In this document: piece by piece, positions 1 to 64,000 of the stretch | How the letters are laid out: each line of letters starts with the position of its first letter | How positions within the stretch are numbered: the stretch's first letter is position 1 | NCBI RefSeq assembly: GCF_900112895.1 | Contig: NZ_FONL01000001.1 | Location: 345,234-409,233 of the forward strand | Reading direction: 5' to 3' | From: Succiniclasticum ruminis DSM 9236 | Lineage (GTDB): Bacteria; Bacillota; Negativicutes; Acidaminococcales; Acidaminococcaceae | Length of the DNA stretch: 64,000 nucleotides | Position numbers and translations under genes: made by a program | The notes under the pieces: generated by a model | The model's database searches: none | What the model was told of the DNA's origin: nothing | Seen by the model: only the letters and a program-made list of their open reading frames with translations

Positions 1-442
1 GTCCGCCGGACAGTTCGTCCAGCTGATAGCTTTCCCGTCCCGGCAGGCCTACATCTTCCAGCGCCAGGCGGGTCCGTTCTTCCGCTTCCTCCGGTGGGAA
101 ACCGTGATTCAGCAGGCTGAATGCCACTTCTTCCCCTGCCGTCAGGGAAACCAGCTGGCTTTCATAATCTTCCAGCATCAGCCCCACCTTCATGGCCAGG
201 TCGGAAACCTTTTTCCCTTTTGTCGATTCGCCCAATACTTTAATCTCACCTGCATAATCGCCGCCGGAATAAAACGGAACGATACCCGTCAAGGCTTTGC
301 ACAGCGTAGTCTTCCCTGCGCCGCTTGGACCAATGATTACAGTAAAAGAGCCTTTTTCAATTTCTATATTCACATTTTTCAGCACCAGATCAGAGCGGAG
401 ATAGTTAAAATAAAAATCGGAAACAGAAATCACGGAATTCAT
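1..442 (-). CDS. ECF/ABC transporter ATP-binding protein, 3' part beyond window
   Basis: This is the N-terminal 147 residues of an ABC ATPase whose 3' end lies outside the window. It carries a Walker A motif (GPSGAGKTT, about residues 38-46) after a short first strand typical of ECF-transporter A subunits, and the reading frame reaches LSGG, the ABC signature, exactly at the edge. The start ATG (442-440) overlaps the TGA of the upstream membrane protein gene (ATGA), so the two are translationally coupled. The known role of such ATPases is to energise uptake of a vitamin or metal together with an S and a T subunit. Substrate cannot be told. Confidence 0.85.
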   Translation of the reverse strand, partial: MNSVISVSDFYFNYLRSDLVLKNVNIEIEKGSFTVIIGPSGAGKTTLCKALTGIVPFYSGGDYAGEIKVLGESTKGKKVSDLAMKVGLMLEDYESQLVSLTAGEEVAFSLLNHGFPPEEAEERTRLALEDVGLPGRESYQLDELSGG

Positions 443-1047
443 TTATCTTCGCCCCCTTCCTGCGCGTAAAACAGTTTCTTTACAGGACGGAACAGACCGA
501 ACGTAATCAGGCCGTTAAGCACGCCGACTACCGCCACTACCGGCAGCATGGCAAAAATCCATACCTTCAGCGGCAGGCCCAGCACTAATTTTAAAATAAA
601 AGTGAACACGCCGCCGGATACAAAGGTGGAAGCAAAGCCGGTAATAAAGGGGGTAAGACGCCAATCTCCCATACGGCAGGCCACAAAGGCTTTCACCAGC
701 AGGCAGCAGGTAGTCGCCCCGCTCAGTTCACTTGCAATGTTCCCCAGCGGGAATGCTGACTTGGACGATGGAATCAATGTCAGGCCGGCAACAAAGCCAA
801 TGCCGATGGCCCGTTTCAAAGGCGGCCGGGTCAGGTTGATGACAATGGAATACATGGCGATGGTCCAGTTGGGAGTGACGCCCCCCACATTAGGGCTTAC
901 CGTATGCAGAATGATACCGATGGCAAACAGCATGGCCGTGATCGCCACCCAGCGGTACCCCTCCTGGTTTGCTTCCACGTGGGTAAGAACTGGCACCGTA
1001 TTGCATTCTTTTTCAGATGCAGTAATATTATTCGTATTTTCTTCCAT
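439..1047 (-). CDS. membrane protein, probable ECF transporter S component
   Basis: A 202-residue integral membrane protein with about five to six hydrophobic segments beginning near residue 35 (WVAITAMLFAIGIIL). Size, topology and coupling to an ABC ATPase gene fit a substrate-binding S component of an energy-coupling-factor transporter; the specific vitamin or metal is not recognisable. I start it at the ATG at 1047 because GGAG stands nine bases upstream; the frame is open further upstream but has no comparable ribosome site. A good promoter (1179-1207) and a 20-bp inverted repeat lie in front of it. It could also belong to a TrpP-like transporter family. Confidence 0.65.
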   Translation of the reverse strand: MEENTNNITASEKECNTVPVLTHVEANQEGYRWVAITAMLFAIGIILHTVSPNVGGVTPNWTIAMYSIVINLTRPPLKRAIGIGFVAGLTLIPSSKSAFPLGNIASELSGATTCCLLVKAFVACRMGDWRLTPFITGFASTFVSGGVFTFILKLVLGLPLKVWIFAMLPVVAVVGVLNGLITFGLFRPVKKLFYAQEGGEDK

Positions 1048-1141
1048 AAAAAGCGCTCCATTCTCTTTCAATAGTCCAACACTGCAACGTTGTTCCGTCT
1101 TGTATGTACTGAAATTAATCATTACCGTTCTATGTTATCAT

Positions 1142-1161
1142 TACCGGAATCTTTTCCGGTA
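1142..1161. promoter_or_regulatory. 20-bp perfect inverted repeat in 5' UTR
   Basis: TACCGGAA-TCTT-TTCCGGTA is an 8-4-8 perfect palindrome just downstream of the predicted promoter of the S-component gene. It could be an operator or a small RNA hairpin. No regulator can be assigned. Confidence 0.45.
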
Positions 1162-1178
1162 TCAGAAAAGATGGTTAC

Positions 1179-1207
1179 ATTATATATCAGAACCGTAATT
1201 ATCACAA
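1179..1207 (-). promoter_or_regulatory. sigma70-type promoter for the ECF S-component gene
   Basis: On the minus strand a TTGTGA -35 (1207-1202) and a perfect TATAAT -10 (1184-1179) are separated by 17 bases. Confidence 0.6.
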
Positions 1208-1236
1208 CTGCTATCGGGTCCATCTTTAATTTATTT

Positions 1237-1264
1237 TTGAAAACTGATTATTCTGTAGTATAAT
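1237..1264 (+). promoter_or_regulatory. sigma70-type promoter for the M48 protease gene
   Basis: TTGAAA (1237-1242) and TATAAT (1259-1264) are 16 bases apart, 50 bases before the chosen ATG of the protease. Confidence 0.6.
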
Positions 1265-1313
1265 TTAAAATAAGCAAATATTTTAGTCAGATATGTTAGA
1301 AAAAGGAGCCTGT

Positions 1314-2225
1314 ATGTTATATAACCTGCTTCGGGACATCTTTGTCCTCAGCCTGACGTTTATAGTGAATTTCCTGATTGTTTCCACCTTTTGGGGACTT
1401 ATAGAACTGTTCAGCCCTATCCGCTGGCAGTGGCTGCAGGAAGGAATGAACTATTTTAATATTCCCTTTACGGAAACAAATATAATTATCGTTTTATCTG
1501 CCCTGACCCTGCTGATTCCCTGCCTGCTGTACCGTACCCGGCTTATGCAGCGTTATCTCTGCTGGTCCATGAACTGCCAGGCCCCCACCGGCGTCGCCGG
1601 GGAACAGCTGAAGCAGGCCATGTCCATCGTCTGCCGGAAGGCCGGACTGGATATGGATGATTATAATTTATACATCTGTAACGCAAAAATGTTGAATGCG
1701 TTTGCAGTGGGCAGTAATAATATCGCGGTCACTCTCCCGCTGTTAACGAATATGAGGGTAAATGAAATCGCCGGTATCCTGGCTCATGAAATGGGGCACA
1801 TCCAGAACCGGGACACCAACACTGCCCTGTTGACCAGCACCATGAGTTCTTTCGGAAATCTGGTCGTGCGAATCTACAGCTTCATCACGCTGGCTCTTCA
1901 GATTATCAGTTTCATCCCCGTCATCGGCTGGATCACCGCCATTATTTCCTGGTTCTTCCTCATACAGATCTGGCTGTTCCAGTTCCTGATGCAGCTGCCC
2001 CTGCATCTTATCACCATGTTCAGTTCCCGGCAGGATGAGTATGAAGCAGACCTGTATGCCTGTAGAATCGGGTTGGGCGCAGAACTGTACAACGGACTTC
2101 TCCTCATCAGCCAGGGAGAATCCCGGATGAGTTTCGCCACCCGCATCTTATCCAGCCATCCCGCCACCGAGCAGCGGTTGGAACGGATCAAGAACTATGT
2201 GAACGCAAACTATAATATGGCGTAA
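1314..2225 (+). CDS. M48-family (HtpX-like) membrane zinc metalloprotease
   Basis: A 303-residue membrane protein with two N-terminal hydrophobic segments and a further pair around residues 180-220. It contains the zinc-protease motif HEMGH (about residues 157-161), followed by an EYEAD third-ligand motif near residue 240, as in HtpX/Ste24-type proteases. The family degrades misfolded membrane proteins on the cytoplasmic side. I chose the ATG at 1314 because AAAGGAG lies five bases upstream; an ATG at 1293 has no such site. It is a monocistronic gene bounded by its own promoter and the strong terminator at 2233-2275. Confidence 0.85.
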   Translation: MLYNLLRDIFVLSLTFIVNFLIVSTFWGLIELFSPIRWQWLQEGMNYFNIPFTETNIIIVLSALTLLIPCLLYRTRLMQRYLCWSMNCQAPTGVAGEQLKQAMSIVCRKAGLDMDDYNLYICNAKMLNAFAVGSNNIAVTLPLLTNMRVNEIAGILAHEMGHIQNRDTNTALLTSTMSSFGNLVVRIYSFITLALQIISFIPVIGWITAIISWFFLIQIWLFQFLMQLPLHLITMFSSRQDEYEADLYACRIGLGAELYNGLLLISQGESRMSFATRILSSHPATEQRLERIKNYVNANYNMA

Positions 2226-2232
2226 AAAATCT

Positions 2233-2275
2233 AACTGCCTGTGACATGAAAATAACCATGTCACAGGCAGTTTTT
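2233..2275. terminator. bidirectional rho-independent terminator
   Basis: A perfect 16-bp stem (2233-2248 with 2257-2272), an 8-base loop and a T-run, placed between the convergent protease and thioredoxin reductase genes. Confidence 0.9.
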
Positions 2276-2294
2276 TATTCTGCTGTATCTTTAA

Positions 2295-3179
2295 TTATTT
2301 CCGGCTCCTCACATATTTTGCCGCCGCAAGCCCTGCCACAGCGCCTTCATAGGCCGCCTTTACCACCTGCAGCAGGCCGCCGGTGCAGTCGCCGGCCGCA
2401 TAGAGTCCGGGCACATTGGTAGCCATCTCTCCGTCAACAACAATACGGTTGTTATCTGTAGCTGCTCCGATTTTACGGGCCAAATCAACGCTGCCTGCAG
2501 TACCCAGCGCAACAAACAGGCCTTGCGCCGGAGTAACGGTTCCGTCTTCCGTTCGCAATCCGCTTACGCGTTCCATCCCAGCCGTGTTTTCCGCTTCCAC
2601 GGCAATGATTTTTTCCTTGTGTACCTCTATGGTGTCCGGTATTTTCACTGCCGGCTCTTTTCCGTTGGTAAACAGCATCACCTTGCTGGCATGGGGCAGC
2701 AAAATTTCCGCTTCGTGCAGGGCATAGTCCCCTTCACCCAGAACCGCCACGGTCTTTTGACGGTAGAAGAACGCATCGCAGATAGCGCAGTAACTTACAC
2801 CTTTGCCTTCTAATTCCTTCAGTCCCGGAATCTTCGGCGCCAGCCGTGTGCTTCCCGCTGTCAGCACTACTGCTTTCGCCTCGCAGGCACGGCCCGGCGT
2901 CTGTACGATAAGCCCGGTAAAATCGTCGTTCATGGCAAGGCCCACCACTTCATCTTCGATAAAGCTTACACCAAGCCGCTTCGCCCCGGCAATCCCGTTT
3001 GCTTCCAGTTCCGCGCCCGTTAATGGCTCGGCCAGACCATAATAATTTTCAATTTTCTCCGCCTTTGCCAACGCCCCGCTGCCCCGGGTGATTACCGTTA
3101 CATCTGCGCCGGCGCGTTTTGCGTACAAAGCAGCGGAAACACCTGCAGGACCGCTGCCGATAATAATAATATCCATCAT
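2295..3179 (-). CDS. trxB: thioredoxin reductase-like FAD/NAD(P)H oxidoreductase
   Basis: A 294-residue flavoprotein that reduces thioredoxin or a related disulfide protein in the cytoplasm. The N-terminus has the FAD-binding GSGPAGVSAALYA motif (residues 8-20), a redox-active CAIC pair lies near residue 130 (YCAICDAF), an NAD(P)H-binding segment follows (VLGEGDYALHEAE; the usual GGGxSA is GEGDYA, as in some low-NADPH-affinity members), and the C-terminal AAGDCTGG FAD motif is present. Length is slightly below the usual 310. It lies seven bases after trxA, last gene of a thioredoxin run. Confidence 0.9.
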   Translation of the reverse strand: MMDIIIIGSGPAGVSAALYAKRAGADVTVITRGSGALAKAEKIENYYGLAEPLTGAELEANGIAGAKRLGVSFIEDEVVGLAMNDDFTGLIVQTPGRACEAKAVVLTAGSTRLAPKIPGLKELEGKGVSYCAICDAFFYRQKTVAVLGEGDYALHEAEILLPHASKVMLFTNGKEPAVKIPDTIEVHKEKIIAVEAENTAGMERVSGLRTEDGTVTPAQGLFVALGTAGSVDLARKIGAATDNNRIVVDGEMATNVPGLYAAGDCTGGLLQVVKAAYEGAVAGLAAAKYVRSRK

Positions 3180-3185
3180 GTTTCC

Positions 3186-3494
3186 TCACGCAAACAGTTT
3201 CAGTACACTTTCCTTTGGCTGGTAGCCAATAGCGGTTCCCGTCAGCTGACCGTCTTTAAAGGCCGCCAGCGTCGGAATGCTCATAACGTTGAAAAGCTGC
3301 GCCAGTTCCGGATTCTCGTCAATATCCACTTTGCATACTTTTAACTCCGGATGTTCTTCCGCAATCGCTTCCACTACAGGAGCCATCATACGGCAGGGAC
3401 CGCACCAGGTCGCCCAAAAGTCAACAAGCGCCGGTTTATCCGCTTTTAATACTTCGTTTTTAAAATTCTCATTGTTAACTACGGTTACTGCCAT
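3186..3494 (-). CDS. trxA: thioredoxin
   Basis: A 102-residue thioredoxin with the canonical WCGPC active site (about residue 30) and the cis-proline segment SIPTLAAF. It is a cytoplasmic dithiol reductant recycled by the reductase encoded next door. Two in-frame ATGs exist; the second (3494) has GAGGG at better spacing than the first (3500), so the true N-terminus is probably MAVTVV. It sits between an atypical thioredoxin gene and trxB, all on one strand and closely spaced. Confidence 0.93.
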   Translation of the reverse strand: MAVTVVNNENFKNEVLKADKPALVDFWATWCGPCRMMAPVVEAIAEEHPELKVCKVDIDENPELAQLFNVMSIPTLAAFKDGQLTGTAIGYQPKESVLKLFA

Positions 3495-3532
3495 TTTCAT
3501 TCCCTCTTTTCTTTACACTGATAACTTACCAT

Positions 3533-3856
3533 CTATTCTACCATGCTCAGCAAAACATGCTCCAGCCGCAGGCCACTGGCCCGTTTAACCCTTTTCCCGT
3601 TTTTAAAAGCAATCGTCGTGGGAATCATCATAATGCCGAACTGCTGCGCAAAAGCAGCATGCTCTTCTACATCCAGCTTGCACACCTTAATTTCAGGATG
3701 CCTGTCCGCAATGGAGTCCAGCGCCGGCTGCTGCATGCGGCAAGGCTGATCCCAATTCGCATAAAAGGTTACCAGAACCGGTTTTTCACACTCCAGCACT
3801 TCCGCCCGAAAATTATCCGGTGTTACAACCACAATGTTTTCTTTCACCTGTTCCAT
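3533..3856 (-). CDS. thioredoxin-like protein with DxxC active site
   Basis: A 107-residue protein that aligns throughout with the neighbouring thioredoxin (PVLVTFYANW, MMIPTTIAFKNG), but the active site reads WDQPC: the attacking N-terminal cysteine is aspartate while the resolving cysteine remains. With one cysteine it cannot do the normal dithiol exchange. Such proteins may act as monothiol carriers, chaperones or peroxidase partners; the actual job is unknown. Ribosome site GAGG lies eight bases upstream of the ATG. It is the first gene of the Trx-like/trxA/trxB trio. Confidence 0.85.
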   Translation of the reverse strand: MEQVKENIVVVTPDNFRAEVLECEKPVLVTFYANWDQPCRMQQPALDSIADRHPEIKVCKLDVEEHAAFAQQFGIMMIPTTIAFKNGKRVKRASGLRLEHVLLSMVE

Positions 3857-3890
3857 AAGGAAATCCTCTTTCTATATATAGCCTGCTTTC

Positions 3891-5054
3891 CTATTCCTTT
3901 TCCGGTTCCGGCAGGAAAAAAGACGCCACTAAGCCAATCAGACCGGCAATCCAGAATATCTGTAAAGCCGGTACAAGCCCCCACCTGTCTGCCATTCCGC
4001 CAACCAGTGGAGCAAAAATACCGCCCAGCGTAGTAGTCAGCCCCAGAGTTACGCCGGAAGCAAACCCGGCATTTTTTGCAAGATAAGTTTGTCCTAAAAC
4101 AACAATAGGACTATACGGCATAAAGATTGCCACTGCCGCCGGAATCAGCAGCACCGTAGCCAGCCGGATATCTGTTGTATGAGTCAGAAGCAGATATGCA
4201 GGTACCATACAGCAAAATGCCGTACGGATTATTTTTACGTAGCCAAACCTGTCGGCCAGCAAACCTCCGCCAAATGTAATGCACGCCCCCAAGGTAAACA
4301 GGATCGACAGAGCCGTAGTCCCCTGAGTAGCAGAAGCATGCAATACAGTCATCCAGTAAATCGGGATAAACGTGTTACTTAGGGTGAACCCGATGGACCG
4401 GGCAAAAATTGGCATGGAAAGGATACCAAAAGCTTTCCAGTTATTCTCTCTGGCTTTCAGCGTACCTTTTTCTGTTTCCTGACCGCCTGCAAGGGCAACC
4501 TGACGCAGTACGTAAGGCATCTTTGTCCAAAGGGCCAAAGCCAGCACCGTATTCACTATGCCAAAAAACAGCAGGGTGTGTATGCCCAGCCGGTAAGCGC
4601 ATATCCCCGCTGCTATCGGACCTATGGCAAAGCCGGCGTTACCACCCACTGAAAACGTACCCAGCGCCTGGCCTTTGGCTTTCGCAGCCATACGGTTTAC
4701 CATCAGGGCTGCCTCAGGATGGAATACCGCACTGCCGACACCGCAAAGCATGGCTGCCGCGAAAATTGCAGAGAAAGATGTGCAGAAGCCCATAAGCGCG
4801 ACTGCCATACCGCAAAACAACGTTCCCAGGGGTATGAACCATGGACGGGAAATACGGTCAGAATAATAACCGAACAGGGGTTGTAATACTGAAGCCACCA
4901 GCACATTGGCAAAAACCAGCGTCCCCGCCGCCTGATAGGATAAATCGTAATTCCGGATAAAGTAAGGCAGCAGAGCAGGAATCGCTCCCTGACACCAGTC
5001 TACGGAAAGATGTCCCAACGAGAAAAGGTATACAGAGGGATCTATCTTTTTCAC
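3891..5054 (-). CDS. MFS transporter of the fosmidomycin-resistance (Fsr) type
   Basis: A 387-residue major facilitator with about 12 membrane segments. The start (HLSVDWCQGAIPALLPYF) and the segment GSAVFHPEAA around residue 105 are hallmarks of the Fsr-like drug exporter family. It probably expels a small toxic compound; the substrate is unknown. The start codon appears to be GTG at 5054, three bases after the upstream L,D-transpeptidase region, and the gene is 34 bases before the thioredoxin-like gene, so it may share an operon with both. Confidence 0.85.
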   Translation of the reverse strand: MKKIDPSVYLFSLGHLSVDWCQGAIPALLPYFIRNYDLSYQAAGTLVFANVLVASVLQPLFGYYSDRISRPWFIPLGTLFCGMAVALMGFCTSFSAIFAAAMLCGVGSAVFHPEAALMVNRMAAKAKGQALGTFSVGGNAGFAIGPIAAGICAYRLGIHTLLFFGIVNTVLALALWTKMPYVLRQVALAGGQETEKGTLKARENNWKAFGILSMPIFARSIGFTLSNTFIPIYWMTVLHASATQGTTALSILFTLGACITFGGGLLADRFGYVKIIRTAFCCMVPAYLLLTHTTDIRLATVLLIPAAVAIFMPYSPIVVLGQTYLAKNAGFASGVTLGLTTTLGGIFAPLVGGMADRWGLVPALQIFWIAGLIGLVASFFLPEPEKE

Positions 5055-5060
5055 ATTACA

Positions 5061-5789
5061 TCACTCTTCAATCACAACTTTCGTGCCCACCCGCACATAC
5101 TGCTTCAGTTCCTCAACATTCCGGTTCTGCAAACGGATACAGCCTTCTGAATCACGAACCCGCATCACATTGGGTTTGTGGGTACCATGGATGCCGATAC
5201 CGCCCCAGGCACCTTTACTCATTGCATCTGTGTCCAGACTGATAAACCAGGGACCGTAAGCCCCTTTTATCTCACCCTTGCCATCACCGAAGTCGTGCGT
5301 CCAACTGCGGGCATCGCAGATTTCATCCACAAGGAACGTTCCTGTCGGGGTCTTCATGTCGCCCCGTTTCTGTTTCTGACCCGGATTTTTCCCAAGGGTG
5401 CAGTCGTACGCTTTGATTACATTGTTTTTATCATCCAGCAGGTACAGTGTGAAGGCACTCTTCTTAATAAATATGTGGTATTTTTTCTGGTCTGCATTCT
5501 GTTTGATCAGCGCCTGTTCCTGTTTTGCCTTCTCTTCAGCTTCCTTTTTTGCCTTCTCCGTAGCTTCTTTTGCTTTCTTCTCTGCTTCTTCCCTGGCTTT
5601 TTGTTCGGCCTCTGCTTTGGCTTTCTTTTCTGCGGCAATCTGTTCCGGCGTCTTCTTCGTTTCTGTTATCTTGGACTTTTCTTTTGGTTTATCTTCTCCG
5701 TCACAACCTGTTATGGCCATAGCACAAAGTATCATCAAAACAGCCATCAGTACTGCCGTAAATTTTGTCAGTTTCCGATTCGTTTTCAT
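5061..5789 (-). CDS. L,D-transpeptidase (YkuD) lipoprotein
   Basis: A 242-residue envelope protein. It has a signal peptide ending in a lipobox (ITGC, Cys about residue 29), a long Lys/Glu/Ala-rich coiled-coil spacer (residues 35-95), then a YkuD domain with the complete catalytic signature: HGTH near residue 200 and SEGCIRL near residue 218. The family forms 3-3 peptidoglycan cross-links or attaches proteins to the wall. I start at 5789 because the signal peptide begins there; the frame stays open upstream without signal features. The adjacent paralogue lacks the catalytic residues. Confidence 0.88.
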   Translation of the reverse strand: MKTNRKLTKFTAVLMAVLMILCAMAITGCDGEDKPKEKSKITETKKTPEQIAAEKKAKAEAEQKAREEAEKKAKEATEKAKKEAEEKAKQEQALIKQNADQKKYHIFIKKSAFTLYLLDDKNNVIKAYDCTLGKNPGQKQKRGDMKTPTGTFLVDEICDARSWTHDFGDGKGEIKGAYGPWFISLDTDAMSKGAWGGIGIHGTHKPNVMRVRDSEGCIRLQNRNVEELKQYVRVGTKVVIEE

Positions 5790-5848
5790 GGCAAACTCAC
5801 TTTCCAGGGCACTGTCAATTTCCACAGATTCCCTAAACACAATACATT

Positions 5849-5902
5849 TTTTATAAAAAGAAAGAGCTATTCCGCAAGCGCTTCTTTGAGGAATAACTCT
5901 TT
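5849..5902 (-). terminator. rho-independent terminator between the two YkuD genes
   Basis: A 13-bp stem (5861-5873 with 5890-5902, one GU pair) followed on the minus strand by a T-rich stretch. It separates the upstream degenerate paralogue from the active L,D-transpeptidase gene. Confidence 0.75.
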
Positions 5903-5911
5903 GACTGCATA

Positions 5912-6616
5912 TCACTCTTTAATCGTAACAACTGTGCCGACCTTCACAAATTTTTTAATCTCTTCGATATCGCTGTTCCGTACCCGTATACTGCCTGCCG
6001 AAGAGGCTCTTCCCAGACCTTCCGGTTTATTTGTACCGGAAATACCGATACCGTTCCATTCACCTTTACTCAGCTCCCGGGTATCCAGGGTGATGAACCA
6101 GGGCCCGTAGGCGCCTTTTCCATCTTCATCGGAAACCCAGTCGGAAGAAGGATTGATGGATTCAACTTTGAAGGTGCCAACCGGCGTCCTTGCGTCACCG
6201 GTTTTTGTTTTCTGGCCCGGGTTACGTCCTACTGCACAGTTATATTCCTTAATCGGAGTCCCGTTGTCCAACAGGGATATACGGTATGCGCTTTTCGTTA
6301 TAACCAGGCTGTAAGTATGGCTCGTTACAGGCTGCGAAGCAACCTTGGCATTTTCAACTTCCTGTTTCTGCGCCTCCGCTTTCTTCGCAATCTCTTCTTG
6401 GCCTTTTTGCTCAACCTTTTCCGTTTCCGTCAGTTTGGGCTGTGCGTTATCCGCAAAGAAGGGTGCTGCGCTCAAGTGGTTATAGGTACCGCTGACAAGC
6501 ACGATCAAAAGACCTGCCGTTACTACTTTGCCAGGCGTACTCCGGCGCATCCAGCGCAACAGTATTGCAAGATAGGCTAACATATATACAAAAATATTAG
6601 GCTTTGATTTTTTCAT
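5912..6616 (-). CDS. YkuD-domain protein with degenerate active site
   Basis: A 234-residue paralogue of the next gene: N-terminal membrane anchor (about residues 34-52), Glu/Lys/Ala-rich spacer, then a YkuD fold with matching landmarks (YNCAVGRNPGQK, TPVGTFKVE, AYGPWFITLDT). At the active site HGTH reads SGTN and SxGCIR reads SAGSIR, so the nucleophilic cysteine is serine and a catalytic histidine is lost. It is unlikely to be a transpeptidase and may bind peptidoglycan or regulate the active copy. Start at ATG 6616; a TTG one codon upstream is less likely. The frame is intact, so it is not a decaying pseudogene by this evidence. Confidence 0.85.
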   Translation of the reverse strand: MKKSKPNIFVYMLAYLAILLRWMRRSTPGKVVTAGLLIVLVSGTYNHLSAAPFFADNAQPKLTETEKVEQKGQEEIAKKAEAQKQEVENAKVASQPVTSHTYSLVITKSAYRISLLDNGTPIKEYNCAVGRNPGQKTKTGDARTPVGTFKVESINPSSDWVSDEDGKGAYGPWFITLDTRELSKGEWNGIGISGTNKPEGLGRASSAGSIRVRNSDIEEIKKFVKVGTVVTIKE

Positions 6617-6837
6617 CAAATCACACCTTTGCAGTCAAAATTAACAGTTCTCAATAGTCGGTTTACCAAAAAAGTCCACAGATGAAAACCGGTTTGGTCA
6701 GATTCATATCATATAATCATATATTACACAAGGAAAATTTTACGCAGGGCAAACTACTATTGTTAGTTTATTATAACATAAAATTACAATATGTAGTACA
6801 GTAAAAACCTATATTTAACAAAAAAGACACAATAACA

Positions 6838-6945
6838 TTACCAGCCAAAGAACGCAATGATGGCAAGCAGAACGATTACAAACGCAAGCAGTTTCAAATT
6901 ATCTTCTTTTGTGCAGGAGATAAAAGTCTTAAACTTTTCACCCAT
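6838..6945 (-). CDS. small membrane protein, 35 residues
   Basis: A short frame of 35 codons with a charged N-terminus (MGEKFKTF) and one C-terminal hydrophobic helix of about 17 residues ending in FFGW. GGAAGG stands nine bases before the ATG at 6945. No family is recognised; coding is supported only by the ribosome site and the membrane-helix composition. Confidence 0.4.
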   Translation of the reverse strand: MGEKFKTFISCTKEDNLKLLAFVIVLLAIIAFFGW

Positions 6946-7087
6946 AATGCCCATCCTTCCCGGCACCGCCGAAGTCTGTAACTCCATCGTACAGAAATAA
7001 CTACAGAAAGTTATTACAGGGTCTGTTTTCAATATTGTTTATTTTACTTCATAAATTATAGTAAAAATCCGAGTAAAAGTCAATTTC

Positions 7088-7426
7088 CTAACTGAGCAGA
7101 AGCATCATTAATGGAAGCGTACCCGCCGCAGTAACCAGATATAAAACAAGGTTCAACAGAAAATGCAGAAACATGTGCTCCTGTGTCTTCATCCTGCGGA
7201 AAACACAGAACAGGGAAACACAGAGATACAGGATAAAACAGACAAGACCAATCAGACACAGCGGCAGAATAAATTCCATAATACTCATATGCCCTTTGCG
7301 GACAATGCCGTCTACGGTGGAAGGGCTGCTGAGATAAGTTACAAACGCCAGAGCCCCTCCAACGGAAAAGATCAGCGTCAATAGTCCGCTTAACCACGAC
7401 AGGAGATAATAAGTCCTGAGTTTCAT
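7088..7426 (-). CDS. hypothetical four-helix membrane protein
   Basis: A 112-residue protein made of four hydrophobic segments (about 5-30, 48-72, 86-110 with a basic loop FRRMKTQE between). GGAGG stands eight bases upstream of the ATG at 7426. An overlapping frame starting at 7433 lacks membrane features and is taken as a shadow. No known family recognised; it faces the divergently transcribed GH3 gene. Confidence 0.6.
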   Translation of the reverse strand: MKLRTYYLLSWLSGLLTLIFSVGGALAFVTYLSSPSTVDGIVRKGHMSIMEFILPLCLIGLVCFILYLCVSLFCVFRRMKTQEHMFLHFLLNLVLYLVTAAGTLPLMMLLLS

Positions 7427-7575
7427 AGCTCATACCTCCACAATTGACAGTGAATCTGAAAAATATTCCCCGTTCTGCGTCACAGCTTTTTTATATCATA
7501 CCATTTTCGGTAAGTACCGCGCAACGCTATAATTTATGATATAATATGAACTACTACAATAGATTCGGAGAATGG

Positions 7576-8781
7576 ATGCATACTATGAAAAAGCAGCTTA
7601 CTCTTTGCGCAACCTTATTATGTATATTGTTCCTGTTTTTCGGCTGCAGCGCCGCGGAAAAAGGAACGAATTCGGCAGGAAGAGCATCTGAGCCTGTCGC
7701 GGACACCTGGGCCACGGAAAAAGGGATACGGCAGCTGGCGGATTCTGTCACGGACAAAATGACTTTGGAAGAAAAAATAGGCCAGATGATGTTTGTGGGC
7801 ATCCACGGGACGACGCTCACCGAAAACACAAAGAACAGCCTTACTTCCATGCATGTGGGCGGTATCATCCTGTTTGACCGGAACATGGAAACCCGTGAAC
7901 AGGTCAAAGCCTTAAACTCCTCCCTAAAAGACCTGGCGCTGAATTCTTACAGCCTTCCCCTGTTCCTTTCAGTAGATCAGGAAGGGGGACTGGTAACCCG
8001 GATGAAGCAGCAAGCCTACACGACGCCTCCCGCAACGGAAATCAGCAAGGGCAAACCGGAAGACGCGTACACGCATGCGAACAAAACCGGAAACGATATC
8101 CGGGAACTGGGTTTCAACCTTGACTTTGCCCCGGTGCTGGACATCGGCAGCCGTATGCACGGGCGTACCTATGGTACTACACCGCAGCAGGTTACATCTT
8201 TCGGGGAACAGGCCTGCCGCGGACTACGGGACAGCGGTGTCCTGTTTACCATAAAACATTTTCCGGGCATGGGCCGCAGCGAAACCGACCCACACACCGA
8301 TAAATCAGTAGTGAACGTACCTCAGCAGACTATTTTACAGGAAGACATGCTGCCTTTCCGGCACATCATCGACCAATATCCCCACCACCAGTTCATGGTG
8401 ATGGCCGGCCATATCCGCTATCCTGCCTTTGATGCAAAACCTGCCAGCCTTTCACCTGTCATCCTGAAACAAATGCTGCGGAGCCAGCTGGGCTATCAGG
8501 GCATCGTCATCACTGACGACCTGGACATGGGCGCTGTCAGCGAAGGATATACGCCGGAAAAAATCGGCATCGTCGCCATTCAGGCCGGAACGGACATACT
8601 GCTGAGCTGTCATGATCCGGAAGTACAGCAACGTATTTACCGCAGCACGCTGCAGGCCGTGAAAGACGGAAAGCTTTCCCTGACAGCTATTGATGCCTCC
8701 GTCCGCCGTATCGTATATTGCAAACTGAAGAATTTTACGGATGTAAACCAACGGGAAAAACTGTATAAGAAAATACTATAG
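7576..8781 (+). CDS. glycoside hydrolase family 3 lipoprotein (NagZ-like beta-N-acetylhexosaminidase)
   Basis: A protein of about 401 residues with a lipoprotein signal (LFLFFGC), so it is membrane anchored outside the cytoplasm. The GH3 domain shows KHFPGMG..ETDPHTD, with the Asp-His catalytic dyad region, and ITDDLDMG, which holds the nucleophile Asp of NagZ-type enzymes. The usual KHFPGHG is KHFPGMG here. The expected reaction is release of N-acetylglucosamine from muropeptides. GGAG is five bases before the ATG at 7576; the signal peptide could also begin at 7585. Confidence 0.85.
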   Translation: MHTMKKQLTLCATLLCILFLFFGCSAAEKGTNSAGRASEPVADTWATEKGIRQLADSVTDKMTLEEKIGQMMFVGIHGTTLTENTKNSLTSMHVGGIILFDRNMETREQVKALNSSLKDLALNSYSLPLFLSVDQEGGLVTRMKQQAYTTPPATEISKGKPEDAYTHANKTGNDIRELGFNLDFAPVLDIGSRMHGRTYGTTPQQVTSFGEQACRGLRDSGVLFTIKHFPGMGRSETDPHTDKSVVNVPQQTILQEDMLPFRHIIDQYPHHQFMVMAGHIRYPAFDAKPASLSPVILKQMLRSQLGYQGIVITDDLDMGAVSEGYTPEKIGIVAIQAGTDILLSCHDPEVQQRIYRSTLQAVKDGKLSLTAIDASVRRIVYCKLKNFTDVNQREKLYKKIL

Positions 8782-8792
8782 AAAAAGTTTCT

Positions 8793-10502
8793 TTATTTTT
8801 CGCTTAGTTCATAAAGCTTTTTATATATCCCGTTTTTGCGCATCAGCTGCTCATGGGTTCCGGTCTCTGCCACGATACCGTCCTGAAGCACAAAGATCCT
8901 GTCAGCATTAACTATTGTAGAAAGCCTGTGGGCAATGGTAATGGTCGTCCGGTTTGCGGACAGTTTTTCCAGTGATTCCTGCACGACTTTTTCCGTTGCA
9001 GTATCTAAGGAAGAAGTTGCTTCATCCAGCACAAGGACAGGCGGGTTTTTGAGAAAAGCTCTGGCAATGGCAATACGTTGTTTCTGTCCGCCGGATAGCT
9101 TCACTCCCCGTTCCCCGATACAAGTCTCATACTTTTCCGGAAGTTTTTCAATAAATTCTTCCGCAGCAGCCAGACAGGCTGCTTTTTTTATGTCTGCAGG
9201 ACTGACGGAAGTGTTGCCGTAGGAAATATTATAATTCACAGAATCAGAAAACAGAAAGACATCCTGCTGGACCAGACCGATCGTACGGCGCAGGGACTGC
9301 TGCGTGTATTCCCGTATATCCCTGCCATCCAGCAAAATCCTCCCCTGCTGCGGTTCATAAAAGCGCAGCAACAGGCTGGCAACGGTAGTTTTGCCGGCTC
9401 CGGTTTCCCCTACAAACGCAATTTTTTCCCCGGGCTTTACCGTCAGGGTCAGATTCCTGAGAACCACTCCGTTTCCGTAGCTGAAGCAGACATTATCAAA
9501 AACAATCTCGCCTTTCACGTCCTTGCATTCAACAGCGTCCGGGGTGTCCTGAATCTCCGGTTCAATCTGCATGATTTCATAAAACCGGGAAAAGCCGGCC
9601 ATGCCACGCTGATACATTTCCGCAAACACAGTCAGGCGCAGCAGCGGTTTCATAAAGAGGTTTACATATAACAAGAAGGCTACAAAATCACTGAGTTTTA
9701 ACCTGTCTGTGGCAATCATCCAGCCGCCAACGCCCATCATCACCACATTGATCAGATTGCTGAAGAAAGCTACGCTGCCGGAAAAGTAGGCCACCAGACG
9801 TGTCGACTTGCGCCGGCCGGCAATATATGTATCACACTTCTCCGCAAATCGGCCGGCCTCCTGTTCCTCCAGGGCGAAAGCCTTGATCAGCCGGATCCCG
9901 TTCAAATCTTCCGTAACCTGTGCGGACACATCACCGTATAACACACGGTTGGCCCGGAACCGCTGTTTCATTTTACGGTTAATATAGACAGTATGCACAG
10001 TTTTCGCAACAAGCAGCAATACGATAAATGATGCCAGCACCGGATTCATCCAGATCAGAATGGCAATGGTTCCCAACATGGTTATGGAACAGATGAGGAC
10101 GTCATTAGGACCTTTGAAGGTCAGTTCCCCGATTTCCGTCAGATCTGTGGTGATGCGTGACAGCAGCTGGCCGGTTTTATTGTCGTCAAAATACCGGAAA
10201 GACATCTTTTCCAAATGGCGGAAAAGATCCTGCCGCATATCATTTTCCATGTGAACGGAAACCAGGGTGCCTTTATACTGCACAATATACGATAAGACAA
10301 AGCTGACACAGTACAGCACGAAGAGAATGACAATCATACGGAATATATTCTCTATATTTTTCCCCGGCAGTTCCACATCCATAATATGACGTACCAGCAT
10401 CGGGAAAACCAGGTCCAGCGCTGCGGAAAAAAGTGAAAGAAACAGCAGTGCCCAAACGGTCCGCCTGTAAGGCTTATAATATGTAAATAATGCTTTTAAC
10501 AT
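8793..10502 (-). CDS. ABC exporter, fused permease and ATPase (MsbA/MDR type)
   Basis: A half-transporter of 569 residues: six membrane segments in residues 10-300, then an ATPase with Walker A GETGAGKTT, signature LSGGQKQR and Walker B VLVLDEATSSLD. It should act as a homodimer exporting a hydrophobic compound or lipid. I place the start at ATG 10502 (GGGAG nine bases upstream), just past the stop of the propeller gene. It is last in the long run that begins with the CobN-like gene, so it may export something connected with that pathway, though this is inference. Confidence 0.88.
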   Translation of the reverse strand: MLKALFTYYKPYRRTVWALLFLSLFSAALDLVFPMLVRHIMDVELPGKNIENIFRMIVILFVLYCVSFVLSYIVQYKGTLVSVHMENDMRQDLFRHLEKMSFRYFDDNKTGQLLSRITTDLTEIGELTFKGPNDVLICSITMLGTIAILIWMNPVLASFIVLLLVAKTVHTVYINRKMKQRFRANRVLYGDVSAQVTEDLNGIRLIKAFALEEQEAGRFAEKCDTYIAGRRKSTRLVAYFSGSVAFFSNLINVVMMGVGGWMIATDRLKLSDFVAFLLYVNLFMKPLLRLTVFAEMYQRGMAGFSRFYEIMQIEPEIQDTPDAVECKDVKGEIVFDNVCFSYGNGVVLRNLTLTVKPGEKIAFVGETGAGKTTVASLLLRFYEPQQGRILLDGRDIREYTQQSLRRTIGLVQQDVFLFSDSVNYNISYGNTSVSPADIKKAACLAAAEEFIEKLPEKYETCIGERGVKLSGGQKQRIAIARAFLKNPPVLVLDEATSSLDTATEKVVQESLEKLSANRTTITIAHRLSTIVNADRIFVLQDGIVAETGTHEQLMRKNGIYKKLYELSEK

Positions 10503-10507
10503 AACGG

Positions 10508-11917
10508 TCAGCTCCCTGTCCGCAAATCCCATATATGCAGCCGGTACGATCCGATCAGTTTCCCTTCCGGCGTCATGGCCGGCGCTTCCACTCCTGCCAT
10601 TTTCTTCCCATCATGGCTGATGGCTGCAGCCTGGCAAGGACCCTCCGTATGAAAGAACCTCTCTTTCTTTCCGTTTTCCAGATTCAGAAGCAAGGCTCCG
10701 TGCGCACTGTAATCATGAGTCCTCACATTACGTCCCACCGAACAGGCCGCAAGTTTTTCCGAAGCAAAGTCAATGTTTTCAATCGTGCCCAGAGCGCGGT
10801 ACTGATATCTGTAAGTCCCGTCCAGTTTAAACACAAAGAGACTGTTGTTGCTGGGATGTTCCACCGGGGTAGGCAATTGCCAGTTTTCCCTGTTAAACGT
10901 ATTGATGGTGGAAAAAATGACACCCTCCGGCCTTATATACCCGTCCCGCCCGGAAGCATTGATCCAGGATCCGTCAACTTTCGCAGGTTTTGAGAGAAAA
11001 CGCCACCAGACAATTTTCCCGTTTTTGTCAAACAGGAAACCGCGGCCGTCGCTTCCGGTCCCTGCCAGATACTCCCCATCCGCGGAGAAAGTAGGACTGC
11101 CCCGCAGCACTGTATTGTTAAAAGGTTTCACCGGATCAACAAAGGTCTCGTTTAAAACAGAACCGTCATGTTTATCAATGATATACAGGGTCTTTTTATA
11201 TTTCATATCGGGATGAAAATCGTAGGCGCTGGTAGCTATGACAACCCGTTCCGTTCCATCGCTGACATCACACCAGTTGATCCAGCTGTCGATAGTCTCA
11301 TCCTTTGGGAACTTCCATAAAAACTTTCCCTGCGGATCAAGAGCTATCATCCGTCCGTTATAACCGCGCCTGCCATCTTTATTCATAACGAACCGGTACA
11401 TGTTCACGAAAGCATTCCCTGCCTTATCCACTGCAATGTGGACCGGAGCCGGCAGGGACCGGTTCTGCGAATCCACGCCAATATAATCGGCCGCTTTGTG
11501 TTTCCATTCGATATCGCCTGTGTGCACATTAACTGCATATAAATTACCGTCCGCGCTGTGTTCCCCTACATAGGCCAGTTTTCCGTCTCCCGTCACAGCC
11601 AGGGATACCAGTTTCCCTATACCCAAAGAACGTTTCCATAACTGTTTTCCTGTCATATCGAACAAAAACAGTTCTCCCTTGTCCGTTCCCACCAGCCATG
11701 CATCCTCCGCACCCACGTACAGTATCTGCGCTCTGGTAAAACCCATACGGTCATAGTTCTCCGCCGGTATATCGCCCAGAAACACACTTACTCCGTCCTT
11801 CCCCCGGACGCTTTGAAAAACAGTCCAGGGAGTCCGGCTGCCGGTAAGCCAGAATAAGGCACAGCAGGACAAAGCAAAAAGAAACAGTATCAGCAAACTC
11901 TTGATTTTCTTACCCAT
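10508..11917 (-). CDS. membrane-anchored beta-propeller protein (PQQ/WD40-like)
   Basis: A 469-residue protein with an N-terminal hydrophobic anchor (LLILFLFALSCCALFWL) followed by repeated propeller blades of the form G.L...D..G...W (GELFLFDMTGKQLWKR, GNLYAVNVHTGDIEWK, GRMIALDPQGKFLWKF, GFLFDKNGKIVWW, LHIWDL at the end). No enzymatic motif is seen. It probably faces the periplasm. It lies between the ECF T-component gene and the ABC exporter gene, with 17 bases or less on each side, so it is most likely part of the same operon; its partner is unknown. Confidence 0.75.
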   Translation of the reverse strand: MGKKIKSLLILFLFALSCCALFWLTGSRTPWTVFQSVRGKDGVSVFLGDIPAENYDRMGFTRAQILYVGAEDAWLVGTDKGELFLFDMTGKQLWKRSLGIGKLVSLAVTGDGKLAYVGEHSADGNLYAVNVHTGDIEWKHKAADYIGVDSQNRSLPAPVHIAVDKAGNAFVNMYRFVMNKDGRRGYNGRMIALDPQGKFLWKFPKDETIDSWINWCDVSDGTERVVIATSAYDFHPDMKYKKTLYIIDKHDGSVLNETFVDPVKPFNNTVLRGSPTFSADGEYLAGTGSDGRGFLFDKNGKIVWWRFLSKPAKVDGSWINASGRDGYIRPEGVIFSTINTFNRENWQLPTPVEHPSNNSLFVFKLDGTYRYQYRALGTIENIDFASEKLAACSVGRNVRTHDYSAHGALLLNLENGKKERFFHTEGPCQAAAISHDGKKMAGVEAPAMTPEGKLIGSYRLHIWDLRTGS

Positions 11918-11934
11918 AAGCCACCTGACGCTAC

Positions 11935-12810
11935 TTACAAATACATCTTGGATATGTCATAAATTTTCCTGAGCACCCCAAAATACAGCCCCTGTTCAGA
12001 CAACACATAACAAAGCTTGCTGCCCACCACTGCCAGGGTGAACAGGAAAAACACAATACAGCCGGCCTGTTCCGCTGTTTTCCAGGACTGGCGGACCTGA
12101 GATACTTTAGCGGAGAAAAAGCCCCGGCTGACCACAGACAGCGCCAGCGTCTGTGCCCTGCGGAGACAGCGTGCCAACAAAGGCTTTGCAATATAAGGAA
12201 TATGCTGTACTATTGCGGTACGTCCCCTCTGGGTTTCACTGCGAAGCTGCAGGGCCGTAATAATTTCTCCCGTCTCCGCTGCCAGCACCGGCAGGAACCG
12301 GATCGCCGTCACCAGCATAAACGCAACCTGGGGTGGCAGACGCCAGGCCAGCAACGCATTCAGCAGTTGCCGGGGATCGCTGGTCCAGCAAACCAGAAGC
12401 CCCAATGAAAGCATGGATGCCGTACGCAGCCCCTGCACCGCTCCGTATAAAATTCCTTCACGGTAAATAAACAAGCCGCCCGTTATCTCCCCCAACAGGG
12501 AGGAATCCGGGGGAATGAGCACAAACAAAGCCGTACGGGGGGACTGGGAAAAGAAAAGGGCCTGGCTCACCATGCTGCCCCAAAGGCCAAGCATCAGCAA
12601 AACAGCCATGACTTTCCATTTATAGAAAGAGGTTCCCGCCGTCAGATGCAGCAGCAACGTTACCATAAATAATACAAACAGGGTGCGGGGATTGTCTACC
12701 GTAATCATCAAAACCGCAAATAAAAACAGTATGATCAGCTTGGTCCGCCCGTTAATTTCACGTGCCCAAAACCTCGCGTCAGTTCCTTCCCACAACTGCC
12801 GCATGGACAT
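11935..12810 (-). CDS. ECF transporter T component
   Basis: A 291-residue EcfT/CbiQ-family scaffold protein. It has five hydrophobic segments (starting LIILFLFAVLMITV), and the cytoplasmic region after residue 170 carries the family motif with a basic-alanine stretch (LQLRSETQRGR, then LARCLRRAQTLALSVVSRGF) that contacts the ATPases. GAGG lies nine bases before ATG 12810. It overlaps the end of the ATPase gene by 32 bases, which implies translational coupling. Confidence 0.88.
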   Translation of the reverse strand: MSMRQLWEGTDARFWAREINGRTKLIILFLFAVLMITVDNPRTLFVLFMVTLLLHLTAGTSFYKWKVMAVLLMLGLWGSMVSQALFFSQSPRTALFVLIPPDSSLLGEITGGLFIYREGILYGAVQGLRTASMLSLGLLVCWTSDPRQLLNALLAWRLPPQVAFMLVTAIRFLPVLAAETGEIITALQLRSETQRGRTAIVQHIPYIAKPLLARCLRRAQTLALSVVSRGFFSAKVSQVRQSWKTAEQAGCIVFFLFTLAVVGSKLCYVLSEQGLYFGVLRKIYDISKMYL

Positions 12811-14434
12811 AATGGCTTACCTCCTTTTCCGAGATGCAGGGAGGAATCCCCAACCGCTCCGCAATATCCAATACTGCCGGGACCGTCAGCCCGCTTTGCA
12901 GCAGAAGATTCCGATCGCATAAGATTTCATCCGCCGGTCCGTCCGCCACAATCTTCCCCTGCTCCAAAAGCATCACCCGGTCCGCGATCTGGGACGCAAG
13001 CTCTATATCATGGGTACAGATAAAGACGCTTCCCCCATTGTTTTTAAAATCCAACAGCAGTTTTTTGATTTCAGCAAGACTGCTTTCATCCTGCCCGGTA
13101 GTAGGCTCATCCAGCAGCAATAAACGCGGTTCTTTGGCCAGCATGGCTCCTAACACGACCCGCAGCCGCTGCCCCTTGCTTAAAGCCAGTGGAAAATCCT
13201 GCGCGTAAGAAGTCAGATTCAGCTGTTCCAGCATGACAGCTATTTTTTCCGGCGTCATTCCCCGGTTTTTCCAGGCCAGTTCTTCCGTAACCGTATCCGC
13301 CAGCAGCATGAGATCCGCTTCCTGGAGGAGATATCCCACCTTGCCCAGGGCTTTACGGACAGGAATGCCATCCAGCAGCAGCGTTCCCCCGGAAGGTTCT
13401 GTAAGTCCTCCCAGCAAATTTAATAAGGTAGATTTTCCGGCGCCGTTGAATCCCATCATGGCGGTAATCTGCCCTTCCCGCAAAATGAAATCCAGGCCCC
13501 GCAGGGTGTCTTCTTCCACGCCCGGATACCGGAACCGTATGCTTTCTGCCCTGACCAGCGGATTCGCACCAGTCTGTTCTGCCTTTTTCTGCTGTTCGCA
13601 GAACCTTTCTATTTCGCACTCTTTGCAAATCATTTCCGCTGTTTCATTTTTGTCGGAAGTCAGATGGGATAAATGAAGTAAACGTCCCAGCTTGACACTT
13701 TGGGGTTCACGGAGGCCCAGGTCCGGTTTATCCGTCAAAAACGGCCACGCCTCATCCATGGCCCCATCATATAATATTTCCCCGTCTTTCATGACCGCAA
13801 GACGGTTAAAATACCGGGCCAGCTCATTGACCCTGTGTTCTATCATCAAAATGGAAATGTTTTCATCCCTGTTCAGATCAAGCAACAGTTCCATAAACGA
13901 CTGCACGCCCTGAGGATTCATCTGACTTACCGGTTCGTCTAAAATCAGCAGGCGCGGTTTCGTGATTAAAATGGAAGCCAGTGCCAGACGCTGACGCTGC
14001 CCGCCGGAAAGCTGGTGGATACTGAATTTTTCATAGCCTTTTAACCCCACACGGCGCAAAGTTTCCGACACTTCTTTCCGAATCGTTTCCGGTTCCTCAC
14101 CCTGGTTCTCCAGAGCAAAGCCGGCCTCGTCTTCAACCGTCATGGCAAACAACTGGTCATCCGGACTCTGATATACCGTACCTGCCAGCAGGCCGATTTT
14201 TTCCGGCGGCCAAAAAGTAATATCCTGACCGTCTAATAAAATTCTTCCCTTCAGTATTCCCTGACCGTCTTCCGACACCAGACCGCTGATGATTTTTATC
14301 AGCGTCGACTTGCCGCAGCCGCTGCGGCCGGCCAGCAGGACCATCTCCCCCTGTTCCATCTTAAGGTCGATATGCTTCAGCGTCCAGGTGTCACGACTCT
14401 GGTAACGATAGGATACATCGTCTATATGTAACAT
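12779..14434 (-). CDS. ECF transporter duplicated ATPase (two ABC domains in one chain)
   Basis: A 551-residue protein holding two ABC ATPase domains: Walker A AGRSGCGKST near residue 35 with LSGGQRQR and ILDEPVSQM, and a second Walker A GFNGAGKST near residue 325 with LSKGQRLR and LLDEPTTGQD. Both are complete. The linker has three closely spaced cysteines (ICKECEIERFC, about residues 264-274), which is not a standard part of such proteins. It energises the neighbouring T and S components. AGGAGG stands before ATG 14434. Confidence 0.9.
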   Translation of the reverse strand: MLHIDDVSYRYQSRDTWTLKHIDLKMEQGEMVLLAGRSGCGKSTLIKIISGLVSEDGQGILKGRILLDGQDITFWPPEKIGLLAGTVYQSPDDQLFAMTVEDEAGFALENQGEEPETIRKEVSETLRRVGLKGYEKFSIHQLSGGQRQRLALASILITKPRLLILDEPVSQMNPQGVQSFMELLLDLNRDENISILMIEHRVNELARYFNRLAVMKDGEILYDGAMDEAWPFLTDKPDLGLREPQSVKLGRLLHLSHLTSDKNETAEMICKECEIERFCEQQKKAEQTGANPLVRAESIRFRYPGVEEDTLRGLDFILREGQITAMMGFNGAGKSTLLNLLGGLTEPSGGTLLLDGIPVRKALGKVGYLLQEADLMLLADTVTEELAWKNRGMTPEKIAVMLEQLNLTSYAQDFPLALSKGQRLRVVLGAMLAKEPRLLLLDEPTTGQDESSLAEIKKLLLDFKNNGGSVFICTHDIELASQIADRVMLLEQGKIVADGPADEILCDRNLLLQSGLTVPAVLDIAERLGIPPCISEKEVSHYVHAAVVGRN

Positions 14435-14443
14435 GCCATCCTC

Positions 14444-16099
14444 CTATTCGCTGACGACCTGGCGCAGTTTGGTCCCGGTCTTAAAGCCGATCCAGCTGCC
14501 GATGCTGCTGTACAGCAATCCGTTTACCAGCATATACATGGCAAGGAACCAGTCCGCGTAATACAAACGGTAAAAGAACATCATCTGTTCAAAATTAACA
14601 AACGTGATCAGGGCATCGCCCAGCCCTAATACGAGGGCAACAAAAAACATATACTTCGTGTCCAGGTTTTCCTTTTTATAGAAGCCGCTTACCCACAGCA
14701 GGAATTCCGTCACCACGATGTATACTGAGGTGCTCAGCACGCCAATCGGTGAAAAATGCCCAAACATAATGCCGGAAAGCATAAATTTAAGTACATATAA
14801 CAACGTAAGCACGCCGGGTTTACGGTACAGAACCAAAAGAGAAACGATCAGCAGGTACTGCATAATGCCGCTCAGGAGCCCGGTGACCAGACCGGAAAAA
14901 GGGCCCAGCAGGGCATGGACCAGATCACCCAAAATGGTTGAAGGCAACGCGATGCCGCCAAAAGAGATTGCAGCAAACAAAGCTACCGTTATAGCGCCTT
15001 TGGCGCCGATGGAAAACACACACTGTTTCAGGCGCAGCAAAAGCAGGAGCGTAATTAAAAAGCATACAAAAGCAAACCCCACCGCAAACAGTCCCAGGCT
15101 GTGTTTCCGTGCTATCGTCAGGGGGACCTCCTGTATCTTCTGCTGGTCACCGCCACTGACAGTGACCCGCAATGTATAATCCCCTTCCAGAATTGTAAAA
15201 TAATCCACATACAAAGGCAGGATAAACGTCTGCGATTTTTTCCCATCAAGGGAAATCAGTGCTGTTGTTTCCGCGCCCTCCCCGGTTTTGCCGGCCCAGC
15301 CTTCACCTGTATCATGATTGGTTGTCCCGGCTGTAATCAGTCCTTCTACAACCTGCCCGCTGACCCGGTCCAGCAGCTGTGCCTTAAACTTCAGGACGCG
15401 GATATCCCGCTGGGGATTGCGCATATCCAGCAGCAGAAAGGTTGCCGGATGATTGAAAACCGCCGACCAGTTAGTAGCTCCGTCGCCTTTCATCCGGTTG
15501 CGAAAACTTTCAAACGTAGTATCCCGCACATAGACAACACCGTTTTCCGCCCTGTCGTCACGACGGCCATAAACATCTACGGGAAGCGTAACCGACTGGA
15601 TATACCAGTTAAACTTCGCCTTGTCCGGTTTCCTGCCCTCCGGCTGCGGCTGCCCGATTGTTTCCCCTGCTGCGTCATAAGTGAAATTAATGCTTTTTCT
15701 TTCTTCCCATCCGTTCCCGGACACAGTAATCTCAATCTCTTTCGTTCCGGACACCGCGCCTTCATCCGCCTGCAGATACAACAAATCAAAATTCTGGCCG
15801 TACCAGGCCTCTGTCTGCCAGTACGCGGACGCGCCGCCTTTATAAATCTGCCAGCCTTCCTTCGGTAATGCAGAGAACCCCCCAGGCAGCTTTACAGAAA
15901 CCTCTGCCTGCTGCATGCGGGGTATATCATAGCTTGTTAAGTTAACATAAAGCGGCAGCGTGCTGCGGCCGGTTACAGTACGAATCTGCTGTTTCTCCAG
16001 ACTGTACGGGTATACCGCATCTAACTGCCTGCCTGCAAATCCGGCAGTTGCCTGTAACAGCAACAATAAGAAAACCAGCAGAGTAATGAGCCGTTTCAT
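14444..16099 (-). CDS. secreted-domain/ECF S-component fusion membrane protein
   Basis: A 551-residue protein with a signal peptide (LLVFLLLLLQATAGFAG), an extracytoplasmic beta-rich region of about 300 residues resembling Ig-like modules, a membrane helix near residue 335, and a C-terminal domain of six hydrophobic segments resembling an ECF S component. The start ATG 16099 overlaps the stop of the preceding ATPase gene (ATGA). With the double ATPase and T gene directly downstream it completes an ECF importer. The large outside domain suggests it receives substrate from a periplasmic partner; substrate unknown. Confidence 0.7.
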   Translation of the reverse strand: MKRLITLLVFLLLLLQATAGFAGRQLDAVYPYSLEKQQIRTVTGRSTLPLYVNLTSYDIPRMQQAEVSVKLPGGFSALPKEGWQIYKGGASAYWQTEAWYGQNFDLLYLQADEGAVSGTKEIEITVSGNGWEERKSINFTYDAAGETIGQPQPEGRKPDKAKFNWYIQSVTLPVDVYGRRDDRAENGVVYVRDTTFESFRNRMKGDGATNWSAVFNHPATFLLLDMRNPQRDIRVLKFKAQLLDRVSGQVVEGLITAGTTNHDTGEGWAGKTGEGAETTALISLDGKKSQTFILPLYVDYFTILEGDYTLRVTVSGGDQQKIQEVPLTIARKHSLGLFAVGFAFVCFLITLLLLLRLKQCVFSIGAKGAITVALFAAISFGGIALPSTILGDLVHALLGPFSGLVTGLLSGIMQYLLIVSLLVLYRKPGVLTLLYVLKFMLSGIMFGHFSPIGVLSTSVYIVVTEFLLWVSGFYKKENLDTKYMFFVALVLGLGDALITFVNFEQMMFFYRLYYADWFLAMYMLVNGLLYSSIGSWIGFKTGTKLRQVVSE

Positions 16100-16956
16100 C
16101 CAAAATTCCGTCCTGTCTGTTGTTGCACACAAATCTTTTTCAGTAAATCTTTTTCCTTTTCTTTTGCCTGTGGATTTTCCCGTGTCGTTATCTCCAGCCG
16201 GCCGCTTTTCGGATTCTGTTCTACTGTAATGTCCGCTTCATAGGCGCGGCTCAGCAATTCTTCTGTAAAAACCTCATCGGGACGGCCGTCAGCCAAGAGT
16301 TTTCCTTCACCCAACAGGAAGATACGGCTGCAATAAGCGGCAGCCAGATCCAGCTCATGGATTACCATCAAAATAGTCTTGCCCATGTTGGCCAGTTCCC
16401 TGGCAAACCGGAATATTTCCTCCCGGTATACCATGTCCAGACCGGTCGTCGGTTCATCCAAAAACAGCACCGGCGTCTGCTGGGCCAGTACCTTGGCCAG
16501 CAGGATGCGCTGCTTCTGGCCGCCGGAAACTTCCGTTACCGGACGCTCTGCCAGATCCAGTGTGCCTGTATAAGACATACAGTCCCGGGCAAGCTCTTTA
16601 TCTTCTTCTTTCTCGCTCTCCCACCATTTCATATAGGGATAACGTCCCGTCAGCACGATATCCAGTCCCGTGTAACCGAATCCTGTTTCCACATTCTGTT
16701 GCAGATAGGCCACGCGCCTGGCCAGTTCCTTTTCCCCATAGGAAGCAAGAGGCTGGTCGAAATACAAAATTTTACCTTCCTTAGCGGGAAGCAGCCCCCG
16801 GATCGTTTTCAATAGTGTACTCTTGCCCGCGCCGTTACGGCCAATGATACCAACCAGTTCACCTGTGTGAATATCGGCGTTGATTCCGCTGATGATGATT
16901 TTATTTTCATAACCAATCGTCAGGTTCTGAATCCGGATTACTGTTTCCTGCATCAT
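16096..16956 (-). CDS. ABC ATPase of the iron-siderophore/heme/cobalamin (FecE/BtuD) type
   Basis: A 286-residue ATPase with Walker A GRNGAGKST (about 38-46), the FecE-type segment VLTGRYPY, signature VSGGQKQR and Walker B VLFLDEPTTGLD. The family powers import through FecCD/BtuC permeases fed by FecB/BtuF binding proteins. No such permease gene is in the window; two binding lipoproteins of this class are 39 kb away at 55.8-58.1 kb. The gene sits between the unknown 172-residue protein and the ECF fusion gene, behind a Fur-box-like palindrome. Confidence 0.88.
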   Translation of the reverse strand: MMQETVIRIQNLTIGYENKIIISGINADIHTGELVGIIGRNGAGKSTLLKTIRGLLPAKEGKILYFDQPLASYGEKELARRVAYLQQNVETGFGYTGLDIVLTGRYPYMKWWESEKEEDKELARDCMSYTGTLDLAERPVTEVSGGQKQRILLAKVLAQQTPVLFLDEPTTGLDMVYREEIFRFARELANMGKTILMVIHELDLAAAYCSRIFLLGEGKLLADGRPDEVFTEELLSRAYEADITVEQNPKSGRLEITTRENPQAKEKEKDLLKKICVQQQTGRNFG

Positions 16957-16980
16957 CTTTAATCCCTGTCTTTCTCTAGA

Positions 16981-17000
16981 TAATAAAAGAATTCTTATTG
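16981..17000. promoter_or_regulatory. Fur-box-like palindrome
   Basis: An AT-rich near-palindrome centred on GAATTC (TAATAAAAGAATTCTTATTG) upstream of the FecE-type ATPase gene. It resembles Fur/DtxR-type iron boxes; no promoter elements are clear. Confidence 0.4.
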
Positions 17001-17058
17001 AGAAGTCGTTCTATTAAATTATTATATACTATATAGCGACAGAAAAAAAGGGATTATT

Positions 17059-17577
17059 TTATTTTGCTTTTTTGGCTACGGAAGGGTTTGGCATCTCTTT
17101 GATCCAGCGTTTCAGATCTTCCGGCGCGATACCAAGATTTTCCTGTGCCCAGACGGCCCATTTGACAGAACGTTTTCTTTTCTCCAGAATCTCCTCCACC
17201 GTCATGGAAGAATGCTGTGAAATAATATAAGCCATACGGATATAGTGGATAGGATAGCCTTCCATAAACTTACGGTACACCAGGTCCGCTTTGATGCCCC
17301 ACCATTTTTCCGCGCATTCAGCCTTACGCAGCAGATCCCTGTCATGGAGCAGTTGCGGCGTAATGTTTAACAATAATTCAACCTTCATCCAGGGATTCTC
17401 CCGGCGCAGTTCCAACACTTCCTCCAGCGGTTTTTGCGCTACATAGGCATACATGGAGCCTTTATCCAGATCGTAATAGGAAAAACCTTTTCCTTTTAAT
17501 GCCCTGGCTTTTTCTTCCGATAATCCGTACTTCTCCCACAGCAAACGGTACTGCTCTTCTTCCGGTAAACCTAACAT
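17059..17577 (-). CDS. hypothetical protein next to cobN-like gene
   Basis: A 172-residue soluble, charged, helix-rich protein with no signal peptide or membrane helix. It has several Trp residues (ECAEKWWGIKADLVY, KWAVWAQENLG). GGAGG stands before the ATG at 17577, and the gene lies 13 bases after the CobN-like gene, so they are surely co-transcribed. I do not recognise a family. A role in assisting the chelatase or recognising its product is possible from position only. Confidence 0.7.
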   Translation of the reverse strand: MLGLPEEEQYRLLWEKYGLSEEKARALKGKGFSYYDLDKGSMYAYVAQKPLEEVLELRRENPWMKVELLLNITPQLLHDRDLLRKAECAEKWWGIKADLVYRKFMEGYPIHYIRMAYIISQHSSMTVEEILEKRKRSVKWAVWAQENLGIAPEDLKRWIKEMPNPSVAKKAK

Positions 17578-17590
17578 CTTATCGTCCTCC

Positions 17591-20500
17591 TTATTCCGCC
17601 CGTTCTTCCAGTTCTCCTTCCAGTTCCATATACAGTTTGCGCAACGCGTCCTTTGTTTCCGGTAATGCGTTCCACATGCCCCGCTGTTCCGCTTCCAGCA
17701 GTTTTTCCGCCATCCTGTGCAGCGCCCAGGGGTTCACTTCGTTCATCCATTGCCGTATTTCCGGATCCAAAGCAAGTTTTTTGGCAAACCCTTCATACAT
17801 CCAGTCTTCCAATACCCCGCTGGTGCAGTCCCAGCCATAGGCATGGGCCACCAGGTTAGCCAGATCAGACGCGCCCTTATATCCATGCTTCTTCATGCCC
17901 TGGATATATTTGGGATTCATGCTCTCACCCCGGAACACACGGCGGATTTCCTCGCCCAGACTGCGGGTCTCCGCTTTGGCCCGGTCCGCGCTGTCGCCGA
18001 TGTAACATTTTGGCATCTTTCCCCGGATGCTGTGCACCGCAGCATTCATACCGCCGCAATAGGCATTAAAGTCATCCGAGTTCAGCAGATGTACCTCGTG
18101 ATTGTCTGTGTTCTTAATGGTAATATCAATTGTGGCAAGACGCTTCCGGAACAGTTGGAGCGAAAAACTGCCCTGCATGTTTTTTCCGTACACATGGGCG
18201 CCCCAGCGGACATATACGTCTGCCAGGTCATGGACCGTCTCCCAGTTTTTTCCTTCAATCATATGAGCAACACCTGCCCCATAACTCCCCGGCGGGCAGC
18301 CGAAAATACGCCAGGACGCCTGTTCGTAAGCAGTTTCTTTATCCGTGCCTTCCTTTTCCAGATCCGCCGCGTCCTGCTCCACATGCTTTTTAATGAAATT
18401 CTCTTCGTATGATTCATCCAGCCCTTTTACCAGGTTCACCGCTTCTTCCATCATTTCTACCACGGAAGGCATGGTATCCCTGAACAGGCCGCTGATCCGC
18501 GCCGTCACATCAATGCGGGGACGTTTCAACTCCTTTAACGGAATGACTTCTAAATCTTTGACACGCAGGCTCCCCCGCTGCCACACGGGCCGCACCCCCA
18601 TCAGGTAAAAGAACTCCGCAATATCCTGCCCGTTGCTGCGCATATTGGAATCCGACCAGATGACCATCCCGATGCTTTCCGGATAATGGCCTTCCTCTTT
18701 GATAAAACGGTTCACCGCCTGATCGGCCAGCAGTTTTCCGATCTCCCAGGCTACCGGCGTTGGAATGTTATAAGGATCGACGCCGTAAAAATTACGCCCG
18801 GTGGGCAGGATGTCTGCCCGGCCGGAAGTAGGCGCGCCTCCCGGTCCCGGTTCAATGAACTCTCCGTCCAGCGCCCGCAGCGTATTCGTGATCTCCTGTT
18901 TCGTCTTTGCCAGATTGGGCGCCAGTTCCTCCGTGATAAACGTAACAACCGTTTTCAGCTTTTCAGTATTCTCTGCATCTAAATGCAAATTTTGAACCAG
19001 TTCTGAAACCAGCAGGGAATTCCCCGCTTCTGCAGTCAGTCCCTGCTCCGTCAGGTATGTAACGATTTCCGTACAGATTTCCCACACCCGGTCAAGCAGC
19101 CGGGCACAGGTCTGACCGTCCGCCAGTATTTCGCCGCTTTTTTCTTCCAATTTATAATAATCCTGTCCAAAAGCTGAACAGATTATTTTTGGCAGTGAAG
19201 GAATCTCTCCGTTTTCCACGCGGGTCAGCACCAGCAGGAACTCTTTCAGATCATCACCCGCCGGTGGGCAGCCCAAAACATGAAGCCCTGTCCGGATCTG
19301 CATATGCTTTAGTTTTTCCACGTAGGTGTGCACTTTCAATATGTAATCATCTGCAGGCAAATCTTCCCGGGGAAGTTCTTCTTCCAGATGCATGACCGCA
19401 ATCTTTTCCAGCACTTTTTCCTGCACAACCGTTTCACTGCCGGGCTGCTGTACTTTTAACTGGGCATATTCGTCCAGCAGTTTTTCCAGTTCTGCCAGGT
19501 CTTCGTAAACTTCCGCCTGTCCCGTGGGCGGGTTCAGGTGACCGATAAGGCAGGCGGAGCCCCGCCGTTTTGCCTGGATCCCTTCCCCGACGATCGTAAC
19601 GTAATATGGATAAATGTCGGGCAGGTCCCCTAACGCCACATCCGGATAGCACTTGCCGGAAAGTCCCGCGTTTTTACCCGGCAGCCATTCCAAAGAGCCG
19701 TGGGTCCCCACATGGATGACCGCATCCGCTTTCCAGGTATCCCGCAGCCATTTGTAATACGCCAGATAATGGTGCGGCGGCGGGCAGGCAGGGTCATGGA
19801 TAATCTTCCCCGGGTCTTCGCCAAACCCTCTGGGCGGCTGCATACCGATATAAATATTGCCGTTGGAAATGCCGGGAATCAACAGGGTCTCGTTATAATA
19901 AAACACCGTGCCCGGGGCTTCACCCCAGGAAACCGTCATCTCTTTTTGTACAACGGGATCCTGTTTGATAAACCACTTCTTATACTCTTCATCAGAGACA
20001 CTTCCCGCTGCTTTTTCTATCTGGTTTTCCGTCAGGAAACACCTGTCATTGGTAAAACCAGCCGTAATTCTTTCCATCAGCTCTTTGCCGTTTTCCGGCA
20101 AAGAATCCATCTTGTATCCCGCTTCCTGCATGGCACGCAACAGCAACACAACGCTGGCGGGGGAATCCAGTCCCTGGGCGCTGCCAATGCTGTCGTTAGT
20201 GGGAGGATAATTATGGAAGATGACAGCGACCCGCTTATCCTCATTATTTAAATAAGAAAGAACCGCCCATTTTTTCACCTTGCGGGCAAAGGCTTCGATG
20301 CGTTCCCGCAACGGCGCGTACCAGGCAATACCGTCCCTGTCATAATCTTTATACGAAACAGTACCTCCATGGATGACGCCGTCAACCTCCGGTTGGATCA
20401 CATTGCAGGACAGTTCCACCGGGATCATGCCCGTATAGGATTCCCACCATGATTCGTAATCCCGCAGCAGGTTGTAAGCCTGCAGTACCGGAACATTTAA

Positions 20501-21382
20501 ATCTTTCAAAAAGTTTTTATCATTCTGGCTGCTAAGGGTCAGGCTGATCTTAAAGGTGTTGACGACTGCGGAGACAATACATTTCCCGTCTTTATAAAAG
20601 TACTTTTTAACAGCGCGTGAAAGCCCCGGCGCATTTTCCGCTATGTTGTCGCACCACAGACAATAGACCGGAAGTGTACGGAGTCCCTGTGCTTCCAGCG
20701 CCCTTATCAGTTCCTTTAAATAGGCAACCTCCTGCCAGATCCAGTTCTCCCTGGCAAACAAGATGCCCACGAGGGGACGGAAATCCAAACTTGCGGGCTC
20801 TTCCCTGACACTTGTAATTAAATCATGGACGGCAGAAGTTCTTTTCGCAGTTTTGTCCTCTGAAGATGCCCGTTTATCAATTTCATTTTGGAAACTTTTA
20901 CCTGCTGCCGAAGAAAAATCCGCTGTTCCCATCCAGGGGAATGCAGCGGGCGGCAGATAGGAAACCTTCTCACCGGCATACTCCGTGCACAGATACAGCC
21001 AAAGGTTCCGATAATTATCCGTCCCGCTATTGAAAATGTACTGGCTGACCTGGATCAGCGCCGCAGCATCCACTTCGTGCGCAGCTTCTACCTCCGGCTG
21101 GGTGGAAGAACCCATGATAAACCGTTTTTGTTTTTCTTGCAAAAAATGTTTACACGCATTACTGAATTCTGTAGGATACACCGCACCCTGCCAGAGGAAA
21201 AAGACAATGGAAGAACGCAACAGCGTCTTCTCTGTTAATTCCGTGTAACCGGTTTCGCTGTTAAAAAACAAACTCACACACTCAGAACAAATCTTTTTTT
21301 CTTCATTTAAATAGTGCGCCGCCTGGTTCAAGCGCTGGCACTGGCGTTCTACATTGGTAAAAATAACTATGGTCTTTTTCAT
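17591..21382 (-). CDS. CobN/BchH-family chelatase large subunit (possible heme dechelatase)
   Basis: A 1263-residue protein with the family landmarks GTHGSLEWLPGK (about residues 558-569) and PTGRNFYGVDPYNIPTP (about 855-871), followed by WRIFGCPPGSYGAG. CobN and BchH insert Co or Mg into tetrapyrroles using an ATPase partner; the related HmuS of Bacteroidetes removes iron from heme. No corrin biosynthesis genes are present here, whereas TonB receptors and heme-type import parts are, so metal removal or insertion during uptake is more likely than cobalamin synthesis (inference). BchI/BchD-like motor genes at 60.5-63.5 kb are candidate partners. It heads the minus-strand run down to 8.8 kb and has its own promoter. 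Confidence 0.9.
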   Translation of the reverse strand: MKKTIVIFTNVERQCQRLNQAAHYLNEEKKICSECVSLFFNSETGYTELTEKTLLRSSIVFFLWQGAVYPTEFSNACKHFLQEKQKRFIMGSSTQPEVEAAHEVDAAALIQVSQYIFNSGTDNYRNLWLYLCTEYAGEKVSYLPPAAFPWMGTADFSSAAGKSFQNEIDKRASSEDKTAKRTSAVHDLITSVREEPASLDFRPLVGILFARENWIWQEVAYLKELIRALEAQGLRTLPVYCLWCDNIAENAPGLSRAVKKYFYKDGKCIVSAVVNTFKISLTLSSQNDKNFLKDLNVPVLQAYNLLRDYESWWESYTGMIPVELSCNVIQPEVDGVIHGGTVSYKDYDRDGIAWYAPLRERIEAFARKVKKWAVLSYLNNEDKRVAVIFHNYPPTNDSIGSAQGLDSPASVVLLLRAMQEAGYKMDSLPENGKELMERITAGFTNDRCFLTENQIEKAAGSVSDEEYKKWFIKQDPVVQKEMTVSWGEAPGTVFYYNETLLIPGISNGNIYIGMQPPRGFGEDPGKIIHDPACPPPHHYLAYYKWLRDTWKADAVIHVGTHGSLEWLPGKNAGLSGKCYPDVALGDLPDIYPYYVTIVGEGIQAKRRGSACLIGHLNPPTGQAEVYEDLAELEKLLDEYAQLKVQQPGSETVVQEKVLEKIAVMHLEEELPREDLPADDYILKVHTYVEKLKHMQIRTGLHVLGCPPAGDDLKEFLLVLTRVENGEIPSLPKIICSAFGQDYYKLEEKSGEILADGQTCARLLDRVWEICTEIVTYLTEQGLTAEAGNSLLVSELVQNLHLDAENTEKLKTVVTFITEELAPNLAKTKQEITNTLRALDGEFIEPGPGGAPTSGRADILPTGRNFYGVDPYNIPTPVAWEIGKLLADQAVNRFIKEEGHYPESIGMVIWSDSNMRSNGQDIAEFFYLMGVRPVWQRGSLRVKDLEVIPLKELKRPRIDVTARISGLFRDTMPSVVEMMEEAVNLVKGLDESYEENFIKKHVEQDAADLEKEGTDKETAYEQASWRIFGCPPGSYGAGVAHMIEGKNWETVHDLADVYVRWGAHVYGKNMQGSFSLQLFRKRLATIDITIKNTDNHEVHLLNSDDFNAYCGGMNAAVHSIRGKMPKCYIGDSADRAKAETRSLGEEIRRVFRGESMNPKYIQGMKKHGYKGASDLANLVAHAYGWDCTSGVLEDWMYEGFAKKLALDPEIRQWMNEVNPWALHRMAEKLLEAEQRGMWNALPETKDALRKLYMELEGELEERAE

Positions 21383-21448
21383 ACAGCAGCCTCATACAAA
21401 AAAGCAGTTACGGTTTTAATATAATCGTTCTTACAAATGTTGTATTGA

Positions 21449-21479
21449 ATTATAAGATATATACCTGTTGTATGGTCAA
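21449..21479 (-). promoter_or_regulatory. probable promoter of the cobN-like operon
   Basis: TTGACC (21479-21474) and TATAAT (21454-21449) on the minus strand with a 19-base spacer, slightly long; it follows the terminator of the upstream receptor in transcription order. Confidence 0.45.
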
Positions 21480-21488
21480 ACGGAAACA

Positions 21489-21517
21489 GAAAAAAGCGGC
21501 GTTAGTGTACGCCGCTT
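21489..21517 (-). terminator. rho-independent terminator of receptor A
   Basis: A 9-bp GC-rich stem (21494-21502 with 21509-21517) followed on the minus strand by a T-run. Its stem (AAGCGGCG) is nearly the same as that of the terminator behind receptor B at 26670-26693. Confidence 0.8.
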
Positions 21518-21602
21518 AAAAAACATTCAAAGAACTACAAAATACTAAAACTGTGCACATAAAGAATAGTGGTGACAAAATCAAGAACGCTATTGGAAAT
21601 TA

Positions 21603-23633
21603 TCAGAATTTATAAGTATAACTCAGTAGGAAGTTGGTCCCCGTTGTGAAGTATGCACCATTACTGCTCATTGTATTAGAAATATTATCCCGTCTGTCAA
21701 GCACGTTGTCAATAATCAGATTAATCTCATGATTCTTGGTCGGCGCATAACCAGCTGTTAGTGAAGTCAGGAAATAAGGTTTTGTTCTGTAGGAATCACT
21801 TGTAGATGGGCTCATCCAACGTCCTCCTACATAACTTCCGGTGAATGAAGTTCTGAATTTGCCAATATGGTAATGGATTCCACCCGTAATCTGATATCTG
21901 CCAAACTTTTTCTGCCAGCCGATTTTTTTGTTATCAGGAGATTCTTTTTTATATTGGGGATTATGAATCGTAAAAGCTAAATTCCAATCCAAATGCTTCG
22001 ACGCTTTTGCTTCAACACCCATTTCAAAGCCGGTATTTTTAAAATCTTCATTTGTATATTTATAATCAATTACGGTACCATCAACACCTTTTACGGTATC
22101 AGCACTAATATTATCTTTTACTTTCATATGAAATAAAGTAGCTTTCCATGTATATTTACCATTTACTGCCTTATATCCTAATTCATAATGCGTTCCTTTT
22201 GCTGGTTTTAAATCAGGGTTTGGAGACCCCCCTAAAAGGCCTACCGGATACATTTCACCAAAACTTGGCATAATAAAAGATTGCGCTGCTTTGGCAAATA
22301 AGCTTTTGTTTTCATCGAACTTATGCAAATATTGGAAAGAACCACTGAAATTATGATAATTCTGACCATTGAACGCACCGCCAGTCCAAGTTCCGCGACC
22401 GCCTAAAATAATACTGTCTTTCTTGCTAAATTTTTGATCCAATTGTACAAAAGCTGAATATATGTTACGGCTTTTTTCGCCTTCTCCTGCTTCACCCTTG
22501 GCCAATACATCATCATATTTTTGATGTCTATAGTCTGTACCTACCGTTAATAGGGATTTCTCACCAAATTTAAAGTCTTTTTGCAGATCAATTCCAAATT
22601 CTTTAGCTTTCTTTTGTGTTCTTCCTACAGGGCCTAAAACAACAGACGATGTCTTATAATTATCATATCCCCCATAACTGATATTATTTTGATTATACCA
22701 AATGTGACCTTTAAAATAATCGTCAGTATAATTCAATTGAATCAAATCTTCTTTAGTGTAGGTATTTCTCAAATTACGCATATCCTGTTTGTCTGCCCAG
22801 TCGCTTCGATAATCAACATAGCTTTCAAAATGGTTATAACCTATAGTTAGTTTATCTGTAATATTGTAGCCAACGTCTAAACTCCTTTTATCATTTTTTA
22901 TGAGGTTATAATCATAGGTTCCTGAATGATTGCCTGATTTTTTGTTTACTTTGTGTTCTACAACCGGTCTCGCCGAAATGCTCAGATCTTCAATCCGTCC
23001 CCAACGTTTAAAATCATAATTTACATGAAACTTATCATTTCCTACACCGACAGAAGCCTTACGCTGACCATAATTACCGGCGCCAACCGTCACATAATTA
23101 CTCCCTTTTTTCTTGGTTATAATATTGACTACCCCGCCCATGGCTTCGGAACCATACTGAATAGACCCGCCGCCTTTGATGATTTCAATTCGTTCAATAG
23201 ACTCTGTAGGAATAGCATCAAAAACAAATTTGTTGTTTAAGTTAATCGGATTACCATTAACCATAATCAAGGTTCCCTTACCAAAACCGCGGATATTAAT
23301 ATCCGATGTCATGGTGGTCATGGGAGCGCCTCCGGGGAAATAGTTGTTGACATCAATTCCATTTACAGCCCGTAAAGCATCAAAGGCATTAGTAGCACCA
23401 GAGTTGACAATTTGTTGGTGAGTTAAAACTTCAGTACTTGCAGGAACATCTACATCTCTTTTTTCCGTACGGGTTGCGGTAATTACCATGGGGTTCAATT
23501 CAAAAGAACTCAACGCTTCATCCACTTCATCTTTTTCCGCCGCATATGCGCTTGCCCCACCGAATAGCGCCGGAACAATCGTACCGCAAATCAGTGCGGT
23601 CATCAGCATGCCTTTAGACATTTTTGTTTTCAT
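21603..23633 (-). CDS. TonB-dependent outer-membrane receptor A
   Basis: A 676-residue receptor: signal peptide (KGMLMTALICGTIVP, cleaved after AYAAE region), plug domain with NPMVITATRTEKRDV, IRGFGKGTLIMVNG and GSEAMGGVVNIITKK, then a long beta-barrel ending in an aromatic residue (LSYTYKF). Such proteins import iron complexes, heme, cobalamin or metallophores using TonB energy. Start at ATG 23633 with AAAGGAG seven bases upstream. It lies between the DUF4198-like gene and the cobN-like operon, and its leader carries the conserved micro-ORF. Substrate cannot be told from sequence. Confidence 0.93.
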   Translation of the reverse strand: MKTKMSKGMLMTALICGTIVPALFGGASAYAAEKDEVDEALSSFELNPMVITATRTEKRDVDVPASTEVLTHQQIVNSGATNAFDALRAVNGIDVNNYFPGGAPMTTMTSDINIRGFGKGTLIMVNGNPINLNNKFVFDAIPTESIERIEIIKGGGSIQYGSEAMGGVVNIITKKKGSNYVTVGAGNYGQRKASVGVGNDKFHVNYDFKRWGRIEDLSISARPVVEHKVNKKSGNHSGTYDYNLIKNDKRSLDVGYNITDKLTIGYNHFESYVDYRSDWADKQDMRNLRNTYTKEDLIQLNYTDDYFKGHIWYNQNNISYGGYDNYKTSSVVLGPVGRTQKKAKEFGIDLQKDFKFGEKSLLTVGTDYRHQKYDDVLAKGEAGEGEKSRNIYSAFVQLDQKFSKKDSIILGGRGTWTGGAFNGQNYHNFSGSFQYLHKFDENKSLFAKAAQSFIMPSFGEMYPVGLLGGSPNPDLKPAKGTHYELGYKAVNGKYTWKATLFHMKVKDNISADTVKGVDGTVIDYKYTNEDFKNTGFEMGVEAKASKHLDWNLAFTIHNPQYKKESPDNKKIGWQKKFGRYQITGGIHYHIGKFRTSFTGSYVGGRWMSPSTSDSYRTKPYFLTSLTAGYAPTKNHEINLIIDNVLDRRDNISNTMSSNGAYFTTGTNFLLSYTYKF

Positions 23634-23704
23634 AAGAAAACTCCTTTCAAAAAAATAATAGAAATACAATTTATTGAAAGCGCTTCCCGCAGCCAGTCTT
23701 TCAT
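23630..23704 (-). CDS. leader micro-ORF of receptor A (24 residues)
   Basis: A short frame beginning MKDWLREALSIN, preceded by GGGA, whose TGA overlaps the receptor ATG (ATGA). The same peptide start is found before receptors B (MKDWLQETHTIN) and E (MKDWLQEIFSIN). Differences between copies include silent changes (GAC/GAT, CTG/CTA), which favours translation. The flanking sequence also forms a hairpin (CTGCGG..CTGCGG around ACCATGAAAGACTGG), so an RNA element is the alternative. Confidence 0.45.
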   Translation of the reverse strand: MKDWLREALSINCISIIFLKGVFL

Positions 23705-23829
23705 GGTCCCGCAGTACTGCACCTGCAACCAAAATATACGAATCGTGGGTGAAACCTTATAAAAGATACCCCGATAATTTACTGACAGATAAACCTCAGG
23801 AGCTAAATCAGTTTATCTGCTTTTGTTAA

Positions 23830-24645
23830 TCACGGAACGCTGAATGTGAGAGAGGCAAAGTAGTTTTCCTGATTCACTTTCTCTTTCATCGCATCAGAAG
23901 CAGGTAATTCCAGTTTGGTTTTCACTACCCACACTCCCCAGTGGTCGATACGCAGCTTTGCGATTCCCTTTTCGTCTGTCGATACCGTACAGGATGCCGC
24001 GTCGTCGTTTGAATAGCCTTCATACATGGCATATACTTTCTTATGCTGCACCGGTTTGCCGTTAAACAACACTTTAAGAAGCATTTCGCCGCCCCGGTTG
24101 TTGGTAATCGCATAAGGATTGGTAAGGGGGATAATCTCAAGTTTGTGGCCGAAGGCATGGGACAGGTTATCCGCGTTTCCGGTTCCGGATAAAACCAAAG
24201 ATTTGGCGAACTGCTGCGAATAAGTACTGCTCACAACATCCTTACGTCCTTCTTTAGTCCCTTTAACCAAAACCACCTTTCCGTTTTCTCTATAAGATGT
24301 GTTATACGCATCCCTCCGGGTAACAGCAATCACATACAGCCCTTCTTCTTTAAGGGAAAGTTGTTTAGCCGCAAAACCGGTTGTTTCCAAAGTAACATTT
24401 TCAGTTTTCGAGGAAGGCGACAATACAGTAATACTGGTGAAATCTTCCGCTTTCACAAAGCTGTCTACCGGGAAGTGATGCCCCCAGCCCATATAGATTT
24501 TTGTTTTTGCGCCGGAGTGAACAGAAAAATCCGGTGTGTAGTCTGTGCAATTGATCCACAGTGTATGTGCGCTTGCCGTTGCAGATAACGCTACACTAAA
24601 AAGCATAGACAACAGACAACTCTTTTGGGGAACAAAAAACTTCAT
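23830..24645 (-). CDS. periplasmic DUF4198 (NikK/NikM-like) protein
   Basis: A 271-residue exported protein with a signal peptide (LLSMLFSVALSATASA) directly followed by HTLWIN, the typical mature start of DUF4198 proteins found with metal-uptake systems. Later features include GWGHHFPVDSF (His pair) and a C-terminal Ig-like beta domain (GGEMLLKVLFNGKPV, WGVWVVKT). It likely binds or hands over a metal or metal complex in the periplasm. It is upstream of receptor A on the same strand and behind an excellent Fur-like palindrome. Confidence 0.75.
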   Translation of the reverse strand: MKFFVPQKSCLLSMLFSVALSATASAHTLWINCTDYTPDFSVHSGAKTKIYMGWGHHFPVDSFVKAEDFTSITVLSPSSKTENVTLETTGFAAKQLSLKEEGLYVIAVTRRDAYNTSYRENGKVVLVKGTKEGRKDVVSSTYSQQFAKSLVLSGTGNADNLSHAFGHKLEIIPLTNPYAITNNRGGEMLLKVLFNGKPVQHKKVYAMYEGYSNDDAASCTVSTDEKGIAKLRIDHWGVWVVKTKLELPASDAMKEKVNQENYFASLTFSVP

Positions 24646-24695
24646 TAAAATAACCTCACAATACGGTCAATAACGGAGATATCAAAAGAATTTTT

Positions 24696-24716
24696 TAATA
24701 ATAATTAGTATTATTA
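24696..24716. promoter_or_regulatory. Fur-box-like perfect palindrome (8-5-8)
   Basis: TAATAATA-ATTAG-TATTATTA, a perfect inverted repeat 51 bases upstream of the DUF4198-like start codon. Composition and spacing suit a Fur-family iron or metal repressor. Confidence 0.6.
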
Positions 24717-24938
24717 AAAATAATCTATTTCATAATAACATGTTTTTTCCATAATGTAAACCAAAAATTTACTATAAATATGAAATAGCTAAAAATGAAT
24801 ATCGTACCTTATAACAATATAGTCCTAAATAATTATATTGTCATAAATTTAGCAATTACGTTATTTCCTCTAATCCATTTACAAAGCACACTTCGATAAA
24901 TATCGTCTTTTCAACATACCGTTTCTCATTCCCTGTCC
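24717..24938. other. AT-rich non-coding stretch
   Basis: Very AT-rich, without a convincing open frame, lying upstream of the DUF4198-like gene. Apart from the probable promoter for that gene near the palindrome I see nothing in it. Confidence 0.5.
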
Positions 24939-24971
24939 AAAATCCGGGTGTAAAAACACCCGGATTTTTTT
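24939..24971. terminator. orphan rho-independent terminator
   Basis: A 13-base stem (24939-24951 with 24956-24968), AAAA loop and T-run on the plus strand, also T-rich on the minus strand. No gene ends next to it: it stands alone between divergent genes, so it may end a small untranslated RNA or be a relic. The stem sequence AATCCGGGT recurs at about 25111-25119. Confidence 0.75.
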
Positions 24972-25121
24972 CGCGAAGCCGCATGGTTACTGAAGTTATG
25001 CCCTACGTACTCATTAATATATAATAGACAGGCGGTTTGCATCAGTAAGCATAACCGCCAGACTGACAATTCAAACTGCCTGAGAGTGGGGTCATGGGGT
25101 TTTGCGTGAAAATCCGGGTCC

Positions 25122-25150
25122 TTGTTTTTGCCCCTTTTATGCTGTATAAT
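25122..25150 (+). promoter_or_regulatory. strong sigma70-type promoter of the helicase-like gene
   Basis: TTGTTT (25122-25127) and TATAAT (25145-25150) with a 17-base spacer. Transcription would begin near 25157, so the coding start must lie downstream of that. Confidence 0.65.
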
Positions 25151-25223
25151 ACGGTTCTGTCGGGAGAATACCTTTCTCACGTGGTTCTCCCGCTATTTCT
25201 GTGCAGGAAAAGAGGTTCTGACT

Positions 25224-26648
25224 ATTAATACCAAACATTATGACAAAAACCAAAAACTCACCTTTCGCATTGTCGATTCCCCTATGGGCATCGGGAAAAG
25301 TTCCTCCTTACTGGACTATCTCCGGTTTGGAGCGTTCTATTTTAAAGATGAGTCTTATATTGAATCTTTGCGGCGTACCGGTTTATTTAACGATCTGCAG
25401 AAAGCCAGGTTTATCATCTTTGTATCAACCATCAGGGAACGGGACGAACGTTTCCTGCAGGAACTGAACGCGAAATGTCCGGGAGAGCCTCCTTACAACA
25501 AAAATATTTTGGATTTGATCCGCAGCGGCGAAAATATTGTCACAACGCAGTCTTTGTTTGGATTCTTCAATGATGAGACCATCGAGGCTTTCCGCAAAAG
25601 CGATTGTGTCTACCACGCTTTTTTTGATGAGATTCCTTCCCTATTCCGGGGAGTAATTGGCGGCGCGCAAAGACCGGATACTTTCGACGGCATCACCCGC
25701 TTTGGCACGGCCGATGTGCTGCTGATGCAGCAGGAACATATGATTGTGCAGAAAAACGGCATAGTGGAATTCAATCCGGATTGCGATTATAACCGCAAAA
25801 GCAAGGAGTATAAGGTTTTTGATGCGGTGAAAAATCTGAGCCGCAGCTGTACTTTGTACCCTTCCGGCGACAGAGATGGCCGGTTCACTTCCATTGTGGC
25901 CTTCGCAAAGCGGGAACTGTTTGCCTGCTTTAAGTTTTGCTGGTTCTTCTCTTACCTGACCCGTGGCAGTATGCTCCACAAATATTGTCTGCTGAATGAC
26001 ATTAACATGGAGTACTGTCACATTAAAAGCAGGCTTATGATGAGGAATCCTGATGGAGAATATACAGAGATATATCCGGAGGGAATGGAACGCCTTGTAA
26101 TTCTGGACGACAAACTCTTTAATATGGAAAGCAGTTTATCCAAAGAATGGTATAAGCGGCTGCGTACCGATAAGACCGGCCGCGGTCTGAAAACGCTGAA
26201 GACACGTTTCCAGAACGCCTACGCGTTTATGCGGGCCCATGGTGTGCGCGGCAACACGTTTATGTTTACTACGTTTAACGCATACAAAGATATGCTGCAG
26301 AGTGACGGCAAACACTATCCCACCCTGAAACGGTTTCTCCCCTGCAACACAAAAGCCACCAACGATTACAGTAACTGTACCGGCGTAGCTTATCTGTGCA
26401 ATCGCTTTTTTGATGTGAACTGCACTAACTTTCTGTCGCAGCGGGCCAAAGAGCAAAACATCCCGGAGCTGGAGTTTGATAATGACAATTATGCGTTGTC
26501 CGAACTGCTGCAGTTTATCTGGCGCTCCAATGTGCGTGTAAAGGATTCGGACAAGCCCGTGTACGTGTGGGTGCCGGATAAACGAATGCGAAGGCTGCTT
26601 CAGGATTTCCGGCAAAGGGCGCTGGAATCTAAAGGAAAGAGTTTGTAA
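25224..26648 (+). CDS. superfamily-2 helicase-like NTPase, start codon unusual
   Basis: About 474 residues. It has a P-loop of the form SPMGIGKSS, a motif Ia-like strand (ARFIIFVSTIRERD), a Walker B HAFFDEIPSL, and C-terminal helicase-like segments (GVAYLCNRFF, QFIWRSNVRV). The pattern resembles origin-binding or phage-type SF2 proteins; I cannot name a family. Between the promoter and the P-loop there is no ATG, GTG or TTG in frame; ATT at 25224 has GAGG eight bases upstream and fits the expected N-terminus, but the start may be mutated. It stands alone among uptake genes and could be a remnant of a mobile element. Confidence 0.6.
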   Translation: MNTKHYDKNQKLTFRIVDSPMGIGKSSSLLDYLRFGAFYFKDESYIESLRRTGLFNDLQKARFIIFVSTIRERDERFLQELNAKCPGEPPYNKNILDLIRSGENIVTTQSLFGFFNDETIEAFRKSDCVYHAFFDEIPSLFRGVIGGAQRPDTFDGITRFGTADVLLMQQEHMIVQKNGIVEFNPDCDYNRKSKEYKVFDAVKNLSRSCTLYPSGDRDGRFTSIVAFAKRELFACFKFCWFFSYLTRGSMLHKYCLLNDINMEYCHIKSRLMMRNPDGEYTEIYPEGMERLVILDDKLFNMESSLSKEWYKRLRTDKTGRGLKTLKTRFQNAYAFMRAHGVRGNTFMFTTFNAYKDMLQSDGKHYPTLKRFLPCNTKATNDYSNCTGVAYLCNRFFDVNCTNFLSQRAKEQNIPELEFDNDNYALSELLQFIWRSNVRVKDSDKPVYVWVPDKRMRRLLQDFRQRALESKGKSL

Positions 26649-26669
26649 AAGATATAAAACGCAAAGAAA

Positions 26670-26693
26670 AAGCGGCGCAGGTATGCGCCGCTT
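26670..26693 (-). terminator. rho-independent terminator of receptor B
   Basis: A 10-bp GC-rich perfect stem (26670-26679 with 26684-26693), with T-run on the minus strand; near copy of the stem behind receptor A. It also lies just behind the convergent helicase-like gene. Confidence 0.8.
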
Positions 26694-26756
26694 AAAAAGC
26701 AACTCTACGTTTAATTACGTTCTTATAATTTGCTGTGGTTATAACCAATCTTTTAT

Positions 26757-28739
26757 TTAAAAAGTATGGGTATAAGTCAGTCTCCAATTGAACGGTAATT
26801 CCAGGTTGCCATAAGGATTAGAATAATTCTTACGATCAAAAATGTTATTCAACGTTAAAGACAACGTATCATTTTTGGTAAATTTATAGTTAGTATGCCA
26901 TGTTAAACGAGATTTTACAGGTATTTGAATTGGCTCAGGATACCACGGATTATTGGAAACCTGGTAACTTTCTCTATCCCCTAAATATTTATAAGAAAGA
27001 GTGCTCGTTAACTTTTCATTTCTGTATGTTAGATTAACTGCAGCATCAATACGTCCTGTACCATGCTGTTTAAAACGGGTCCACTCGCCAGGAACAATAA
27101 TGTCTTGCTGTTTAGCCGTTGCACTATTTTCTTTTACTTGAGGATTACTATAACCTAAAGCAGCGGAAAAATCCCAATGCTTATTAATCTTTTTCGTATA
27201 TTCTACTTCAACACCCGTATTCCTAAATTTACCCGCATTGTATGGATGTATAGCGTCTGGATCCTTTGAATCCCATCCTCTTGGTGTCCAGCCTATTTTA
27301 TTGTCAAAATCCATATGATATACAGACAATTTCAAACTGCTATCATTCCCTATTAATTTCTTGATTCCAGTCTCGTAGGTCCATCCTTTTTCTGGCTCCA
27401 GTGATCCAACAGCGTCTTTACCAAAATAGGCATCAACTGCAGGCATTTGGAAAGAACGACCAACATTAATGAACCAAGAAGTAGAATCATTAAATTTATA
27501 AAGTGTTTGAATTTGCGGGTTTAATACATTCTGATTCTCTTGCGGATCATCGATGTGTTCACCTCTTAAACCCAAAGTGGTACTAAATTTGTCACTAAAA
27601 TTATGAGTATATGACAAATATATTGCGTTGTTTGAACGGTGACCAATCTTAGAATTATCAGTCAGGCTTTTATATTTTTCTCTTTTAAACGTATAACCAG
27701 TAATTAAGTTGTTCTTTCCAAAATCAAATTTTTTCTGAACATCAAAAATCAAACCGTACATATCCGCATTAGAGCTTACTTCTTTTTGGCCTACATAGTC
27801 CCAACCGTCATACTTTAAGTAGTTGTAGCCTAACGTTGCTTTAATTCCGTTTCTTTTTCCTTCATAATGTAACCCAGTAGTAATTTGTTTATCTTTATAT
27901 TTATAATGATAATCTTTTTCACTGCTTGCTTTAGGATGGTATTTATGACCACCGCGAGTGACCTCACTATCAGTGAACATAAAATTTGCACTTAACTCAT
28001 CAGTGATATTAGCCGCAATAGCTGCTCTGTTTCGTGTACCTTTACCAACCCACCAGTCGGTGTCAGATCCAGTTGGATAATCGTTGCTATGCTTAAATTT
28101 ATTTGCATATTCACGTTGGAAGCCTACGATAAACTTTGAATCCGAATATGTTAACCCATAATCTTTGTAATAATTACCAACTGTTCCTCTAATTTTAAAT
28201 TGTGATTTCCCTTCAGGGCGTTTAGTAATTACATTAACGACACCGCCAAGCGCTTCAGCCCCATATAACGTACCAGCCGCTCCTTTAACAATTTCAATCT
28301 GCTTGACCATATCAATAGGGACTGAATTCACAACATTATAATTTTTCAAATTCATGGGAATGCCATCAACCAATACCAACGTACCACGATCAAACCCTCG
28401 AATTATTGTTCGGCCAGAACTAAAGCCGAAATTTTGACCTGCATCACCGTAACCGGTACTAGTTACACCTACTTGACTCTCAATTGCATCAAATACGTTT
28501 TTATAGCCAGCTTCCCGAATCTTCTGTTCCGTTACGACGGTAACAGTCGCAGGCGTATCCAGATCCTTGGTTTCCGTTCTCTGAGAAGTTACCACCATGG
28601 GGTCCAGAGTGAAAGCACTTAACGCATCCTTTTCTGCTTCTTTTTCCGCCGCATAGGCACTGGTTCCGCCAAACAATACCGGAACGATCGTGCCGCAAAT
28701 CAGAGCAGCCATTAACATACCTTTTCGACTTTGTTTCAT
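26757..28739 (-). CDS. TonB-dependent outer-membrane receptor B
   Basis: A 660-residue receptor with signal peptide (KGMLMAALICGTIVP), plug motifs (DPMVVTSQRTETKDL, IIRGFDRGTLVLVDG, GAAGTLYGAEALGGVVNV) and a barrel ending in aromatic-rich WRLTYTHTF. It is related to receptor A in the signal and plug regions but diverges in the barrel, so the ligand probably differs. ATG at 28739 is preceded by GGGAG. The leader micro-ORF upstream is in frame with the receptor here and would add 21 residues before the signal peptide; I consider the internal ATG the real start. Confidence 0.93.
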   Translation of the reverse strand: MKQSRKGMLMAALICGTIVPVLFGGTSAYAAEKEAEKDALSAFTLDPMVVTSQRTETKDLDTPATVTVVTEQKIREAGYKNVFDAIESQVGVTSTGYGDAGQNFGFSSGRTIIRGFDRGTLVLVDGIPMNLKNYNVVNSVPIDMVKQIEIVKGAAGTLYGAEALGGVVNVITKRPEGKSQFKIRGTVGNYYKDYGLTYSDSKFIVGFQREYANKFKHSNDYPTGSDTDWWVGKGTRNRAAIAANITDELSANFMFTDSEVTRGGHKYHPKASSEKDYHYKYKDKQITTGLHYEGKRNGIKATLGYNYLKYDGWDYVGQKEVSSNADMYGLIFDVQKKFDFGKNNLITGYTFKREKYKSLTDNSKIGHRSNNAIYLSYTHNFSDKFSTTLGLRGEHIDDPQENQNVLNPQIQTLYKFNDSTSWFINVGRSFQMPAVDAYFGKDAVGSLEPEKGWTYETGIKKLIGNDSSLKLSVYHMDFDNKIGWTPRGWDSKDPDAIHPYNAGKFRNTGVEVEYTKKINKHWDFSAALGYSNPQVKENSATAKQQDIIVPGEWTRFKQHGTGRIDAAVNLTYRNEKLTSTLSYKYLGDRESYQVSNNPWYPEPIQIPVKSRLTWHTNYKFTKNDTLSLTLNNIFDRKNYSNPYGNLELPFNWRLTYTHTF

Positions 28740-28783
28740 TTTTTTACACTCCCTTAATAAATATATATTTATTGTATGCGTTT

Positions 28784-28812
28784 CCTGCAGCCAGTCTTTC
28801 ATGGTCCTGCAG
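28784..28812 (-). promoter_or_regulatory. conserved receptor leader element, copy B
   Basis: CTGCAGGACC, then ATGAAAGACTGG, then CTGCAG: two CTGCAG arms and CCA/TGG can pair into a hairpin, and the ATG at 28802 opens the MKDWLQE micro-ORF. In this copy the micro-ORF has no stop before the receptor start. Confidence 0.6.
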
Positions 28813-28914
28813 TACTTTGCAGTGCAAACCGAAAAATGGTTTTCGTAAACCCCTTACAACTTTGCAAACATTTTGTTTCTATTTTTTCAGCAACAGACTG
28901 AACCCATAATCTTA

Positions 28915-29508
28915 TTACTTACTTAACAGCGACGCTTTCTGTGCCCCCGCTTCCGGCGCATTCATTTCCGTTACAAACTGCTGACAGATTTCATACATGG
29001 CTTCCGCAAAAGATTTTTCCGGAACCGGCACGAAGCCGGTTTTATTTTTTTTGGTCTCAATAATGCGGTTCTTATTGGTGAACACACGCATCTCCGTCAC
29101 CGTATAGGTTTTCTCCGCCATGTTGTACTGCATATCCAGCAGACAGTACTGCAGTTTTTCCTTGCCTTTCAGCTTGGACGCATACTGCTCCTGCAGTTTT
29201 TTCAGTATTTTTTTATCGGTAAACAGTGTTTTTACGGTCGCACCCACCAGATTGGTATCCACAGCACCGTTTTTATCGGAAACATACCCCAGGGTACTCA
29301 TGTCGTAAGCATATAAACCTAAATCATTTTCCAGAATCAGCGACCAGCGGGCGGCTTCCTTTTCTTCTTCGCTCATGGGCGGTTTAGTGCTGATGCTCCA
29401 GTCCATGGGATTTTCCGGCACTTCTTCCACCTGCCTGCGGGCAGCCAGAACGGAAGTCTGCAGTGTCAGTAAAAGGGATACCAGTAATAACAATGCAATC
29501 TTCTTCAA
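28915..29508 (-). CDS. secreted protein of unknown function
   Basis: A 197-residue protein with a signal peptide (LLLLVSLLLTLQTSVLAA) and a mature part rich in charged residues. The region SLILENDLGLYAYDMSTLGY followed by TYTVTEMRVFTNKN suggests a small surface-exposed beta domain that records changes in a variable, as in the surface-adhesin E-like proteins common in this class. No catalytic motif. It is monocistronic, with a possible Fur-like site upstream; its link to the receptor downstream is only positional. Confidence 0.65.
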   Translation of the reverse strand: MKKIALLLLVSLLLTLQTSVLAARRQVEEVPENPMDWSISTKPPMSEEEKEAARWSLILENDLGLYAYDMSTLGYVSDKNGAVDTNLVGATVKTLFTDKKILKKLQEQYASKLKGKEKLQYCLLDMQYNMAEKTYTVTEMRVFTNKNRIIETKKNKTGFVPVPEKSFAEAMYEICQQFVTEMNAPEAGAQKASLLSK

Positions 29509-29558
29509 AGCTTTCCTCCAAATTTTAAAATGAAATATAATTCAGCAAAGAATTTAAA

Positions 29559-29578
29559 TGATAATATTTCTTATTAAA
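29559..29578. promoter_or_regulatory. Fur-like AT-rich site
   Basis: ATGATAATATTTCTTATTAA contains a GATAAT unit and a partial inverted repeat, 50 bases upstream of the secreted-protein gene. Nothing else was seen in the remaining 29579-29777 stretch. Confidence 0.3.
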
Positions 29579-29777
29579 TTCCATTACATATTAAACTACA
29601 AAATTGTCAGCTTGTCAAATATATTTCACATTTCCACAAACCGTCTCTATATTTTTCAAAAACTCAATTATAGCAATTAAAATCATAAGATTTAAAATAA
29701 ATACTTTTTATATCATCTTTCGGCAAAAATGATTGCGAAAGAGACTGACCGTTCTTCCATATTCGTGCAAAGGATGA

Positions 29778-29816
29778 TATAATTTAGAAAATCTTAATAA
29801 GAATTTTTATTTTTAA
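29778..29816 (+). promoter_or_regulatory. -10 box overlapped by Fur-like site, before RND genes
   Basis: A perfect TATAAT (29778-29783) with no strong -35, followed at 29794-29816 by TTAATAAGAATTTTTATTTT, an iron-box-like repeat placed where a repressor would block initiation. Confidence 0.4.
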
Positions 29817-29935
29817 CAAATAATCTTAATTGTTTTTCATTCTGAGTTTTAAGTTTAAGTGCTAGTGAAATGCGATAATGAATTGTATTTCATTCTTTCC
29901 TGTATACATTACAAGGGTGCATTACGGAGAGTACC

Positions 29936-31264
29936 ATGGACGATTTATCTAACTTTTTTAAGAACCTTCTGCAAAATGCAAAAGGCTTTTTGCTGCAAAT
30001 CAAAAACCGGATTCCCAATCTGCGCTGGCAATTACAGAATAACAAGCCGGCAGTTTTTCTTTGCATTGCGGTGCTGGGCATCCTTCTTTTTTCGTCCCTT
30101 AAAGGTCTGATCAAAAGCCCGGCTTCCGCAGACCGCAAGCAAATAAAAGTGGAAGTCCACACCAAAGTGCTGGCTGCGGGCCCCATGTACAAAACCGTCA
30201 CCCTGTTCGGCCAGACCAACGCCGCCGCCAAAATCGTTGTGGTGAACAAGTACGCGGGCATGATCACAGACGTGCAAAAAGACTTGGGGGACAAAGTTTC
30301 CGCCGGAGATGTGCTGGCCCAGCAGGATTTAAAGGATATTAACATTCAGGTCAACCGGGCGGAAGCGGATTACAAATCTTATGATGCCTACACAGAACGG
30401 TATGACGCGACCTTTAATTCCAATTACCAGAAATATATAAGCGAATACAATCTGAAAAAAACAAATTTTGATCGTTACACGGAATTGTTTAAGAAAGGCG
30501 CCGTGTCCAAGCTGGCGCTGGATGAAGCAGAGCAGCAGATGCTCAGCGCCAAAGCCAACCTGGATTCTCTGACCAGCCAGAAACTGTTTGAAGGAAAACC
30601 GGCTTATGTGGCCGAACGGGCCCAACGGGCGGAACAACGGCGCAATTCCATGCTACTGCTGGAAAACCAGCGGGCGGATATGACCATCCGGGCGCCGCGG
30701 GACGGGGTCATCACCTTCCGCAACGCGGAAGCGGGCAGCTATGTGCAGGCGGGTTCCCACCTTTTTACCATCGTGGATAACAGCAGCCTGCATCTGGACT
30801 GCCAGGTTTCTGAGTACGATGCAGCCCTGCTAAAGACCGGGGAATCTGTTTCGGTTCTGGTGGAATCGCTGGGGAAAAAATATCCGGGAAAAATCACCTT
30901 TGTAAGCCCGGACAAAAGCAAAGAAACCAAAAACTACCTGGTTCGCGTCGCATTGGACAAAGCAGACGGCCAGCTGAAGTCCGGCATGTTCGCGAAGGGT
31001 TCCCTGCGCTTTCTGCAAAAAGATAAAGCGCTGTTCATTAATCGCAGCGCCGTATTAGAGCTAAACGGCAAGCAGTACGCTTTTGTATTAGGCGAGGATA
31101 AAAAGGCGCACCGCAAAATTATCCAGCCCGGCATACGCAATACGGAAGAACTGGAAATCGTAAGCGGCTTGAAAGCAGGAGACAAGGTCATCACCGACAA
31201 CGTGTCCCGCCTGCGGGAAGGCCTGGAAGTTACCGATCTGGGCAAAAAGGATGAAGAAAAATGA
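29936..31264 (+). CDS. RND efflux periplasmic adaptor (membrane fusion protein)
   Basis: A 442-residue HlyD/AcrA-type adaptor: an unusually long cytoplasmic N-terminus (about 40 residues), one membrane helix (VFLCIAVLGILLFSSL), a lipoyl half-motif (VVVNKYAGMITDVQKDLGDKVSAGDVLAQQD), a coiled-coil hairpin (residues 140-240), the second lipoyl half (DMTIRAPRDGVITFRNAEAG) and a beta-barrel domain. It links the inner-membrane pump to an outer-membrane channel. GGAG precedes the ATG. The stop overlaps the pump start (ATGA). Confidence 0.9.
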   Translation: MDDLSNFFKNLLQNAKGFLLQIKNRIPNLRWQLQNNKPAVFLCIAVLGILLFSSLKGLIKSPASADRKQIKVEVHTKVLAAGPMYKTVTLFGQTNAAAKIVVVNKYAGMITDVQKDLGDKVSAGDVLAQQDLKDINIQVNRAEADYKSYDAYTERYDATFNSNYQKYISEYNLKKTNFDRYTELFKKGAVSKLALDEAEQQMLSAKANLDSLTSQKLFEGKPAYVAERAQRAEQRRNSMLLLENQRADMTIRAPRDGVITFRNAEAGSYVQAGSHLFTIVDNSSLHLDCQVSEYDAALLKTGESVSVLVESLGKKYPGKITFVSPDKSKETKNYLVRVALDKADGQLKSGMFAKGSLRFLQKDKALFINRSAVLELNGKQYAFVLGEDKKAHRKIIQPGIRNTEELEIVSGLKAGDKVITDNVSRLREGLEVTDLGKKDEEK

Positions 31265-34200
31265 ATATAACCAAATTTTCCATCCAGCGCCCCATCGGCA
31301 TTTCCATGATCTTTATGCTGATCACGGTGCTGGGTCTGTTCAGTTATTCCCACATCGGCGTGGAACTGCTACCGGATGTAGATTCTCCCTACATCAGCTG
31401 CGTGGTGCAATATCCCGGGGCCAGTACGGAATCGGTAGAACAGCAGCTGACCAAACCCATTGAAGACGCCATCTCCACGCTGGAAGGGGTCAAAGAGATT
31501 CGTTCCGTCAGCATGACGGGACGCTCGGAAGTGTTTATCGAACTTTCTCCGGAACTGGATCCCAACCTGATGTCCGTGGAAGCCACCAAACGTCTGAACA
31601 AGATCCGAAGCTCCCTGCCGGCGGATATTGACGAGCCTGTAGTGCTGAAGCGTTCGGCGGAAGAATACCCTGTTATAGAAATTGCGGTCACCGGCAAGCA
31701 GGATGCGGCAGACCTGCATGCAATGGCAGAAAACACCTTTAAGGAAAAGCTGCAGCAGGCAGAGGGTGTAGCCGACGTTTCCGTCACCGGCGGCGCAGAA
31801 AAGGAAATCGCGGTGCTGGTGAACCAGGAAAAGCTGAATTACTACAGCCTGACCCTGAAAGATATCACCGACGCCATCCGCAGTGAAAACACCATGGTTT
31901 CCGCCGGTTCCGTGTATTCGGAGAACCGGCAGGTTTCCGTGCGCCTGGATTCCCAGTATAAAACCGTTTCGGATATTGAACAGATCAGCCTGACCAAAAA
32001 CGGCAGGACATTTTTGCTGCGGGACGTGGCAGACGTACAGGTAAAGAATAAACGAAGCTCCCGTTACGCCCGCATGGACGGCAGCGACGCGGTCTCCATG
32101 GAAGTGTACAAGACCAGCGGCAGCAATATCGTGGATACCGCGGATAACGTATTAAAGAAACTGGAGGAACTGCGCAAAAGTTATCCTGATTACACTTTCA
32201 CCCTGGTCTATAACCAAGCGACCTTTGTCAAAAATTCCCTGAACAACACGCTGCGCACCTTACTGGAAGGCCTGGTCACCACCGGTCTGGTCCTGTATCT
32301 CTTCCTGCGTGGCTGGCGTTCTGCCTCCGCGGTCATGATCGCTATCCCCACTTCCCTGATTGCCACCTTCTTTTTGATGTATGCCGCAGGATTCACTTTC
32401 AATATGATGTCCCTTATGGGCATGGCCACCTGTATCGGCATTTTAGTGGACGACTCCATTGTCGTCCTGGAAAACATCCACCGTTTCCTGCAAAACGGAT
32501 ACAATGCCAGAGACGCCGCGGAGCAGGGACGTATGCAGATCGGCATGGCAGCGATCGCCATGACCCTGTGTGACGTGGTCGTGTTTTTGCCCATCGCTTT
32601 CATGCAGAGCGCTACGGGTCAGCTGTTCCGCCAGTTCGGTCTCACCATTGTATTCGCCACCCTCATGTCGCTGGTAGTTTCCTTTACGCTGACTCCCATG
32701 ATGGCCTCGAAACTGTATGCCGGCGGCCTGGAAGAACCGCAGGGAAAAGTCTGGGACTTTTTTGACAATCTGGAGCGGAATACCATCCGTCGTTATGAAG
32801 TATTGCTGCGGAACTGCCTGCAGCATCCCAAAAAACTGCTGACAGGCATCATCGCCCTGTTTTTATGCAGCCTGCTACTGATCCCGTTAGGCATCGTGGG
32901 CGCCGAGTACATGCCCAAAACAGATGAAAGCGCGCTGCAGGTCAATGTGGAACTGCCTATCGGTTCCAACGCCCAGCAGACTAACGAAGTGCTGCTGCTC
33001 TTTGACGATTACCTGCGCACTATCCCGGAAATCAAACACCATATGTCCTATGTGACTACCCTGGAGCGCAACGGCAAAATCTCCATCACGTTATACAGCA
33101 AAAACGAACGTTCCCGCAGCGTCTGGACCATTGCGGAAGACATCCGCGCCTTTGCCCGGAATAATCTGGGCAGCGCCAGGGCCCGGGTCAATGTCATCCA
33201 ATCTTCTGTAGCCGGCGTTTCCGGCGGCCGCAATCTGGTGCGTTCACCTTTGCAGATAGAATTAAAAGGCTCCAGCATGGAAGTTCTGGCGGAAGAATCC
33301 GCCAAAGTGGAAAAAATTTTAAGAGAAACAAACGGCGTCAAGGACGTAAAAAATTCTTATGTAGAAGGAAATCCGGAACTGAAAGTAGTGGTTGACCGGG
33401 ACAAGCTGGAATATTACGGCGTCAGTTTAAGCCAGGTGCTTCGGTCCTTTGCCTCTGCCATCACCGGGCAGCGGGCGGGCGTACTGGCCAACGATGAAAA
33501 CAACCATGGCAAGGATACGGATATCAATGTCCGCTTTGCGGGAGGCGAAGGCTACCAGATGGATGAACTGAAGTCCATCCCCATCCCCGCTAAGACAGGC
33601 AGCGTATATCTTGGAGACATTGCGGAAATCAAAGAAACGGTAGGCCCCACCACCATCCGGCGCCTGAACAAGGAACGCTTCATCAACGTGCAGGCTAACC
33701 TGACAGACCGGCCCCTGAACGAAGTGAAACAGGAAGTTGAACAAAAAATAAAAGCGGCCAGCCTGCGCTGCCGCTATGAATTCTCCGGCCAGACGGCCAC
33801 CATGAATACTTCCTTTAAGGAAATGATCATGGCCCTCACCATGTCTCTTCTATTAATATATCTGTTGCTGGCGGTTCTGTATGAATCTGTCTTTACTCCC
33901 TTTATCCGGATGTTCTCTTTGCCTCTGGGTATCATCGGTTCCATCTTCTTCCTGCTGTTCACCAACAACACCATCAACCTGTATTCGCTGATCGGTATTC
34001 TGGTGATGGACGGCCTTGTCGCCAAAAACGGCACGTTGCTGTTAGACTACACTCTTACCCGGATTCACGAAGGCATTTCTCCTCTGGAAGCTGTAGTAGA
34101 AGCCGGCAAAGTCCGGCTGAAACCTATCTTCATGACCGCTATAACTATGGTAGTCGGCATGCTGCCCACCGCCCTGAGCCTTTCAGAAGGTTCTGAGACC

Positions 34201-34317
34201 CGGGTCAGCATGGCCTGGGTCATCATCGGCGGCATGATTACATCAACGGTGTTTACGTTGTTTGTGATACCGGTTCTGTTCCTCTGGCTGAAGAAACGGT
34301 TCCCGAAGAGGATATAA
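31261..34317 (+). CDS. RND efflux pump, HAE1/AcrB family
   Basis: A 1018-residue, 12-helix transporter with two large periplasmic loops. The proton relay segment GILVDDSIVVLENIHR (residues about 390-405) has the paired aspartates, and the second half has GILVMDGLVAKNGTLLLD. The proteins of this family expel drugs, dyes or metabolites, driven by protons. It is coupled to the adaptor gene; no TolC-like outer-membrane channel gene is present in the window, so a distant one must be used. A clear terminator follows. Confidence 0.92.
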   Translation: MNITKFSIQRPIGISMIFMLITVLGLFSYSHIGVELLPDVDSPYISCVVQYPGASTESVEQQLTKPIEDAISTLEGVKEIRSVSMTGRSEVFIELSPELDPNLMSVEATKRLNKIRSSLPADIDEPVVLKRSAEEYPVIEIAVTGKQDAADLHAMAENTFKEKLQQAEGVADVSVTGGAEKEIAVLVNQEKLNYYSLTLKDITDAIRSENTMVSAGSVYSENRQVSVRLDSQYKTVSDIEQISLTKNGRTFLLRDVADVQVKNKRSSRYARMDGSDAVSMEVYKTSGSNIVDTADNVLKKLEELRKSYPDYTFTLVYNQATFVKNSLNNTLRTLLEGLVTTGLVLYLFLRGWRSASAVMIAIPTSLIATFFLMYAAGFTFNMMSLMGMATCIGILVDDSIVVLENIHRFLQNGYNARDAAEQGRMQIGMAAIAMTLCDVVVFLPIAFMQSATGQLFRQFGLTIVFATLMSLVVSFTLTPMMASKLYAGGLEEPQGKVWDFFDNLERNTIRRYEVLLRNCLQHPKKLLTGIIALFLCSLLLIPLGIVGAEYMPKTDESALQVNVELPIGSNAQQTNEVLLLFDDYLRTIPEIKHHMSYVTTLERNGKISITLYSKNERSRSVWTIAEDIRAFARNNLGSARARVNVIQSSVAGVSGGRNLVRSPLQIELKGSSMEVLAEESAKVEKILRETNGVKDVKNSYVEGNPELKVVVDRDKLEYYGVSLSQVLRSFASAITGQRAGVLANDENNHGKDTDINVRFAGGEGYQMDELKSIPIPAKTGSVYLGDIAEIKETVGPTTIRRLNKERFINVQANLTDRPLNEVKQEVEQKIKAASLRCRYEFSGQTATMNTSFKEMIMALTMSLLLIYLLLAVLYESVFTPFIRMFSLPLGIIGSIFFLLFTNNTINLYSLIGILVMDGLVAKNGTLLLDYTLTRIHEGISPLEAVVEAGKVRLKPIFMTAITMVVGMLPTALSLSEGSETRVSMAWVIIGGMITSTVFTLFVIPVLFLWLKKRFPKRI

Positions 34318-34331
34318 GGAAGCAAAATTTT

Positions 34332-34368
34332 AGAGCAGCGCTGATTAACTTCAGCACTGCTCTTTTTG
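34332..34368 (+). terminator. rho-independent terminator of the RND operon
   Basis: AGAGCAG/CTGCTCT stem (34332-34338 with 34357-34363), further inner pairing, and a TTTTT run. Confidence 0.85.
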
Positions 34369-34431
34369 ATTTGTTCGTAGAAATATCTGATACAGGAAAA
34401 ATCACCCCGTATCAGATTTCACTGCAGAAAT

Positions 34432-35313
34432 TCACTTCCCTTTCAGTCTTCCAACTGCATCGGCACGACAGTGATTACAGTGCTTCATCTGCCGGATCTT
34501 TTTACCGCAGGTTTGCCGCAGTTTTTCAATCTGTTCACAAGACGGCGGTTTTTCTTTTTCCAATTCACTGCCATGCACCGGCAGCAACGGGATGATGTTC
34601 ATAACATCACATTGCAACTCGTCCGCCAGGTTTGCTACCTTTTCAATCTGGTCCAGGTTGATTCCGTCAATCGCTACACAGTTAATTTTGATAAACAGGC
34701 CCAGTTTTTTAGCGGCCCGTATCCCCCCGACCTGCTGGCGAAAAAGCAGTTTGGCAGCTTCCACCCCTCTGAATTGCGTTCCTTTATAATTGACAAACGC
34801 ATATAATTTTGCTCCGCATTCCGCTTCAACACAATTCACCGTCACCGTCACAAAACGCACGCCGCTCTCCAGCAGTTCCTCCGCATATTCCAGCAACAGT
34901 AATCCGTTTGTGGAAAGACACAAATACACTTCCGGATCCACGGCACGTATCTTCCGTAATGTTTCCTTTACAACCGGCCAGTTGGCCAGGGCATCTCCCG
35001 GCCCGGCAACACCGGCAACCGTAATTTCGGGGAATTGCTTCTTCTGGCTTAAGTACCAGTCAAGCGCCTCCACCGGTGTCATCACCAGCGCCGTCACCCC
35101 GGGCCGGCATTCGTTGGCACAGCAGTACTTGCGCAGACAGTACCGGCACTGAATGTTACAGGCAGGAGCCACCGGCAGATGGATCCGCGCGTACTGGTTC
35201 AGGCTTTCGGAAAAACAGGGATGCCTCGCAAAGTCATTTTCTCCTGCGCTGACACTGCTTTTAAAAATGTTTCCCTGTACAGTTGTGTTTGTTCTTCTGC
35301 TTTCCTGCGTCAA
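34432..35313 (-). CDS. NifB-family radical SAM protein
   Basis: About 293 residues. The radical SAM cluster motif CNIQCRYC (Cys about 52, 56, 59) is followed by a NifB-like CANECRPGV, then AGPGDALAN, LCLSTNGLLL and a C-terminal CNHCRADAVG, all characteristic of NifB. NifB joins two Fe4S4 clusters and inserts a carbide to make the NifB-cofactor precursor of nitrogenase cofactors. The NifX-like C-terminal domain of some NifBs is absent. It follows the first nitrogenase-like pair after 61 bases on the same strand. The start is a TTG (35313, GAGG eight bases upstream; another TTG at 35319). No nitrogenase structural genes of the classical type are near. Confidence 0.9.
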   Translation of the reverse strand: MTQESRRTNTTVQGNIFKSSVSAGENDFARHPCFSESLNQYARIHLPVAPACNIQCRYCLRKYCCANECRPGVTALVMTPVEALDWYLSQKKQFPEITVAGVAGPGDALANWPVVKETLRKIRAVDPEVYLCLSTNGLLLLEYAEELLESGVRFVTVTVNCVEAECGAKLYAFVNYKGTQFRGVEAAKLLFRQQVGGIRAAKKLGLFIKINCVAIDGINLDQIEKVANLADELQCDVMNIIPLLPVHGSELEKEKPPSCEQIEKLRQTCGKKIRQMKHCNHCRADAVGRLKGK

Positions 35314-35374
35314 ATGCAAAACCTCAACTTTTATACTGAACTTAATGAGACTCCTGTTAAATCCGTCTCTGCTT

Positions 35375-36634
35375 TTAATCCCGCAACGCCCGGAAGATTC
35401 CTTCCGCTTTATAGCGCACCCGCATTACCGCGTTCACGATCTGCTGGACGAGATACGCTGTGCCTTCCGCTCCCAACAGTGTCTGCCGTGTCAGGCAGAC
35501 TTCGTCAACGACGGGATAAACGTAACGCACCAGTGGGAGTGAAAACCGCTCCGCCAGCTCTGCCTCAAAAGAAGAACCCAGCAACAGTACCGCATTGGAA
35601 TGCTGTAATTCCGTTTCCAACTGATCCTGGTCGCCGGCATCTGCATCAAACCCGGCTGTAACATCCATCCCCAGTTCATCCTGCAGAAACCGCTTCATCC
35701 CGGGACGATGTGCCCGGTCGCCGGTAACCACTGCCGGAAGAAGGTACAGCGTCGTAAGGTACATGCCGCTGTATCGGACCACCCGGTCTGCTTCCTTTTC
35801 CATTTTGCGGATTTCTTCTGAAAAGTCCACCGACAGGCATTCTTCGAGTTTCTGTAAAAACATCCGCATACCCTGGATTCCATACGGATACTCACAGCGC
35901 AAATACGGGATGCCGAACTGCTCCCACATTATTTTCGCCAGTTTTTCCCCACGCCCGAAAACAATATTCATATCTGCCTGTCCCATACGGCTTATCTCTT
36001 TCGTGGTACATTGATGCGAAGCACAAAGGATTTCCAGCTTACCCGCAAACAACCGGCGCAGATACTGTAAATCATTGATGCTGTAAGGATCGCTGGCCAT
36101 AATACCCAATATATTTACTGTAGGTAATTTCTTTGAAACAAAGTTCTGGTCCGCTGCACTGCCTGTTTCCCTTTTGATTTCGTTTTCTGCAGTTTCATGC
36201 CCTGCCATCAAAGGCAGCAAAGCCAGAAGCGCCCGTTCGATGCCGTCATTTTCGTTTCCCGCATAACCCGGCGCCGGAATATACAGTACCGTATGCTCCG
36301 GATGTTCCTCCTGCCAACGGTCCACCGCACTTTCCGTATCGTCCCCAATCATATTGGGGATGCAGCCACTGATCACAAAGATGACCTTTGCATCCGGATA
36401 CAGCTGCGTTATATTATCCAGCCCCTGCGGAATCAGTTCCGTTCCGCCCTGTATCACATTTTCTTCATATACCACAGTGCTTGCCTGCCGGAAATCATCC
36501 GGCTGCTGCAGCATACCGGCAGCCAGAGAACCCCAGTGACAACCCACGACCGAATGCTGCAAAACCGCCCCGTCCCGGATGCCGGACAAAGCACGCGCCG
36601 CACCGATCAGGGCGCATCCGCTCATCGGTTTCAT
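35375..36634 (-). CDS. nitrogenase-like component-1 subunit K1 (NifK/NifN-like)
   Basis: A 419-residue member of the NifD/NifK/NifE/NifN superfamily. Three cysteines occupy the positions of the P-cluster ligands: GCALIGA (Cys about 7), HSVVGCHWG (Cys 32) and VISGCIPNMIGDD (Cys 91). The start ATG (36634) overlaps the stop of the partner gene (ATGA); a longer GTG start lacks support. With its partner it should form an alpha2beta2 reductase or a cofactor scaffold like NifEN. Position next to the NifB-like gene favours the scaffold idea, but this is inference. Known relatives include BchB, CfbD and MarK; I cannot place it in any of those. Confidence 0.85.
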   Translation of the reverse strand: MKPMSGCALIGAARALSGIRDGAVLQHSVVGCHWGSLAAGMLQQPDDFRQASTVVYEENVIQGGTELIPQGLDNITQLYPDAKVIFVISGCIPNMIGDDTESAVDRWQEEHPEHTVLYIPAPGYAGNENDGIERALLALLPLMAGHETAENEIKRETGSAADQNFVSKKLPTVNILGIMASDPYSINDLQYLRRLFAGKLEILCASHQCTTKEISRMGQADMNIVFGRGEKLAKIMWEQFGIPYLRCEYPYGIQGMRMFLQKLEECLSVDFSEEIRKMEKEADRVVRYSGMYLTTLYLLPAVVTGDRAHRPGMKRFLQDELGMDVTAGFDADAGDQDQLETELQHSNAVLLLGSSFEAELAERFSLPLVRYVYPVVDEVCLTRQTLLGAEGTAYLVQQIVNAVMRVRYKAEGIFRALRD

Positions 36635-38127
36635 CGTTTCCGCAACCTCCACATCCTGGTATACATTTCCCTGGAAGCCCAGGTATTGCTGTCATCCGTT
36701 CGCAGCGGGTAAAAGACCGGATCATACTCCATCCGGTTCAACAACAAATGCCCGGGCGGTTCCTGCTGCCGCACCCTTGCGGCAAACTCCGCTGCCACTT
36801 CGGCAAAACTGTCATAGTCAAAAACGACCCTGTCCAGAAAGCCGGGCATTACCGGCTTGCCAAACTGCGCATAGCGGGGGTGGCTGCCGCAAATCAGAAA
36901 CTCGCTGTCATCAATGATCTTTTGCATCTGTTCTGCCGATGGGTCCACCGTCAGGTCCGCATGGCAGTGATACAGCTCCATGGCCTCCCGGATCCTGCCG
37001 TAAAGCCGTTCCATCATTACAGAATCCACGGCAAAATCCCGCTGAAAATTTGGATTGGGGATCAGCAGGATATGGCGGAGCGGCACCCCGTCATCTGCTT
37101 CATAACATTTGATCAGCTCCGGCAATGCGGAAAGGCTGTTGGTGATCAGACAGAACCGGTGCCCGGAGAGTACCTGCTTCGATTCTTCCAGAAGTGGGCG
37201 GATCCTTGCCTCTTCTTCATCCAGCACCGCCTGCACACGGGGCAGGATGCCCAGCATCCGTCCTATGGTTTCATATAACTCCCGCATACCGTCCAGCCCG
37301 TGCCACTGGTACAGGTCGGCCACATGCAGATAAGGCGTGCCAAACGTTTCTTCCATAGCCATGGCCCATTTTTTCCGGCGCACCAGATTCAGCGCTGCCC
37401 GGGGCATCTGCCGGATCTGTTCCAGCCCGGCGGCAGGTAAGAACGCATTAACCCGGATTCCCATACTGGCCAGCAGGCCACTCATCCGTTTCAGCTTTTC
37501 CGTTCCGCCGTACCCCCAGATAAAACTTTCAATATTGATGGACAGCGGGTCTTTTGCCTGCGGTTCCATTACCTGGTCCACCAGCGCGTTCATGACTTCC
37601 ACATAGCCGCACCCGCGGTAGTCGGCGCCGGAAAACTTCTGCTTACAGTTCTGCCGGGCCCGCTCCGCAATATTCTTCCGGGAATTGGTTTTATCCATAT
37701 GGGAAAAAGCCTGGGATTTCACAATCACAAGCTTCGCTTTCACTTCTGCCTGCATATCCTGCGCAATACCATACAGGTCGTCATTGATGACATCCGAAAC
37801 AACCGTCGGCAAAATGAAAATCATTTCCGGCTTCTTTGTCCTGTCGATTTCCGGCAACAGGCGGCGCAGCTTCCGTTCCCCTCCGAAAATGACATCCCGG
37901 TCCGTCAGACCGGCGCACTCCAGATTCGCAACCGGGCCGCTGCGGACACGTACGGTATTCCGGTAATGGAACCCGCAGCCCCGGGGTCCGTACATCACGG
38001 TAACCGCATGAGGGATTTCCTGTATGGCAGCCAGGCTGCCGGACTGTTTCCCGTTAACCCCCAGCCTGTGCAGCAGGGTAAAGGGCTTCATATCCAGAAA
38101 CAGCATGTCGCTGTAGTATTCGTTCAT
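36631..38127 (-). CDS. nitrogenase-like component-1 subunit D1 (NifD/NifE-like), reduced Cys set
   Basis: A 498-residue NifD/NifE-superfamily protein with YGPRGCGFHYR (Cys 51) and GLTDRDVIFGGERKL (residues 73-87), the latter a clear family signature. Cys71 just precedes it. The other two usual P-cluster cysteines are missing: the region before Cys51 reads GKQSGSLAA, and the later motif reads LPTVVSDVINDD instead of xCxxxxIGDD. So any cluster must be bound differently or asymmetrically. Nothing like the FeMo-cofactor Cys of NifD was seen. GGAG stands before the ATG, and a Fur-like palindrome lies 35 bases upstream. Confidence 0.82.
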   Translation of the reverse strand: MNEYYSDMLFLDMKPFTLLHRLGVNGKQSGSLAAIQEIPHAVTVMYGPRGCGFHYRNTVRVRSGPVANLECAGLTDRDVIFGGERKLRRLLPEIDRTKKPEMIFILPTVVSDVINDDLYGIAQDMQAEVKAKLVIVKSQAFSHMDKTNSRKNIAERARQNCKQKFSGADYRGCGYVEVMNALVDQVMEPQAKDPLSINIESFIWGYGGTEKLKRMSGLLASMGIRVNAFLPAAGLEQIRQMPRAALNLVRRKKWAMAMEETFGTPYLHVADLYQWHGLDGMRELYETIGRMLGILPRVQAVLDEEEARIRPLLEESKQVLSGHRFCLITNSLSALPELIKCYEADDGVPLRHILLIPNPNFQRDFAVDSVMMERLYGRIREAMELYHCHADLTVDPSAEQMQKIIDDSEFLICGSHPRYAQFGKPVMPGFLDRVVFDYDSFAEVAAEFAARVRQQEPPGHLLLNRMEYDPVFYPLRTDDSNTWASREMYTRMWRLRKR

Positions 38128-38161
38128 CGGTTACTCCCGTCAAGATTGGTTATGTTGCTGC

Positions 38162-38179
38162 TAATAATAACGATTATTA
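38162..38179. promoter_or_regulatory. Fur-box-like perfect palindrome (7-4-7) before D1/K1/nifB-like operon
   Basis: TAATAAT-AACG-ATTATTA lies 35 bases upstream of the D1 start codon, implying metal-responsive control of the nitrogenase-like genes. Confidence 0.55.
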
Positions 38180-38264
38180 ACCTTTATTAATATTTTACCA
38201 AACTCAGCACTTTGTTAAAACATTTTGCGGTATATTTTTAGTATAAAGTAATTCAGAAAAATGA

Positions 38265-38302
38265 GCCGGAAATCTGGAAACCAATAATTCCAGATTTCCG
38301 GC
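38265..38302 (-). terminator. strong terminator of receptor D
   Basis: A perfect 15-bp stem (38265-38279 with 38288-38302) between receptor D and the nitrogenase-like operon, with T-rich sequence on both sides. Confidence 0.8.
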
Positions 38303-38334
38303 TTTTGTTATATTATGTATTCTGCAAAATGTGG

Positions 38335-40584
38335 TTACAGTTTAAATTCCGCTGACAGGAAGAACGTTCTCGGGGTCGACAGGTAAACCTGATCGCCGCG
38401 TGCAACTACCCAGTAATCCTTGTTAAACAGGTTATAGCACATTGCGGACAATTTAACCGGGATCTTATTGATCTTGGTATTGTAGGTCACTCCTAAATCA
38501 ACAACCGTATAGGCCGGTGCGTTCAGATGCCTGCTGGATGCCGTTACTGTACTGCTATTGTAATTTACAGTATAGAACGGTGTGCTTCCGGTATATGTGG
38601 CGCGGGCAATTGCGCTGAATTTCTCGTCTGCCTTGTATTCGATGGCAGCCGAGGCGCTCCACTTGCCCTGACCGGATTCTCTCTGTCCGTTCTTATAAGC
38701 TGCCGCCGCGCCCATGTTCTTATACTTGGCGTCCATGTATGCCAGGCCTATCATTGCATTCCACTTTTTCGCCAGCTTTCCGTTATAACTTAATTCCACG
38801 CCTTTATGGCTGATTTTACCATCCTGCACCAGATAGTTTTTACCATCCCGGTTCACGCTGATGTTGCTTGCCTGTTCGATATCAAAATAAGCTAAGGTAA
38901 ACAATCCGTTTTTAGTTCCATACTTAACGCCAATTTCATTCTGTTTTGTCTTGGCCGGCGGCATGATTTCGCCCGCATTTGCATAACTTGCGCCCGCTTC
39001 TGCGCCAACATCAAAGTTTTCAGCATGATGCCCATATATCAGCCAATTTTCATCCGGCTTGTAACTTAAAGAATATGTCGGACAGGTTGCGTCTGATTTT
39101 ACAGAATGATAGGTTTCAGTAGCAGTACTCCAGGACCGTGCATTAGCTTCATGTTTGTGAACGCCGATCATGGCATTCCATTTTTTATATTCAATATTAT
39201 CTAATAAAGAAATACCCCAAATGGAAGTTTTGTTGTTAGGTCTTGTCGTATATCCAATCATCCTTGCATTGGCATCCTGGTTGATCGGCCCTGTATAAAT
39301 ATTGGCCTCTCCGAGATACCGTGTTCCCGGAACGGTAGTTGAACCGTTGCGGTTACGCCATGCTTTATCCAGAGAAAGAATTACTTCATGCTTCACGTCT
39401 CCCGTTTTAAACTTATTCCGTGAACCAATCTGCGCATAATAAGAGCGCTGCGGCGTAGCGCTGTTTGTCTGGATATAATCATAATTCCCCAAATCATCTG
39501 TAATCCAGTAAGAACTCATATTGGGAGAAACATTCTGGTTCAGCTTCTGGCGGCTGTAACCAAAGTTAGCAAACAGTGTCCAGTCTTTATTCACATACTG
39601 CTCATGATTCAATGTGGCAAACCAGCCATAACCTGCTTTCCAGGTTCCTTCGGCAGCATAGTTCCTGCCTCCTTTAGGAGCGTCAGGTACATAAGTAACG
39701 CCGGGAATGGTACGGGTTACTTTATTCCCGTCTGCATCCGTAACGGTAGCTGTCCCAGGGTTTGCGAGTTTAAACCAGCGGATGCCGTTGTAAATATCCA
39801 GATCCCTGTAATTTGCAAACAGGTTGGTGCTGCTATGTTTGCCTTTATGATCAATGTTGAGGGCAATGCCTTTCGCCTTCATATCGGCGTCATCTACAGC
39901 GGTCTCGCCGTTCAGCAGTTCGGTATTCAGACGGACGCCCCAGGATTTGTTTTTCCCAAAACGCTGACTGACGTCCAGATACTCACCAAAAGACCCTTTT
40001 CCGGAAAAAGTCTGTTTATATTTTATAAAATCTTCCATGCCCGCCCGCTTGGTACGTGCATTCACAATGCCGCCTGCCGTATTAGACTCATACTGCACAC
40101 CGCTTGCCCCAAGCATGGAGTTCGGTCCGGATACAACATCAATCCCTTCCATAGCATACATCGGCAGGTTAAACTGGGTCATAACGCCATGAACACCATT
40201 AACATACATAGATGTACCGTTGGAACGAAATCCTCTTACGGAGAAATCTCCGTGTAAAACACTTCCTGAAGCACGTACAGAAGGAACCCCTACCAACGCT
40301 TTGTCTAACGGTTCATTGGGGCCCAAAAACAAATCCAGTGTTTTTTGGGAAACATTAGTAACACTGAACGGGGTATCCATCACATCTTTGTTGCCCAGAA
40401 TGCCAACGGACCCGTTCGCGTTCACCATCTCTCCGGGCAAAGCTCTTTCACCTTCAACGATAATTTTTTCTAATTCAAAAGAATGTGTTGAAGGCTCTGC
40501 TGCAGCAGCCACAGCAGAATAGCCCATACCGAAAATTGCCAGCATTACGGAAACAGATAATGCTTTTCTTTTTCCTTTTAACAT
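38335..40584 (-). CDS. TonB-dependent siderophore-type receptor D
   Basis: A 749-residue receptor of the FhuE/FpvA-like siderophore class: signal peptide (SVSVMLAIFGMGYSAVAAAA, different from the other receptors), plug with EKIIVEGERALPGEMV, FSVTNVSQKTLDL, FSVRGFRSNGTSMYVNGV and YESNTAGGIVNARTKRAG, and a barrel ending TFFLSAEFKL. It should import a ferric siderophore or other metallophore. It has its own Fur-like box and no MKDWL leader. It shares the DKALVGVPSVRASGS-type plug layout with receptor C, so C and D are the closest pair. Confidence 0.93.
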   Translation of the reverse strand: MLKGKRKALSVSVMLAIFGMGYSAVAAAAEPSTHSFELEKIIVEGERALPGEMVNANGSVGILGNKDVMDTPFSVTNVSQKTLDLFLGPNEPLDKALVGVPSVRASGSVLHGDFSVRGFRSNGTSMYVNGVHGVMTQFNLPMYAMEGIDVVSGPNSMLGASGVQYESNTAGGIVNARTKRAGMEDFIKYKQTFSGKGSFGEYLDVSQRFGKNKSWGVRLNTELLNGETAVDDADMKAKGIALNIDHKGKHSSTNLFANYRDLDIYNGIRWFKLANPGTATVTDADGNKVTRTIPGVTYVPDAPKGGRNYAAEGTWKAGYGWFATLNHEQYVNKDWTLFANFGYSRQKLNQNVSPNMSSYWITDDLGNYDYIQTNSATPQRSYYAQIGSRNKFKTGDVKHEVILSLDKAWRNRNGSTTVPGTRYLGEANIYTGPINQDANARMIGYTTRPNNKTSIWGISLLDNIEYKKWNAMIGVHKHEANARSWSTATETYHSVKSDATCPTYSLSYKPDENWLIYGHHAENFDVGAEAGASYANAGEIMPPAKTKQNEIGVKYGTKNGLFTLAYFDIEQASNISVNRDGKNYLVQDGKISHKGVELSYNGKLAKKWNAMIGLAYMDAKYKNMGAAAAYKNGQRESGQGKWSASAAIEYKADEKFSAIARATYTGSTPFYTVNYNSSTVTASSRHLNAPAYTVVDLGVTYNTKINKIPVKLSAMCYNLFNKDYWVVARGDQVYLSTPRTFFLSAEFKL

Positions 40585-40680
40585 TTTAAGTTACCCCTTT
40601 CAGAATTACTTACAAATCGCCTTGTTTTAGATGATACACCTTATATTTGCTATAAGGTCAAGCCAAATTTTATATTTTTA

Positions 40681-40698
40681 TTAATAATAATTACTATC
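40681..40698. promoter_or_regulatory. Fur-like site upstream of receptor D
   Basis: TTAATAATAATTACTATC in the 150-base leader of receptor D. Repeats of TAATAA resemble the perfect boxes at 24696 and 38162. Confidence 0.4.
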
Positions 40699-40733
40699 TT
40701 TTTATATCTTGTAATATTTATTGATTACAAAAA

Positions 40734-40775
40734 ATCCGGTTTCCCGGAAAAATTTTGAAGTTCGGGGAACCGGAT
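40734..40775 (-). terminator. terminator of the nik-type operon
   Basis: A long stem formed by ATCCGGTTTCCCGG and its complement (40734-40747 with about 40762-40775), followed on the minus strand by TTTTTT. It ends the ABC operon before receptor D. Confidence 0.8.
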
Positions 40776-40872
40776 AAACAGAAAGTATATAGTAACTATA
40801 ACCTAGTAGTAATATATATCGATAATAGCGAATGCTGTTTCACTCTTTACAACTCTAAATACAACCGGTAAA

Positions 40873-41637
40873 TCAAAAATCGTTAAAAGCTCTTATTAAA
40901 TCACGGGTATACTGTTCCGATGGATGTTGAAACAGTTCCTCAACCGGTTGCAGTTCAAGCAGTTTTCCCTGTTCCATGACACCGATACGGTCACAAACCG
41001 CTTTTAATAAGGCAAGATCGTGGGAAACAAATAAAACCGTTATGGGGTATTCCTTTCTTATATTCCTCATAATTTCAATAATCTGCGCCTGCACCGAAAC
41101 ATCAAGCATGGACGTAGGTTCATCCAAAAGCAGCAACCTGGGGCGCAATAAAAGAAGCCTGCCCAGACAGATCCGTTGCAGTTCCCCGCCAGACAACTGG
41201 TGAGGATACCGGTCCAGCAGGTCCTTTTTCAATTGCAACATATCCAGAATACCCGGTATCTCTTTTAATGTAGCCTCCGGAAGCTGATGGATCAGAATCG
41301 GTTCTGCCAGGGATTCCCGTATGGTCTTTCTTGGATTTAATGCGGAAGCAGGATTTTGAAACAGCATCTGCATTACTTTTCTACTTTGCCGTAAGTCTGT
41401 TGGGGACAGTTGCAATAAATCTGTCCCATCCATAATGATAGTTCCGCTGTCGACAGGGGTCAGCCTCATAATACACCGGATCAGGGTTGATTTTCCCGAA
41501 CCGCTTGCACCGGTCAGGCCCAGGACTTCCCCCTCCTGCACATCAAACGTGATATCCTGTAATATTATCTTTGTTTTTTTCTTAATCAGGCCTGTTTTAT
41601 AACTCTTGCAGACATGCTTAACGGAAAGTATCGCCAT
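40873..41637 (-). CDS. nickel/peptide-type ABC importer ATPase (NikE/DppF-like)
   Basis: A 254-residue ATPase with Walker A GASGSGKST, signature LSGGELQR and Walker B LLLLDEPTSMLD; the phrase FQNPASALNPRKT is typical of NikE/DppF proteins. It pairs with the upstream ATPase to drive import of dipeptides, nickel or a metallophore. The upstream gene overlaps by 20 bases. I start at MAILSV (41637); upstream ATG 41649 and TTG 41667 are possible. Confidence 0.88.
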   Translation of the reverse strand: MAILSVKHVCKSYKTGLIKKKTKIILQDITFDVQEGEVLGLTGASGSGKSTLIRCIMRLTPVDSGTIIMDGTDLLQLSPTDLRQSRKVMQMLFQNPASALNPRKTIRESLAEPILIHQLPEATLKEIPGILDMLQLKKDLLDRYPHQLSGGELQRICLGRLLLLRPRLLLLDEPTSMLDVSVQAQIIEIMRNIRKEYPITVLFVSHDLALLKAVCDRIGVMEQGKLLELQPVEELFQHPSEQYTRDLIRAFNDF

Positions 41638-42574
41638 TTTCCTGAACATACCTCCAACAACGGACAAAATGGGAGTCCTTTTCTACCATCTTCTGCTTTT
41701 CACTGCATCTGTCACAAAAAGACGGGCAGCGCGGCGCAAAAGAACAGCCGCTTGCCGACGCAGGCAGATCCGTTATGTCTCCCGGGATCGGCTTCATATC
41801 CTTATCCGGCTGGGCGGCAACCAATCCCCTGCTATACGGGTGCCCGGGCGAGGCAAAAAACTCACCTGTTCCGGCATACTCCACTATCTCCCCTGCATAC
41901 ATAACCGCAATATAATTGCTTAACCGTTCCGCCAGCCGCAGGTCATGGGTAATAAGCACCATGCCCATTCTCCGTTCCCGGGCAAGCTGGCACAAATTCA
42001 GGTAAACCTGCCTTCGCCCCATAGCATCCAGCCCCTTGGTCGGTTCATCTGCAATCAACCACTCCGGTTCCTCCACGGTCATAGCGCTGATCAACACACG
42101 CTGCGCCATACCGCCGGACAAGGCGCCAGGGTAACTCTGGCCTACAGTCTCTGCATTTTGCAGCCCAAAACGCCGCAACTGTTTTATCCCTATTTCCTGC
42201 AATCGTTCAGAAGGAAATGCTTTTCTGAAATCAAGTATTTCTGTTACAAAATCTCCGGTTTTTTGCAAAGGATCCATTGCTGAGACAGGATTTTGTGCCA
42301 TCCAGCTGATACTTTTCCCTCTGATTTCACTCATCTCCGGCTCATCCAGCAAAAGAAGGTCGGTATCCCCATACAGAATACGGCCTGAAATGACCGCCTG
42401 CGGATCCAGCAGCCGCGCCAGTGCGGCGCCCAGGACAGACTTTCCGCTCCCAGACTCCCCTATAATTGCGGTAACAGTGCCCTGGACCAGACCCAGACTG
42501 ATATTTTTCAAAACAGCCAGATTTTTCCCGTTGGTAACAAATGATACAGAGAGATCCCTGATTCTTATGTCCAC
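41618..42574 (-). CDS. nickel/peptide-type ABC importer ATPase (NikD/DppD-like)
   Basis: A 318-residue ATPase with Walker A GESGSGKSV, the segment SWMAQNPVSAMDPLQ, signature LSGGMAQR and Walker B LIADEPTKGLD. The C-terminus carries the oligopeptide-ATPase extension with four cysteines (CSFAPRCPSFCDRC), which in many family members binds an iron-sulfur cluster. Second ATPase of the pair. Confidence 0.88.
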   Translation of the reverse strand: MDIRIRDLSVSFVTNGKNLAVLKNISLGLVQGTVTAIIGESGSGKSVLGAALARLLDPQAVISGRILYGDTDLLLLDEPEMSEIRGKSISWMAQNPVSAMDPLQKTGDFVTEILDFRKAFPSERLQEIGIKQLRRFGLQNAETVGQSYPGALSGGMAQRVLISAMTVEEPEWLIADEPTKGLDAMGRRQVYLNLCQLARERRMGMVLITHDLRLAERLSNYIAVMYAGEIVEYAGTGEFFASPGHPYSRGLVAAQPDKDMKPIPGDITDLPASASGCSFAPRCPSFCDRCSEKQKMVEKDSHFVRCWRYVQENGDTFR

Positions 42575-42584
42575 TATGGCCCTC

Positions 42585-43424
42585 CTACATTTCTTTGTTT
42601 TCCGGCCCTTTTTTTATGCTCAACAGCTCACAAAGAGCGTCTCCCGTTAAATTAATTCCCAAAGAAAACAATGTTATCCCTATCCCCGGCGCCAGTATCA
42701 TAACAGGATAGCTTCGGAAATAGGTCCTTGCATCGCTGATCATAACACCCCAATCCGCTGCGGGAGGCGAAACTCCAAGCCCTAAATACGAGAGTGCGGA
42801 AGCAGACAGCAGGGATGTGCCGATGCGCAAAGTAAGAAGAACCGCAATGACCGGAAGAATGTTAGGGAATACATATTCTTTCAGTATATACCGGTTCCCC
42901 GCGCCCAGGCTTTTAATTCCTTCCACATACGTTTCCCCTTTGATGCGGATCACCTCACTGCGCACAATACGGGAAAATCCTGCCCACGAAGTAAGGGTCA
43001 CTGCAATAATAAGGCGAAAATCGTTTTCCGGAAGAACAGCCGCTATGGCGATCATCATACTCATACCGGGAAGCCCCTGGATCATGCTTACCAGACATTG
43101 GATGACCCTGTCAGTAATTCCTCCGAAATATCCCCCTGCAATTCCCAGCGAAACCCCGACCAGCATGGTACATAAGGCGACCGCAACCGCAAAGGCAACA
43201 GACGTCCTCGCTCCATATATTACCCGGCTCAGCAGATCCCTGCCCAAAGCATCTGTTCCTAACCAGTGCTTTGCAGAACAGTGCTGCAGTATTTCATCAA
43301 TAGAAACCTGATACGGATCATACGGCGCTATCCAGGGAGCAAGTACCGCACACAGAATAATAGATAAAACCACAATAATTGCAAGTTTGTAAATATAATG
43401 CAGCTGACCCAGCTTTGTTCTCAT
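42585..43424 (-). CDS. nickel/peptide-type ABC importer permease (NikC/DppC-like)
   Basis: A 279-residue permease with an N-terminal helix, the DppC-type segment HWLGTDALGRDLLSRVIYGAR, and the EAA loop SLGAGNRYILKEYVFPN before the last helices. It overlaps the preceding permease gene by four bases. It forms the inner-membrane channel with NikB-like protein. Confidence 0.88.
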   Translation of the reverse strand: MRTKLGQLHYIYKLAIIVVLSIILCAVLAPWIAPYDPYQVSIDEILQHCSAKHWLGTDALGRDLLSRVIYGARTSVAFAVAVALCTMLVGVSLGIAGGYFGGITDRVIQCLVSMIQGLPGMSMMIAIAAVLPENDFRLIIAVTLTSWAGFSRIVRSEVIRIKGETYVEGIKSLGAGNRYILKEYVFPNILPVIAVLLTLRIGTSLLSASALSYLGLGVSPPAADWGVMISDARTYFRSYPVMILAPGIGITLFSLGINLTGDALCELLSIKKGPENKEM

Positions 43425-44371
43425 GATTCCTCCTCCTGCCGTACAGAAGGATTCAGGGCATAATAACTCAAATCCACAAGATAGTTAAATACGACAAAAA
43501 TCGTCCCGCTGACAATGACATATCCCTGAATAACCGGATAATCCCGGCTCCAGATAGCGCTTAATACATAGCTTCCCAGGCCGGGTATGGAAAACAGATC
43601 CTCAATAATGACCGATCCGCCCAAAACCGAACCGAAAAAGGTTCCCATCATGGTTATGACCGGCATAACCGAATTAGGGAATACATGCTTCCACATAATA
43701 TGATTTAAAGGAAGGCCTTTTGCCTGTCCGGTAAGGACAAACGGCTTCTGCATCGTTTCTGTAACTGTCGTCTTCTGCAAACGTAAAACAGAAGCCATCG
43801 TTCCGGAAGCCAGGACAAAAGAAGGCATAATCATCTGCACTTCGCTTCCATACCCACTGGAAGGCAGCAACCGCAATTCTTCTGTAAAAACCAGCATAAG
43901 GATGATGGCAAGCCAGAATCCGGGAACCGAGATCAGCAACAAGGAAAATATCCGCAGCACAAGTTCCGGGCCCCGGTTTGTGTTCTTAGCCGACCAGATT
44001 CCCAACGGAATACCAAACACAACAACCCATCCCATGGCACAGACTGCCAGGCTAGCAGTCACAGGCAGACGCCTCATCAACTCGCCAAGCACAGGTTTTC
44101 CTGTTACGTAAGAATTGCCCAAGTCACCCGAGACCGCGTGAAGCAGCCATTTCCCATACTGCGTCCAATATGGCTGATCCAGCCCCATAGCATGCCGCAT
44201 GGCAGTAAGTTCCGCAGTAGTAGGTTCAGTGATTCCGTCCATCGTGAGAACCACAATAGCAGGATCTCCCGGCGCTATAATGCCCAAAATAAAAGACAAA
44301 ATGGTAATTCCTATTAGAAAAGGTATCAGCAGAAACAGTTTGCGCAGTGAAAAAAGAATTGCACTTTTCAT
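43421..44371 (-). CDS. nickel/peptide-type ABC importer permease (NikB/DppB-like)
   Basis: A 316-residue permease with about six helices, a DppB-type start (LRKLFLLIPFLIGITILSF) and the EAA-like loop AKGLPLNHIMWKHVFPNSVMPV. It overlaps the binding-protein gene and the next permease gene by four bases each, so translation of all is coupled. Confidence 0.88.
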   Translation of the reverse strand: MKSAILFSLRKLFLLIPFLIGITILSFILGIIAPGDPAIVVLTMDGITEPTTAELTAMRHAMGLDQPYWTQYGKWLLHAVSGDLGNSYVTGKPVLGELMRRLPVTASLAVCAMGWVVVFGIPLGIWSAKNTNRGPELVLRIFSLLLISVPGFWLAIILMLVFTEELRLLPSSGYGSEVQMIMPSFVLASGTMASVLRLQKTTVTETMQKPFVLTGQAKGLPLNHIMWKHVFPNSVMPVITMMGTFFGSVLGGSVIIEDLFSIPGLGSYVLSAIWSRDYPVIQGYVIVSGTIFVVFNYLVDLSYYALNPSVRQEEES

Positions 44372-45957
44372 TGTCCGGCCTCATCTTTCCTGATCCAATG
44401 TACTTTGTCTAATGTGATTCCATAGGTAATTGCCTTATAACCGCCCAGTCTTTTATCATAGACAGCAAGATTTGTATCTTCCAAAAGAGGAACGACTGCC
44501 GGATGTATAAGCAGTTGCCGGATAATGGTGTCATATAACCGGGCCCTTTCCGGTATGGGATACGTGTAATCCAGCTGTGCGAAGCAATTCTCGATTACCG
44601 GATTGTAGTATCCGAAACTGCTGGATTTGTTCATGCCTCCTTCAGCAGAAAAGAACTCGTGCAACAGCCAGGTCGGATCCAGGTTAGGTAGTCCCCTTGT
44701 TCCGATAGACATGTCAAACTCTCCCCGCTGCATGGTCTTGCGGGAAGCCTGATTGTCTACCATCACGATTTCCACATCCAAGCCCAACGGTCTCAGTTCC
44801 GCCTGTATAAATTCGGAAATAATTTTATAAGGATAACGCGAAACTCCATACTGGTGCAACAGGAATTTTACTTTTTGCCGCCGTCCCTGCAATACATCTG
44901 ATGCCAGCTTTTTGGCCTTTTCCATATCAGTATACGGCGGGTAAACTTTAGTGAAAGGATTGGTACTGTTTAAGAAGCTCATTGTCGGCGTGCCAAAGCC
45001 GCAAAAATAATGCTTTACTATTTTTTCACGGTCAATGGCAAGATTCAGCGCAATGCGCATCCTTTCATCACTGAAAGGAAACCGGCGCCCGTTAAGTGTA
45101 AGATAATGGGATATAGTTGATTTTGCCGCATTGCATGCAAACCGTTCGTCCTTAACAAGCTCCCTCGCCAGTATCGGAGTCAGTCCCCCCAGATCAATAA
45201 CACCGTGTACCTCACCGGACTTCATGGCAGAATATCTGGTTTCCGGTGAAGGAATCACTTTAATCCGCACGCTTTTTGCTTTTGCCTTTACTCCGTAATA
45301 ATTTTCATAGCGTTTCAGCACAGTATATTCATTATCTTTTCTGTCTGCTATGTAAAATGGCCCTGTCCCCATCGCTGTCGAAATAAAATCACCGGTATCC
45401 GCATTAAAGCAATGCGGGCTGAACATAGCGCTGCCCCATCCGGCCATCCGGTAGATCAGCATAGGCACCGGCCTTTTAAATGTCAGTTTTAATACGTACT
45501 CATCCACAGCTTCTGCTTTCAGCAAGCCCGGATAGACCCGCTCAATTGCAAAGCCGTAAAAAGATGAGGGACGATATCCCATATGGGAATATCTTTTAAA
45601 ATTCTCCACAACTGCCTTTGCGTTAAAGGGAACCCCGTCCTGAAATGTTACTCCTTTACGTAAATGGAACAGCCATTCCGTCCTGCTTTCATTGGAATCC
45701 CAGGAAAGGGCGAGCTTAGGTTCAATGTCTCCATCGTCAGATATTGCAATCAGCGGTTCCCATGTTTTAAGAATTACAGTAGAAAAATACGGGTCTTTGT
45801 AACCGGGAGACAAATCCCTGCCTGCGGCCAGAATGATTTCCGCGTCTTCCGAAACACTCTGTTTTTTACATCCCGGCAAAGATATGATTACGGCAGTCAA
45901 AGAAACTGCCAGTAAAATTAATGTAATAAAAAAACTCTTCTTCTGCATGGCATTCAT
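44368..45957 (-). CDS. nickel/peptide/metallophore-binding lipoprotein (NikA/SBP_bac_5)
   Basis: A 529-residue periplasmic binding lipoprotein: signal peptide ending SLPGC (Cys about 30), then SBP_bac_5 landmarks (WEPLIAISDDGDIEPKLALS, FHLRKGVTFQDGVPFNAKAV, MGTGPFYI). The family binds peptides, nickel complexes or opine-type metallophores. Position between two siderophore-type receptors, and no peptide context, favours a metal complex (inference). The ribosome site is weak; a start at the second ATG four codons later is possible. The gene follows receptor C. Confidence 0.85.
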   Translation of the reverse strand: MNAMQKKSFFITLILLAVSLTAVIISLPGCKKQSVSEDAEIILAAGRDLSPGYKDPYFSTVILKTWEPLIAISDDGDIEPKLALSWDSNESRTEWLFHLRKGVTFQDGVPFNAKAVVENFKRYSHMGYRPSSFYGFAIERVYPGLLKAEAVDEYVLKLTFKRPVPMLIYRMAGWGSAMFSPHCFNADTGDFISTAMGTGPFYIADRKDNEYTVLKRYENYYGVKAKAKSVRIKVIPSPETRYSAMKSGEVHGVIDLGGLTPILARELVKDERFACNAAKSTISHYLTLNGRRFPFSDERMRIALNLAIDREKIVKHYFCGFGTPTMSFLNSTNPFTKVYPPYTDMEKAKKLASDVLQGRRQKVKFLLHQYGVSRYPYKIISEFIQAELRPLGLDVEIVMVDNQASRKTMQRGEFDMSIGTRGLPNLDPTWLLHEFFSAEGGMNKSSSFGYYNPVIENCFAQLDYTYPIPERARLYDTIIRQLLIHPAVVPLLEDTNLAVYDKRLGGYKAITYGITLDKVHWIRKDEAGQ

Positions 45958-46034
45958 ACCGCTTTACAGATTATAAATACTCTAAAAACAAAAAATTAAT
46001 CCGTCCACGCGTTCTTAACAATAAAAATGCGATT

Positions 46035-46064
46035 ACACCCCCCGGAATACTCTCTGGGGGGTGT
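46035..46064 (-). terminator. stem-loop behind receptor C
   Basis: ACACCCCCC/GGGGGGTGT perfect 9-bp stem between receptor C and the binding-protein gene. The T-run on the minus strand is some bases away, so termination may be partial and allow read-through to the importer genes. Confidence 0.55.
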
Positions 46065-46084
46065 ATAGTATTACTTATATTTTA

Positions 46085-48274
46085 TCACAGATCAAAAGTT
46101 GCGGAAAGCAGTAAGGTTCTGGGCATGGAAAGGCCAAATGTCGTAGAACTGCCTCTGCCCATCCAGTAATCCTTGTTCAGAACATTGAAGCAGGTAGCAG
46201 ATATTGTCACCGGAACTTTGCCCATCTTAGCTTTATAGTTTACGCCCAAATCTAAGGTCGCATAGGAAGGAATCCTTGTTTTGCCGGTGGGGGAAGATGC
46301 GTTGTCAATATAAGAAGTACCACAGGCAACCAGACGGCCCATGATGCCCCATTTATCGTCAGGTTCATAAATCAGACCTAACACTCCGCTCCATTTGGCC
46401 ACGCCGTTGACAAATTTCCCGTCGTTAGCGCCGCCGGCAGTTTTACGCCGTTCATTATCTAAATACATTAAACCGCCGGTAAAGGTCCATTTGTCATGCG
46501 GTTTTCCGTTAAAGGTTAATTCAGCGCCGCGGAACCGTTCCCGTCCGTCAATAGCTCTGCGATACATACCGCCGCCCAGATCAGTATCAATAACGCTTTG
46601 CTGATCAATATCAAAAAGACTGAATGTCGTCAGTGTCTTCCCGCTCTTTACTTTCACACCGATTTCATTTTGTTTGCTGGTGGAAGGATCAAGGGTTTCT
46701 CCGTCATTTACATATTTTGTTCCCGAAACAACGGAACCCCTTGAAAATGCTTCTGTATGGCCTGCATAAATTGCAATGTTTTCCGTGGGCTGATAGGTTA
46801 TGCCGTAGGTCGGAAGAACATTATTGTTTTTAATCTTTTGTCCGTTTACTTTGTTTTCAAAGTTTTCATGTTTTCGGGAAGCCGCTATCGAAACATTCCA
46901 TTTCTTACCGATTTTCATGGAATCGCCAATGGTGATACCTGTATTGACCTCGTCCCACTGCAATGTAGGAGTACGCAGCTCCGGAATCTCAAAGCCGGCC
47001 AGGTAAGCAACGCCGTTATATAAATCGCCGCCTATTGTTCCTTTGGCACTGTTATGGGTATTATTCCAGTATTTTGCATAGGAACGGTCAACGGACAGCG
47101 ACACGTTGTGTTCAACAATGCCCGTCTTAAATTTTCCCCTTACTCCTGTCTGTATGTAGGTATTGTTGCCTTCTTCAGCCTGGGCGTTGGATACATTGGA
47201 ACTATCAAATTTTCCGAATTCGTTAAATTTTAAAGCTGACGATGAATTATATTTGTAGCCCGTACGATAATGATGACCCGCATTCACAAACCAGTCCAGA
47301 TTTTTTCCAATCTTCTGATCATGATTAATCGTAAACATCCAGCCACGCATATATTTTACTGTTCCGTCAAAATCATAATTGTTCTTGGAATTCGGGGCTT
47401 CCGGCATTGAATCGCTTTTGCCGTTAAAAGTAAACCAGCGCTGTCCGTGATACACCCTCTTATCCCAGTGTCCCAGGAAAATGTTGGTATTGCTCTTTTC
47501 ACTGCGATGATCAAGATTTACAAAAATATTTCTTTCCTTATCTTTTGCCTTTCTGGATGAAAGTTCACCATCCAAATATTCGCCATTGATACGGACACCC
47601 CATTCTTTGTTTTTGCCAAAACGGCGGCCAACATCAATATATTCACCAAAGTTACCTCTTCCGGTAAACGTTTGGGTATACCGGGTTATAGGAGTATCCT
47701 TGGCCCGCTTCGTAACAACATTGATTGTACCGGGCGCAGGCGTTGCGCCGCTGTTGGTACCGTTGTTAGACATACTTACACCGTTAACACCGGCGTTAGG
47801 ACCTGAAGTAATGTCAATACGTTCAATAAAATGAGAACGCGGTTCGGCAAACTGATAGAACAGACTGGGAATACCGTTCAGCATCATATGGTTGCCGTTC
47901 ATGTTGATGCCGCGCATGGAGAAATCAGAATACATGGGAGAAGTGGAACTTGTCCGGATAGATGGATTGTTTATCAGAACGCTTTGCAAAGGACCCGCGG
48001 GATTCACGAATGTTTCTACGGATTTTTGTGTCATGCTCATTTCCGAATAGGGAATCTCCATCACACTCTTATTACCGAACACCCCCATCTTGGCAGTTTC
48101 GTTTACCATACCGCCGGGCAGTTCGACAACGTTTCCCTCCGCTTCAACAATAATTGTCGGCAAATCGAATGAATGTGTTTTTTCGGCATGAGCCACTGCT
48201 CCGCCGTAAAACACCGGCATAATGGCTCCGCAAATCAGAGCGGTCATCAACATGCCTTTAGAACGTTTCTTCAT
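46085..48274 (-). CDS. TonB-dependent siderophore-type receptor C
   Basis: A 729-residue receptor with signal peptide (KGMLMTALICGAIMP), a plug of the FhuE/FpvA class (LPTIIVEAEGNVVELPG, YSEMSMTQKSVETFV, DFSMRGINMNGNHMMLNG, GTINVVTKRAKDTP) and a barrel ending LLLSATFDL. AGGAGG stands eight bases before the ATG. A probable cobalamin riboswitch with an intrinsic terminator lies in its 5' leader, so its ligand may be a corrinoid or a metal competing with B12-dependent metabolism (for example cobalt or nickel metallophore). The nik-type importer genes follow. Confidence 0.93.
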   Translation of the reverse strand: MKKRSKGMLMTALICGAIMPVFYGGAVAHAEKTHSFDLPTIIVEAEGNVVELPGGMVNETAKMGVFGNKSVMEIPYSEMSMTQKSVETFVNPAGPLQSVLINNPSIRTSSTSPMYSDFSMRGINMNGNHMMLNGIPSLFYQFAEPRSHFIERIDITSGPNAGVNGVSMSNNGTNSGATPAPGTINVVTKRAKDTPITRYTQTFTGRGNFGEYIDVGRRFGKNKEWGVRINGEYLDGELSSRKAKDKERNIFVNLDHRSEKSNTNIFLGHWDKRVYHGQRWFTFNGKSDSMPEAPNSKNNYDFDGTVKYMRGWMFTINHDQKIGKNLDWFVNAGHHYRTGYKYNSSSALKFNEFGKFDSSNVSNAQAEEGNNTYIQTGVRGKFKTGIVEHNVSLSVDRSYAKYWNNTHNSAKGTIGGDLYNGVAYLAGFEIPELRTPTLQWDEVNTGITIGDSMKIGKKWNVSIAASRKHENFENKVNGQKIKNNNVLPTYGITYQPTENIAIYAGHTEAFSRGSVVSGTKYVNDGETLDPSTSKQNEIGVKVKSGKTLTTFSLFDIDQQSVIDTDLGGGMYRRAIDGRERFRGAELTFNGKPHDKWTFTGGLMYLDNERRKTAGGANDGKFVNGVAKWSGVLGLIYEPDDKWGIMGRLVACGTSYIDNASSPTGKTRIPSYATLDLGVNYKAKMGKVPVTISATCFNVLNKDYWMGRGSSTTFGLSMPRTLLLSATFDL

Positions 48275-48310
48275 AGTGTCTTCCTCCTATTAATATTATT
48301 GCACACCTTT

Positions 48311-48338
48311 CCTGCAGCCAGTCTTACATGGTCCTGCC
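48311..48338 (-). promoter_or_regulatory. conserved receptor leader element, copy C (start-stop)
   Basis: The same element as before receptors A, B and E, but the second codon is TAA: ATG (48329) directly followed by TAA. The remaining frame still reads DWLQE. A single base change explains it; a start-stop codon pair can itself stall ribosomes. Confidence 0.55.
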
Positions 48339-48371
48339 CTACTCAGCGGAACAACCTTGCTTCTTATCAAA

Positions 48372-48403
48372 CAAAAAAGCCTTTTCGCAAGCTGCAAAAA
48401 GGC
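48372..48403 (-). terminator. intrinsic terminator within the receptor C leader
   Basis: GCCTTTT..AAAAAGGC hairpin (48379-48403) followed on the minus strand by TTTTTT. It lies between the riboswitch and the receptor start, as expected of a transcription-attenuation platform. Confidence 0.75.
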
Positions 48404-48457
48404 ATAGATTACCTCTGTTTTTCACCATTCTGTCGCTCGCAAAATGTATTTAATCTT

Positions 48458-48597
48458 TTTTACGGCATGCCTGCTGGCTCAACATACAATCGTTCTGCGG
48501 AAATCCCTATTCCATTCCACCTGACAGATGTTATACAGCTGCGGGACAGCACAGGCCTTTAACCTGTTGGCATTTTACACATCACTGCACCGTAAAA
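48458..48597 (-). promoter_or_regulatory. cobalamin-type riboswitch
   Basis: On the minus strand the closing helix P1 is TTTTACGG/CCGTAAAA (48597-48590 with 48465-48458). Inside are the core GCTGTCCCGCAGCTGTA, very close to the conserved cobalamin riboswitch core, an ACAGG..CCTGT helix and a B12-box-like GAGCCAGCAGGCATGCC. The usual AAGGGAA is AATGCCAA, so it is a divergent member. B12 binding would favour the terminator downstream and shut off receptor C. Identification rests on pattern matching by eye. Confidence 0.72.
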
Positions 48598-48638
48598 TAA
48601 ATATTTATTTTTAAAATATACGGATTGCCTCATCACCA

Positions 48639-49466
48639 CTATTTTATATAAGATATAATCTGAACAATCCGCTTTGAATCATAAACAAATCCGTTACTTT
48701 CTTCCATTGCATTTTGCATGAACTTTTCTGAAAGCTGGTCATTAAAATTCAAAAAGGAAAGCTCTCCCAAGTCATTTTTCATTTCTTCTTCCACTGCGGA
48801 GAAATCATTATAATATTTCCTACGGGTGTAGCTTAAGTATTCCACATTGGCATTTATTCCCATATCCCAAAGCATCATCGGCATGAGAATATAGTCGTTG
48901 TTATACCGGTATGAAAGCCCCAAATCTCTGTATAGTTCGTACATCTGCGGGCGCAATAAGGTCCTTACAATTACAAAACCCTTTCTTCCGTACAAAGCAA
49001 TTTTAGACAGGACCTGCCTCATATAACAGACCCGATACAGCGAGTTAACAGCAAGAACAAAATCTGCCTGATAATCTTCAGTATAATCTTCCCATTTGGA
49101 ACAAATCATCCGGATGTTTTTACATCCCTCCTGCTTAATGCTTATTGCCAGTTGTTTCAGCATAGCCGGTGAAAAGTCAAGAGCAAGGATCTCTTTTGAA
49201 TACTTGGAAAGCGGTATGGAAAAATTACCGGAGCCGCAACCCAGATCAATAATCTTTTTCCCTTCTCCAAAGATTTCCTTTAACTTATCCCGCAAGGAAA
49301 CAGAATCCCGGTACAGATTGTATTGCCTCGAATAGGTCGGAGCCAGTTTATCCCAAAACTCCAGTTCCACTCTGTCATCAAATTTTCGGCCGGACTTCCG
49401 TTCTGCATCCCAACCCTGGTCTTTTTGCCATAAATCATCTACATTTACTGATTTTAACTGGTACAT
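48639..49466 (-). CDS. class I SAM-dependent methyltransferase
   Basis: A 275-residue methyltransferase with motif I IIDLGCGSGNFS (about residues 72-83), the acidic LALDFSPAM loop, and post-motif LAVNSLYRVC. Its N-terminus (residues 1-45) and C-terminal helical part are not typical of a small-molecule methyltransferase I can name. The substrate could be a metabolite of the neighbouring uptake pathway (inference). GGGAG is nine bases before ATG 49466; a GTG two codons upstream is possible. It diverges from a MerR-family regulator gene across a 260-base region holding two palindromes. Confidence 0.85.
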   Translation of the reverse strand: MYQLKSVNVDDLWQKDQGWDAERKSGRKFDDRVELEFWDKLAPTYSRQYNLYRDSVSLRDKLKEIFGEGKKIIDLGCGSGNFSIPLSKYSKEILALDFSPAMLKQLAISIKQEGCKNIRMICSKWEDYTEDYQADFVLAVNSLYRVCYMRQVLSKIALYGRKGFVIVRTLLRPQMYELYRDLGLSYRYNNDYILMPMMLWDMGINANVEYLSYTRRKYYNDFSAVEEEMKNDLGELSFLNFNDQLSEKFMQNAMEESNGFVYDSKRIVQIISYIK

Positions 49467-49506
49467 AAGCACAACTCCCTGCTTCTTTAAGTATAATCTT
49501 AATCAA

Positions 49507-49519
49507 TATAGCCGCTATA
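49507..49519. promoter_or_regulatory. inverted repeat before the methyltransferase
   Basis: TATAGC-C-GCTATA, a perfect 6-1-6 palindrome directly next to a TTGACT -35-like hexamer on the minus strand. A likely operator for the divergent MerR-type regulator. Confidence 0.45.
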
Positions 49520-49629
49520 AAGTCAAGTACAATTTTTATAAACGTTGTGCCGGTTTTATGCCATGAAACCTTATTTTTTGAGAAGAAACAGGTTTTAACG
49601 ACGGCAATCTGGATAAAAAACATCCTGTA

Positions 49630-49669
49630 TTGTATTATGAATAAAAAAAGTTTATAATAAATATAAACT
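49630..49669 (+). promoter_or_regulatory. promoter of the MerR-type gene with overlapping palindrome
   Basis: TTGTAT (49630-49635) and TATAAT (49653-49658) with 17-base spacing. A perfect 8-5-8 palindrome AGTTTATA-ATAAA-TATAAACT (49649-49669) covers the -10, suggesting autorepression. Confidence 0.55.
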
Positions 49670-49725
49670 ATTAAGGCTTTAAAATTAATTAAAATTTATT
49701 TCTGTTAATACTACGGAGCTAAGCC

Positions 49726-50556
49726 ATGGGAATCCGGGAGCAGTATTATACGCCTGTAGAATTTGCCAAATTATTTAATATTGATAAACAAACCCTGATT
49801 TATTATGACAACCAGGGAATTTTCACACCTGCCTTTAAAAAAGAAAACGGGTACCGGTATTACTCCGCAGAGCAGATTGTTTTATTCAGCATACTGCTGT
49901 CTTTACGTAAACTGAACATACAAGGACATCTGCTTGCTGAGTACAATAAAAATCCTTCTAATGACAAATTAACAGAAATGCTGAAAGACAAGATTTTTGA
50001 ATATAATGAAACTGTAGAGTCCCTTTCTCATAAGATCGAATGTCTCCACGCTAAGATTTCCTCTATTCAGAAATCAAACAATCTTCCCATTAATAATATT
50101 ATGCTGATTCCTCATCACCAGATATATTGTCAGCGCAGCGCCGTAATTCATGAAAATACTTCTTACAAAGATGCCCTGTTAGCAAGCACGCCGCTGATCA
50201 GCAGTTTTGCGACAAACCTGTTGACACATCAACTGCAGCTTTCTTTTATGCCCGTTTTTAAAAATCTGTCTGATCTGAGCGAGCCTCATCAATACAGAAT
50301 CGTTCTGCTTACCAATGAAACAAAACTATTTACAAATCCCTTGGAATATCCTCCGGCATTATATCTTACCTTGATCATCGAAGGAGCTTTCCGCCAGAAT
50401 GCTTTGCGGTATATAACTCTGATGGAAGAGTTTATGGACAAAATCGGTCTCACCTATAAACCGTTAGCTTTCATAACACCGTGGCAGACTTTCAACTGTT
50501 TTGAAAACGAAAAACGAAAACTTACCAAGATAGAACTTAACGTCTCGTATGAATAA
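49726..50556 (+). CDS. MerR-family transcription regulator with effector domain
   Basis: A 276-residue regulator. The N-terminal MerR helix-turn-helix (YYTPVEFAKLFNIDKQTLIYYDNQGIF, residues 7-33) is followed by YRYYSAEQIVLFSIL, a dimerisation coiled coil (about 85-115) and a C-terminal domain of about 150 residues resembling the GyrI-like small-molecule binding fold. Many MerR proteins with such a domain sense organic compounds. It most likely controls the divergent methyltransferase gene, perhaps sensing a product of the local pathway. The gene ends in a terminator overlapping its last codons. Confidence 0.88.
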   Translation: MGIREQYYTPVEFAKLFNIDKQTLIYYDNQGIFTPAFKKENGYRYYSAEQIVLFSILLSLRKLNIQGHLLAEYNKNPSNDKLTEMLKDKIFEYNETVESLSHKIECLHAKISSIQKSNNLPINNIMLIPHHQIYCQRSAVIHENTSYKDALLASTPLISSFATNLLTHQLQLSFMPVFKNLSDLSEPHQYRIVLLTNETKLFTNPLEYPPALYLTLIIEGAFRQNALRYITLMEEFMDKIGLTYKPLAFITPWQTFNCFENEKRKLTKIELNVSYE

Positions 50557-50585
50557 TCCGGTTCATACGGGACGTTAGTCTTTTA
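50539..50585 (+). terminator. terminator overlapping the 3' end of the MerR-type gene
   Basis: A 15-bp stem (50539-50553 with 50562-50576) that includes the last coding codons, followed by AGTCTTTT. Confidence 0.8.
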
Positions 50586-50619
50586 AAAACTATTAATTTG
50601 ATACTTTCTTGCACAACAC

Positions 50620-51537
50620 TTAATATAAAGATACTATATCAAACATTTCCGAAAGCATTTTCCCTGTCCTTGAATCCCAGTCAAACAACAGCACCGCTTC
50701 TTTCCCGCTGTATAAAAACTTTACCTTGCCGTTTTCAATCACGGCGCTCTGGCCCGGCGTCATGTCCATCCACTTCGGCGTTCCGGTCTGGTTGCAGACC
50801 ACAACAGGCAACCCCGTCCGTTGTGAAGCCAGTTCCCAGCTCGGTAATGGAGTTCCCGTTTCCTTTGTAGGAGGCCAGGCAGCGATATCGACAATAATTT
50901 GCGCGCCTTTGTCCGCAAGAACGCGGGGATAATTTAAAAACCAGATATCAGAGCAGACCAGTACTCCTGTTGCCACACCACTGCAGACAACAGGATTCAA
51001 TTTATCATCGTTGGTTGACCATACCTCTGCGCCAAAGCCCACATGGGCAGACATTTTGTTGTGCCGTCCCACCGGTTTGCCGTCGGGGCCGAAAATCAGG
51101 CAGGAATTCCTGTAACAGTCCGCCTGTTTATCATATTCGCCGGCGCCAAGGAATAAGTAGGCGCCATACTTTTTGCACAACTCTGTTAAAGACAGGATGT
51201 CTTCAGAAGGCTGCGGTTTTATTTTTTCCTTTTGCTTCGGATCAATCACATAAAAATAATATCCCTGCAACGCGGTTTCCGGCGTAACAATCCAGTTGGC
51301 GCCGTGCCGGCCGGCAATGTTAATTGCTTTTTCTATTTTTTTAATATTTTCTGCCTGGGGCCCCTGGGCTACATCCAGATGACACAAAGCAATACGTATA
51401 GATTTATTTGAACTGCCTTTTTTGAAATTGTCCGTATTCGAAGAATTTTCTCCGTTTCCTGCGGCTAAACCTGTACAACACAAAGTGAGACAAACAAACA
51501 GAAGCAGGTAACAAAACTTTTTAGCGAAACCTTTCAT
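50620..51537 (-). CDS. exported nitrilase-superfamily (carbon-nitrogen) hydrolase
   Basis: A 305-residue protein with a signal peptide (residues 1-26, LLLFVCLTLCCTGLAAG), so it should act in the periplasm or outside. The catalytic triad is complete: Glu87 in TPETALQG, Lys161 in GRHNK and Cys195 in VLVCSDIW. Such enzymes hydrolyse amides, carbamoyl groups or nitriles, or form amides. It is a paralogue of the cytoplasmic enzyme at 52455-53222 (shared GYxFY.IDP, FLGAGEYD, CNQTG). Exported nitrilases are uncommon. It is last in the operon that contains the NifH-like gene. Confidence 0.88.
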   Translation of the reverse strand: MKGFAKKFCYLLLFVCLTLCCTGLAAGNGENSSNTDNFKKGSSNKSIRIALCHLDVAQGPQAENIKKIEKAINIAGRHGANWIVTPETALQGYYFYVIDPKQKEKIKPQPSEDILSLTELCKKYGAYLFLGAGEYDKQADCYRNSCLIFGPDGKPVGRHNKMSAHVGFGAEVWSTNDDKLNPVVCSGVATGVLVCSDIWFLNYPRVLADKGAQIIVDIAAWPPTKETGTPLPSWELASQRTGLPVVVCNQTGTPKWMDMTPGQSAVIENGKVKFLYSGKEAVLLFDWDSRTGKMLSEMFDIVSLY

Positions 51538-51553
51538 GACGATTCTTCCTTTT

Positions 51554-52375
51554 TCACTTATCTTCTATGCCCATCTCCGCCATAAATGCTTCCAGTTCTT
51601 CAAACGTCATGGTGGTGGGAATTGTCAGTTCCTTATTGTCAAGAACACATTTTGCCAGTTCCCGGTAGACCTGTGCCTGATGGGAGTCCGGCGCGTACTG
51701 GATTACAGTCTGTCTCTGGATTTCCGCTTTCTGTACAATCTGGTTCCGGGGAATAAAAGCGACCAGTTTTGTATTCAGTTTCTTTGCAAAAGCCTCCAGC
51801 AGTTCTTTTTCCTTTGGCGTATTCCGGCTGTTGCCGATCAATCCTCCCAGACGGACTTTACCGCGCTGGGCAAACCGTTTGATGCCCTTGGCAATATTGT
51901 TCGCCGCGTACAGTGACATCATTTCACCGGATGTAATAATATAAATAACATCCGCGTACCCCTCCCGGATTGGGACAGCAAAACCGCCGCAGACCACATC
52001 TCCCAATACATCGTACAAAATCAGTTCGTCATCTTCATTTGCATGTAATGCGTTTAAACGTTCCAGGGCGACGATAATACCTCTGCCGGCACAGCCGACA
52101 CCGGGTTCCGGACCCCCGGCTTCGATACATTTGATATGGTTATAGCCGTAATGAACGATTTCTTCCAGGGTAACGCTGCCGTCATCGGAATTCCGCACTG
52201 CGTCCAGGACAGTTCCCTTGCAGATTTTACCCAGCACCAGGCGGGTAGAATCGTTTTTCGGATCACAACCAATCTGGCATACTTTTACACCCATCTCGCT
52301 TAATGCCGCAGAAACATTGGATGCCGTTGTGGACTTTCCGATACCGCCTTTTCCGTAAAAAGCAATCTTTAGCAT
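51554..52375 (-). CDS. NifH-like nitrogenase reductase homologue
   Basis: A 273-residue P-loop ATPase of the NifH/BchL/CfbC family: deviant Walker [11 protein letters not shown] (residues 7-16), Asp-containing switch [10 protein letters not shown], the two Fe4S4 ligands in GVGCAGRG (Cys95) and [13 protein letters not shown] (Cys129), and the ADP-ribosylation-type Arg98. It supplies ATP-driven low-potential electrons to a component-1 partner. It lies downstream of the K2/D2 pair and is the only NifH-like gene here, so it may serve both pairs (inference). Not a classical nitrogenase by its context. Confidence 0.92.
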
Positions 52376-52454
52376 GATTCCTGTTCCTTTCTATATCATC
52401 ATAAATAATTATCTAAACAAATACATAATTAAATTTAGTGTACCGTATGCTGTT

Positions 52455-53222
52455 TTAAAACGGCATCACTGCAAACCGTTCTGAAATTACACTGTTTTTT
52501 GTTTCATCCCATTCAAACAACAGCAAAGCATCTTCCCCGCTGTATGTCAGTTTCGGCTGCCCGTTTTCAATGTACACGCTCTGCCCGACCGTAAAATCCA
52601 GCCACTCTGTTTTTCCGGTCTGGTTGCATAAAACCATGGGCAGACCTGTTTCATTTGAACATTTTATCCAGGACGGCAACGGATCCCCGCATTCTTTGGA
52701 TATAGGCCAGCCGGCAATATCCACCAGAATCTGCGCGCCCTGTTCCGCCAGCCGTTTGGGGCATTCGACGTACCATGCATCAGAGCAGACCATGATACCT
52801 GTTTTTACGTTTCCCACCTGTACCGGTTCTGCAACGGTACTGTTTGTTACCCAGCCTTCCCCGCCATAACCGTGGGAATGGTTTTTGCGGTGCTTCCCAA
52901 TCAATTCGCCATCCGGACCGAACACAAAGCAGGTGTTGTAATTGCAGTTGTCTTTTACGTCATACTCACCGGCTCCCAGGAATAAATACTGCCGGTTTTT
53001 CCTTACCAGATCCCGCAACGGAGTTAAATATTCCGCAGGCTGCGGATCCAGTTTCTGCTCCGGGTCAATTTTATAAAAATGATAACCCTGTACTGCGGTT
53101 TCCGGCGTAATGACCCAGTCCGCTTTCACTTCACCCGCAATCTGTACTGCGCGTTCCAGAATTTTCAAATTCTCTTCCAAAGGCCCCATACTAAGGGTAA
53201 GATGGCACAACAGGATTTTCAT
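52455..53222 (-). CDS. cytoplasmic nitrilase-superfamily (carbon-nitrogen) hydrolase
   Basis: A 255-residue enzyme without signal peptide. The triad is Glu41 (TPETAVQG), Lys113 (GKHRKNHSHG) and Cys146 (IMVCSDAW). It is a close paralogue of the exported enzyme two genes downstream, so both probably act on the same kind of substrate on opposite sides of the inner membrane. Its ATG overlaps the stop of the K2 gene (ATGA), tying its synthesis to the nitrogenase-like subunits. Confidence 0.88.
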   Translation of the reverse strand: MKILLCHLTLSMGPLEENLKILERAVQIAGEVKADWVITPETAVQGYHFYKIDPEQKLDPQPAEYLTPLRDLVRKNRQYLFLGAGEYDVKDNCNYNTCFVFGPDGELIGKHRKNHSHGYGGEGWVTNSTVAEPVQVGNVKTGIMVCSDAWYVECPKRLAEQGAQILVDIAGWPISKECGDPLPSWIKCSNETGLPMVLCNQTGKTEWLDFTVGQSVYIENGQPKLTYSGEDALLLFEWDETKNSVISERFAVMPF

Positions 53223-54526
53223 AACGAAGGCCGCCTTTCTTCTCTGATAAAATACAAGGTCAGTGTCTGTTCCACTATCTCATGGATCAGACACCCCCAG
53301 CCTTCAATCCCGGCAAATGTCCTGTATTTGCGTCGCAGAAGCCCGTCTGCCTTGTACATGTTGAAATAGATTGTGTGCGCGTAGCCGCCGGTACGGACCC
53401 GGTCGGCAAAAGTCCCGAACAGCAGCCGGATATCAAATGGAAGCCTTGTGTCGCTTTCATCAGGCGCCTTTGGATGAAGCGGTCCACAGTTATCATGATT
53501 TTGCCTTCCATCTTCCCCCATATAGTTTCCCTGTATCTGGTATATTATGTTCTCCACTTCCAGAATTTCATGCTGCAGGGCATCTGCCAGTGCTTTAGCC
53601 TGGGTATACGGTAAGGCTAAAATGGCCTGTTTAAAAGTCAGGTTGGCAATCATCCGCTTCAGGGCGTCAACTTCTTCCCCTACATTTTCCCGCACCACAC
53701 AGGCTTCCTGTTCCAGTTTTTTCAGATCAGGCATCACAGACAGGTTCTCTCCGATTTTTTGCACCCAGTCCATCGTCTGCTTTAACCCGTAGGGAATCGG
53801 CAACACCGCATAATCCTGCCCGGTCTTTTCCTTAAGACGCTTGGCTGTCTGCAGTCCCAGCTCCGGAGCCAGAACAATATTCAGCGCTGCCAACGGTATA
53901 TTTTGCAACTCCTTCATATCCAGTCCCTGCTCACCAGGGCACACTCCCACTTCAAAACCGGCTTCCGCCAGCAGCCGCTTCAGTTCTGCCAGGTCCCCGC
54001 TGCTGTCAGGATAATAACTGCAATAGCCCAGCAAATTTACCCGTTTCGAATGCCTTTCAGCACATTTCTGCAAATCCATCTTGTCTATAATTGCAGTCAT
54101 CGCGGTCTGATACCCCTCTTCAAACAGACCGGTCAGTCCGCCTGTATCCAGAGCAATGACAGGATAGGGCCGCTCCAGCGTACTGACAATCCCACTAACA
54201 TCGTCACCGATAAGGCCTACCGAACAGCTTGTCAGCACAGCCAGCAGACCGGTATCCGGGTTTTCCTGCTTCTGAACATCCAGGATCTCCCTGATTCTGT
54301 CTCCTGTTCCAAACAGCAGGTCAGCCTGTTCCACATGGGAACAGTACAGACGATGCTGCAATGTGCGGTTACAGGACATCAGCTCCCGTTCCACAACAAG
54401 GGAGCACCAGCTGGGGCCATTCAGTACCACCGTAGTATTTTTAAAACTCAGCACGGCTGCCGCAGCCCCGTTCATCTGGCAATAACTATGACAGGGAAGC
54501 CACTGTTCCAGATTCTCATTCTTCAT
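53219..54526 (-). CDS. nitrogenase-like component-1 subunit K2
   Basis: A 435-residue protein of the NifD/NifK superfamily. Candidate cluster cysteines: LPCHSYC (Cys12/Cys16), NGPSWCS (Cys41) and LTSCSVGLIGDDV (Cys101), the last being a strong family signature. Extra cysteines are at 52 and 62. The C-terminal part (FGTFADRVRTGG, GWGCLIHEIVEQ) resembles NifK-like endings only loosely. AGGAGG stands seven bases before the ATG, which overlaps the D2 gene by 11 bases. With D2 it should form the second component-1 heterotetramer. It is not recognisable as BchN/B, CfbD or Mar proteins by eye. Confidence 0.85.
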   Translation of the reverse strand: MKNENLEQWLPCHSYCQMNGAAAAVLSFKNTTVVLNGPSWCSLVVERELMSCNRTLQHRLYCSHVEQADLLFGTGDRIREILDVQKQENPDTGLLAVLTSCSVGLIGDDVSGIVSTLERPYPVIALDTGGLTGLFEEGYQTAMTAIIDKMDLQKCAERHSKRVNLLGYCSYYPDSSGDLAELKRLLAEAGFEVGVCPGEQGLDMKELQNIPLAALNIVLAPELGLQTAKRLKEKTGQDYAVLPIPYGLKQTMDWVQKIGENLSVMPDLKKLEQEACVVRENVGEEVDALKRMIANLTFKQAILALPYTQAKALADALQHEILEVENIIYQIQGNYMGEDGRQNHDNCGPLHPKAPDESDTRLPFDIRLLFGTFADRVRTGGYAHTIYFNMYKADGLLRRKYRTFAGIEGWGCLIHEIVEQTLTLYFIREERRPSL

Positions 54527-55799
54527 GAAACATCCTCCTGTCCGATTCCAAAAATGTTTTCAGCTGCTTCCAGTAATCACAGATTCCCGCAGCGCCGATG
54601 TGCCGTTTTGTGGTTATGAACTGTTTTGCAAAATAAGGTTTTTCGATAATCGTGATAACAAAATCTTCAAGCTTTCTCTGTGTTTTTTCCTGCAAATACT
54701 CTTCTTCCGTGTAAACCGGCTTGCCGTATCCCTGTAGTGCGTTCCGGTATTTTTGGCTTTCCGCGCCTGCCATTTCCGGCAGCAAAATAAACCCGGAAAT
54801 CCGTATTCCCGCTGATTCCAACAGGGAAACAATCCGTTCCGGCATGGCAAAATCATAGGAAAAAACAAAAGCAAGCAGGCAGGTGTTATTCTGAAAGACC
54901 GGCGCGCAATCCGCAGCCGTTTCCTGTATCATTGCTTTTTCCTTTTCAACTGCTTTTTCAGCAAGGAGCGGTTCTCCCAGCAGTTCCCCGGTTTTTCTTA
55001 AATAGGCATACACTTCCTCAGGTGTTTCCGGCAGATTATCCAGGTTATAAGAAATCCCAAGCGTTTCCGCAAAAAACCGGGTGTATGCGTGAATCTCTTT
55101 CCGCTTGTTGGACTGCCCCCTTCCGGCAACCGCAAGAGATACCCGGTTCAGCATGGGAAATTCGGAAATCTTCATGCCGGCGATGGGAAACAAAACATCC
55201 TGAAAACCAAAATAGTGAAACAGCCTGTTAATGCAGGAATTGACAAACGCTTTATTATTAATGGGCTGTTCACCTAACAGGACAACCGTTTTATCTTTTT
55301 CCTTCGTCCGTTTCAAAGGACTGAATTTTTCAATCAGAAGTTTCGTAGTCAGCAGATACGGATCGTTTTCCGTATCATTCATAAAGCCGGAACCGTCCGT
55401 ATAAAGAACAGGAACCTTTGTTTCTTCCTCAATCAGTCTGCAGACCGCTTCTAAATTATCTCCGATGACACCGGCCACACACCCGCCTGCAACCATGATA
55501 TATTTGGGATGCCGGGCTTTGATTACGGCCCGCAGGCATTCTTCCAGTTTCTGTTCCCCACCGAAGATAGCCTCTTTATCCGTCAGCCCCGTAACATAAA
55601 AATTGCCCATGTCATAAGGCAGTTTCCTTCCGGATTTTCGATAGCGCTCTTTCAGATACGGCAAAACGCCGGCAATCAAATGAGAACAGGCCCGGGGTGC
55701 GTGGATCACAACCACCGCCCCCGGGTTAAACGCATTTGCCGTATATATGCCGGCCAGATTGCAGATTACCGGTTTTCGCTTCGCGTGTTTGCCAATCAT
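54516..55799 (-). CDS. nitrogenase-like component-1 subunit D2
   Basis: A 427-residue NifD/NifE-type protein with all three P-cluster-type cysteines: VICNLAGIYTA (Cys13), HAPRACSH (Cys38) and VAGGCVAGVIGDN (Cys107). The diagnostic GLTDKEAIFGGEQKL lies at residues 71-85. No obvious equivalent of the NifD cofactor Cys (HCYRS context) was seen. Length is shorter than NifD. Upstream by 15 bases is a metal-complex-binding lipoprotein gene, so substrate import and reduction appear to be co-expressed. Confidence 0.87.
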   Translation of the reverse strand: MIGKHAKRKPVICNLAGIYTANAFNPGAVVVIHAPRACSHLIAGVLPYLKERYRKSGRKLPYDMGNFYVTGLTDKEAIFGGEQKLEECLRAVIKARHPKYIMVAGGCVAGVIGDNLEAVCRLIEEETKVPVLYTDGSGFMNDTENDPYLLTTKLLIEKFSPLKRTKEKDKTVVLLGEQPINNKAFVNSCINRLFHYFGFQDVLFPIAGMKISEFPMLNRVSLAVAGRGQSNKRKEIHAYTRFFAETLGISYNLDNLPETPEEVYAYLRKTGELLGEPLLAEKAVEKEKAMIQETAADCAPVFQNNTCLLAFVFSYDFAMPERIVSLLESAGIRISGFILLPEMAGAESQKYRNALQGYGKPVYTEEEYLQEKTQRKLEDFVITIIEKPYFAKQFITTKRHIGAAGICDYWKQLKTFLESDRRMFHEE

Positions 55800-55814
55800 A
55801 CTTCCGTTCCCCGC

Positions 55815-56861
55815 CTACTCGTTTTTCTCTTCGGTAACCGTAAGCCTTGCGTTATCCGGGAAGTTAAACTCTTCACCGTAGGCAACGCGGGCAATTTCCT
55901 GCACGCAATACACGATATCCTGGGAACAGTTATAAATGAACTGCTCCCGGGGATAAATCAGCTGCTTATCATTGATGGCCTTCACTGTCCGCAGGGAAGG
56001 ATCTTTTAAATAACTGTCAATAAAGGCCTGAGTATCATAGTTTCCCCTGTCGTTATATACCGGCATCAGCATGATATCCGGATTAATCTTGATCAGCATC
56101 TCTTTGGTCAGCTGCTGACCGGTCTTCAGCCCCGCCGCCGCGATGCCGTTGACCACATTGGCTTCCCGGCAGGCATCGTCATAAGCGCACCCGGCTCCGC
56201 CATAAGCAGTCATCAAAGACAGAAGAACAATATTTTTTCGCTGTTCCGGTTTGATTTTACTTGTTTTCTCCCGGATTTCTGCCAGCTTTTTATCCATCAT
56301 CCCGATGAGCTGCTTTCCCTTTTCCAGTTCCCCTATTGCCGCGGCAACCTGCGAGACAGCTTCTTTTGCGTCCTGAATTGTTTCCGGAGATTTTACTGAT
56401 ACGACCTTTAATCCCAAATCCCGCATACTCTGTATCTTTTCTGCCTGCGTCCAGTCGGAAACGATGACTACATCCGGCTTCATAGACAGTACCTCTTCCG
56501 CGCCGGGATCACCGATTTTTTTAGTTATTCTCTTCGCAATGGGAACAACGTTGGATAATACCGGGTCGTCCATTAAGGTATTGATACCTACCAGATGATT
56601 GCTGGTGACCAACCCCAATACAATCTGGTCCGTGTACATGGCGAAAGTCAGGATTCTTTTCGGTTTTGAGGGAAACGTAACTTTGGTTCCGGTTAAATCG
56701 GTTACCGAATAGGAACCGGTTGTATTTGTTTCCTGCTTGCTTTGCGCTGCATTTGTTTTACTGCTGCTTTGCGATTGCGGGGAAGGACTGCAGCCGGAAA
56801 GCAATGCAGAAATAAGGAAAAATGAAAAAAGAAACAGGGTTAAAATCCTTTTTACACACAT
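55815..56861 (-). CDS. iron-complex/heme/cobalamin-type ABC binding lipoprotein, copy 1
   Basis: A 348-residue periplasmic lipoprotein: signal peptide ending LLSGC (Cys about 24), Ser/Gln-rich linker, then a FecB/BtuF-like fold (SYSVTDLTGTKVTFPSKPKRI, LSMKPDVVIVSDW, INPDIMLMPVY). The family delivers siderophores, heme or corrinoids to FecCD-type permeases. It heads the nitrogenase-like operon (15 bases to D2). It is clearly related to copy 2 upstream, for example through the conserved DDPxxSxxVxxAKRI segment. Confidence 0.88.
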   Translation of the reverse strand: MCVKRILTLFLFSFFLISALLSGCSPSPQSQSSSKTNAAQSKQETNTTGSYSVTDLTGTKVTFPSKPKRILTFAMYTDQIVLGLVTSNHLVGINTLMDDPVLSNVVPIAKRITKKIGDPGAEEVLSMKPDVVIVSDWTQAEKIQSMRDLGLKVVSVKSPETIQDAKEAVSQVAAAIGELEKGKQLIGMMDKKLAEIREKTSKIKPEQRKNIVLLSLMTAYGGAGCAYDDACREANVVNGIAAAGLKTGQQLTKEMLIKINPDIMLMPVYNDRGNYDTQAFIDSYLKDPSLRTVKAINDKQLIYPREQFIYNCSQDIVYCVQEIARVAYGEEFNFPDNARLTVTEEKNE

Positions 56862-56949
56862 AATACTATCCTTTAAAAACTCAATGAACTACTGTTAAAC
56901 TTATTGTTATATACCCGAAATTTAGATCTCCGCCGGGGACAAACCGCCT

Positions 56950-57040
56950 CGGCTGTGACAATAAATACTTCCAATGTTCTATTCCACAGCCGTTACGAGC
57001 AGAAATGATAATATTTACCATACGATAATTATATTCATTT
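56950..57040. promoter_or_regulatory. leader with stem-loop and Fur-like repeats
   Basis: CGGCTGTG/CACAGCCG (56950-56957 with 56985-56992) forms a stem without T-run. At about 57004-57040 two GATAAT units in an AT-rich stretch resemble an iron box. The region precedes the binding-protein/nitrogenase-like operon and probably holds its promoter. Confidence 0.35.
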
Positions 57041-57073
57041 TTAAAAGCATTTACAATAATGTATATATAATGG

Positions 57074-58072
57074 TTAACTCTTTCCGAAAACTTCAGGATA
57101 GGACATTTTTGCTACTTCTTCCACTGCATCCGCAATGTACTGTGATACGGTAAGCACCAGAGCGCCGGAAATCGTATAGACCTTTCCCTGCTGTACCGCT
57201 TTCATTCCCCGGTACGAAGGATTATTCAGTATTTTTCGTTTCTCTCCATCAGGGTTGTGTTTTCCGTCATAGTCCCAGTCTGGAACAAAAATAATATCCG
57301 GGTTCAGCTCGACAACTTTTTCCTGGGTGATTTCCATGGCGCTGGGATATTTCAGTTCCAACGTTGCGTCACTGACTCCCGCATGTCGGCATACATCGCC
57401 AAAGCTGTTATCCGGTGCATAAAACGCCCCTTCTGACCGAAGCTGTATGACACGCTTGCGCCGGGCTGCCGGAATACCGGCCAGACGCTGCTGCACCTTT
57501 TTAATTCTTGCTTCCATTTTGGAAATGACGGCTTCTCCTTTATCCTTTTCACCTGTCAGAGCCGCAATCTGGCGAATGGATCTTTTCACACCTTTAATAT
57601 CAGACGGCGTTTTGTAAATATAGACCTTCAGACCAAGCTCCCGCGCAGACTGTAACATTTCCGGCGGATGAAAATCCGGTATGATAACCAAATCCGGCTT
57701 GAATGCCAATACATTTTCCATGCTGTTTCCCTGCACCCGGTTAGGGATCCGCTTCGCTTCTTCCACAATACTGGAAACGCCGGGATCATCCACCAGGCGT
57801 GAAAGCGCAGCAATGCGTTGCGGTTCCACCAGCGCCAACAGGATTTCATCTGTGCTGATAGAATACGAAACGATACGTTTTGGCTTTTCAGTAAACTGCA
57901 GCGTAAGTCCGGTGTCGTCTGTTACGGTGTAAGAAGACTGCAGTTTAGAAGTGTTTTTAGAAGATGTATCTGGTTTTTCACTTTTACATCCTGAAAAAAA
58001 CAGCATAAACGAAACCAACAGCAGGAAGATTATGAAAAAAAGTACTTTCTTATTGTTTGCTTTTTTGTTCAT
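57074..58072 (-). CDS. iron-complex/heme/cobalamin-type ABC binding lipoprotein, copy 2
   Basis: A 332-residue lipoprotein with signal peptide ending FFSGC (Cys about 28), then a FecB/BtuF-like domain (SYTVTDDTGLTLQFTEKPKRIVS, AFKPDLVIIPDFHPPE, LNPDIIFVPDWDYD). I start at 58072 where the signal peptide begins; the longer frame upstream includes the terminator of receptor E. It follows receptor E, which likely supplies its ligand. No permease gene for it is visible in the window. Confidence 0.88.
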   Translation of the reverse strand: MNKKANNKKVLFFIIFLLLVSFMLFFSGCKSEKPDTSSKNTSKLQSSYTVTDDTGLTLQFTEKPKRIVSYSISTDEILLALVEPQRIAALSRLVDDPGVSSIVEEAKRIPNRVQGNSMENVLAFKPDLVIIPDFHPPEMLQSARELGLKVYIYKTPSDIKGVKRSIRQIAALTGEKDKGEAVISKMEARIKKVQQRLAGIPAARRKRVIQLRSEGAFYAPDNSFGDVCRHAGVSDATLELKYPSAMEITQEKVVELNPDIIFVPDWDYDGKHNPDGEKRKILNNPSYRGMKAVQQGKVYTISGALVLTVSQYIADAVEEVAKMSYPEVFGKS

Positions 58073-58128
58073 ACCAAGTTCAATATCATCTGTTCCAGAA
58101 TAGGGCGCTCCGCATGGCGTAACGAAAA

Positions 58129-58162
58129 AGAGAGATGAACCGACTGCTCGGTTCATCTCTCT
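58129..58162 (-). terminator. rho-independent terminator of receptor E
   Basis: A perfect 15-bp stem (58129-58143 with 58148-58162), tetraloop CTGC and a T-run on the minus strand. Confidence 0.88.
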
Positions 58163-58172
58163 TGCTAAAACA

Positions 58173-60119
58173 TCAGAAAGAATACTCAATACCGGCAACA
58201 ATAGAGCGACCAGGCATGGTGTACCATCGTCCGGCTGTTCCAACCGGATCATAAGATTCTACAGCAGAACATTCAGTATAGAATTTATCGAACAGATTAT
58301 TTACTTTGATATAAGCTTTTAATTCCTTGATAGGTTTATAATTAACTGCCAAATCAGCTACAACATAATTCTTTGAAGGGAAAAATCCCGGTATAGTACT
58401 TTTTCTATTCAAAGAAGCCCTTGCCATCAAATCAACGTCAAACTTTTTGCTGTTGTATGATAAGCCCAAATTAATTGCATGTTTCGGAACAAAGCCGCTT
58501 ACATTGTGATTAACATTTCCATCTGTTGTCTGTTTAGTATTCGTATAGGTGTATCCTAAAGACATTGAAAAGCCTTTTTCAAAAGCCTTCTTAAACTGTA
58601 TATCGAATCCTTTTGCCTTTTCTTTTTCAATATTACCATATTTCCAGGTTGCATTATCATAACCAACAGCATCATGAGATTTTCGATAGAATAAATGAGT
58701 TGCCAAGGAAGCGGTGTCATCAAACTTGTGATTCCATCCAATCTCCCATGTATAGCCTTTTTCCGGTTTAAGATCTCTGTTCCCAACGCCATAATATGTG
58801 GAAAAATATTGGTAAGCTGTTGGCGCTACGAAGAACCTGTTGTAAGAAAGATACATGTTATTGTTCTTGTCAGCTTCATAACCTACATTAAAGCGCGGAG
58901 TAAAGGCACTCCCGGCAATAGAATGATTATCATAACGCAATCCTGTGTTCAAATCCCATTTTTTAGCAAATTTCCATTCATCTTGCAAGAAAATAGCTTT
59001 CTTTATAATGGTTTCATTAATGTCTGACCGACCCCACCACATATCTTCAGACGCAAAATCAAATTTATCATGCATGTAATTTAATCCTACTACCAGAGTA
59101 TTTGAATCACTTAACTTTGCAGTTAACTGATCATCAATTTCCCAACTCCGGGATTTGTACTGAGTAGTAGCAGGAGAAAGATCTGAATACTTGTTATTGA
59201 ACTTCAAATATTTTAATGCAAACCTGTTAGCAACTTTATCATTAAACTTTTGATTAGAAATTACAGCCCATTCATCAGTATCTGTATTTCCGTCAGTAAT
59301 ACCGCCACCATAAAACTTATCTTCATATTTAAAATCTGATTTGTACTTGTTATAACCTATAGACAAATCAGTTCCTTCACTAAATTCATTTTTCAAGAAA
59401 AAACCAACGGTTTTCGCATCTAAATCTTGAATAATTTTGTCCCCATGTCCGTCTTTAGCGTCACCTAATTTATTAATCTTTGCATTGACACGATAAGTTA
59501 ATTTTTTATTTTCCGTTGTCCCCTGGGTATAAAGCGCATATTCCTGTGCTCCAAAACTACCAGCTTCTGCCCTGATTTTTGTAACAGGTTCTGCGGTTTG
59601 TTTTGTAATAATATTAATAACACCACCTTTTGCATCAGCGCCATACAGAGCAGATGCCGCACCTTTAAGTGTTTCAATCCGTTCGATATTTTCTACTGGA
59701 ACAAACATAGTTGAAGCCAATGGGGTAATATCAGACTGTGAAACTCTCACCCCATCTACCAACACAACAACCTGGTTTGAACCGTTCAATCTAATTGAAC
59801 TACTCATCTCATGACCGGGGCTGCCGTATTCATAAATTACAACACCGGGAACATCTCGCAACGCATCTTTTACTGTAGTGTAATGACGATTCTCAATATC
59901 CTTTGCCGTAATTACATTTAAATTCGCATGTGCATCAAATTCAGTCACGGGTGTTCTCGTCGCCGTCACAACAATCTGATCTAACGTAAATCCCTGCAAC
60001 GCAGATTCTTCGGTCGTAGCATCTTCCGCATGAGCAACAGTTCCCCCAAACGGCAGAATACTGATCGTCCCGCAGATTAATGCTGTCATCAGCATCCCTT
60101 TGGTTACTTTCCTCTTCAT
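58173..60119 (-). CDS. TonB-dependent receptor E (BtuB-like size)
   Basis: A 648-residue receptor with signal peptide (KGMLMTALICGTISILPFGG), plug motifs LDQIVVTATRTPVTEFDA, VKDALRDVPGVVIYEYG, SIRLNGSNQVVVLVDGVRV and GAASALYGADAKGGVINIIT, and a barrel ending VAGIEYSF. Size and plug style resemble BtuB/heme-type receptors rather than the siderophore class of C and D. GAGAGG lies eight bases before the ATG. It has the MKDWL leader and is followed by two FecB/BtuF-type binding proteins, so heme or a corrinoid is a reasonable guess for its ligand. Confidence 0.93.
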   Translation of the reverse strand: MKRKVTKGMLMTALICGTISILPFGGTVAHAEDATTEESALQGFTLDQIVVTATRTPVTEFDAHANLNVITAKDIENRHYTTVKDALRDVPGVVIYEYGSPGHEMSSSIRLNGSNQVVVLVDGVRVSQSDITPLASTMFVPVENIERIETLKGAASALYGADAKGGVINIITKQTAEPVTKIRAEAGSFGAQEYALYTQGTTENKKLTYRVNAKINKLGDAKDGHGDKIIQDLDAKTVGFFLKNEFSEGTDLSIGYNKYKSDFKYEDKFYGGGITDGNTDTDEWAVISNQKFNDKVANRFALKYLKFNNKYSDLSPATTQYKSRSWEIDDQLTAKLSDSNTLVVGLNYMHDKFDFASEDMWWGRSDINETIIKKAIFLQDEWKFAKKWDLNTGLRYDNHSIAGSAFTPRFNVGYEADKNNNMYLSYNRFFVAPTAYQYFSTYYGVGNRDLKPEKGYTWEIGWNHKFDDTASLATHLFYRKSHDAVGYDNATWKYGNIEKEKAKGFDIQFKKAFEKGFSMSLGYTYTNTKQTTDGNVNHNVSGFVPKHAINLGLSYNSKKFDVDLMARASLNRKSTIPGFFPSKNYVVADLAVNYKPIKELKAYIKVNNLFDKFYTECSAVESYDPVGTAGRWYTMPGRSIVAGIEYSF

Positions 60120-60138
60120 CACAAACACCTCTCATTTT

Positions 60139-60183
60139 TTAAATAATATTTATTGAAAATATTTCCTGTAGCCAATCTTTCAT
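60139..60183 (-). CDS. leader micro-ORF of receptor E (14 residues)
   Basis: MKDWLQEIFSINII then TAA, with AGGA just before the ATG (60183). Compared with copy B it has silent changes at Asp (GAT) and Leu (CTA). It ends 19 bases before the receptor ATG. Confidence 0.45.
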   Translation of the reverse strand: MKDWLQEIFSINII

Positions 60184-60290
60184 GGTCCTGCAGTACTCCA
60201 TTTACAATCCGCTTTTTTATATATAAAACCGCTAAATATTGATGTTCTAACAGCATCATTTTTTTGATTTCAGCTTTATAAAAATTACGT

Positions 60291-60322
60291 TTTAATAATA
60301 ATTATTTTTAATAATATTTATT
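60291..60322. promoter_or_regulatory. Fur-like AT-rich repeats before receptor E
   Basis: TTTAATAATAATTATTTTTA followed by ATAATATTTATT, with several overlapping AATAAT units. The surrounding 60196-60290 and 60323-60439 stretches are AT-rich and hold no gene that I can see. Confidence 0.45.
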
Positions 60323-60439
60323 TTTTATATAATAAACTATATACTTAGAATATAGTCAATATTTTTTCTAATATATTTTAAAACCATTAGATTTAGGCAG
60401 TTAAATGCTCAATAATTAACACTTTTTTCAAAAATAGAA

Positions 60440-60491
60440 AGCGTGATATGAAAACGACGCTTAATTCAAAGCAGTCTGTTCATACCACGCT
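60440..60491 (-). terminator. terminator of the BchI/BchD-like operon
   Basis: AGCGTG.TATGAA paired with TTCATA.CACGCT (60440-60452 with 60479-60491), followed on the minus strand by TTTCTATTTTT. Confidence 0.65.
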
Positions 60492-60525
60492 CTTTGATTT
60501 TTCTAATTCTCTCAAATTTTTAATC

Positions 60526-62457
60526 TTATATTCCCAAATTCCTTATAATATGTAAAATATCTCCTTGGGATAACTGTTTCAGTTTGTAATAATTAGCTCC
60601 CATCTCCGCCGCGACCTGACGGGCAACTCCTAATTTAATGAAATCCGTTTCCGTGTCAATGACTATGGAAGTTATTTTTGCTTTATGGATCTGCTTTGCC
60701 AGTTTCATGGCACTTTCCACCGGGTCTTCCCCTTCCTGCACAACGGAATTGGCCCGTCCGTCGGTTACCAGAACCAATACCGGCTCTGTGTCCGGTTCTT
60801 TGCGTATCTGCATGTCCAGGGTAATAAACGCCTGGGCCAGCCCTTCCGCCAGGGGAGTTTTCCCGCCGGTGGGAAGTTCTGCCAGCCGTTTCTGCGCCAG
60901 GTCTACACTGCGGGTAATGGGCAAAAGCTCTTCTGCCGCTTTACGGCGGAATGCAATCATGCCAACTTTATCCCTTTTCTGGTAGGCCTCCTGCAGCATG
61001 GCAAAGATGGCGCCCTTCACTGCTTTCATACGTTCCTGGGCGCCCATGGAACCGCTGGCATCTACTAAAAACAGAAAGGTTGTACCAATCCGCTTTTCCC
61101 GCACACGCTGCCGCAGGTCAGCCTGCTGGATATTGATAGCGCAGTCATTTTTCGGCCGGTGCCGCTGATAAGGCGCCGCGGCCCGGATCGTTGCGTCAAA
61201 AGCCAGATCGTTCACTTTTTCTTTGGGAAGTTCCGCCCGCACATAACGGCCCTGCTTAAGATCGGTTTTCGTCAGGCTGCGCTTGCCGCTGCCCTTTCGT
61301 TTGATCTGGTCTTTTCCCATATCGAGAACCATTTTGGGAAAGGGGAAATGCATATCGATCCCATCAACCTTATCTTCCTGATTGGAATTATTCTGCGGAT
61401 CCTGTTCCGGAGGTTCCTGATTGTCTTCCTCCTGATTCGGTTTGTCTTCGTCATGATTATCCGTATCGTTGTCAGGCGGCGGAGGTGGCATCAGGTTTTC
61501 CTGACTGTCATCCGAATCCATGTCATCGTCTTCCTGATCCGACAGTTCCTCCATATCCTCCGGCTCTTCCTGAGGCGGTTGTTCTTCCGGTTGGGGTTCC
61601 GGGGGCTTGCGCATACGGTGCGGCAGTACATACAGGGCCGCTTCTTCCATATCTTTGGGCAGAATGTAAGTCCTTCCCGCCAGTGCCGCAATGGCTTTCG
61701 CTGTTTCCAGTAAATATAAATCCGCTCTGTGCCCGGCGCAAAACGCCTGGGAACAGTATTGTACCGCCAGTTCCATCATGGCATCGCCAATCTCAACTTC
61801 CGACAGCAGTTCCCGCGCTTTTGCAATCTGCGCCCGCAACTGTTCCGTTTCTTTTTTATATTTTGCGCGGAATGCGGTTGCGTCCTTTGCAAAATCCAGA
61901 AGACGCTGCATGATTTCTTTGCGCTGCTCTTTTTCTTTCAGATTTTCCGTTTCCACGAACAGGCCGAATCGGTCCAACAAATGATTGGGAAGCACTCCTT
62001 CGTGGGGGTCCATAGTGCCTATTACAGTGTATTCTGTTTTATGGACAAAAGAAATACCGTCCCGCTCCACCCGGTTCTCTCCCGCCATGTTGATATCCAG
62101 TACGGCAGTCAGAAGTTCCGGCCGGAGCAGGTTTACTTCATCAATATAGATAATATTTCCGTCAGCCCGGCCCAGCAGACCGGGTTCAAACCGTCTTTCC
62201 CCCTGTGTAACCGCATACTCCAGGTCAATACTGCCAAAGAGCATATCTTCCGTGACGTTCAGCGGCAGGTTCAGCAGTTTCCTGTCCCCGGAAAGTTCCG
62301 CCGCGCCGCGTACAAGCACGGATTTTGCCGTACCGGTCACGCCGCTGATCAAGAGTCCGCCCGCCTTATGATTGACCAACGCGATAAGGATGGCCCGTTT
62401 TGCCTGCTCCTGTCCTGCTACGGCAACAAAGGGATAACACTTAAAATAATCAGACAT
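60526..62457 (-). CDS. BchD/ChlD-like AAA+ and VWA chelatase subunit
   Basis: A 643-residue protein: AAA+ domain with Walker A GVTGTAKSV (39-47) and Walker B-like NIIYIDEVNLL, then an extreme acidic/Pro/Asn-rich linker (about 286-356), then a VWA domain with the metal-binding DASGSMG (about 467-473). This architecture is that of magnesium-chelatase subunit D and CobT-like proteins, which couple ATP hydrolysis to the large BchH/CobN subunit. The only large subunit in this window is the CobN-like gene at 17.6-21.4 kb. Gap to the BchI-like gene is two bases. Unlike many BchD proteins, the Walker A is intact. Confidence 0.9.
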   Translation of the reverse strand: MSDYFKCYPFVAVAGQEQAKRAILIALVNHKAGGLLISGVTGTAKSVLVRGAAELSGDRKLLNLPLNVTEDMLFGSIDLEYAVTQGERRFEPGLLGRADGNIIYIDEVNLLRPELLTAVLDINMAGENRVERDGISFVHKTEYTVIGTMDPHEGVLPNHLLDRFGLFVETENLKEKEQRKEIMQRLLDFAKDATAFRAKYKKETEQLRAQIAKARELLSEVEIGDAMMELAVQYCSQAFCAGHRADLYLLETAKAIAALAGRTYILPKDMEEAALYVLPHRMRKPPEPQPEEQPPQEEPEDMEELSDQEDDDMDSDDSQENLMPPPPPDNDTDNHDEDKPNQEEDNQEPPEQDPQNNSNQEDKVDGIDMHFPFPKMVLDMGKDQIKRKGSGKRSLTKTDLKQGRYVRAELPKEKVNDLAFDATIRAAAPYQRHRPKNDCAINIQQADLRQRVREKRIGTTFLFLVDASGSMGAQERMKAVKGAIFAMLQEAYQKRDKVGMIAFRRKAAEELLPITRSVDLAQKRLAELPTGGKTPLAEGLAQAFITLDMQIRKEPDTEPVLVLVTDGRANSVVQEGEDPVESAMKLAKQIHKAKITSIVIDTETDFIKLGVARQVAAEMGANYYKLKQLSQGDILHIIRNLGI

Positions 62458-62459
62458 AA

Positions 62460-63485
62460 TTATCCTTCCAGGGTTGCAAGCACTTTTTCCATATCCAGCG
62501 TTCCGTCTTCAAAGGGACGGCGCCGCATGCGGTGCGGCAGTGCCAGCCTTGCCGCGATTTTCAGGTCTTCCGTATTAACTTCCCTGCTGCCGCGGAAAGC
62601 CGCCATGGTCATAGCCGTCTTTATCATTGTAATATCGGAACGATGGCCGTCCACCCCAAGATCGATAGCCAGATCCGCTACCTTATCCAGCATCACGTCA
62701 GGCACGGTAACCTCCGGCAACAACTCTCCTGCCGCCGCGATTTTATCTGCCAGTTCCTCCTGTTCCTTCTGATAAGAAGCAATAAAACCTTCCGGGTCCG
62801 CTTCATAAGCGAGACGGCGTTTGATGACTTCTTTCCGGTTTCCCCGGTCATGCTCACCCGTAACCGTTACAGACAGGGCGAAACGGTCCAGCAGCTGGGG
62901 CCGGATATCCCCTTCTTCCGGATTCATGGTACCTACCAATACAAATCTGGCAGGATGGGAATATGAAACACCCTCCCGTTCCACCGTGTTCACACCCATG
63001 GCCGCCGCGTCCAACAGCACATCCACCACATGATCGTCAAGCAGGTTAATTTCATCTACATATAAAATGTTACGGTTGGCCTGGGCCAGCAGGCCCGGTT
63101 CAAACTTCTTTTCCCCATGTTTTATCGCATATTCCACATCTAAGGTGCCTACCACGCGATCCTCTGTCGCGCTGACCGGAAGTTCCACCACACGCATCTT
63201 CAGTGTTTCCGTTTCTTTCAGTTCACCTGAATGAAATTTTGCAGTACAGTCATCACATAAGAAGTTTTCCTGTAAAGGATCACAATGAAAACGACAGCCT
63301 TTCACCGTTTCCATGGCCGGTAATAATTCTGCCAGGGCACGGACTGCTGTTGATTTGGCTGTGCCTTTTTCACCTTTGATCAAAACACCGCCCAGCGCCG
63401 GATTGATTACGTTTAAAATCAGTGACAGTTTCATATCTTCCTGCCCTACAATGGCAGTAAAAGGATAGACTCCTCTGCGTTTCAT
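62460..63485 (-). CDS. BchI/ChlI-like AAA+ chelatase ATPase subunit
   Basis: A 341-residue AAA+ ATPase with Walker [10 protein letters not shown] (38-46), the four-cysteine CRFHCDP..FLCDDC segment (64-80) typical of ChlI-type proteins, Walker [13 protein letters not shown], and a C-terminal helical lid with HRMRRRPFE. With the BchD-like protein it forms the ATP-driven motor of a metal chelatase. AGGAGG lies six bases before the ATG. Confidence 0.92.
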
Positions 63486-63579
63486 TGACTTCCTCCTTGG
63501 GTATCAGTATCTGTTTACTATCAGCTAAACAATTCGATATGCGAGAGAACACTTCACGCCTTTCCCCTGTTGTCCCGTG

Positions 63580-64000
63580 TCAGCAGTTGGAAAGCTGTAT
63601 TTTAAGTTTTTCTTCCAGTTCCGTCAATGAACTGTAAATCATTTCATGGGTTATATACTTCGGCTGTATAAAATCCAGTATCCTGCGGGCCGCTTTTGTC
63701 CGGAAGGGCTGGTGCTGGTCAATCTGTACGATGTGTTTATACATATCCGCAAAGGTTGTACGCCGGTCATATTCATGCACAAGACTCTTCTGGTAAGCGC
63801 CTGATAAGGAACAGCTTAAGTGGATTCCTTTAATCAGCCCCGCCAGTTCACCCAGGTTCTCAACAGTCCGGCAGACATAATCCGCCGCTTCTTCTTCGTC
63901 CTTCAGGTCGGGATTGGTATTCATCAGGTGCCCGGTATCCAGCATGATGCCCACATTTTTACGCTGAATACGCTCAAAAAAGAATTTCACGTTTTCCGGT
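63580..64000 (-). CDS. sugar-phosphate-isomerase-like TIM-barrel protein, 5' part beyond window
   Basis: The last 140 or so residues of a TIM-barrel of the xylose isomerase/AP endonuclease 2 superfamily, with the metal-binding strand VGIMLDTGHLMNTNPD and IKGIHLSCSLSG (His ligands). The frame is open to the window edge; a GTG at 63990 is not a likely start. The family includes sugar isomerases, endonuclease IV and CbiR, a cobamide-remodelling enzyme; in this tetrapyrrole-related setting CbiR-like activity is worth considering but unproven. Ends 94 bases before the BchI-like gene. Confidence 0.7.
   Translation of the reverse strand, partial: PENVKFFFERIQRKNVGIMLDTGHLMNTNPDLKDEEEAADYVCRTVENLGELAGLIKGIHLSCSLSGAYQKSLVHEYDRRTTFADMYKHIVQIDQHQPFRTKAARRILDFIQPKYITHEMIYSSLTELEEKLKIQLSNC

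Follow-up and report, generated by a model that had tools for sequence, protein, structure and literature searches.

A nitrogenase-like gene cluster of Succiniclasticum ruminis and its genomic linkage to corrinoid uptake and remodelling

Nitrogenase-like reductases and related systems

Few nitrogenase-like reductases have known substrates. DPOR (BchLNB) possesses no ligands for an active-site metal cluster and accommodates its substrate in the corresponding pocket, and CfbCD, which also acts on a tetrapyrrole, has a single D subunit. The MarHDK system of Rhodospirillum rubrum (PDB 9d9u/9fmg) contains six P-cluster cysteines and a cysteine ligand of an active-site [Fe8S9C] cluster. Corrinoids and hemes are handled by other systems. 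Cobamide remodelling by CbiZ and CbiR uses, to our knowledge, no nitrogenase-like reductase, chelatase or nitrilase. The operon of the heme de-chelatase HmuS of gut anaerobes combines a CobN-family protein with TonB-type uptake, and HmuS is not known to require BchI and BchD. Group IV nitrogenase-like clades (coloured yellow in Dos Santos et al. 2012, PMC3464626) have three cysteines per subunit and lack the FeMoco ligands, and some nitrogenase-like genes adjoin ABC transporters; a link to corrinoid uptake, CobN or riboswitches is not described in the portion of that article available to us.

The locus of Succiniclasticum ruminis DSM 9236 analysed here shares features with each of these systems. 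The ligand pattern of its component-1 subunits, D2 and K2, is that of the yellow group IV clades, as far as these are described in the same portion of PMC3464626. MarHDK is the closest PDB match by sequence, shares the six P-cluster cysteines and provides the nearest fold of D2; however, D2 lacks the [Fe8S9C] cysteine ligand, belongs to a clade distinct from the Mar proxies and lies in a corrinoid neighbourhood. K2 is nearest in fold to BchB of DPOR, and bchB in a Novosphingobium record also adjoins a CobN/BchH-type gene, but K2 has a cysteine in place of the BchB aspartate, scores far below the BchB/BchN cut-offs and does not group with Bch proteins. The locus encodes a D-K pair, whereas CfbCD has one D subunit. 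CbiZ, next to a putative CbiR-type barrel, connects the cluster to cobamide remodelling. As in the HmuS operon, a CobN-family protein accompanies TonB-type uptake; in contrast to that operon, BchI and BchD are part of the cluster and the window CobN resembles cobaltochelatase much more. Among the papers listed in literature searches, none reports a link between this nitrogenase-like clade and corrinoids.

The gene cluster and its nitrogenase-like proteins

The window, i.e., the whole 64,000-nt stretch that was analysed (NZ_FONL01000001.1), contains six minus-strand genes in the order FecB2-D2-K2-nitrilase-NifH-nitrilase. FecB2 (55815..56861; PF01497, 71.1 bits) is a FecB/BtuF-type binding lipoprotein, and D2 (54516..55799; PF00148, 121.5 bits) and K2 (53219..54526; PF00148, 162.9 bits) are nitrogenase-like component-1 subunits of the alpha and beta type, respectively. 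The gene of a NifH-like Fe protein (51554..52375; PF00142, 368 bits) is flanked by those of two nitrilase-superfamily hydrolases: NitC (52455..53222; PF00795, 80.3 bits), in which no signal was seen, and NitX (50620..51537; PF00795, 84.0 bits), which is predicted to be exported based on an N-terminal hydrophobic signal judged by eye. Overlaps of 11 bases (D2/K2) and 4 bases (K2/NitC) were found, and the remaining neighbours are 15 to 79 bases apart. The ORF coordinates and the Pfam families above cut-off in the six genes (CN_hydrolase twice, Fer4_NifH, Oxidored_nitro twice and Peripla_BP_2) agree with the gene set, strand and overlaps given in a preliminary description of this DNA. That description also spoke of one minus-strand unit; the six genes are indeed co-directional, but the unit was drawn too small.

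The real cluster spans about 22 kb, runs past the window end and has the six genes at its tail. The genes preceding them encode, in order, a radical SAM protein, FecB, FecC, CobN, CbiZ, a CbiR-like TIM barrel, BchI, BchD, a TonB receptor and FecB3, of which BchI, BchD, the TonB receptor and FecB3 lie inside the window; the remainder of the TIM barrel, CbiZ, CobN, FecC, FecB and the radical SAM protein are found in the flank (L121). Two wider gaps of 212 and 397 bases could accommodate internal promoters, so that the cluster may be read as more than one transcript. FecB3 (57074..58252, minus strand), a putative second FecB/BtuF-type binding protein, is matched by the binding proteins of related loci, and its true start probably lies within the listed ORF. 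The TonB-dependent receptor (58173..60128, minus strand) scores best with the BtuB-like TonB-B12 model, below its cut-off (TIGR01779, 228.9 vs 599.7 bits), and also with siderophore and heme receptor models, all of them below cut-off. Sub-cut-off scores were likewise obtained for the chelatase ATPase subunits of the BchD/CobT type (60526..62457, minus strand; TIGR02442, 643 bits; TIGR02031, 476 bits) and the BchI/CobS type (62460..63485, minus strand; TIGR02442, 507 bits; TIGR02030, 426 bits). The C-terminal part of the putative CbiR-like AP_endonuc_2 barrel (63580..64000, minus strand) belongs to a reading frame that stays open across the window boundary and matches the c9 barrel family with 120 and 111 bits on either side of it; barrels of relatives score 44.5 and 31.7 bits with PF01261 (cut-off 31.1), and 29.4 in L130, within what is a broad superfamily. 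CbiZ (L121:604-1707) reaches 200.3 bits with PF01955 (cut-off 27). The cluster CobN was identified by its 1216-bit match to a CobN encoded inside the window (17591-21382), which exceeds the TIGR02257 cut-off (932 vs 822) and is far nearer to CobN 7c6o (3e-232) than to HmuS (4e-112).

A MerR-type regulator gene (49726..50556, plus strand; PF00376) lies tail to tail with the cluster end; MerR genes occur in 15 of 68 loci, and in many relatives such a gene is oriented divergently from H-D-K. Uptake genes are densely packed in the window, and a cobalamin riboswitch (48447..48609, minus strand; RF00174, 48.9 bits, gathering 31.5) precedes another TonB receptor gene (46085-48274), not D2-K2. D1, K1 and a NifB-like radical SAM protein are encoded 12 kb away within the same window.

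The Fe4S4 ligands of NifH and three P-cluster-type cysteines in each component-1 subunit, as previously reported, were confirmed in the sequence and in aligned columns. NifH possesses the GKGGIGKS P-loop together with the two cluster cysteines. A genome search yielded it as the sole full match of the NifH type (the other match scored 55.7 bits); the protein falls narrowly under the nifH equivalog cut-off (392 vs 394.35) and under that of CfbC (374.9 vs 402). Aligned to NifD and NifK, the P-cluster-ligand columns hold C13, C38 and C107 of D2 and C16, C41 and C101 of K2, and all six cysteines are kept in 11/11 D and 11/11 K sequences of a phylogenetic tree. The FeMoco/L-cluster cysteine is absent from all 11 D-clade sequences and present in all seven alpha-type references (Nif, Vnf, Mar-like and Treponema); BchN also lacks it, as expected. 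At the FeMoco ligand positions Cys275 and His442, D2 has an arginine and a gap, respectively.

In the tree, D2 and K2 fall into two fully supported clades (100/100 each), apart from the sampled Nif/Vnf, Mar-like and Bch sequences. Mar was represented by Mar-like Chlorohelix sequences (D, 231 bits to 9d9u_A), which group with Treponema, away from both clades. D2 and K2 thus belong to none of the characterised clades sampled in the tree (Nif/Vnf, Mar-like and Bch). Nitrogenase itself was rejected because the FeMoco ligands are absent and the nifD and nifK cut-offs are missed (D2 39.5 vs 653.55; K2 27.3 vs 427.3), although the P-cluster cysteines are present. Mar was rejected on the missing ligand and the tree, DPOR on the BchB and BchN cut-offs (K2 85.7 vs 490.35; D2 24.9 vs 419.95) and the K2 cysteine at the aspartate cluster ligand. 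CfbCD is disfavoured by the cut-offs of CfbC and CfbD, which NifH and both component-1 subunits miss (CfbD 268.4; D2 38.8, K2 26.5). The best PDB sequence matches are the Mar subunits (K2 1e-24, D2 6e-11). The predicted model of K2 (pLDDT 82.2) has BchB as its nearest fold (Z 34.6), with MarK (Z 33.0) only 1.6 Z behind, and that of D2 (pLDDT 84.7) is nearest to MarD (Z 25.2).

Relatives of the locus and their corrinoid genes

The clade is spread through the Negativicutes and was found in 76 of 250 genomes of a class sample. When 47 loci of the K clade were scanned, a cobalamin riboswitch was found to head H-D-K in 11 of them, always within 2 kb; the overall density (151 riboswitches, 33.4 Mb) predicts this for 0.21 of 47 loci. 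Only short ORFs intervene in seven loci (L046 of P. faecium, L067 of Anaerospora, L082, L083, L089 of Sporomusa ovata, L108 and L111), a 217-aa ORF in S. acidovorans (L078), and CbiK in two Pelosinus loci (L066, L118) and Schwartzia (L096). The other 36 scanned loci have no riboswitch ahead of H-D-K, and none was found before D2-K2 of the window or in its flank. Neighbouring genes in 68 loci include CobN (32), BchI/D (28), CbiZ-like (26), CbiR-like (19), radical SAM (19), CbiK (7) and BtuR/CobO (5). CobN is present in 67/76 clade genomes vs 98/250 overall (Fisher p 1e-26) and CbiZ in 52/76 vs 102/250 (p 5e-9); exceptions are nine clade genomes without CobN and 31 of the 98 CobN genomes without a strong clade match. 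In S. ovata, the riboswitch-headed H-D-K is followed by genes for a membrane ferredoxin, HGD-D and a BadF-type ATPase, which are components of another low-potential reductase driven by ATP. The corrin ring gene CbiC is nearly universal in the sample (213/250, including S. ruminis), and these genomes can therefore probably make corrins themselves.

The order binding protein-DK-nitrilase-H, which had been expected to be conserved, is not conserved in related loci. A total of 11 nitrilase genes was found, spread over 10 of the 68 loci, with only L053 having two, and D2-K2-nitrilase-X-nitrilase was found only in the sister genome RUG097 (L033/L053), where X is FecB instead of NifH. The two-nitrilase order was thus seen in this genus only, which weakens the nitrilase part of the earlier reading, and hydrolysis of amide or nitrile groups on both sides of the membrane would be a local feature. 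NitC and NitX are 52% identical and retain the Glu-Lys-Cys triad; both fall under the cut-offs of all NCBIfam models listed. Within the side branch that includes D2 and K2, L035, L036 and L054 have neither nitrilase nor NifH beside D-K, and L038, whose K protein has a serine at the first cysteine and whose D gene is interrupted by a stop, probably resembles them; the sequence of L057 stops directly after K. In the third-pair loci (L047, L049-L051), D-K is not accompanied by any gene of the cluster. The side branch is divergent (identity to the P. faecium proteins is 31% for K2 and 24% for D2) and may have undergone a change of substrate.

Possible function and its alternatives

The preliminary description had proposed that an imported metal complex or tetrapyrrole-like compound is reduced. 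The coupling of metal tetrapyrrole uptake to a nitrogenase-like reductase is supported, and riboswitches, CbiZ, CbiR-like proteins, CobN, BtuR and CbiK in relatives point to corrinoids. Because the same genes are headed by a cobalamin riboswitch in some relatives and lie in a B12 cluster, the enzyme probably reduces corrinoids, not nitrogen; that the clade is an ATP-driven corrinoid reductase of cobamide uptake and remodelling is, in our estimate, evenly poised. The TonB receptor and the FecB/FecC-type transporter would import corrinoids, whose lower ligand and nucleotide loop would be trimmed by the CbiR-like phosphodiesterase and CbiZ. ATP use by NifH would drive electrons via a six-cysteine P-cluster-type iron-sulfur cluster at the D/K interface into the D2K2 pocket. 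Since this pocket has no ligands for an active-site metal cluster, the substrate itself would have to occupy it, like protochlorophyllide in DPOR. The imported corrinoid would be that substrate. Reduction of the cobalt centre (to Co(I)) is slightly more likely than reduction of the ring. CobN-BchI-BchD might then remove, re-insert or exchange the metal, and the nitrilases may hydrolyse amides, either in the corrinoid itself or in fragments derived from it. The structural comparison speaks for a corrinoid in that K2 is nearest to a tetrapyrrole reductase, BchB, and against it in that MarK follows closely and D2 is nearest to MarD. In other systems cob(II)alamin receives electrons from flavodoxin-type donors, so that ATP use is not obviously needed. 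Further points against the proposal are the missing riboswitch before D2-K2 and in most scanned loci, the divergence of the side branch, the exceptions to the co-occurrence of CobN and the clade, the third-pair loci, the near universality of CbiC, the altered K and D genes of L038 and the sub-cut-off BtuB score of the TonB receptor.

Alternatively, the reductase might have a different imported substrate, be it a tetrapyrrole or a metal complex (heme, F430, a chlorin, or a cobalt or iron chelate), whose metal the cluster would harvest; the corrinoid genes would share the regulon because B12 needs cobalt. The number of uptake genes, the heme and siderophore scores of the TonB receptor and the CobN-family protein HmuS, which takes iron from heme in Bacteroides according to the available part of PMC12583661, fit this proposal; CbiZ and CbiR, however, act on cobamides, the riboswitches are of the cobalamin type, and the CobN inside the window, which the cluster copy matches, is far closer to cobaltochelatase than to HmuS, so that we consider it rather unlikely. 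Foreign corrinoids could also be dismantled for their cobalt, with trimming by CbiR/CbiZ and nitrilase, reduction by NifH-D2K2 and cobalt removal by CobN-BchID. CobN and BchI/D adjoin the reductase even though cobalt insertion in the anaerobic pathway is an early step performed by CbiK or CbiX, the frequency of CbiC suggests that the cell might need the metal only, and nitrilase-family hydrolases are encoded in the cluster. When B12 is limiting, however, it seems wasteful to destroy an intact corrin, and CobN-BchID complexes are known for inserting cobalt, not for removing it; we know of no enzyme that removes or exchanges cobalt in an intact corrin. Dismantling is therefore distinctly unlikely.

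A biosynthetic role like that of CfbCD or DPOR, i.e., one reaction in the synthesis of cobalamin de novo (e.g., replacing CbiJ), would agree with the riboswitches, CbiK beside D-K in several genera, the BchB-like fold of K2 and CbiC on the contig of K in P. faecium (about 48 kb away) and three other family members (G024, G025 and G026; about 40-50 kb). It is made very unlikely by the uptake and salvage genes, by the location of CbiC on a separate contig (C31) in S. ruminis and by the far wider occurrence of CbiC than of the clade (213 vs 76 genomes). The Mar matches and the nearby D1, K1 and NifB-like genes would suit an enzyme that reduces sulfur compounds as Mar does, or a NifEN-like cofactor scaffold serving the D1K1 and NifB-like genes, but the L-cluster cysteine of NifE and Mar-like D is missing, the clade is separate, no sulfur-metabolism family was recognised among shared neighbours and, among L033-L052, only L044 has a NifB-like gene; this explanation is highly improbable.

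Corrinoid reduction would give a large nitrogenase-like clade a concrete substrate class. If this is true, a nitrogenase-type machine serves to process B12-type molecules in gut and rumen bacteria, for example Phascolarctobacterium and Succiniclasticum relatives, and in others such as Selenomonas and Sporomusa. This would be relevant to the turnover of vitamin B12 and B12 analogues in the gut and to the spread of the nitrogenase fold between tetrapyrroles and N2. It is unlikely, but conceivable, that throughout the class this family, with its P-cluster-type relay and without an active-site cluster, reduces corrinoids at the expense of ATP so that CobN-BchI-BchD can remove or exchange cobalt in the intact corrin, while nitrilases and CbiZ trim amides. 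The nitrogenase fold would in that case serve a third purpose in tetrapyrrole metabolism, the handling of B12, in addition to its roles in chlorophyll and F430.

Extent of the cluster and nitrogenase-like genes of the host genome

The window covers positions 345234-409233 of a 430,887-base contig, which belongs to a genome of 2.54 Mb that is 98% complete. The host is a Negativicute, probably from the rumen or gut. A preliminary description had proposed a minus-strand unit of six genes, FecB2-D2-K2-NitC-NifH-NitX, and ORF coordinates and Pfam matches recovered all six as stated; its extent had been set too short, as the real cluster is 22.1 kb long and starts beyond the end of the window. Read along the minus strand, it begins with a radical SAM gene (7691-8749 of the flanking locus L121), which is followed by FecB, FecC, CobN, CbiZ (L121 604-1707, beyond the window), a CbiR-like TIM barrel spanning the window end, BchI, BchD, a TonB receptor, the FecB/BtuF-type binding proteins FecB3 and FecB2, the nitrogenase-like component-1 subunits D2 and K2, the presumably cytoplasmic nitrilase-family hydrolase NitC, the Fe protein NifH and the presumably exported hydrolase NitX. 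A divergent MerR gene precedes the radical SAM gene, and TonB/ExbB-type genes are found further out.

Three component-1 pairs were found in the genome: D2K2 and D1K1, both within the window, and a further pair on contig C18. One full NifH-type protein was detected, so a single Fe protein probably works with each of these pairs. The third pair (C18 60834-63390; L047, L124) belongs to the same clade as D2K2 and has no cluster genes alongside; similar loci are present in relatives (L049-L051). D1 and K1 form a second nitrogenase-like set with a NifB-like radical SAM gene (window 34432-38127). In the alignment, only a single P-cluster cysteine of the three remains in D1, and its active-site cysteine is missing. 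In genome G035, a D1-K1-NifB-like set adjoins another CobN and FecB (L044). A second CobN, inside the window, lies beside a 172-aa protein and CbiO/CbiQ-type transporter genes (11935-21382). No Pfam family was found for several neighbours, including this 172-aa protein (17059-17577) and a 284-aa protein of Sporomusa ovata.

Family tree, metal ligands and predicted folds

The preliminary description knew of no described nitrogenase-like system with this gene set. Among 41 sequences, 11 D proteins and 11 K proteins, sampled across the range between the window and S. ovata, fall into one clade each (100/100) apart from NifDKEN/Vnf, the Mar-like and Treponema sequences, BchN and BchB, in a tree that holds no CfbD, has long Bch and D1 branches and six rows of odd letter composition, and is unsure in its deep order. 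Membership in the nitrogenase, Mar, DPOR or Cfb systems was rejected on family cut-offs, this CfbD-free tree and the ligand columns. D2 and K2 form a side branch with sequences from RUG097 (L033), a genome of the same genus, and from a Phascolarctobacterium (L035), to which L036, L054 and L057 were added by similarity and L038 probably belongs as well. In all six of these seven loci whose contigs are long enough, D-K directly follows a TonB receptor gene and either one or two copies of FecB.

The P-cluster-type cysteines are retained in all 11 D and all 11 K rows of the alignment; in the K protein of L038, which lies outside these rows, a serine replaces the first. The cysteine that binds FeMoco or the L-cluster is present in NifD, NifE, VnfD, VnfE, two Treponema rows and the Mar-like D protein, and in none of the 11 D-clade rows. 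According to the accessible text of PMC12552129, MarD and MarK have three P-cluster cysteines each and the Mar active site is [Fe8S9C], and in DPOR the substrate sits directly in the active site. The AlphaFold model of D2 (mean pLDDT 84.7) has its best fold match in MarD (Z 25.2, rmsd 4.2, 350 residues), and that of K2 (mean pLDDT 82.2) in BchB (Z 34.6, rmsd 3.0, 403 residues), ahead of MarK (Z 33.0). A BchN chain was not named among 50 listed fold matches of D2, which is no evidence against a likeness to BchN.

Gene neighbourhoods and cobalamin riboswitches

A K-profile scan with one genome per species yielded 68 loci, 65 of which are in records named Negativicutes; the others come from Pelotomaculum propionicicum, a Lachnospiraceae-labelled bin and an Acholeplasmataceae-labelled bin, the last being a weak match (L120). 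ORF clustering assigned D/K to 67 loci, NifH to 44, FecB to 43, TonB receptor to 36, FecC and CobN to 32 each, BchI/D to 28, CbiZ-like to 26, FecE-type ATPase to 22, CbiR-like barrel and radical SAM to 19 each, MerR to 15, TonB protein to 11, nitrilase to 10, CbiK to seven and BtuR/CobO to five; these numbers are lower bounds, since loci are often clipped by contig ends, and the names are those of cluster representatives, against which the members were compared. The gene orders of the relatives contradict the proposal that binding protein, D-K, nitrilase and H form a conserved unit of fixed order. In a class sample of 250 genomes, 76 matched the clade strongly (at least 234 bits among the places listed), 98 had CobN and 67 had both (p 1e-26), leaving nine clade genomes without CobN and 31 CobN genomes without the clade; these counts are low, as no more than two CobN places, and no more than seven candidates, were scored per genome. 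CobN lies within 20 kb of at least 47 of 96 K places, and CbiZ, counted from 71 listed places rather than every place, within 20 kb of at least 43.

NitC and NitX share 52% identity, and Glu-Lys-Cys is kept in all 11 module nitrilases from nine genomes. These 11 in 68 loci compare with 1.7 expected from 33 nitrilases in 23.0 Mb, an expectation that is generous because the nine genomes were picked for having a nitrilase. Both the nitrilase pair and its position next to D-K were found only in the window and RUG097.

Forty-seven of the fetched K-clade loci were scanned against Rfam, and 16 contained a cobalamin riboswitch, which heads H-D-K or D-K in 11. Only short ORFs intervene in seven of these (L046, L067, L082, L083, L089, L108, L111), a 217-aa ORF in L078 and CbiK in L066, L096 and L118. 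The distance to whichever of H and D comes first is at most 1.5 kb for ten riboswitches (0.16 expected) and at most 2 kb for all 11 (0.21 expected). The expectation rests on eight such genomes, with 151 riboswitches in 33.4 Mb; all eight contain a riboswitch in loci examined beforehand, which raises it, and in six of them 118 of up to 225 candidates were scored, which may lower it. The scan detected no riboswitch heading these genes in the other 36 loci, window included, and none upstream of the window's own D2-K2, including the flank L121. In the window, the sole cobalamin riboswitch (48447-48609) stands ahead of another TonB receptor, which is followed by an ABC transporter of the oligopeptide/nickel type (40873-48274), a set that perhaps serves cobalt or corrinoid uptake.

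A ZMP/ZTP riboswitch directly follows K in Schwartzia, ahead of a 427-aa gene (L096 11344-11424). P. faecium also carries a more distant nitrogenase-like pair, D'K', with its own NifH in a cobalamin-riboswitch-headed run of TonB receptor-CbiR-like-FecB-NifH-FecB-FecC-FecE-D'-K' (L130 373-10977); L131, L132 and L134 hold sets that resemble it in part and gave no riboswitch match.

A corrinoid as the likeliest substrate

Chelatases of the CobN-BchID type insert metals into tetrapyrroles, and CbiZ, judged by its family name, hydrolyses cobinamide. CbiR is described as hydrolysing cobamides in the accessible text of PMC7733943, and that of PMC7242693 presents DPOR, COR and CfbCD as nitrogenase-like reductases acting on tetrapyrroles. 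The joint presence of a CbiR-like barrel, CbiZ, a chelatase and a nitrogenase-like reductase, together with the cobalamin riboswitch in several genera, makes a corrinoid the likeliest substrate of D2K2/NifH. Heme de-chelation of the HmuS type was the first idea and became less probable through the CobN comparison, and the idea that the cluster exists to meet a corrinoid auxotrophy is weakened by CbiC, which occurs in 213 of the 250 genomes. For the putative nitrilases, a role in the removal of cyanide after cyanocobalamin import was considered.

Reduction of the corrinoid might provide Co(I) for adenosylation, and BtuR adjoins H-D-K in Pelosinus, Sporomusa acidovorans and Pelotomaculum; alternatively, it could prepare metal exchange or reduce the ring. 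In S. ovata, the riboswitch-headed H-D-K is followed by the 284-aa protein, a membrane ferredoxin, HGD-D and a BadF-type ATPase (L089 7522-14975). This run comprises parts of two ATP-driven low-potential reductases, and the HGD-D/BadF pair fits a need for electrons of very low potential.

No description of a link between nitrogenase-like proteins and corrinoids was found among the open-access matches listed, a scope outside which most subscription papers fall; the texts covered include PMC10418091, PMC7160235, PMC9147875, PMC4153887, PMC11206085, PMC10553843 and PMC12583661. The nearest work is Dos Santos 2012 (PMC3464626), in whose accessible text clades with the ligand pattern of D2/K2 are already known and cobalamin is mentioned only for the single-subunit NflD. 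The preliminary description had suggested that an imported metal complex or tetrapyrrole-like compound is reduced; its observations stand, and the substrate is redirected, with moderate confidence, to corrinoids. The proposed corrinoid role of the enzyme is directly testable.
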